Positions 1-32,500 of a DNA stretch of 32,500 nucleotides are shown here, one piece after another. The position numbers were made by a program, and so were the translations under genes. Below the pieces are notes generated by a model. The model ran no database searches, was not told the origin of the DNA, and saw only the letters and a list, made by a program, of their open reading frames with translations. This DNA is from Dictyostelium firmibasis. Lineage: Eukaryota > Evosea > Eumycetozoa > Dictyosteliales > Dictyosteliaceae. The stretch is taken from positions 1 through 32,500 of the forward strand of contig JAVFKY010000007.1 of the NCBI GenBank assembly GCA_036169595.1. The letters are read 5' to 3'. The number at the start of each line of letters is the position of its first letter. The first letter of the stretch is position 1.

Positions 1-169
1 GCTCAGGATGGTGATGTTTTTTAGTCAAAAAGATCGTACCATTTTCTGGGGGGTTTTTTTGAACTTTTTTATTCCATAACCTACTCAGCTATAAAATCTT
101 AAAAATCGAGCTGACGTTTATTTAGAGAGATCAGTAATACGCAAAGAATACTCAGTTTCAGAAAAGATA
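1..169. other. Bacterial-type non-coding or decayed stretch at window edge
   Basis: Composition resembles the bacterial block that follows. No convincing reading frame or RNA gene is seen. It may hold the upstream region of the decayed gene that starts near 170. Confidence 0.3.
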
Positions 170-818
170 ATGCGAACTCTATATAGCAACTCTCTTATCG
201 ATTCTCATGTAAAAGATGAGGCCTCGAAGATTTTTTTCGTGATGAGTTTTCAAGGGCTTTACGAAAGGGAACAAAAGAGTCAACAGAGCATCTTCATCAT
301 CTCTTTCGCACATATGGTCATATGCTTCAAGCTATTGACGTGAAGCTTCATAGTATATGTTTAAAAATATAGATCCAGACTACTATTGGAATATATCTCT
401 TCTGAAGATTGACCCTATGAAAAGAACAAATCTACAGCAAAAAGATAAATTATGGCTCAAGCGCCGTGCACGAGTAACGGAAATAGAATGCACAGGAAAG
501 CAAGATTTAGATGTAGGTTGGCCAGAGCTTACACATGTTGAGTCTATTCGATTCGGTTCAGCCTTTTTAACAACAGACCACTCTTTTGCTAAGATAGCTC
601 AATGGTGTAAAAGTAAGAATGCAGAGTTAAAAAGAGTGGAATTTAGCGATTATAGCTATAAAACAGAGAGTAATCCCTATCAAGTTTTGGGAATACACTC
701 CTTTATTTTTACCAAATCAACAATTTCAGATGAAGCAATTGCAGAGATTAAAAAGAGCTATCCAGATCTAGAAGAACTTATAGTAAATGGTAAGCATCAT
801 CTTTCATTAAAAAAATAG
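170..818 (+). pseudogene. Unrecognised chlamydial-type protein gene, decayed; main open block 357-818
   Basis: The main open block (357-818, 153 residues) has far more balanced codon use than the amoebal DNA nearby. I do not recognise the family. The sequence alternates short hydrophobic-charged segments (GWPELTHVESIRFG, then AIAEIKKSYPDLEELIVNG), which is weakly reminiscent of leucine-rich-repeat proteins. Related-looking coding sequence continues upstream in other frames back to an ATG near 170 (MRTLYSNSLIDSHVKDEASK), so the gene seems to carry at least two frame changes and the ATG at 357 is probably not the original start. A tail-to-tail gene remnant follows on the other strand. Bacterial origin is inferred from composition and from the neighbouring thrS-parA-gp6D block. 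Confidence 0.5.
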
Positions 819-825
819 CAGAAAT

Positions 826-1030
826 CTAGCCTTTTCTCTTCTTTTCAATTTCATACTGCTTGAGCTGTTCTTCAAAAAGGGTATTCCAGCTCTCAATATC
901 GCCTATATTAGGCAGCCTTGGAACTTGAGTCTTCTCTTCCCTTTTCTTTCTAGGCGGAACTAAATCAAAATCCTCTTCTCTAAAGAAGAGTGGTGATGAT
1001 GAGGCAGTCCCCTTAGAAGCTGTTTTGTCT
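826..1030 (-). pseudogene. C-terminal fragment of an unrecognised bacterial gene
   Basis: A minus-strand frame of about 66 codons ends at a TAG (826-828). The readable tail is lysine and glutamate rich (LFFREEDFDLVPPRKKREE, then IESWNTLFEEQLKQYEIEKK) and looks like the charged C-terminal helix of a bacterial cytoplasmic protein. It is too short for the ORF threshold and lacks a start codon. It is convergent with the gene ending at 818, with 7 bases between the stops. No family is recognised. Confidence 0.4.
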
Positions 1031-1047
1031 CAAGGACTCATCAGGCT

Positions 1048-1208
1048 TTACTTGAAATGTCTCGCGCCTCTGTTTTGTCTTAGCGATGTGGCAAAATCAT
1101 TGGCTTTTATCCAGTTGAACCCAAGCGCTGCAATTGAGTGACCAAAAGCATTATCAGAAGTGTTACTCGTAGGAAGATGTGTTACTTTTGAGTATGGTTC
1201 AATCTTTA
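1048..1208 (-). pseudogene. Gene tail cut off by a DIRS element
   Basis: A minus-strand frame of about 53 codons ends with a TAA at 1048-1050. Its visible part includes AFGHSIAALGFNWIKANDF and ends in RQNRGARHFK. The frame runs without a stop up to the DIRS terminus at about 1209, so the upstream part of the gene is missing here. The GC-balanced codons match the other bacterial fragments. I do not recognise the family. Confidence 0.4.
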
Positions 1209-2353
1209 TTTAAAAATTTAAATAATTAAATTATATTTTATATTAAATATATATATTTAAATTTATGAATACATTTATTTATTTGAAATTCCCAAATATT
1301 TAAGATAATTTTCAGAGAAATTCAAGAGAATTTTCTGGAGATATTTTAGCTCGAAAAAATTATTGAAAAAATGAAAAATTTCGAGTTTGAAAAAAGTTGC
1401 CACGTGTCACGCACCTATTTTTTTGAGTTTTGCGAAATTTTTCAGAAAGTAAAAACAGTATAAATAGTGGCACTAAACATTGAAAACAATTTGATTTATA
1501 TGGAATTCCGACTAAGGGAGGGCGGGCTGGGACCAATTTAAATATATATATTTAATATAAAATATAATTTAATTATTTAAATTTTTAATTTATATTATCA
1601 TATATATATTTAAATTTATGAAAGTTGGACTACATTATTTAAGAAACCACCAGATTTTTCACCAATGATTTTCTTGTCATAAAAGTTATCAACTGTATCA
1701 TTTGATTTCCAACGACCGAGTTTCTTGACCACATGGAATGGAACATTGCTGGACAACAAGAGAGAAGCCATAGCGGAACGAGTAGAGTGAGATTTGAACT
1801 TTGTAATATCAATACCTGATTTTGAAAGTATTGATAAAACTATAGAGTTTATATATTCGACTGAAACTGGATTACCATCACGGAGAATGAAAACCGAATC
1901 ACCAGATGAAGTAGTTCTTCTTTGTTCAGAGTGTTTGAGGTATCTTGAAAGATGGAGAACTGGACAAATACTTGCATTTGATTCATCTAGTGAAGTTAAT
2001 TCTAAAATGGAAATATCAGCATTCTTTGTATTCCTTTGTTCTTTTGCATTGATAACAGGAGCTTTAATTGAGTGTTCAGTGATTATTAAATTCTTGTAAG
2101 ACCATTTGACCAAGTCAGATGACCTTGCTAAACCAAACATTTTACAAAGCACAAAAGTCTTATGTAGAAGAACAGAGTATGTAAACTTTGGATAAACGTT
2201 GATTGTAGATAAGTATTTGAAAACTTGATTTGCATTCCAGATTTCATTATACTTTGAGTTACTTGGACGTAACTTGTGAATACCAGTCATTATTCTTGAT
2301 ATGAACGGATCATTAACGATTTCAGATTGATTTCTAAGAATGAGCAACTGATT
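1209..2353 (-). mobile_element. DIRS-1-like retroelement, terminal piece (fossil)
   Basis: DIRS family tyrosine-recombinase retroelement, incomplete. Parts seen are one terminal repeat with a TATAAATA box (1459-1466), the internal complementary region around the GGGAGGGCGGG motif, and the C-terminal part of the recombinase. It is nearly identical to the same region of DIRS-A and DIRS-C, so it is young. The outer end abuts bacterial DNA directly; the inner end stops at the MITE at 2354. It is broken (a fragment). Confidence 0.85.
1616..2347 (-). CDS. DIRS tyrosine recombinase part (fossil fragment)
   Basis: Part of the DIRS piece at 1209-2353. The segment HSTRSAMASLLLSSNVP followed by VVKKLGRWKSNDTVDNFY is the conserved C-terminal box of phage-integrase-type tyrosine recombinases, with the HxxR motif and the nucleophile tyrosine region. 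Only the C-terminal part of the domain is present. Confidence 0.8.
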   Translation of the reverse strand: MLILRNQSEIVNDPFISRIMTGIHKLRPSNSKYNEIWNANQVFKYLSTINVYPKFTYSVLLHKTFVLCKMFGLARSSDLVKWSYKNLIITEHSIKAPVINAKEQRNTKNADISILELTSLDESNASICPVLHLSRYLKHSEQRRTTSSGDSVFILRDGNPVSVEYINSIVLSILSKSGIDITKFKSHSTRSAMASLLLSSNVPFHVVKKLGRWKSNDTVDNFYDKKIIGEKSGGFLNNVVQLS

Positions 2354-2685
2354 GAGGTACTTTCACAGATTTAAATTTAAATTTTGCACTTTTTAAAATC
2401 CAAGAATTGTAAATTATAATTTTATATAATCAATCATCTAAGTAATTCTTTAAATTCTCATTTAATAAAATCTAATAGAAATAAGTTTTCATGTTAAATA
2501 ACTATTTTTTTGTTATATCTAATAAAAAATAATAATATATTTTCTTATTTATTTTTTAAAATGGGTAAATAATTTTTGTCAAAATATCATAATTTGTTGA
2601 ATATGATATGTTTGTTTAAACATTTTCATTTTCAACGTTATTTAAAAATTTACAAAATTTAAATTTAAATCTGTGAAAGTACCTC
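2354..2685. mobile_element. 332-bp MITE related to the Harbinger-like transposon, TSD ATT
   Basis: Perfect inverted ends of about 33 bp begin GAGGTACTTTCACAGATTTA at 2354 and are mirrored up to 2685. ATT stands on both sides (2351-2353 and 2686-2688). The motif ACTTTCACAGATTTAAATTT also lies just inside both ends of the 3,360-bp transposon, so this is probably a non-autonomous relative moved by the same transposase. The interior is AT rich and non-coding. The left flank is DIRS recombinase sequence while the right flank is bacterial thrS, so the element sits on a DIRS/bacterial boundary. Confidence 0.85.
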
Positions 2686-2853
2686 ATTCTGACGATTGGA
2701 GACCAAGAGATTGAAAATCAAACGGTCTCAGTGAGAACAAGGGATAATGTTCTACATGGTGCTATGGAAATTTCTTCCTTAGTAGCTGTTTTACAAGAAG
2801 AGGCAAAGACAAAGGTGAGAGAGTCGAGTATCTCGTCTAACAGCAAAAACTGA
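2686..2853 (+). pseudogene. thrS: Threonyl-tRNA synthetase, C-terminal fragment
   Basis: An open frame runs from the MITE edge to a TGA at 2851-2853. Residues GDQEIENQTVSVRTRDN, then ISSLVAVLQEEAKTKV, match the end of the anticodon-binding domain of bacterial ThrRS (the E. coli counterpart reads GDKEVESGKVAVRTR). Only about 55 codons remain; the catalytic core is absent, so the fragment cannot act as a synthetase. In chlamydial chromosomes thrS directly precedes a ParA/MinD-like gene and gp6D, which is exactly what follows here. The alternative, a host ThrRS exon, is unlikely given the synteny and codon use. Confidence 0.8.
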
Positions 2854-2897
2854 TTCAAAGGTATTTAGAATTATATCGTAAGGCTTATGTTCAAACT

Positions 2898-3674
2898 ATG
2901 GATATTATATCGATAGCGAGTTTTAAAGGTGGTACAGCTAAGACCTCAACTATCCTCCACATTGGATCAGCTTTTGCTAAATTTCATGGCAAAAGAGTTC
3001 TTGTCGTCGATTTTGAAGCACAAGCGAACTTAACATTAGGGCTAGGGCTTGATCCAGATCAGCATGAGAGTATGGCTCCTGTGCTTCAGGGAACAGCATC
3101 TATTTTTGATGTCATACAAAAAACAGCTATAGAAGGGCTTGATCTCATCCCTGCCGACACATGGCTTGAAACAGTCGAAGTGTCACAGGAGCGCTCGCCT
3201 CTGATAGGTATTCACATGAACGGCTTAAGAGAGCTCTTTTGCAGCTCTCCTACGATATAATTCTTATCGATACCCCCTTCACTCTCTTGGCTTACAGAAT
3301 CGGCCCTTATTGCAGCAGATCGTGTTTTGATATCTGCAACAGCCGAATTTTATAGCGTAAAAGGCCTTGAAAGATTGTCGGAATTTATCCAAACAGTATC
3401 TGAAAGGCATCCAATAGATATTATTGGAGTTCTGGTATCCTTTTGGAATACAAGAGGAAAAAATAATGATGCATTTATACGAGTGATAGAGAGAACTTTT
3501 CCAAATAAAATCCTCAACAGCAAGATACGCAAAGATGTAGCTGTATCAGAGGCTTCAGTCTATGGAAAGCCGCTCTTTGAGATCCCAAAACTCTGTAACC
3601 AAAGCCGGGCAGCTGAGGATTATCAGAATGCTGCGTCAGAAATTTTGAAGCGAATGGAGCAAAAAAGTTTATGA
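2898..3674 (+). pseudogene. ParA/MinD-like partition ATPase, chlamydial CT582 type, frame-disrupted
   Basis: The N-terminal block (2898-3260) has the deviant Walker A motif FKGGTAKTST at residues 9-18 and the Walker A' region VLVVDFEAQANLTLGL. The C-terminal block (3327-3674) contains SFWNTRGKNN, SKIRKDVAVSEAS and NQSRAAEDY, typical of chlamydial ParA-like proteins. The Walker B-like stretch (IILIDTPP) lies between them in another frame, so there appear to be two compensating frame changes between about 3230 and 3285. The start at 2898 is 44 bases after the thrS stop. The stop overlaps the gp6D start as ATGA, which suggests translational coupling in the ancestral operon. The family segregates DNA at the nucleoid or membrane in bacteria; here the gene looks inactive. 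Confidence 0.85.
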
Positions 3675-3847
3675 AAAAGCTCGATTCTATTGAGGTGTTT
3701 TCACTTACTTAAATTTAAATATTAAATTACAATTTCAAAACTTAAGATGTGTATACTTTCACAGATTTAAATTTAATTTTTGTAAAAAACATAAGCCTTA
3801 AAAAATGAATACTTTTTTTATAATTTATAAATGAAAAGATTTAATTT

Positions 3848-4923
3848 TTATTTATTGGGATTGGTTTTATTTTTTAATAGTTGAATCAATATTTCAGACA
3901 ACACTTCTAATTGGTTACTTGATCTTTCTAGTTGTGTTATTAATCTAGAGTTTAAAGAGTTATTAACACTATCTTGTTTAATTTGGTGATCTAACTTTTC
4001 TCTTTCGATCTGTTCTTGTTTTTCAAGTCTGGAGCATACCTTCCCTCTGAATGATTTTTCATCTTGAAAGATATTTGTTAAAGTTGAATAACGATCTCTT
4101 CTTACATTTGTTCTATTCTGTTGTTGAGAAGCAATATCATCAGAGATTTGGGAAGAATTTAATCTTGATTCGGTATCACCAATTACTTGAGAACTTCTTA
4201 ATTCTTTCTCTATTAATTCCAACAATTTAGAAGATTTGTTAAAATAGTTTTCACAAGTATCAAGATATAAACTGAAATTATGTTTGGAACCATATTTATT
4301 GATGTGATGACTTGTGAATCTCTTTGGACGAGTGAATGGTTTTTTCAATTTTGAATTAACGCCTCTGAGATTTGATAAGTACGACAAAGCTTGTTTGACA
4401 CTGAGATTGGTTTTATACTTTTTATTATAGTCGGAAACGGTTAATTGCATTACACTTTTGTTTGATAATGAATTGATATTCGGGTTTCTTAAATTCTTTA
4501 AATAAAATGTCAAGAATGTATGTGTTGTTTCCCAATTCCAAACATTTGAGTTTGAATCTATATCTCTGGAATCCGAGTCATCTAAATCATTATCTGACTC
4601 GCTAGAATCAAGTGATTGTTGTTGACTTTCGATATCAGTATCTTCAAACCTATTATCATTATCATTAAAAGTATCATTATCACTGTAATCATCATTTTCA
4701 TTGTTTGACAATGCAATATCATCACTATATTCTTCATTTTCACTACTAGATTCTGTTGATTCTGTTGATTCATAGTTATTATTAATATTATTTTTATTAA
4801 TATTGTTATTGTTTGATTTATCTAATTTATATTTTTTTAGATTTCTAAAATCTATTAAAACACATTTTGTTAATAAAACAATTTGTAAACTATATTATTT
4901 TTATTTTAGTAATGCATACCCAT
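3848..4923 (-). CDS. Transposon copy 1 SANT/Myb-like partner protein, two exons with a 4-base first coding exon
   Basis: The long frame (4851 down to 3848) has no in-frame ATG near its beginning. An upstream ATGG (4923-4920), followed by a 68-base GT..AG intron (4919-4852), restores an ATG start in frame and gives about 335 residues beginning MDFRNLKKYKLDK. The N-terminal third is rich in Asn, Asp, Glu and Ser. A central block (VWNWETTHTFLTFYLKNL to LSVKQALSYLSNLRG) resembles a Myb/SANT-like DNA-binding domain. A basic patch (KKPFTRPKRF) and a C-terminal coiled-coil-like region follow. PIF/Harbinger elements need such a partner to bind DNA and bring the transposase into the nucleus. The SANT assignment is by pattern only; the intron is inferred. 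Confidence 0.65.
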
Positions 4924-5442
4924 GGTGTTTAATAAAAGAATGTTATTACTTAATATATATGTTTGTTTTTGTTTTTAATAATTAAATTGTTTTGTGTAAC
5001 TTATTATAGTTTTCTAATTAAAAAATTAAAGATATTAAAAAATAAAAAATAAAAAATAATAAAAAATAAAAAATAAAATTAAAAATGTGGGTGTTTTTAT
5101 TAATTTATTTTAATAATAATATTGCCACGTGTCAATTGTTGTAAATTATCGATATAATTAAACCACATTAGGGGTAAATAATTAAATTAAATTAAATTAT
5201 TTATTTTTTTCAATTTATTTTCAATAATTTTTACCACGTGTGGGTTAGTGTTAAAAAGTAATTAAATTTAATTAAATTTATTATTTTTTTATACCACTTG
5301 CGTGAAAATAATTGTTTCACATTAATTTTCTATTCACATTAAATAATATAATTAAAAACCTATAAACTATTAATATTATATAAACTTATAAACTATAATT
5401 CCTATAAATAACAATTATTTAATTGATATAAAGTTAACTCAA
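4924..5442. promoter_or_regulatory. Divergent promoter region of transposon copy 1
   Basis: About 520 bases of AT-rich DNA lie between the two divergent transposon genes. They hold two G-box/E-box cores CACGTG: one inside TTGCCACGTGTCA (5122-5134), one in ACCACGTGTG (5233-5242), plus a degenerate third near 5292. The first 13-base string is also present in the terminal repeats of the DIRS elements at 1397, 8205 and 20060. The same region occurs in copy 3 (24640-25158). A regulatory role is inferred. Confidence 0.5.
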
Positions 5443-6881
5443 ATGGATAGTAACAATTATCGATATAATGTTGAAGAAATTTTAGATAAAAGAATTATAG
5501 ATGGTTCGATAGAATACTTTATAAAATGGGAAGGATATAGTTTTAATGAATCTACTTGGGAAATTTTAGATGATGGTTTTAATAAAAACATGTTAGAAAC
5601 ATTCGAACGAAATCGATTTGAAACAATTGTAAAAGATTTTATAAATACAAATCAATTCGATATCGATGATGTAGAAACTATTGTAGTAATAAAGATGATT
5701 ATAGCAACAATTTCCAAAATCAACTTAATAAAGAGTATTATAATTAAAAAACTTAACTCGAATACAAACATATTCAACAATGATCCATTCAGGATTTTGA
5801 ATCAACTGAATGAAAATAATGATGTTCAACAAAAGAAAATTATTAGACATAACTATATTAATATTAATAGATTGGAAAGAACAATTAAAAAGAGATATAG
5901 AAACGATACATTTGTTCCAACTCCATTAAATAAAAACCAATCTCGTAAAACTGTTAGAATATTTAAAGATTTATATCCAACTCATTACAATCAAGTAGAT
6001 GTTTACAATGAATTAGGTTTACCAATAGATCTCGTTGATGAAATTGTTAGATTGTGTAGAAACTCAGTCAAAGGGTTTAAATGTTTGTTAGATTCAAGAT
6101 TGAAAGTGTTGTTAGTATTGTTTTTTTTGAAGGTCTGTACATATTAAAAATAAGTTTTAGATTACTATTATATTAGAATATTAAATATTTTTGTCAAATA
6201 ATTTAGAAAGGACCAAATTCGACCTCATTGTTAAAGAGAATCTTTAGTATTAGTAGTGCTACTATTTCAAGAGCTGTACGTGCACTTATTCCACTTATGA
6301 TACCATGTCTTTATACCATCTCGTTGGAGTTAATGAACTTAAACTGTTTACATTATGTCGATTGTACCGATTTTAGAATCAATCGAGTGCATCCATATCA
6401 ATTCGAATGGTACAGAGGCGACTTAAAGTATCACTCTTTTACAATTCAAATACTTGTCGATGAAAATGGTACAATCGATTCTGCGATCATTGGTAAAGGT
6501 CATAATAATGATTCAGGTATGTCAATGTTAACTGGTCTTAATGATCTAATTTACTCTTTTATAAAAAACGGAGAAGAGTTTTCAGTACTTGCAGACCCTG
6601 CTTACAACGGTACCTTGTTTTATACACCAAAGAGAATCAAAAATCTTCTGGGTAAAGGTGACGAAATACTTTCCAATCAAGAAAGAAAAGTTGTGGAATC
6701 AAGATTCCATCATTTCCAAGCTGGTAAACGGTCATTGGTAGAGAACAAGTTTGCAGATATGAAGAATAGATGGGGAATAGTAAAACAAAGAGGAATTCAT
6801 CAACCAAACTTCCTTTCGTACTGTTTAATAATGATATTCCATATTGAACAAATCAATTTTAATTTAAGAAACAATAAATGA
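5443..6881 (+). CDS. Chromodomain-DDE transposase of transposon copy 1 (PIF/Harbinger type), two exons
   Basis: Exon 1 (5443-6132, 230 codons) starts MDSNNYRYN and has a textbook chromodomain at residues 8-50 (VEEILDKRI, EYFIKWEGYSFNESTWE). After a basic linker comes the start of the transposase helix-turn-helix (VLLVLFFLK). A 74-base AT-rich GT..AG intron (6133-6206) separates it in frame from exon 2 (6207-6881), which continues KGPNSTSLLKRIFSISSATISRAVRAL, the rest of that HTH. The DDE triad is likely D282 (HYVDCTD), D360 (LADPAYNG) and E409 (VENKFADMKNRW). Total length is about 454 residues. It cuts and pastes the element. The chromodomain could read methylated histone H3 and steer insertion to heterochromatin such as DIRS clusters; that role is inferred. 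Confidence 0.85.
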
Positions 6882-7858
6882 ATATATTTTTTAAAATTAT
6901 ATTATTTTTTTATTCCTTTTAAAGTTTATTTTAATTTAAAAGAGTTTTCGTCGAAAATTTGATATGTTTTACAAAAATTAAATTTAAATCTGTGAAAGTA
7001 CACCGTACTTAATTTTTGAATTTGATTTCTACAATTTACTGTAAACACCTCATTCTCCAAGACCGCCTCTCAACAAATAGCAGCTCAAATGAAAAATCTG
7101 TAAAGGTGCGATCCCTTGCCGAGAGATCAAATAGAGGAGAGCTCTCTGGATACTCCCCGCTCTTATCTACTACCGAACTCTCTCATGAAGAGAAAAAGAC
7201 CCTTGAAGCCATTTTACAGCACGACACAAAAGATGTGAAGGATACAGGTTTAGGAGATGCTCTTTTTCAAAAGAATCTCGATGAGTTGAGTCATATCACC
7301 CAAGAAGTCAAATCGATAGCTCAGCAGTCCATACTTTTGCATGGAGAGCGGATTGGCAGGGCTCAAACTCTTCTTGCCTCCTATACTGATGGAGCCTTTA
7401 GCGCTTGGCTTATCGCTATTTACGGCAACATGCAAACTCCCTACAATTTTTTACTCTACTACCAGTTTTATACAGAGATTGAAATAGCTCTTCAGCATCT
7501 TGTTGAAAGGATGCCAAAACAGGCAATCTATACTCTTGCTAGTCGAGATGCCCCTATCTCAGAAAAGGCTAAACTTGTAGAAAAGTACCACGGAGAGTCA
7601 AAAGAGATACTCTTGGAAGAGATACGAAAGCATTTTCCACTCTCCTTAGAAGACAAAAGAGCCCAACTCTCCTTTGGGAAAAAGATACATCGAGAAATTG
7701 AAAAACAGATAAAAAGTATCCAAAAGCATGCTCAAAGCTTTACAAAAGATGAAAAAAAGTGGGTAAAAGAGTCTCTTCAAAAGGCTATTGATGCGCTCTC
7801 TTAACTAAAAATAGCATAGTGCAACAGCCCATACCCGCTTCTCTTTACAACTCTTTTC

Positions 7859-8011
7859 TTAAATAGAGAAGCTTTGAGCTCCTATCATATCCACTTCGTT
7901 GCCATTCAATCTGATATCAGAGTTGCTGAAGCGTTCGACCCATCTCCCAATCCATGTAGGAGAAGATGATAAAACGCGCATCCTCTTGTCGAGCAAGCTC
8001 CTCGGCCTTTT
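7859..8011 (-). pseudogene. C-terminal fragment of an unrecognised bacterial gene, cut by DIRS-A
   Basis: A minus-strand frame of about 50 codons ends with TAA at 7859-7861. It runs back without a stop into the DIRS-A terminus at about 8012. Readable residues include LLDKRMRVLSSSPTWIGRW followed by ERFSNSDIRLNGNEVDMIG. It is convergent with gp6D, with stops about 55 bases apart. Composition is bacterial. I do not recognise the family. Confidence 0.45.
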
Positions 8012-8422
8012 TAATAATTTAAAAATTTAATAATTAAATTATATTTTATATTAAATATATATATTTAAATTTATGAATACATTTATTTATTTGAAATTCC
8101 CAAATATTTAAGATAATTTTCAGAGAAATTCAAGAGAATTTTCTGGAGATATTTTAGCTCGAAAAAATTATTGAAAAAATGAAAAATTTCGAGTTTGAAA
8201 AAAGTTGCCACGTGTCACGCACCTATTTTTTTGAGTTTTGAGAAATTTTTCAGAAAGTAAAAACAGTATAAATAGTGGCACTAAATATTGAAAACAATTT
8301 GATTTATATGGAATTCCGACTAAGGGAGGGCGGGTGGGACCAATTTAAATATATATATTTGATATAAAATATAATTTAATTATTTAAATTTTTAATTTAT
8401 ATTATCATATATATATTTAAAT

Positions 8423-9358
8423 TTATGAAAGTTGGACTACATTATTTAAGAAACCACCAGATTTTTCACCAATGATTTTCTTGTCATAAAAGTTATCAAC
8501 TGTATCATTTGATTTCCAACGACCGAGTTTCTTGACCACATGGAATGGAACATTACTGGACAACAAGAGAGAAGCCATAGCGGAACGAGTAGAGTGAGAT
8601 TTGAACTTTGTAATATCAATACCTGATTTTGAAAGTATTGATAAAACTATAGAGTTTATATATTCGACTGAAACTGGATTACCATCACGGAGAATGAAAA
8701 CCGAGTCACCAGATGAAACAGTTCTTCTTTGCTCAGAGTGTTTGAGGTATCTTGAAAGATGGAGAACTGGACAAATACTTGCATTGGATTCATCTAGTGA
8801 AGTTAATTCTAAAATGGAAATATCAGCATTCTTTGTATTCCTTTGTTCTTTTGCATTGATAACAGGAGCTTTAATTGAGTGTTCAGTGATTATTAAATTC
8901 TTGTAAGACCATTTGACCAAGTCAGATGATCTTGCTAAACCAAACATTTTACAAAGAACAAAAGTCTTATGTAGAAGAACAGAGTATGTAAACTTTGGAT
9001 AAACGTTGATTGTAGATAAGTATTTGAAAACTTGATTTGCATTCCAGATTTCATTATACTTTGAGTTACTCGGACGTAACTTGTGAATACCAGTCATTAT
9101 TCTTGATATGAACGGATCATTAACGATTTCAGATTGATTCCTAAGAATGAGCAACTGATAAAGCATTGAACGATGACTGTTAATTGTTGAATAAGCCAAC
9201 GGAGGTTGTAGCTTGAATAAATAGGTCAAATAGTCCATAAAAACTACCAGAGTAATCTTTGATGGATCCAAACGATTTAAAATACAAAAGAAATGGAACT
9301 TTGAGTAGTTTGAATCATAGACCTTTAAGGTTGATGGCTGCCAAGAGTTCATAAACAA
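8423..9358 (-). CDS. DIRS-A tyrosine recombinase ORF (fossil)
   Basis: Part of DIRS-A. An N-terminal core-binding region (FMNSWQPSTLKVYDSNYSKF) is followed by the catalytic domain with HSTRSAMASLL and LGRWKSNDTVDNFY. The family integrates circular DNA by strand exchange, which is why DIRS elements make no long target duplication. Confidence 0.8.
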   Translation of the reverse strand: MFMNSWQPSTLKVYDSNYSKFHFFCILNRLDPSKITLVVFMDYLTYLFKLQPPLAYSTINSHRSMLYQLLILRNQSEIVNDPFISRIMTGIHKLRPSNSKYNEIWNANQVFKYLSTINVYPKFTYSVLLHKTFVLCKMFGLARSSDLVKWSYKNLIITEHSIKAPVINAKEQRNTKNADISILELTSLDESNASICPVLHLSRYLKHSEQRRTVSSGDSVFILRDGNPVSVEYINSIVLSILSKSGIDITKFKSHSTRSAMASLLLSSNVPFHVVKKLGRWKSNDTVDNFYDKKIIGEKSGGFLNNVVQLS

Positions 9359-10196
9359 ATTCGAAGTACCGATTTACTTGTTTTAATTATTGACTTTACA
9401 TGAGATTGGAAAGTCGAATAATCCCCAGTTTCCATCGTTGTTGAATTTGAATTGGTATTGACTCTATCGATTCTTTTGTCAATACTTCTTGAAACGTACC
9501 CAGTACTTGAGGAAACAGATGGCGATGATGACGAGGAACTTGAGCTTGAATCATCGGAAACCAAGTTGCTGACCTCCAAATCGGGAAGATCAGTATTATA
9601 GAAACCATCTTCGAACTCAATAAGTTCATCTTCTCCATCACAGAAGGCAAAAGTATTGGAGGTGGGAACGCCAGACATTGATTCCACTGACTCCAATCGA
9701 GTTGTAGAGCATTCATTTTCATGGTTGAGTAATTGATTGTTTGATGGTTGAAGTGTGAAGCAAATAGATCCATTTGAATTTGACCGAATTGAAGTTGAAT
9801 TCGATTGAACACTTATTTCTTGAGTTGCCAGTTGTAACTCTTGATCGTCTTGGATGATTTGTGATTCATCTCTGATAGACGACTGAGGTGATCGGCTTTG
9901 ACATTGAAGAATCCTGGAATGTGTTCCCCGATCAGATTGATTTTCTTCTTGAGACATTGTTTCCATAGCTGTTCGAAGAGAGTCGATAGATCTTGAATCT
10001 GACCACCTTGGCGATTGACATAAGAGAGAGTTGTTGTGTTGTCGGTTTGAATCTTTAGATTGCAGTTGTTCAACTTCCGACATAGAGTTTGAAATGCCAT
10101 TAGTAGAGCAAGCATTTCTCGACGGTTCGATGACATGTTTGATTGGACTTCTGACCACTGGAACGACCAAGTTTTGATGACTTTGTTGTCTTTCAT
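9349..10196 (-). CDS. DIRS-A RNase H and methyltransferase-region fragments (fossil)
   Basis: Part of DIRS-A. The motif SNRREMLALLMAFQTLCRKL, then QTDNTTTLSYVNRQGG, is the RNase H end seen in DIRS polyproteins. IQMDLFASHFNHQ marks the methyltransferase-like region typical of DIRS. A Ser-rich reading frame overlaps it, as is usual for DIRS-1 coding regions. Confidence 0.65.
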
Positions 10197-10389
10197 TAAA
10201 GTTGCACCTGCACCTGATTGAGGTGTTTACAGTAAATTGTAGAAATCAAATTCAAAAATTAAGTACGGTGTACTTTCACAGATTTAAATTTAATTTTTGT
10301 AAAACATATCAAATTTTCGACGAAAACTCTTTTAAATTAAAATAAACTTTAAAAGGAATAAAAAAATAATATAATTTTAAAAAATATAT

Positions 10390-11023
10390 TCATTTATTGT
10401 TTCTTAAATTAAAATTGATTTGTTCAATATGGAATATCATTATTAAACAGTACGAAAGGAAGTTTGGTTGATGAATTCCTCTTTGTTTTACTATTCCCCA
10501 TCTATTCTTCATATCAGCAAACTTGTTCTCTACCAATGACCGTTTACCAGCTTGGAAATGATGGAATCTTGATTCCACAACTTTTCTTTCTTGATTGGAA
10601 AGTATTTCGTCACCTTTACCCAGAAGATTTTTGATTCTCTTTGGTGTATAAAACAAGGTACCGTTGTAAGCAGGGTCTGCAAGTACTGAAAACTCTTCTC
10701 CGTTTTTTGTAAAAGAGTAAATTAGATCATTAAGACCAGTTAACATTGACATACCTGAATCATTATTATGACCTTTACCAATGATCGCAGAATCGATTGT
10801 ACCATTTTCATCGACAAGTATTTGAATTGTAAAAGAGTGATACTTTAAGTCTCCTCTGTACCATTCGAATTGATCTAAAATCGGTACAATCGACATAATG
10901 TAAACAGTTTAAGTTCATTAACTCCAACGAGATGGTATAAAGACATGGTATCATAAGTGGAATAAGTGCACGTACAGCTCTTGAAATAGTAGCACTACTA
11001 ATACTAAAGATTCTCTTTAACAA
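10390..11023 (-). pseudogene. Frame-shifted DDE transposase exon of transposon copy 2
   Basis: It covers the same exon as in copies 1 and 3, with the motifs LADPAYNG and VENKFADMKNRW in one block (10390-10896) and the HTH plus YVDCTD in another (10808-11023). A deletion of about 20 bases between the two blocks, apparently between short direct repeats of TTGAT, puts them in different frames. This copy cannot make a full transposase. Confidence 0.85.
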
Positions 11024-11098
11024 TGAGGTCGAATTTGGTCCTTTCTAAATTATTTGACAAAAATATTTAATATTCTAATATAATAGTAATCTAAAACT

Positions 11099-11501
11099 TA
11101 TTTTTAATATGTACAGACCTTCAAAAAAAACAATACTAACAACACTTTCAATCTTGAATCTAACAAACATTTAAACGCTTTGACTGAGTTTCTACACAAT
11201 CTAACAATTTCATCAACGAGATCTATTGGTAAACCTAATTCATTGTAAACATCTACTTGATTGTAATGAGTTGGATATAAATCTTTAAATATTCTAACAG
11301 TTTTACGAGATTGGTTTTTATTTAATGGAGTTGGAACAAATGTATCATTTCTATATCTCTTTTTAATTGTTCTTTCCAATCTATTAATATTAATATAGTT
11401 ATGTCTAATAATTTTCTTTTGTTGAACATCATTATTTTCATTCAGTTGATTCAAAATCCTGAATGGATCATTGTTGAATATGTTTGTATTCGAGTTAAGT
11501 T
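11099..11501 (-). pseudogene. Part of the chromodomain-transposase exon 1, cut by DIRS-B
   Basis: The 3' part of exon 1 (LNQLNENNDVQQKKIIRH to KVLLVLFFLK), with the intron donor just beyond, as in copies 1 and 3. It is separated from its chromodomain part (17681-17985) by the DIRS-B insertion at about 11501/17681. Apart from that insertion its sequence matches copy 3 closely. Confidence 0.8.
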
Positions 11502-11609
11502 AAAAATTTAATTCATTAAATTATATTTTATATTAAATATATATATTTATATTATGAATACATTTATTTATTTGATTATTCCCAAATATTTAAGATAATT
11601 TTTAAATTT

Positions 11610-11755
11610 TTAAAAATTTCGCGCAAAGTGTGGTGTGGGGTGTGTTAAAATTTCCCGCGCAAATAAGTGCGCCAAAAAGTGGGGGAAAAATAAAATTTTT
11701 TTTTTTTTTTTGTTGAAATTTTTACAGACGAATGCATTTCATTATAAATACCACA
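11610..11755. promoter_or_regulatory. E2F-like sites and TATA box in the DIRS-B terminal repeat
   Basis: Three matches to the E2F/DP consensus TTTSSCGC lie within 60 bases: TTTCGCGC (11617-11624), TTTCCCGC (11651-11658) and, on the other strand, TTTGGCGC (11669-11676). A TATAAATA box follows at 11743-11750. The same set is mirrored in the other repeat (17526-17533, 17544-17551, 17578-17585). G+C runs are striking in this AT-rich setting. Function is inferred. Confidence 0.5.
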
Positions 11756-11849
11756 CAGAAACTTTTACAATTTGATTTATTGAATTCCGACTAGGGAGGG
11801 TGGGTTGGGGCTAATATAAATATATATATTTAATATAAAATAATTTGAA

Positions 11850-12557
11850 TCATAAACCTTGAGTGTAGAAGGTTGCCAAGAGTTCATAAACAAGGTAGAT
11901 GTACTTGACTTTTGAGTTCCAATTATAGATTTTACATAAGATTGGAAAGTAGAATAATCCCCAACTTCCAACGTTGTTGGATTTGAATTGGTATTGACTG
12001 AATTGATTCTTTGGTCAATACTTCCTGGAATGTACCCAGTACTTGAGGAAACAGATGGCGATGATGACGAGGAACTTGAGCTTGAATCATTGGATACCAA
12101 GTTGCTGACCTCCATATTGGAAAGATTAGTATTATAGAAACCATCTTCGAACTCAATAAGTTCATCTTCTCCATCACAGAAGGCAAAAGTATTGGTGGTG
12201 GAAAGGCGAGGCATTGGTTCCATTGACTCCAATCGAGTTGTAGAGCATTCATTTTCATGGTTGAGTAGTTGATTGTTTGATGATTCAGATGAGATGCAAA
12301 CAGATCCATTTGAATTTGACCGAATTGAAGTTGAATTCGATTGAACACTTCTTTTTTGAGTTGCCAATTGTAACTTTTGATCGGCTTGGATGATTTGTGA
12401 TTCATCTCTGATAGACGACTGAGGTGATCGGCTTTGACATTGAAGAATCCTGGAATGTGTTCCCCGATCAGATTGATTTTCTTCTTGAGACATTGTTTCC
12501 AAAGTTGTTCGAAGAGAATCGATAGGTTCTGGATTTGACCACCTTGACGGTTGATAT
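11850..12557 (-). CDS. DIRS-B RNase H/methyltransferase-region piece (fossil)
   Basis: Part of DIRS-B, with the DIRS-typical IQMDLFASHLNHQ and IPGFFNVKADHLSRLSEM stretches and an overlapping Ser-rich frame. It is bounded on its upstream coding side by the CCCTCCG element. Confidence 0.65.
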
Positions 12558-12853
12558 CCCTCCGAAATAAAGTATTTTTATGGTGTCTTTGGTGCATTGG
12601 TTTGTTCAGCAAAAATAATCGATCTGCACGCGAAACGGCATAATTTAATTAAAAAATATAAAATTTAAATCGAAAAAATTAAAATTTGTGTTTTTTAAAA
12701 ATAAAAATCTCATATTTTAATTAAAATTAATTTTTTTATTTTTTTTTATTTTTTTTTATTTTTTTTTATTTTTTATTTTTTTTATTTTTTTTTATTTTTT
12801 TATTTTTTTATTTTTTTGACAAATGGTATTATATTTGAAATATTGATACAATA

Positions 12854-12944
12854 AAGACGATGAAACAGAGATGGAAGATTGGGTTGAGGAACTATTTGAT
12901 CAAATAGTTCCTCATTCCAATCTCTATCTCTGTTTCATCGTCTT
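12854..12944. repeat. Near-perfect 90-bp palindrome
   Basis: Arms of about 45 bases meet at the centre TTTGATCAAA. They differ at only a few positions (around GATGGAAGATTGGG versus GATAGAGATTGGAA). Coding-like sequence on the minus strand (DVYEDEDDETEIEIGMR) reads through one arm. The mirrored copy is near 29237-29327. Confidence 0.8.
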
Positions 12945-13080
12945 CGTCTTCGTAGACATCCTGGTTATCATCTGGATTGTTTTTAGTTTTGATTATTATT
13001 ATTTTGACTTTGATTTTGATATTGGTTTTGAGAAAATTGATGATCAATTTGTAAATGGTTAGTGAAGATCACAATTATTC

Positions 13081-13855
13081 ATATGATAATGATGATGATG
13101 CATCACCCATTAATACGTTTTTGGATCGTCAAATATTGAATTCAGAAATCTATTTGATTTAAATAATACCAATACACTTCTACTACTACTTCCTCTTCAT
13201 CCATCACCTTCCAATAATCCTGCTTCTTCATCAAGATCATCACTACTCCTGCTTCACCACCGCTACTACCTCTTGATCCACCACCATCTAATACTCCTGC
13301 TTCTTCATCATGATCATCCAATACTCCTGCTTCTTCATCACAATAACAAACTCTCTTTAAATAATACCAATACTACTTCTACTACCTCTTCATCATCACC
13401 ACCATTGAATACACCTGCCTCTTTATCAAGATCATCCAATATCACCACTACCCTACCACTGCTACTGCTACTGCTACTGCTACTGCTACTGCTACTGCTA
13501 CTGCTACTGCTACTGCTACTGCTACTGCTACTGCTACTGCTACTGCTACTGCTACTGCTACTGCTACTGCTACTGCTACTGCTACTGCTACTGCTACTGC
13601 TACTGCTACTGCTACTGCTACTACCTCTTCTTCATCACCACAATCTAATACACCTGCTTCTTCATAACAATCATCTAATACACCTACTTCTTCATAACAA
13701 TCATCTAATACACCTACTTCTTCATCACAATCATCTAATACACCTGCTTCATCATCCAATACCACTACTACAACTGCCACTGCTACTAATACTACCTATT
13801 CTTCATCACCACGAAATACACCTTCTTCTTCATCTAATACTGGTACTACTTTAAG
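13081..13855 (+). pseudogene. Degenerate Ser/Thr/Pro-Asn repeat coding remnant in the CCCTCCG element
   Basis: The frame that looks most like protein reads repeats of SSNTPTSS/SSNTPASS and a Thr-Ala run encoded by the hexanucleotide repeat, ending near SSSVYQKF. It contains several TAA stops where the repeat elsewhere has TCA. The long open frames on either strand here (poly-Leu, poly-Val/Ala) are by-products of the repeat. This looks like a captured or ancestral low-complexity gene rather than a working one. Function is unknown. Confidence 0.35.
13458..13620. repeat. GCTACT hexanucleotide tandem repeat
   Basis: About 26 tandem units of CTGCTA/GCTACT. The copy in the inverted element (about 28569-28720) is two units shorter, so the array changes length between copies. 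Confidence 0.9.
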
Positions 13856-13994
13856 AATGTCTTCATCTGTTTACCAAAAATTTTAGTAAGATTATATTGG
13901 CCTGCAACCATTATGGATACAGATGGTCATCTATATATGAAGAAATAGAATATATATTAAAAATTAAGTAGGTATGAATTTTTTTAAAAAAAAG

Positions 13995-14124
13995 AAATAC
14001 ATTTATATTAATGTATATAACTTGTAGATTGACCTATTTTAAAATTTATATACAATATTGTTTATTTTAAAATTTTAAAATAGGTCAATCTACAAGTTGT
14101 ATATACATTAATATAAATGTATTT
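13995..14124. repeat. Foldback with arms of about 53 bp
   Basis: The left arm AAATACATTTATATTAATGT (13995 onward) is mirrored up to 14124, with a loop of about 21 bases. The arms carry AACTTGTAGATTGACCTATT and its complement. The corresponding foldback in copy 2 lies near 28066-28195. It could be a small nested MITE or a structural part of the element. Confidence 0.8.
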
Positions 14125-14912
14125 TAAAATGCACCTGTAAAATATAATCTAGTTATTATATATATTGTTATTATTTGTATAGTTTCAAAAAAAATGAAAT
14201 GAAAAAAAAAATAAAAAAAAATAAAAAATAAAAAAAAATATTCCCGACGAGCTGCAAAAATTTATTTCAAAAAAATTTGGGAGTGTGGTAGGTGGGATGT
14301 ATGAAATCTTGAAGTGGAGTGATGGAAATCAAAAAATTTACATATGTTCTCAGTTGCCAAATGAAAGAAGCCGTTTGTGAATATGCGAGTGAAATTTTTG
14401 TAAAAAAAAAAAAAAAATTTTAATATTACCATTTACAATTTCCTATTTATATTTATTTTTTTTATATTTTATTATTTAATTTTTTTTTGAATAATTATTA
14501 TACATAATAAAAATTTACATATAAAAAAAAAAAAAAAAAAATTTTTACTCATAAAAAAAAAAAAAAAAAAAAAAAAATCACCATTTAAAATGACATTATT
14601 ACTTTTTTTTCATAGTTATTGATTAAAAACATCTAAAACACTCATATAACCCAAGAAGATACCTTATCATAATGAAAGGGCCTGTTGTTCTGTTATGACA
14701 TGGTTATTTTGGAGTGTTGATAAGGCTTTTCAAAACTCCGCAAGATCTAAAAAAATAAAAAAATAAAAAAAAAATTTTTTTAATTTAAATTTTAATTATT
14801 TTTATTTTTATTTTTAAATTAATTTTTTCCCGGGTTATATAACAAATAAAATCGAATGCACCAGATTATTGGTCATTTTAATATGAACTTATCAATACTA
14901 AAAACCGGAGGG

Positions 14913-16182
14913 ACGATAGAGTTGTTGTGTTGTCGGTTTGAACTTTTAGATTGCAGCTCTTTAACTTTCGACAAAGTTTTTGAAATGCCATTAATAGTGC
15001 AAGCATTTCTCGACGATTCGATGACATGTTTGATTGATCGGTTGACCATTGGAAAGACCAAGTTTGTATGAGCTTGTTTCCTTTCTTTAGAGTTGCACCT
15101 GCACCTGATTCTGATGCATCTGTTGTTAACACATAATCGTAACTTGGAAAAAGACTTATTTCTTTTCCATTCCATTGGCTTAAGAGTTTTAACCAATTTG
15201 ATATTTCTATCTTTACTTCTTGAGGGATTGTAAATGATTGATCCCAATTTCCATTTGCGATAATTAAACTTTGACAATGGAACTTGTTTGTTTGTCGAGT
15301 GTATAGACGGAATGGTATTACTGCATCTTTCAATGCAATAAGCTTTCCTTTTAAACCAGCTAACTTTCTTAGAGAACATGAATCCAGTTTTAGAAAGTTT
15401 CTTATTTCTTTGATGACACTCTTTTTCTTTTTCTCCGGGACAAGCAATTTCATTGATATTGAATCGATTTCTAACCCGAGAAATGTTATTGTTTGAGTTG
15501 GTTGTAAAACACTCTTTTCTAGATTTAATTTGAATCCCAGTTTTAATAAAAGGTCCATTGTTTTGTTGAGGTTGAGAGTACATTCTTCTTTTGTTGAACC
15601 AACAATTAGAAGATCGTCCAAGTAAGCGATTACTGATACATTGATTTCTCTTAATCTTTGGAGTACTGGTCTCATTAACATTGTGAAGACTCGAGGAGCT
15701 GTTGATAATCCGAATGGCATCGTTTTCCAACGATAATGAATTCCTTTCCAAACGAACCGAAATAGGTCTCTGAATCTTTCGTCCACTAAGATATGAAGAT
15801 AGGCTTTCTTGATATCGAGTTTTACCATGTAATAACCTTGTTTCAACATTGATGAGAGATTCTTTATTCCTTCCATCTTGAATGATTGATTGCTGATGAA
15901 CTTGTTTAATCTTTTTAAATCTAGTACTGGACGAAGTAAATTCGTTCCAGCTTTTGGAACCGTAAACACGTTGGAGTAAAAAACGAGTTTTGAATAACGG
16001 TTTGGAAGTACTTGCTCTATAGCATCGTCTAGTAGCAATTCTTGTACTTCGTTTGTGATGCAATCCGTTTTCGGACCATCTGACATCGAGATCGGAATTG
16101 GGTTCAGCATCGGTTTGAAGTTTGGAAGTAGATGAATCTTTAGACCATTCACTACTTCTTGACAAAAGTTTGGAAGACCCAA
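14913..16182 (-). CDS. DIRS-B reverse transcriptase/RNase H ORF (fossil)
   Basis: Part of DIRS-B. The RT has the catalytic box VIAYLDDLLIVGSTKEE and KLDIKKAYLHILVDERF. RNase H-type TTDASESGAGATL and REMLALLMAFQKLC follow. Frames overlap in the manner usual for DIRS-1. Confidence 0.8.
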
Positions 16183-16232
16183 TTCTTTCCAAACCTGTTT
16201 GAAGTGGACAAGACGTCCACCTACCGGTAAGT

Positions 16233-17285
16233 TTACTTCTTGTTCTTCGGAAAACGGTAGTTGTTGTTGGAACCGTTTCCAGACTTGGTATTGTTGCTAC
16301 CTGCTGCAACAGTACTTTGGGATCCATTGAAGTTGTTGGATCGGCCATTACTCCCACTATTGGATTTACTATTACTACTGTTTCCATTAGTGTTATTACC
16401 ACTTGAGTTGTTATTATTGTTGTTATTGTTGTTATTATTAAATGATTTCTTAAATCTTGATTTTGATTGATAACTACTTTTTGATAATGATTGTTTTGTT
16501 TCATTATTCTTTCTGATTACCTTTGATAACTTTCTTATACGTTCAGTTTCAGTTTCATCAAATAATTTTGGAGTATCTTTTATCTTGATTGGTTGAACGA
16601 CTTCAGAACCATATATTTCTTTTGATATGTTGTTACGACGAACACGACTTAATGATGCTTGTGCATTAATAGTTAAAAGAATAGTAGAATCAGCTAAATA
16701 ACTTAATAGTTCAGTATCGACTTCAGAATTATCAGTAGATGATAACATGTTTGATATTAAGAGGATAGGTTTCAATATATCATTGATTCTTTTTTCGACA
16801 ATGAATAGATCAGAATCATTATTCTTGAGATGAGATGAGGCAGTAATACCATCTGGAGTACCGAATGGAGCAACATTAACTTGAAAATTTGATGGAAAGC
16901 AAAAAGTTTTATTAAAATCAGAAATATCGTTCTTTTTGAGGATACATTGTTCTTCAACCAGTAAACCTTGATTGTTTAATAAATGTTTATATTCATTAAA
17001 CAATGAATCAGATAATTGATATTCAGTTGGTATTTCGACATCATTATTTGAATCATCATCATTATCTTCATTCTCTTTATCTGAATTGTTATTATTCTCT
17101 TGATTTTTACTTATATTATTGTTAGATGTTATTGGTTCTTTAACGTATCTACTAAATGTTAATGTTAATTTGTTTATTTGATCTTCAATTGATTTCATTC
17201 TAATATCCATTAAATTTGTATTATTATCTTTAGAGGAACTGCCATAGCTTTGATCATTAGAGTTATTATTAACAGTGGTGTTCAT
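16233..17285 (-). CDS. DIRS-B gag-like ORF (fossil)
   Basis: Part of DIRS-B. It is a 350-codon ORF with an Asn/Ser-rich N-terminus, a conserved middle (QVNVAPFGTPDGITASSHL, RVRRNNISKEIYGSEVVQPI) shared with the gag-like ORF of DIRS-C, and an Asn/Gly/Ser-rich C-terminus. The start is the ATG (MNTTVNNNSND) about 120 bases inside the terminal repeat. Confidence 0.75.
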   Translation of the reverse strand: MNTTVNNNSNDQSYGSSSKDNNTNLMDIRMKSIEDQINKLTLTFSRYVKEPITSNNNISKNQENNNNSDKENEDNDDDSNNDVEIPTEYQLSDSLFNEYKHLLNNQGLLVEEQCILKKNDISDFNKTFCFPSNFQVNVAPFGTPDGITASSHLKNNDSDLFIVEKRINDILKPILLISNMLSSTDNSEVDTELLSYLADSTILLTINAQASLSRVRRNNISKEIYGSEVVQPIKIKDTPKLFDETETERIRKLSKVIRKNNETKQSLSKSSYQSKSRFKKSFNNNNNNNNNNNSSGNNTNGNSSNSKSNSGSNGRSNNFNGSQSTVAAGSNNTKSGNGSNNNYRFPKNKK

Positions 17286-17680
17286 TATTTTATTTAATTT
17301 AAAATATTGTATGAGTTAGTATAATATTAAATTAAAATATAAAAATATTGTTATAAATTAACTATTTGTATAAAAATTGTGTGAATGTATCTTAAACATA
17401 TAGGAGGAATTCCCAAATAAAATAAATCAAATTGTAAAAGTTTCTGTGTGGTATTTATAATGAAATGCATTCGTCTGTAAAAATTTCAACAAAAAAAAAA
17501 AAAAAATTTTATTTTTCCCCCACTTTTTGGCGCACTTATTTGCGCGGGAAATTTTAACACACCCCACACCACACTTTGCGCGAAATTTTTAAAAATTTAA
17601 AAATTATCTTAAATATTTGGGAATAATCAAATAAATAAATGTATTCATAATATAAATATATATATGATAATATAAATTTT

Positions 17681-18072
17681 TTAATTATAATACTCTTTAT
17701 TAAGTTGATTTTGGAAATTGTTGCTATAATCATCTTTATTACTACAATAGTTTCTACATCATCGTTATCGAATTGATTTGTATTTATAAAATCTTTTACA
17801 ATTGTTTCAAATCGATTTCGTTCAAATGTTTCTAACATGTTTTTATTAAAACCATCATCTAAAATTTCCCAAGTAGATTCATTAAAACTATATCCTTCCC
17901 ATTTTATAAAGTATTCTATCGAACCATCTATAATTCTTTTATCTAAAATTTCTTCAACATTATATCGATAATTGTTACTATCCATTTGAGTTAACTTTAT
18001 ATCAATTAAATAATTGTTACTATCCATTTGAGTTAACTTTATATCAATTAAATAATTGTTATTTATAGGAAT
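17681..18072 (-). pseudogene. Chromodomain part of transposon copy 2, exon 1
   Basis: Chromodomain sequence (VEEILDKRI, YFIKWEGYSFNESTWE) on the minus strand, starting at ATG 17985-17983. It is cut at 17681 by DIRS-B. Upstream of the start a 42-bp unit (17975-18016 and 18017-18058) is repeated in tandem and includes a second copy of the ATG. Beyond 18072 the sequence becomes bacterial, so a long open frame here that begins MPFNDTQLDAL is an accidental bacterial-transposon chimera. Confidence 0.75.
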
Positions 18073-18146
18073 ATACTTGTGAGTTTTGCGGATGGAGATG
18101 TAACTCAGCTCAAGAACTGCAAGAGCATCAAGCTGAGTATCATTAA
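18072..18146 (+). pseudogene. C2H2-finger tail of a truncated gene
   Basis: The frame ends at TAA 18144-18146 and reads TCEFCGWRCNSAQELQEHQ, then AEYH. This fits the zinc-finger spacing C-x2-C-x12-H-x4-H. The upstream part is replaced by transposon copy 2. About 78 bases later a bacterial-type gene starts in the same direction, so the two may have been neighbours in one bacterial operon. The finger could also be of eukaryotic ancestry acquired by the bacterium. Short and therefore uncertain. Confidence 0.4.
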
Positions 18147-18224
18147 ATGGCATGGTGATTTAATAAGATAAAAAATAGACTCTAGCTATAACGATTTTTA
18201 CTTTTGAATATAAAGAGAGCTATA

Positions 18225-19540
18225 ATGAATGTGGGTTTTCTCTCAACGATTGTGTATGAGAAAAAAGAGCGCTGGTTCCAACACCTCCATGAACTTGCAG
18301 AAAAATGTCTCCACCTTTGGGGCAAAAATGTATACATTCTTTCAGGCTCTATCAAAGATAAAGATCTCAAAAGAGTTGAAATAAGGGAAACTCAAGACAC
18401 TCAGATTCAAGAAATTGTATTTTGCGCCCTCAAAATATTCAGCTACTTAACAGTAGTTATTCCGCTCCTTACCCTGACCTGTAAGCTCCTCTTTCGATTA
18501 AATCTTGGAGACGTCAAAATAGAGGGGACGGCAGAGAAAATAGAGCAGGTAAAAAACGCTCAAGCTGAATGTATAACTCAGGAGAAGAGGAATCTTTTAG
18601 AGAGTATCGATCAGATAGTTCTACAGGCCTCTGTTTCAACTCAATCTGACCACACGGCAGATCAAATCATAAAAACCTATATAGAAGATTGGAACCCCAA
18701 AAAAAAGTGCTTTCAATTTAAGACTGATTTTAACGTTCCTAGGTTTATAGAGAAGCTTTCTCAACATGTAGAAATATTCGCGAAAAAAGAGATAAATAAG
18801 GAGCTGCATTTTGGATATATCGACAAGGTCGATCTAGATCCCAAAAAAAATCCAAAAATCTATGTTTGAGCGGACCTTCATGGTGATCTAAAGAGCCTTA
18901 TTTAAAATCTGAGAGTGCTTAAAGAGCAGAAGCTCCTTGATAGCAACTATCGATGCAATCCGGGAGTCCACCTCATTTTTTTAGGTGACTACTGTGATAG
19001 AGGAGTCCATGGCTTGCTCATTTTAGAGCTTCTCGCTCACCTTCGAGAAGAGAATAGCGACCAAGTCCACCTTATTCGAGGAAATCATGAGTATGTTCAA
19101 ACAAATCGCGCCTATGGAAAACAAGATTCTCTCTTAGTTCAAATAGTAGAAGATATAAAACAGCAAAAAGTCCTTGAAGAATTCTATGAGACGATGTCTC
19201 TTACAACCTATTTTAGCGTGTCGGGAGAGAAGCGAAGAGAGTATGTACAGTTTACTCATGCCCTTTTTGAGCCAACCTATCAGCTCTTCTTGATCATAAA
19301 AACAATCTAACACACACCTTTATTCCAAAGACTCGCCGTTTTAGCCAGCGAATACGGCTTATAGGTCCAAATTCACCCCTCTATACAGCCTTTGAAAGAA
19401 TAAAAAATATAGTCGCCAAACATAAAGAAAATTCTAACTTGTGCGATAATAAAACAATCTATAATTGGGGAGATGTGGTAACCAAGCAGAAAAAAGAGGC
19501 TAGTTATGGGTATGCGGGCAATCGGAATTTCCGGCTATAC
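18225..19540 (+). pseudogene. PPP-type metallophosphatase, chlamydial-type, disrupted
   Basis: The start at ATG 18225 (MNVGFLSTIVYEKKERW) follows a purine-rich AAAGAGAG. An N-terminal region with one hydrophobic segment (FSYLTVVIPLLTLTCKLLF) is of a kind common in Parachlamydia/Simkania-like proteins. The phosphatase domain shows the three metal-site motifs of the PPP family: DLHGD (near 18873), GDYCDRG (near 18984) and RGNHE (near 19077). IYNWGDVVTKQKKEASYG near the end is consistent with the family C-terminus. Two in-frame stops (about 18867 and 18903) and a frame change near 19285 break the gene, and transposon DNA replaces it after 19540. Such proteins dephosphorylate Ser/Thr in other systems; here it looks dead. 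Confidence 0.75.
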
Positions 19541-19872
19541 TTAATCTAGAGTTTAAAGAGTTATTAACACTATCTTGTTTAATTTGATGATCTAACTTTT
19601 CTCTTTCGATCTGTTCTTGTTTTTCAAGTCTGGAGCATACCTTCCCTCTGAATGATTTTTCATCTTGAAAGATATTTGTTAAAGTTGAATAACGATCTCT
19701 TCTTACATTTGTTCTATTCTGTTGTTGAGAAGCAATATCATCAGAGATTTGGGAAGAATTTAATCTTGATTCGGTATCACCAATTACTTGAGAACTTCTT
19801 AATTCTTTCTCTATTAATTCCAATAATTTAGAAGATTTGTTAAAATAGTTTTCACAAGTATCAAGATATAAA
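19541..19872 (-). mobile_element. Transposon copy 4, fragment of the SANT-like partner gene
   Basis: It matches 3939-4271 of copy 1 almost base for base (LNSSQISDDIASQQQNRTNV, YSTLTNIFQDEKSFRGKVCS). The left edge abuts bacterial phosphatase DNA; the right edge is the DIRS-C terminus. No transposon end is present, so it arrived by rearrangement or lost its ends. Confidence 0.85.
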
Positions 19873-20059
19873 TTAAAAATTTAAATAATTAAATTATATT
19901 TTATATTAAATATATATATTTAAATTTATGAATACATTTATTTATTTGAAATTCCCAAATATTTAAGATAATTTTCAGAGAAATTCAAGAGAATTTTCTG
20001 GAGATATTTTAGCTCGAAAAAATTATTGAAAAAATGAAAAATTTCGAGTTTGAAAAAAG

Positions 20060-20137
20060 TTGCCACGTGTCACGCACCTATTTTTTTGAGTTTTGCGAAA
20101 TTTTTCAGAAAGTAAAAACAGTATAAATAGTGGCACT
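20060..20137. promoter_or_regulatory. CACGTG core and TATA box in the DIRS-C terminal repeat
   Basis: TTGCCACGTGTCA lies at 20060-20072, followed by TATAAATA about 20130. The same arrangement occurs at 1397/1459 and 8205/8267. The 13-base string equals one in the transposon's divergent promoter. Role inferred. Confidence 0.45.
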
Positions 20138-20278
20138 AAACATTGAAAACAATTTGATTTATATGGAATTCCGACTAAGGGAGGGCGGGTTGGGACCAAT
20201 TTAAATATATATATTTAATATAAAATATAATTTAATTATTTAAATTTTTAATTTATATTATCATATATATATTTAAAT

Positions 20279-23029
20279 TTATGAAAGTTGGACTACATTA
20301 TTTAAGAAACCACCAGATTTTTCACCAATGATTTTCTTGTCATAAAAGTTATCAACTGTATCATTTGATTTCCAACGACCGAGTTTCTTGACCACATGGA
20401 ATGGAACATTGCTGGACAACAAGAGAGAAGCCATAGCGGAACGAGTAGAGTGAGATTTGAACTTTGTAATATCAATACCTGATTTTGAAAGTATTGATAA
20501 AACTATAGAGTTTATATATTCGACTGAAACTGGATTACCATCACGGAGAATGAAAACCGAGTCACCAGATGAAGCAGTTCTTCTTTGTTCAGAGTGTTTG
20601 AGGTATCTTGAAAGATGGAGAACTGGACAAATACTTGCATTTGATTCATCTAGTGAAATTAATTCTAAAATGGAAATATCAGCATTCTTTGTATTCCTTT
20701 GTTCTTTTGCATTGATAACAGGAGCTTTAATTGAGTGTTCAGTGATTATTAAATTCTTGTAAGACCATTTGACCAAGTCAGATGACCTTGCTAAACCAAA
20801 CATTTTACAAAGAACAAAAGTCTTATGTAGAAGAACAGAGTATGTAAACTTTGGATAAACGTTGATTGTAGATAAGTATTTGAAAACTTGATTTGCATTC
20901 CAGATTTCATTATACTTTGAGTTACTCGGACGTAACTTGTGAATACCAGTCATTATTCTTGATATGAACGGATCATTAACGATTTCAGATTGATTTCTAA
21001 GAATGAGCAACTGATTAAGCATTGAACGATGACTGTTAATTGTTGAATAAGCCAACGGAGGTTGTAGCTTGAATAAATAGGTCAAATAGTCCATAAAAAC
21101 TACCAAAGTAATCTTTGATGGATCCAAACGATTTAAAATACAAAAGAAATGGAACTTTGAGTAGTTTGAATCATAGACCTTTAAGGTTGATGGTTGCCAA
21201 GAGTTCATAAACAAATTCGAAGTACTCGATTTACTTGTTTTAATTATTGACTTTACATGAGATTGGAAAGTCGAATAATCCCCAGTTTCCATCGTTGCTG
21301 AATTTGAATTGGTATTGACTCTATCGATTCTTTTGTCAATACTTCTTGAAACGTACCCAGTACTTGAGGAAACAGATGGCGATGATGACGAGGAACTTGA
21401 GCTTGAATCATCGGATACCAAGTTGCTGATCTCCAAATCGGGAAGATCAGTATTATAGAAACCATCTTCGAACTCAATAAGTTCATCTTCTCCATCACAG
21501 AAGGCAAAAGTATTGGAGGTGGGAACGCTAGACATTGATTCCACTGACTCCAATCGAGTTGTAGAGCATTCATTTTCATGGTTGAGTAATTGATTGTTTG
21601 ATGGTTGAAGTGTGAAGCAAATAGATCCATTTGAATTTGACCGAATTGAAGTTGAATTCGATTGAACACTTCTTTCTTGAGTTGCCAGTTGTAACTCTTG
21701 ATCGTCTTGGATGATTTGTGATTCATCTCTGATAGACGACTGAGGTGATCGGCTTTGACATTGAAGAATCCTGGAATGTGTTCCCCGATCAGATTGATTT
21801 TCTTCTTGAGACATTGTTTCCAGAGCTGTTCGAAGAGAATCGATAGATCTTGAATCTGACCACCTTGGCGATTGACATACGAGAGAGTTGTTGTGTTGTC
21901 GGTTTGAATCTTTAGATTGCAGTTGTTCAACTTCCGACATAGAGTTTGAAATGCCATTAGTAGAGCAAGCATTTCTCGACGGTTCGATGACATGTTTGAT
22001 TGGACTTCTGACCACTGGAACGACCAAGTTTTGATGACTTTGTTGTCTTTCATTAAAGTTGCACCTGCACCTGATTCTGATGCATCTGTTGTTAGAACAT
22101 AATCGTAACTTGGAAACAGACTTATTTCTTTTCCATTCCATTGGTTTAAGAGAGTTAACCAATTTGAAATTTCTTTCTTGACATCTTGAGAAATTGGAAA
22201 TGATTGATCCCAATTTCCATTTGCTAGTTTCAGACTTTGACAATGAAACTTGTTTGTTTGACGAGTGTATAAACGGAATGGTATTACTGCATCTTTCAAT
22301 GCAATCAGTTTTCCTTTTAAACCAGCTAACTTTCTTAGAGTACAAGTTTCGAGTTTTAGAAAGTTCCTGATATCTTTGATGATACTCTTCTTCTTTTCTT
22401 TTGGAACAAGTAGCTTCATTGATATTGAATCGATTTGTAATCCTAGAAACGTTATTGATTGAGTTGGCTCGAGAACACTCTTTTCTAAATTTAACTTGAA
22501 TCCGAGTTTGACTAACAGATTCATTGTTTGGTTGAGGTTGTTTAAACATTCTTCTTTTGTTGAACCAACGATTAGAAGATCGTCTAAGTAGGCGATTACG
22601 GAAATGTTGATATCTCTTAGCATTCGGAGTACTGGTCTCATTAACATTGTAAAGATTCGAGGAGCTGACGATAACCCGAATGGCATTGTTCTCCATCTGT
22701 AATGAGTTCCTTTCCAAACGAATCGGAATAAATCTCGATAACTTTCGTCGACTAATACATGGAGATAAGCTTTCTTGATATCGAGTTTTACCATGTAGTA
22801 ACCTTGTTTTACCATTGAAGACAGATTCTTCAGACCTTCCATCTTGAATGATTGATTTTTGATAAAAAGGTTTAACCTCTTTAAATCTAGTACTGGACGA
22901 TGTAAATTCGTTCCAGCTTTTGGAACCGTAAACACGTTGGAGTAAAAAACGAGTTGGGAGTGACGGTTTGGAAGTACCTGTTCTATTGCATTGTCTTTTA
23001 ATAAATTTTGTACTTCGTTTGTGATGCAA
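20279..23029 (-). CDS. DIRS-C long ORF ending in the tyrosine recombinase (fossil)
   Basis: Part of DIRS-C. The recombinase occupies the last 300 or so codons (FMNSWQPSTLKVYDSNYSKF to LGRWKSNDTVDNFYDKK). The upstream codons overlap the RT ORF in another frame, the overlapping-frame layout known for DIRS-1. Confidence 0.75.
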   Translation of the reverse strand: MHHKRSTKFIKRQCNRTGTSKPSLPTRFLLQRVYGSKSWNEFTSSSTRFKEVKPFYQKSIIQDGRSEESVFNGKTRLLHGKTRYQESLSPCISRRKLSRFIPIRLERNSLQMENNAIRVIVSSSNLYNVNETSTPNAKRYQHFRNRLLRRSSNRWFNKRRMFKQPQPNNESVSQTRIQVKFRKECSRANSINNVSRITNRFNINEATCSKRKEEEYHQRYQELSKTRNLYSKKVSWFKRKTDCIERCSNTIPFIHSSNKQVSLSKSETSKWKLGSIISNFSRCQERNFKLVNSLKPMEWKRNKSVSKLRLCSNNRCIRIRCRCNFNERQQSHQNLVVPVVRSPIKHVIEPSRNACSTNGISNSMSEVEQLQSKDSNRQHNNSLVCQSPRWSDSRSIDSLRTALETMSQEENQSDRGTHSRILQCQSRSPQSSIRDESQIIQDDQELQLATQERSVQSNSTSIRSNSNGSICFTLQPSNNQLLNHENECSTTRLESVESMSSVPTSNTFAFCDGEDELIEFEDGFYNTDLPDLEISNLVSDDSSSSSSSSSPSVSSSTGYVSRSIDKRIDRVNTNSNSATMETGDYSTFQSHVKSIIKTSKSSTSNLFMNSWQPSTLKVYDSNYSKFHFFCILNRLDPSKITLVVFMDYLTYLFKLQPPLAYSTINSHRSMLNQLLILRNQSEIVNDPFISRIMTGIHKLRPSNSKYNEIWNANQVFKYLSTINVYPKFTYSVLLHKTFVLCKMFGLARSSDLVKWSYKNLIITEHSIKAPVINAKEQRNTKNADISILELISLDESNASICPVLHLSRYLKHSEQRRTASSGDSVFILRDGNPVSVEYINSIVLSILSKSGIDITKFKSHSTRSAMASLLLSSNVPFHVVKKLGRWKSNDTVDNFYDKKIIGEKSGGFLNNVVQLS
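21253..22935 (-). CDS. DIRS-C reverse transcriptase/RNase H/methyltransferase-region ORF (fossil)
   Basis: Part of DIRS-C. RT core KLDIKKAYLHVLVDES and catalytic VIAYLDDLLIVGSTKEE, then RNase H (TTDASESGAGATLM) and the DIRS methyltransferase-like region (IQMDLFASHFNHQ). Confidence 0.8.
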   Translation of the reverse strand: MFTVPKAGTNLHRPVLDLKRLNLFIKNQSFKMEGLKNLSSMVKQGYYMVKLDIKKAYLHVLVDESYRDLFRFVWKGTHYRWRTMPFGLSSAPRIFTMLMRPVLRMLRDINISVIAYLDDLLIVGSTKEECLNNLNQTMNLLVKLGFKLNLEKSVLEPTQSITFLGLQIDSISMKLLVPKEKKKSIIKDIRNFLKLETCTLRKLAGLKGKLIALKDAVIPFRLYTRQTNKFHCQSLKLANGNWDQSFPISQDVKKEISNWLTLLNQWNGKEISLFPSYDYVLTTDASESGAGATLMKDNKVIKTWSFQWSEVQSNMSSNRREMLALLMAFQTLCRKLNNCNLKIQTDNTTTLSYVNRQGGQIQDLSILFEQLWKQCLKKKINLIGEHIPGFFNVKADHLSRLSEMNHKSSKTIKSYNWQLKKEVFNRIQLQFGQIQMDLFASHFNHQTINYSTMKMNALQLDWSQWNQCLAFPPPILLPSVMEKMNLLSSKMVSIILIFPIWRSATWYPMIQAQVPRHHRHLFPQVLGTFQEVLTKESIESIPIQIQQRWKLGIIRLSNLM

Positions 23030-23200
23030 TGAGGTGTTTACAGTAAATTGTAGAAATCAAATTCAAAAATTAAGTACGGTGTACTTTCACAGATTTAAAT
23101 TTAATTTTTGTAAAACATATCAAATTTTCGACGAAAACTCTTTTAAATTAAAATAAACTTTAAAAGGTATAAAAAAATAATATAATTTTAAAAAATATAT

Positions 23201-24639
23201 TCATTTATTGTTTCTTAAATTAAAATTGATTTGTTCAATATGGAATATCATTATTAAACAGTACGAAAGGAAGTTTGGTTGATGAATTCCTCTTTGTTTT
23301 ACTATTCCCCATCTATTCTTCATATCAGCAAACTTGTTCTCTACCAATGACCGTTTACCAGCTTGGAAATGATGGAATCTTGATTCCACAACTTTTCTTT
23401 CTTGATTGGAAAGTATTTCGTCACCTTTACCAAGAAGATTTTTGATTCTCTTTGGTGTATAAAACAAGGTACCGTTGTAAGCAGGGTCTGCAAGTACTGA
23501 AAACTCTTCTCCGTTTTTTATAAAAGAGTAAATTAGATCATTAAGACCAGTTAACATTGACATACCTGAATCATTATTATGACCTTTACCAATGATCACA
23601 GAATCGATTGTACCATTTTCATCGACAAGTATTTGAATTGTAAAAGAGTGATACTTTAAGTCTCCTCTGTACCATTCGAATTGATATGGATGCACTCGAT
23701 TGATTCTAAAATCGGTACAATCGACATAATGTAAACAGTTTAAGTTCATTAACTCCAACGAGATGGTATAAAGACATGGTATCATAAGTGGAATAAGTGC
23801 ACGTACAGCTCTTGAAATAGTAGCACTACTAATACCAAAGATTCTCTTTAACAATGAGGTCGAATTTGGTCCTTTCTAAATTATTTGACAAAAATATTTA
23901 ATATTCTAATATAATAGTAATCTAAAACTTATTTTTAATATGTACAGACCTTCAAAAAAAACAATACTAACAACACTTTCAATCTTGAATCTAACAAACA
24001 TTTAAACTCTTTGACTGAGTTTCTACACAATCTAACAATTTCATCAACGAGATCTATTGGTAAACCTAATTCATTGTAAACATCTACTTGATTGTAATGA
24101 GTTGGATATAAATCTTTAAATATTCTAACAGTTTTACGAGATTGGTTTTTATTTAATGGAGTTGGAACAAATGTATCGTTTCTATATCTCTTTTTAATTG
24201 TTCTTTCCAATCTATTAATATTAATATAGTTATGTCTAATAATTTTCTTTTGTTGAACATCATTATTTTCATTCAGTTGATTCAAAATCCTGAATGGATC
24301 ATTGTTGAATATGTTTGTATTCGAGTTAAGTTTTTTAATTATAATACTCTTTATTAAGTTGATTTTGGAAATTGTTGCTATAATCATCTTTATTACTACA
24401 ATAGTTTCTACATCATCGTTATCGAATTGATTTGTATTTATAAAATCTTTTACAATTGTTTCAAATCGATTTCGTTCGAATGTTTCTAACATGTTTTTAT
24501 TAAAACCATCATCTAAAATTTCCCAAGTAGATTCATTAAAACTATATCCTTCCCATTTTATAAAGTATTCTATCGAACCATCTATAATTCTTTTATCTAA
24601 AATTTCTTCAACATTATATCGATAATTGTTACTATCCAT
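23201..24639 (-). CDS. Chromodomain-DDE transposase of transposon copy 3, two exons
   Basis: Exon 1 is 24639-23950, then a 74-base GT..AG intron (23949-23876), then exon 2 (23875-23201). Predicted product is about 454 residues with the same layout as copy 1: N-terminal chromodomain (YFIKWEGYSFNESTWE), HTH across the exon junction, and a DDE domain with YVDCTD, LADPAYNG and VENKFADMKNRW. It differs from copy 1 by only a few residues (for example FDNDD versus FDIDD after the chromodomain, and SVIIGKG versus SAIIGKG). No stops break it. Intron use is inferred from frame and from the HTH spanning the junction. Confidence 0.85.
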
Positions 24640-25158
24640 TTGAGTTAACTTTATATCAATTAAATAATTGTTATTTATAGGAATTATAGTTTATAAGTTT
24701 ATATAATATTTATAGTTTATAGGTTTTTAATTATATTATTTAATGTGAATAGAAAATTAATGTGAAACAATTATTTTCACACAAGTGGTATAAAAAAATA
24801 ATAAATTTAATTAAATTTAATTACTTTTTAACACTAACCCACACGTGGTAAAAATTATTGAAAATAAATTGAAAAAAATAAATAATTTAATTTAATTTAA
24901 TTATTTACCCCTAATGTGGTTAAATTATATCGATAATTTACAACAATTGACACGTGGCAATATTATTATTAAAATAAATTAATAAAAACACCCACATTTT
25001 TAATTTTAATTTTTATTTTTTATTATTTTTTATTTTTTATTTTTTAATATCTTTAATTTTTTAATTAGAAAACTACAAAAAGTTACACAAAACAATTTAA
25101 TTATTAAAAACAAAAACAAACATATATATTAAGTAATAAAATTCTTTTATTAAACACC
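24640..25158. promoter_or_regulatory. Divergent promoter region of transposon copy 3
   Basis: The counterpart of 4924-5442. TGACACGTGGCAA (24948-24960) is the complement of the TTGCCACGTGTCA string; a second CACGTG lies in CACACGTGGT (about 24840-24849). The rest is A/T-rich sequence with short homopolymers and no coding signal. Confidence 0.45.
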
Positions 25159-26234
25159 ATGGGTATGCATTACTAAAATAAAAATAATATAGTTTACAAA
25201 TTGTTTTATTAACAAAATGTGTTTTAATAGATTTTAGAAATCTAAAAAAATATAAATTAGATAAATCAAACAATAACAATATTAATAAAAATAATATTAG
25301 TAATAACTATGAATCAACAGAATCAACAGAATCTAGTAGTGAAAATGAAGAATATAGTGATGATATTGCATTGTCAAACAATGAAAATGATGATTACAGT
25401 GATAATGATACTTTTAATGATAATGATAATAGGTTTGAAGATACTGATATCGAAAGTCAACAACAATCACTTGATTCTAGCGAGTCAGATAATGATTTAG
25501 ATGACTCGGATTCCAGAGATATAGATTCAAACTCAAATGTTTGGAATTGGGAAACAACACATACATTCTTGACATTTTATTTAAAGAATTTAAGAAACCC
25601 GAATATCAATTCATTATCAAACAAAAGTGTAATGCAATTAACCGTTTCCGACTATAATAAAAAGTATAAAACCAATCTCAGTGTCAAACAAGCTTTGTCG
25701 TACTTATCAAATCTCAGAGGCGTTAATTCAAAATTGAAAAAACCATTCACTCGTCCAAAGAGATTCACAAGTCATCACATCAATAAATATGGTTCCAAAC
25801 ATAATTTCAGTTTATATCTTGATACTTGTGAAAACTATTTTAACAAATCTTCTAAATTATTGGAATTAATAGAGAAAGAATTAAGAAGTTCTCAAGTAAT
25901 TGGTGATACCGAATCAAGATTAAATTCTTCCCAAATCTCTGATGATATTGCTTCTCAACAACAGAATAGAACAAATGTAAGAAGAGATCGTTATTCAACT
26001 TTAACAAATATCTTTCAAGATGAAAAATCATTCAGAGGGAAGGTATGCTCCAGACTTGAAAAACAAGAACAGATCGAAAGAGAAAAGTTAGATCATCAAA
26101 TTAAACAAGATAGTGTTAATAACTCTTTAAACTCTAGATTAATAACACAACTAGAAAGATCAAGTAACCAATTAGAAGTGTTGTCTGAAATATTGATTCA
26201 ACTATTAAAAAATAAAACCAATCCCAATAAATAA
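25159..26234 (+). CDS. Transposon copy 3 SANT/Myb-like partner protein with 4-base first coding exon
   Basis: ATGG at 25159-25162 is followed by a 68-base intron (GTATGC... 25163 to ...AATAG 25230), then exon 2 (25231-26234), giving about 335 residues. Without splicing, the long frame has no ATG between its upstream stop near 25185 and its acidic N-terminus. The order is an Asn/Asp/Glu/Ser-rich N-terminus, a SANT-like block (VWNWETTHTFLTFYLKNL), a basic patch and a C-terminal coiled-coil-like region rich in Gln and Glu. It is transcribed away from the transposase. The last 287 codons are identical in copy 1, a sign of recent spread. Confidence 0.65.
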
Positions 26235-26561
26235 AAATTAAATCTTTTCATTTATAAATTATAAAAAAAGTATTCATTTTTTAAGGCTTATGTTTTTTAC
26301 AAAAATTAAATTTAAATCTGTGAAAGTATACACATCTTAAGTTTTGAAATTGTAATTTAATATTTAAATTTAAGTAAGTGAAAACACCTCAATCTGATTT
26401 CGGACCCTCTGGAATTGAAATCGGAATTGGGTTCAGCATCGGTTTGAAGTTTGAAAGTAGTGGAACCTTCAATCCGTTTACTACTTCTTGACAAAAGTTT
26501 GGAAGACCCAATTCTTTCCAAACTTGTTTGAAGTGGACGAGACGTCCACCTACTGGTAAGT

Positions 26562-27257
26562 TTACTTCTTGTTCTTCTGAAAACGATAATTGGTACCGTT
26601 TCCAGACTTGGTATTGCTGCTACCTGATGCAGCATTACTTTGGGACCCATTGAAGTTGTTGGATCGGCCATTACTCCCACTACTGGACTTGTTATTCGAA
26701 CTACTACTTCCAGTAGTGTTATTACCACCTGTGTTGGTTGATTTCTTAAAGTTTGACTTTGATTGATTGTTAACTTTTAACAATGATTGTTTGGCTTCAT
26801 TGTTCTTTCTGATTGACTTTGCTAACTTTCTTACACGTTCAGATTCGGTATCATCAAACATCTTTGGAGTGTCTTTGATCTTAATTGGTTGAACCACTTC
26901 GGAACCGTAGATTTCTTTTGAGATGTTGTTACGACGAACACGAGCTAATGTTGCTTGAGCACTAACAACTAATTGAATTGACGAGTCAGCTAAGTAACCT
27001 AAGAGTTCGGTATCGATATCAGTTTTATCGGATGATATCATACTTGAAAGTAAAAGTATTGGTTTCAAAATATCATTGATTCTCTTTTCCACAATGTACA
27101 AGTCGGTATCATTATTCTTGAGATTCGATGAAGCAGATATACCTTCTGGAGTACCGAATGGAGCTACATTCACTTGGAAGTTAGATGGAAAGCAAAAGAT
27201 CTTGTTAACATCAGCGATTTCGTTCTTCTTAAGGATACATTTTTCTTCAACTAACAA
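26562..27257 (-). CDS. DIRS-C gag-like ORF part (fossil)
   Basis: Part of DIRS-C, sharing QVNVAPFGTPEGISASSNL and RVRRNNISKEIYGSEVVQPI with the DIRS-B ORF and ending in a Gly/Ser/Asn-rich tail. Its upstream coding side ends at the CCCTCCG element at 27283. Confidence 0.7.
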   Translation of the reverse strand: MLVEEKCILKKNEIADVNKIFCFPSNFQVNVAPFGTPEGISASSNLKNNDTDLYIVEKRINDILKPILLLSSMISSDKTDIDTELLGYLADSSIQLVVSAQATLARVRRNNISKEIYGSEVVQPIKIKDTPKMFDDTESERVRKLAKSIRKNNEAKQSLLKVNNQSKSNFKKSTNTGGNNTTGSSSSNNKSSSGSNGRSNNFNGSQSNAASGSSNTKSGNGTNYRFQKNKK

Positions 27258-27282
27258 ACCTTGATTATTGATTAAATGTTTG

Positions 27283-29620
27283 CCCTCCGGTTTTTAGTAT
27301 TGATAAGTTCATATTAAAATGACCAATAATCTGGTGCATTCGATTTTATTTGTTATATAACCCGGGAAAAAATTAATTTAAAAATAAAAATAAAAATAAT
27401 TAAAATTTAAATTAAAAAAATATTTTTTTTATTTTTTTATTTTTTTAGATCTTGCGGAGTTTTGAAAAGCCTTATCAACACTCCAAAATAACCATGTCAT
27501 AACAGAACAACAGGCCCTTTCATTATGATAAGGTATCTTCTTGGGTTATATGAGTGTTTTAGATGTTTTTAATCAATAACTATGAAAAAAAAGTAATAAT
27601 GTCATTTTAAATGGTGATTTTTTTTTTTTTTTTTTTTTTTTTATGAGTAAAAATTTTTTTTTTTTTTTTTTTATATGTAAATTTTTATTATGTATTAATA
27701 ATTATTCAAAAAAAAATTAAATAATAAAATATAAAAAAAATAAATATAAATAGGAAATTGTAAATGGTAAATATTTTTTTTTTTTTTACAAAAATTTCAC
27801 TCGCATATTCACAAACGGCTTCTTTCATTTGGCAACTGAGAACATATGTAAATTTTTTGATTTCCATCACTCCACTTCAAGATTTCGTACATCCCACCTA
27901 CCACACTCTCAAATTTTTTTGAAATAAATTTTTGCTGCTCGTCAGGAATATTTTTTTTTATTTTTTATTTTTTTTTATTTTTTTTTTCATTTTTTTTGAA
28001 ACTATACAAATAATAACAATATATATAATAACAAGATTATATTTTACAGGTGCATTAGTTCATTTTAAAATACATTTATATTAATGTACATACAACTTGT
28101 AGATTGACCTATTTTAAAATTTTAAAATAAACAATATTGTATATAAATTTTAAAATAGGTCAATCTACAAGTTATATACATTAATATAAATGTATTTCTT
28201 TTTTTTAAAAAAATTCATACCTACTTAATTTTTAATATATATTCTATTTCTTCATATATAGATGACCATCTGTATCCATAATGGTTGCAGGCCAATATAA
28301 TCTTACTAAAATTTTTGGTAAACAGATGAAGACATTCTTAAAGTAGTACCAGTGTTAGATGAAGAAGAAGGTGTATTTCGTGGTGATGAAGAATAGGTAG
28401 TATTAGTAGCAGTGGCAGTTGTAGTAGTGGTATTGGATGATGAAGCAGGTGTATTAGATGATTGTGATGAAGAAGTAGGTGTATTAGATGATTGTTATGA
28501 AGAAGTAGGTGTATTAGATGATTGTTATGAAGAAGCAGGTGTATTAGATTGTGGTGATGAAGAAGAGGTAGTAGCAGTAGCAGTAGCAGTAGCAGTAGCA
28601 GTAGCAGTAGCAGTAGCAGTAGCAGTAGCAGTAGCAGTAGCAGTAGCAGTAGCAGTAGCAGTAGCAGTAGCAGTAGCAGTAGCAGTAGCAGTAGCAGTAG
28701 CAGTAGCAGTAGCAGTAGCAGTGGTAGGGTAGTGGTGATATTGGATGATCTTGATAAAGAGGCAGGTGTATTCAATGGTGGTGATGATGAAGAGGTAGTA
28801 GAAGTAGTATTGGTATTATTTAAAGAGAGTTTGTTATTGTGATGAAGAAGCAGGAGTATTGGATGATCATGATGAAGAAGCAGGAGTATTAGATGGTGGA
28901 TCAAGAGGTAGTAGCGGTGGTGAAGCAGGAGTAGTGATGATCTTGATGAAGAAGCAGGATTATTGGAAGGTGATGGATGAAGAGGTAGTAGTAGTAGAAG
29001 TGTATTGGTATTATTTAAATCAAATAGATTTCTGAATTCAATATTTGACGATCCAAAAACGTATTAATGGGTGATGCATCATCATCATTATCATATGAAT
29101 AATTGTGATCTTCACTAACCATTTACAAATTGATCATCAATTTTCTCAAAACCAATATCAAAATCAAAGTCAAAATAATAATAATCAAAACTAAAAACAA
29201 TCCAGATGATAACCAGGATGTCTACGAAGACGAAGACGATGAAACAGAGATAGAGATTGGAATGAGGAACTATTTGATCAAATAGTTCCTCAACCCAATC
29301 TTCCATCTCTGTTTCATCGTCTTTATTGTATCAATATTTCAAATATAATACCATTTGTCAAAAAAAATAAAAAAATAAAAAAATAAAAAAAAATAAAAAA
29401 AATAAAAAATAAAAAAAAATAAAAAAAAATAAAAAAAAATAAAAAAATTAATTTTAATTAAAATATGAGATTTTTATTTTTAAAAAACACAAATTTTAAT
29501 TTTTTCGATTTAAATTTTATATTTTTTAATTAAATTATGCCGTTTCGCGTGCAGATCGATTATTTTTGCTGAACAAACCAATGCACCAAAGACACCATAA
29601 AAATACTTTATTTCGGAGGG
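27283..29620 (-). mobile_element. CCCTCCG-ended element copy 2 (inverted, 2,338 bp)
   Basis: Begins CCCTCCGGTTTTTAG and ends mirrored as CCCTCCGAAATAAAG. It is nearly identical to 12558-14912 in opposite orientation. Its flanks (atgtttg | tagctagcaagcaatg) align end to end with the DIRS-B gag-like sequence (atgtttatattcattaaacaatg), so again no bases are duplicated. It contains the same two foldbacks and hexanucleotide repeat. Confidence 0.75.
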
Positions 29621-29657
29621 TAGCTAGCAAGCAATGACTCTGATAGTTGATAATCAG

Positions 29658-30155
29658 CCCTCCGGTTTTTAGTATTGATAAGTTCATATTAAAATGACCA
29701 ATAATCTGGTGCATTCGATTTTATTTGTTATATAACCCGGGAAAAAATTAATTTAAAAATAAAAATAAAAAAAATTAAAATTTAAATTAAAAAAATATTT
29801 TTTTTATTTTTTTATTTTTTTAGATCTTGCGGAGTTTTGAAAAGCCTTATCAACAATCCAAAATAACCATGTCATAACAGAACAACAGGCCCTTTCATTA
29901 TGATAAGGTATCTTCTTGGGTTATATGAGTGTTTTAGATGTTTTTAATCAATAACTATGAAAAAAAAGTAATAATGTCATTTTAAATGGTGATTTTTTTT
30001 TTTTTTTTTTTTTTTTTATGAGTAAAAATTTTTTTTTTTTTTTTTTTTATATGTAAATTTTTATTATGTATTAATAATTATTCAAAAAAAAATTAAATAA
30101 TAAAATATAAAAAAATATAATATAAATAGGAATTGTAAATGGTAAATATTAAAAT
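29658..30155 (-). mobile_element. CCCTCCG-ended element copy 3, truncated
   Basis: Starts CCCTCCGGTTTTTAG only 37 bases after copy 2 ends, in the same orientation, and follows copy 2 closely to about 30150. There the sequence changes to other A/T tracts. The other end is absent. It marks the edge between the mobile-element nest and the host locus. Confidence 0.7.
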
Positions 30156-30513
30156 AATTTTTTTTTTTTTTTTTTTGCATGTAAATTTTTTTTATATTTT
30201 AAAAAAAAAAATAATAAATAGATAAAAAAATAAAAAAAAAAATATAAATTGATTTTGTATTTAAGACCTTAATATTAAAAAATATTAAAAAAAAAAAATT
30301 AAATGAGAAAATAAAAAAAAAAAAAAATATAAATAGAAATTGTAGATCGTAAAAATTCGAAATTGTTTTTTTATTTTTTTTTTTATTTTTTTTTATTTTT
30401 TAAATTTTAAATTAATATACGATCTACAATTTCTATTAATCTCAATATTATACAAAATAGGAAGTAGTCTAAGATGAAAGATTTCTACAAGATTCATAAA
30501 AATATATTCAAAT
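30156..30513. other. A/T-tract intergenic DNA with a 19-bp inverted repeat
   Basis: Long A and T runs. ATAGAAATTGTAGATCGTA (30333-30351) is perfectly mirrored at 30418-30436 with 66 bases between. The host gene starts at 30514. The repeat could be a small foldback element or a transcript hairpin; nothing else is seen. Confidence 0.6.
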
Positions 30514-32092
<1,579 letters not shown>

Positions 32093-32381
32093 GTATGTAT
32101 ATTTTTGGAAGTGTGGGAAGCTGAACAAATAAATTTTTCTTTTTCAATTTTTCAATTTTTTTTTTAAAAATTTTATTTTCAAATCATTCACCTCAAATAA
32201 AACATACTTTACATTATTTATTACTTATTTGTTTATTTTATTTGTTAATTTTATTTTGTGTTTGTTTATTTTTTACAATAATCAATTATAATATATAGTT
32301 TCACGATGTTTTTTGTTTTTTTATAACTATATGCATATATACTAAAGTGTTGTTGTTTTTATTTTTATCCATTAATAAAAG
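32093..32381 (+). other. Possible 289-base intron, or 3' flank of the zinc-finger gene
   Basis: GTATGT at 32093 and AG at 32381 flank AT-rich sequence with no other coding signal. If it is not spliced, the gene ends at 32124 with AATAAA-like sequence (acaaataaatt) just after the stop. Confidence 0.4.
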
Positions 32382-32500
32382 ATGTACCATTTGAACATTT
32401 AGTACGTGACAAGTATTGTAACATGATACCATTCAGCAAATGGGGATATCATTGTACATCTTTAGGTTTAAGTGTACATTATTACAGTATTTCAAGAATT
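32382..32500 (+). CDS. Start of an exon running out of the window
   Basis: An open frame of 39 codons (VPFEHLVRDKYCNMIPFSKW, GYHCTSLGLSVHYYSISRI) with better codon balance than its surroundings. It is in phase with the zinc-finger gene if the intron at 32093-32381 is real; otherwise it belongs to a separate downstream gene. Incomplete. Confidence 0.35.

What the first reader, a model, noticed from the sequence alone, without database searches (positions are those of the whole stretch)
2686..8011. Chlamydial chromosome block (thrS-parA-gp6D) inside an amoeba transposon nest
Three adjacent bacterial genes keep chlamydial chromosomal order and spacing, with an ATGA overlap between parA and gp6D, while lying between dictyostelid DIRS elements. 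This points to horizontal transfer from a chlamydial endosymbiont into a social amoeba nuclear genome. The thrS neighbour argues for the chromosome rather than the chlamydial plasmid, which carries paralogues of the other two genes. Gene identities rest on motifs recalled from the families.
Basis: partly seen in the sequence, partly recalled or inferred. Interest (0 to 1): 0.9.

Follow-up and report, generated by a model that had tools for sequence, protein, structure and literature searches.

The report
Chlamydial DNA fossils in amoeba chromosomes
Pieces of chromosomes from chlamydia-like bacteria, probably past internal symbionts, sit broken and riddled with jumping genes in the centromere-like repeat clusters of a social amoeba, a little-known kind of fossil record of past infections.

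Summary
Window 2686-2850 is the 3' end of thrS, 2898-3674 is parA (two frame breaks), 7055-7804 is gp6D (UPF0137), with an ATGA overlap at 3671-3674. This order occurs in 74 of 80 gp6D-bearing loci. A 3,360-bp chromodomain/DDE transposon, not DIRS, splits gp6D, with ATT on both sides. The assembly matches Dictyostelium firmibasis TNS-C-14 in size and contig lengths; the window opens C7, a 118-kb DIRS-rich contig. The block is not alone. Chromosome 1's DIRS cluster carries the upstream donor genes, two dusB copies (one split by a MITE, the other showing the empty site), a SycD-type chaperone and a SecA-like fragment. It also carries a second thrS-parA-gp6D block whose gp6D is only 42% identical, which points to a second donor. 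Best explanation: decaying nuclear insertions of chlamydial symbiont DNA, cut up by host transposons inside centromere-like DIRS clusters. I saw no report of it in ten paper searches. Raw reads were not available.

The parts
1..1209 (.). Bacterial-looking block at the contig edge (GC 0.37); ORF 357-818 has no family match
   Evidence: Unique sequence on C7; no Pfam or NCBIfam match. Chlamydial origin inferred from composition and neighbours only
1210..2353 (-). 3' part of a DIRS-type element (tyrosine recombinase ORF 1616-2347), cut off at a MITE
   Evidence: Copies at 8018 and 19873 at 98-100%; frames
2354..2685 (.). 332-bp MITE, GAGGTACTTTCAC...GTGAAAGTACCTC, flanked by ATT/ATT; DIRS on its left, thrS on its right
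   Evidence: 5 further copies with both ends found (L002, L005/L112, L006/L111, L007, L008) also show 3-bp duplications CAT, ATT or AAT
2686..2850 (+). 3' end of chlamydial thrS (anticodon-binding domain)
   Evidence: PF03129; tblastn to chlamydial thrS C-termini
2898..3674 (+). Chlamydial parA pseudogene, two frame breaks
   Evidence: best hit 92% P0241 'ParA family protein [Chlamydia sp.]'
3671..3691 (+). 5' end of gp6D overlapping the parA stop (ATGA), up to the transposon
3692..7051 (.). 3,360-bp DNA transposon (chromodomain ORF 5443-6147, DDE_Tnp_4 ORF 6228-6881) inserted in gp6D; ATT on both sides
   Evidence: inverted copy 23031-26390 at 99%
7055..7804 (+). Rest of chlamydial gp6D (UPF0137/CT583 family)
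   Evidence: PF03677 E 1.4e-62
7805..8017 (.). Non-repeat tail after gp6D, ending at the next DIRS end
   Evidence: Unique on C7; origin inferred from position
8018..10219 (-). DIRS-type element (recombinase frame 8423-9358)
18071..19540 (+). Block with a hypothetical (18192-18866) and a calcineurin-like phosphoesterase fragment (18906-19307), with stops between
   Evidence: PF00149 E 6e-9; related stretch at C7:71.5-72.1 kb, 79-81% DNA identity; protein relatives in 2 of 20 chlamydial genomes
19873..23030 (-). DIRS-type element with a recombinase domain frame (20279-23029)
   Evidence: PF00589
23031..26390 (.). Second full copy of the chromodomain/DDE transposon, flanked by AAT/AAT

Best explanation
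The block is part of nuclear insertions of DNA from chlamydial endosymbionts in Dictyostelium firmibasis. Shown here: pieces with chlamydial gene content and order lie in one 9.4-Mb chromosome contig and in a DIRS contig; host transposons with target-site duplications sit inside three of the genes (gp6D, dusB, and the hypothetical beside thrS); frames are broken; and a piece was duplicated after insertion. Inferred: fragments of symbiont chromosomes entered the nucleus, were joined in by end-joining in DIRS clusters, which are gene-poor, silenced and centromere-like, and have been decaying there while DIRS elements, a Harbinger-like transposon and its MITE kept inserting. Transfer happened at least twice, from different chlamydial lineages. 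The copies look like dead passengers.
For: Order omp-hypothetical-thrS-parA-gp6D in relatives L025, L026 and L023 matches pieces at C1:4592 kb, C1:4541-4547 kb and C7:2.7-7.8 kb. Transposon in gp6D with ATT/ATT; transposon and MITE in the hypothetical gene (L111:2226-5585 and 5589-5920) with AAT triplets; MITE in dusB with ATT/ATT. The other dusB copy has that place uninterrupted. dusB copies at C1:4534759-4535804 and C1:4573294-4574698: 92-94% to P0121 in 4 matches of over 60 residues, 70% in a fifth with two stops. ParA tree (quick search, SH-aLRT): the window row groups with P0241 (100) among chlamydial rows. ParA: 13 changes on the amoeba copy against 2 on the living relative, 3 unpolarised (p 0.007). 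Second thrS-parA-gp6D block at C1:4647267-4650367: gp6D 42%, ParA 58-63%, with stops. PF03677 in 0 of 14 control genomes; gp6D in 210 of 232 genomes of the phylum of L023's genome. Living Dictyostelium isolates carry Chlamydiae with 1.5-Mb genomes (PMC12324515, passages); P0121's contig is 1,543,817 b.
Against: No reads were seen, so junctions rest on the published assembly. DusB copies show no faster change than the living relative (9 against 6, 4 against 6). The second gp6D frame (253 aa) is open. Several blocks (for example 1-1209) have no homologue and are assigned by composition and position. No gp6D above 56% identity over most of its length is listed although a 92% ParA relative is. The link of P0121 to a Dictyostelium symbiont rests on contig length only. 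That the thrS 5' piece on C1 and the 3' end on C7 were one gene is inferred from order, not shown.
Confidence: 0.92

Rival explanations
1. Assembly artefact: reads of a live chlamydial symbiont in the culture were joined to DIRS contigs.
For: The authors had a step that discarded contigs of bacterial origin, E. coli was the food, and repeats invite false joins. I saw no reads.
Against: 3-bp duplications flank elements inside chlamydial genes, and a filled and an empty dusB site lie in one genome. Genes are broken. Many pieces lie within the 9.4-Mb C1 contig, two gp6D sequences are 42% identical, and duplicates differ by 0.4-1.5% in substitutions. The assembly has 199x mean long-read depth and a 50x contig floor.
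Confidence: 0.05
2. The transferred genes were kept because they work in the amoeba (functional gene transfer).
For: Some frames are still open: gp6D on C1 (253 aa), and dusB codons 83-357 in one copy. DusB copies are not accelerated.
Against: parA, thrS, gp6D of C7 and both dusB copies are broken by frame breaks, stops or insertions. The chromosome 1 region has low mRNA and high small-RNA coverage in the authors' data (PMC11193728 passage). Low decay of recent inserts needs no selection.
Confidence: 0.05
3. The two different thrS-parA-gp6D blocks come from one donor with paralogues or a plasmid, not from two donors.
For: Chlamydial plasmids carry parA-gp6D paralogues (recalled). A minority of the genomes have two or three gp6D matches.
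Against: The second block also has thrS next to parA, as on chromosomes. DnaB_C, a plasmid helicase family (recalled), matches only C3:1327 kb and C1:7092 kb, not near the block. Most genomes listed have one gp6D match.
Confidence: 0.15

Closest known systems
Wolbachia nuclear insertions in insects and nematodes (e.g. Glossina PMC3998919, woodwasp PMC8962096, filariae PMC2882956; titles and abstract openings seen in the listing)
   Same: DNA of an intracellular bacterial symbiont left in the host nuclear genome
   Different: Donor phylum is Chlamydiota and the host a social amoeba; probably two donor lineages here; pieces lie in centromere-like DIRS clusters
NUMTs and NUPTs (PMC7037861, PMC6376042; listing)
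   Same: Nuclear copies of DNA from an intracellular source
   Different: Source is a non-organellar endosymbiont
Giant-virus endogenizations in Acanthamoeba (PMC12210455; listing)
   Same: Foreign genome pieces in an amoeba nucleus, discussed with silencing
   Different: Viral, not bacterial, and another amoeba
Chlamydial-type genes in photosynthetic eukaryotes (PMC2490706; listing)
   Same: Chlamydial genes in eukaryote nuclei
   Different: Those are old, functional genes (recalled); here recent-looking, collinear and broken chromosome pieces

Membership tests
Nuclear insertion of endosymbiont DNA (NUMT/nuwt kind) | Sequence and gene order of an intracellular bacterium | tested here: met
Nuclear insertion of endosymbiont DNA (NUMT/nuwt kind) | Lies within a host chromosome | tested here: met
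   Pieces inside C1 (9,412,997 b) at 4.53-4.65 Mb; assembly level only
Nuclear insertion of endosymbiont DNA (NUMT/nuwt kind) | Host mobile elements inserted in it after arrival | tested here: met
   3-bp duplications; empty site in the other dusB copy
Nuclear insertion of endosymbiont DNA (NUMT/nuwt kind) | Loss of function | tested here: met
   parA, thrS, gp6D of C7 and dusB broken; faster change shown for ParA only, not for DusB; gp6D on C1 still open
Nuclear insertion of endosymbiont DNA (NUMT/nuwt kind) | Read or PCR proof of junctions | not testable with these tools
   No reads held
Chlamydial chromosome segment thrS-parA-gp6D | Order and strand of the three genes | tested here: met
   74 of 80 loci picked by gp6D
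Chlamydial plasmid | DnaB-type helicase beside parA-gp6D, no thrS (recalled) | tested here: not met
   thrS present at both blocks; DnaB_C elsewhere only
DIRS retrotransposon | Reverse transcriptase, RNase H and tyrosine recombinase | tested here: met
   PF00078 and PF17917 in the copy at 14878-16182, PF00589 in the copy at 20279-23029; not all three scanned in one copy; terminal repeats not tested
PIF/Harbinger-like DNA transposon | DDE_Tnp_4 transposase, terminal inverted repeats, 3-bp target duplication (recalled) | tested here: met
   PF13359; GAGGTGTTT/AAACACCTC with ATT or AAT on both sides in 2 of 2 copies with both ends on C7

The most novel reading that the evidence does not exclude
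DIRS clusters, the centromere-like regions of this amoeba, act as traps that keep DNA of successive chlamydial symbionts, so D. firmibasis centromeric DNA holds a layered record of at least two infections, with captured bacterial DNA making up a sizeable share of the chromosome 1 cluster.
Probability: 0.5. Interest if true: 0.88.

Novelty: new variant of a known kind. Interest (0 to 1): 0.8.

Why it matters
Chlamydiae are often proposed as past gene donors to eukaryotes, but raw, still collinear nuclear insertions of chlamydial chromosomes would show the transfer step itself. Dictyostelids are tractable, carry chlamydial symbionts today, and have near-complete assemblies, so capture, silencing and decay of symbiont DNA could be compared across species and tested. 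It also warns annotators: filters that drop bacterial contigs do not remove such DNA, and symbiont surveys from host assemblies can be misled.

Tried and rejected
Plasmid origin: rejected because thrS flanks both blocks and no DnaB-type helicase lies near. Whole symbiont genome inserted: not supported, since FHIPEP of the type III system has no match in the assembly. tRNA scan of the window and Rfam scan of the window and five chr1 loci: nothing. Block 1-1209: no family or chlamydial match, origin open. Nearest donor in genome collections: none close (gp6D best by E-value 45%, up to 50% over shorter stretches among the listed matches of 232 genomes; DusB at most 59% among the listed). DusB relative rates gave no sign of decay. 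In one search I dropped non-repeat blocks that look like amoebal or retroelement sequence before the 16.6-kb sum: L106:1-1686, L112:1-1431, the six stretches of L110, L111:9773-10000, and the withheld half of L109. Literature: among the rows listed in ten searches no paper is on chlamydial insertions in a Dictyostelium nuclear genome. 'Chlamyd' has 0 occurrences in the main text of the D. firmibasis paper, of which I read section 0 part 1 and sections 8 and 14 and saw passages. PMC12324515, PMC9723776 and PMC11114107 were seen in passages only. Haselkorn 2021 was not held. Supplements and most subscription papers were not open to me.
Full report
Where the window lies. The window is bases 1-32,500 of C7, a 118,457-base contig of a 31,455,843-base, 12-contig assembly. 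These numbers, with C1 at 9,412,997 and C11 at 23,628 bases, fit the published Dictyostelium firmibasis TNS-C-14 assembly: 31.5 Mb, six main contigs of 9.4 to 3.9 Mb, six small ones of 118 to 24 kb, two of them mainly DIRS1 fragments (PMC11193728). The authors discarded contigs of bacterial origin found by blastx and contigs under 50x; mean depth was 199x long-read and 540x short-read.

What the finding is. The three genes are there. thrS ends in the block at 2686-2850 (PF03129). parA covers 2898-3674 in three frame pieces, so it has two frame breaks. gp6D covers 7055-7804 (PF03677 E 1.4e-62), with its first codons at 3671-3691 overlapping the parA stop by ATGA. Between the two parts of gp6D lies a 3,360-bp element with a chromodomain frame and a DDE_Tnp_4 frame, ends GAGGTGTTT and AAACACCTC, and ATT on both sides. 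A 332-bp MITE with similar ends lies between the left DIRS piece and thrS, also with ATT on both sides.

Chlamydial origin. A protein search with the 249-residue part of gp6D gave 407 homologues; the 120 listed all carry PF03677, and the 4 of 120 whose names show an organism are chlamydial. An alignment search of genome contigs kept the best 80 of 169 relatives. By title 66 of 80 are Chlamydiota-type, 9 Verrucomicrobia(ota), 4 'bacterium' and 1 Aerophobetes; 73 of 80 gave a ParA row, and there the 13 of those 14 other-labelled loci that are in the tree stand among chlamydial rows. thrS-parA-gp6D on one strand is present in 74 of these 80, which were picked by gp6D. Of 232 genomes of the phylum of L023's genome, 210 have gp6D; of 14 control genomes, none.

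It is part of something larger. I fetched C7 whole (three stretches read N, withheld) and nine 10-kb stretches of chromosome 1 between 4.50 and 4.61 Mb, a region that the authors describe as DIRS1-covered at 4.5-4.8 Mb. The nine were chosen in part near earlier matches, so they are not a random sample. Bacterial-looking non-repeat blocks lie in 5 of 9 stretches, about 16.6 kb in all (blocks left out are named under tried and rejected), and about 6.2 kb on C7. Not every block has a homologue. Those that do include the neighbours of thrS in chlamydiae. In L025, L026 and L023 the order is omp-like, hypothetical, thrS, parA, gp6D; the amoeba pieces are L114 (C1:4592.2-4593.5 kb), L111 (C1:4541.0-4546.9 kb, with the hypothetical and the thrS 5' part still head to head) and C7. 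In L102 dusB lies about 2 kb beyond gp6D; two dusB copies are at C1:4535 and 4574 kb, the second next to YggT (PF02325). Others are a SycD/LcrH-type chaperone (below the family's cut-off), a SecA-like fragment and a RecD C-terminus, these two also below the cut-offs for whole proteins.

Inserted, duplicated, then hit again. One dusB copy (L112) contains the MITE between two ATT triplets; the other (L105) has the same place uninterrupted with one ATT. The hypothetical gene beside thrS is split by the transposon and a MITE between AAT triplets (L111:2226-5920). Duplicated stretches differ by 0.4 to 1.5% in substitutions. The elements thus moved after the DNA was in a genome where they are active, and in the dusB case after the duplication.

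More than one donor. Searching the assembly with the L025 thrS found, besides two probable amoebal synthetase genes (C3:1401-1404 kb in three pieces, C4:1086 kb in one frame) and one weak match on C5, pieces at C1:4541008-4541679, C1:4648710-4650367, C3:4859157-4859576 and C7. Directly beside the second lie parA (C1:4647961-4648702) and gp6D (C1:4647267-4647953). This gp6D is 42% identical to the window's, and its ParA is 58-63% to P0241 where the window's is 88-92%. I take this as a second lineage, perhaps 0.85 likely. The C3 piece may be a third place.

Who were the donors. Window ParA is 92% identical to P0241, named 'MAG: ParA family protein [Chlamydia sp.]', on a 273,024-base contig. DusB is 93% identical to P0121 on a 1,543,817-base contig. 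Next come proteins at 76% (ParA, P0242) and 76% (DusB, P0122), and for gp6D 54% (P0001), all with contig length 861,650. A preprint reports three Dictyostelium isolates with Chlamydiae and two complete circular 1.5-Mb symbiont genomes (PMC12324515, passages). The size match suggests that P0121 is from one of them; I could not check. Odd: no gp6D above 56% over most of its length is listed, though one would expect a close one beside P0241.

Decay. ParA: 13 changes on the amoeba branch against 2 on P0241, 3 unpolarised, of 256 compared, p 0.007. DusB: 9 against 6 (5 unpolarised of 268) and 4 against 6 (1 of 191), no difference. Frames are broken in parA, in thrS and the second parA on C1, in gp6D of C7 and in both dusB copies. 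The gp6D on C1 is open.

How it probably works. Symbiont DNA reached the nucleus, perhaps from lysed bacteria, and was joined in by end-joining in DIRS clusters, which are treated as centromeres (PMC12324515 passage), are gene-poor and rich in small RNAs (PMC11193728 passage). There it costs little and is lost slowly; mobile elements insert into it and into each other, and recombination between copies spreads pieces. The MITE at 2354-2685, with DIRS on one side and thrS on the other, may mark such a recombination, or an insertion exactly at an older edge. All of this paragraph apart from the cited passages is inference.

Against. No reads were available; the cluster was sampled, not read in full; FHIPEP is absent, so this is not a whole genome; some blocks have no homologue. 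None of this removes the main point that chlamydial gene order, host elements with duplications, and a filled and an empty site lie together in one chromosome contig.

Verdict. The finding is real and its interpretation largely right. It is a new variant of a known kind: nuclear insertions of symbiont DNA, here from chlamydiae, in DIRS clusters of a social amoeba, from probably two donors.

Noticed in passing
G000 C1:4647267-4650367 (minus strand): Second thrS-parA-gp6D block on chromosome 1 with 42% gp6D identity to the window's; gp6D frame of 253 aa still open.
   Followed up: partly
G000 C3:4859157-4859576: Chlamydial-type thrS piece (60% to L025) on chromosome 3, possibly a third insertion.
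   Followed up: no
window 18192-19307 and C7:71365-72002: Two decayed, related stretches (79-81% DNA identity over 333 and 146 bases) of a calcineurin-like phosphoesterase gene; weak, below-cut-off NCBIfam match to the Wip family.
   Followed up: partly
window 2354-2685 and 3692-7051: The MITE and the chromodomain/DDE transposon have alike ends (GAGGT...ACCTC) and 3-bp duplications, so the MITE is probably moved by that transposase; in L003, L004/L114 and L006/L111 the two lie side by side with only ATT or AAT between.
   Followed up: partly
window 12558-14917 and 27283-30047: Inverted pairs of repeats carrying (ACTGCT)n-type repeats, 85-100% complementary in pieces.
   Followed up: no
window 30514-32124: Asparagine-rich ORF with Cys/His motifs; a similar frame is at C7:76406-78085 and starts of similar frames at 99605 and 112392 run into withheld stretches; probably a mobile element gene.
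   Followed up: no
G000 C1:437933-438148: ParA-like (PF13614) piece with two stops outside the DIRS cluster; not matched by the chlamydial ParA query.
   Followed up: no
protein searches: A 92% ParA relative exists in the database but no gp6D above 56% identity is listed except one partial-coverage hit (59% over 53%); the living relative may lack or have lost gp6D.
   Followed up: no
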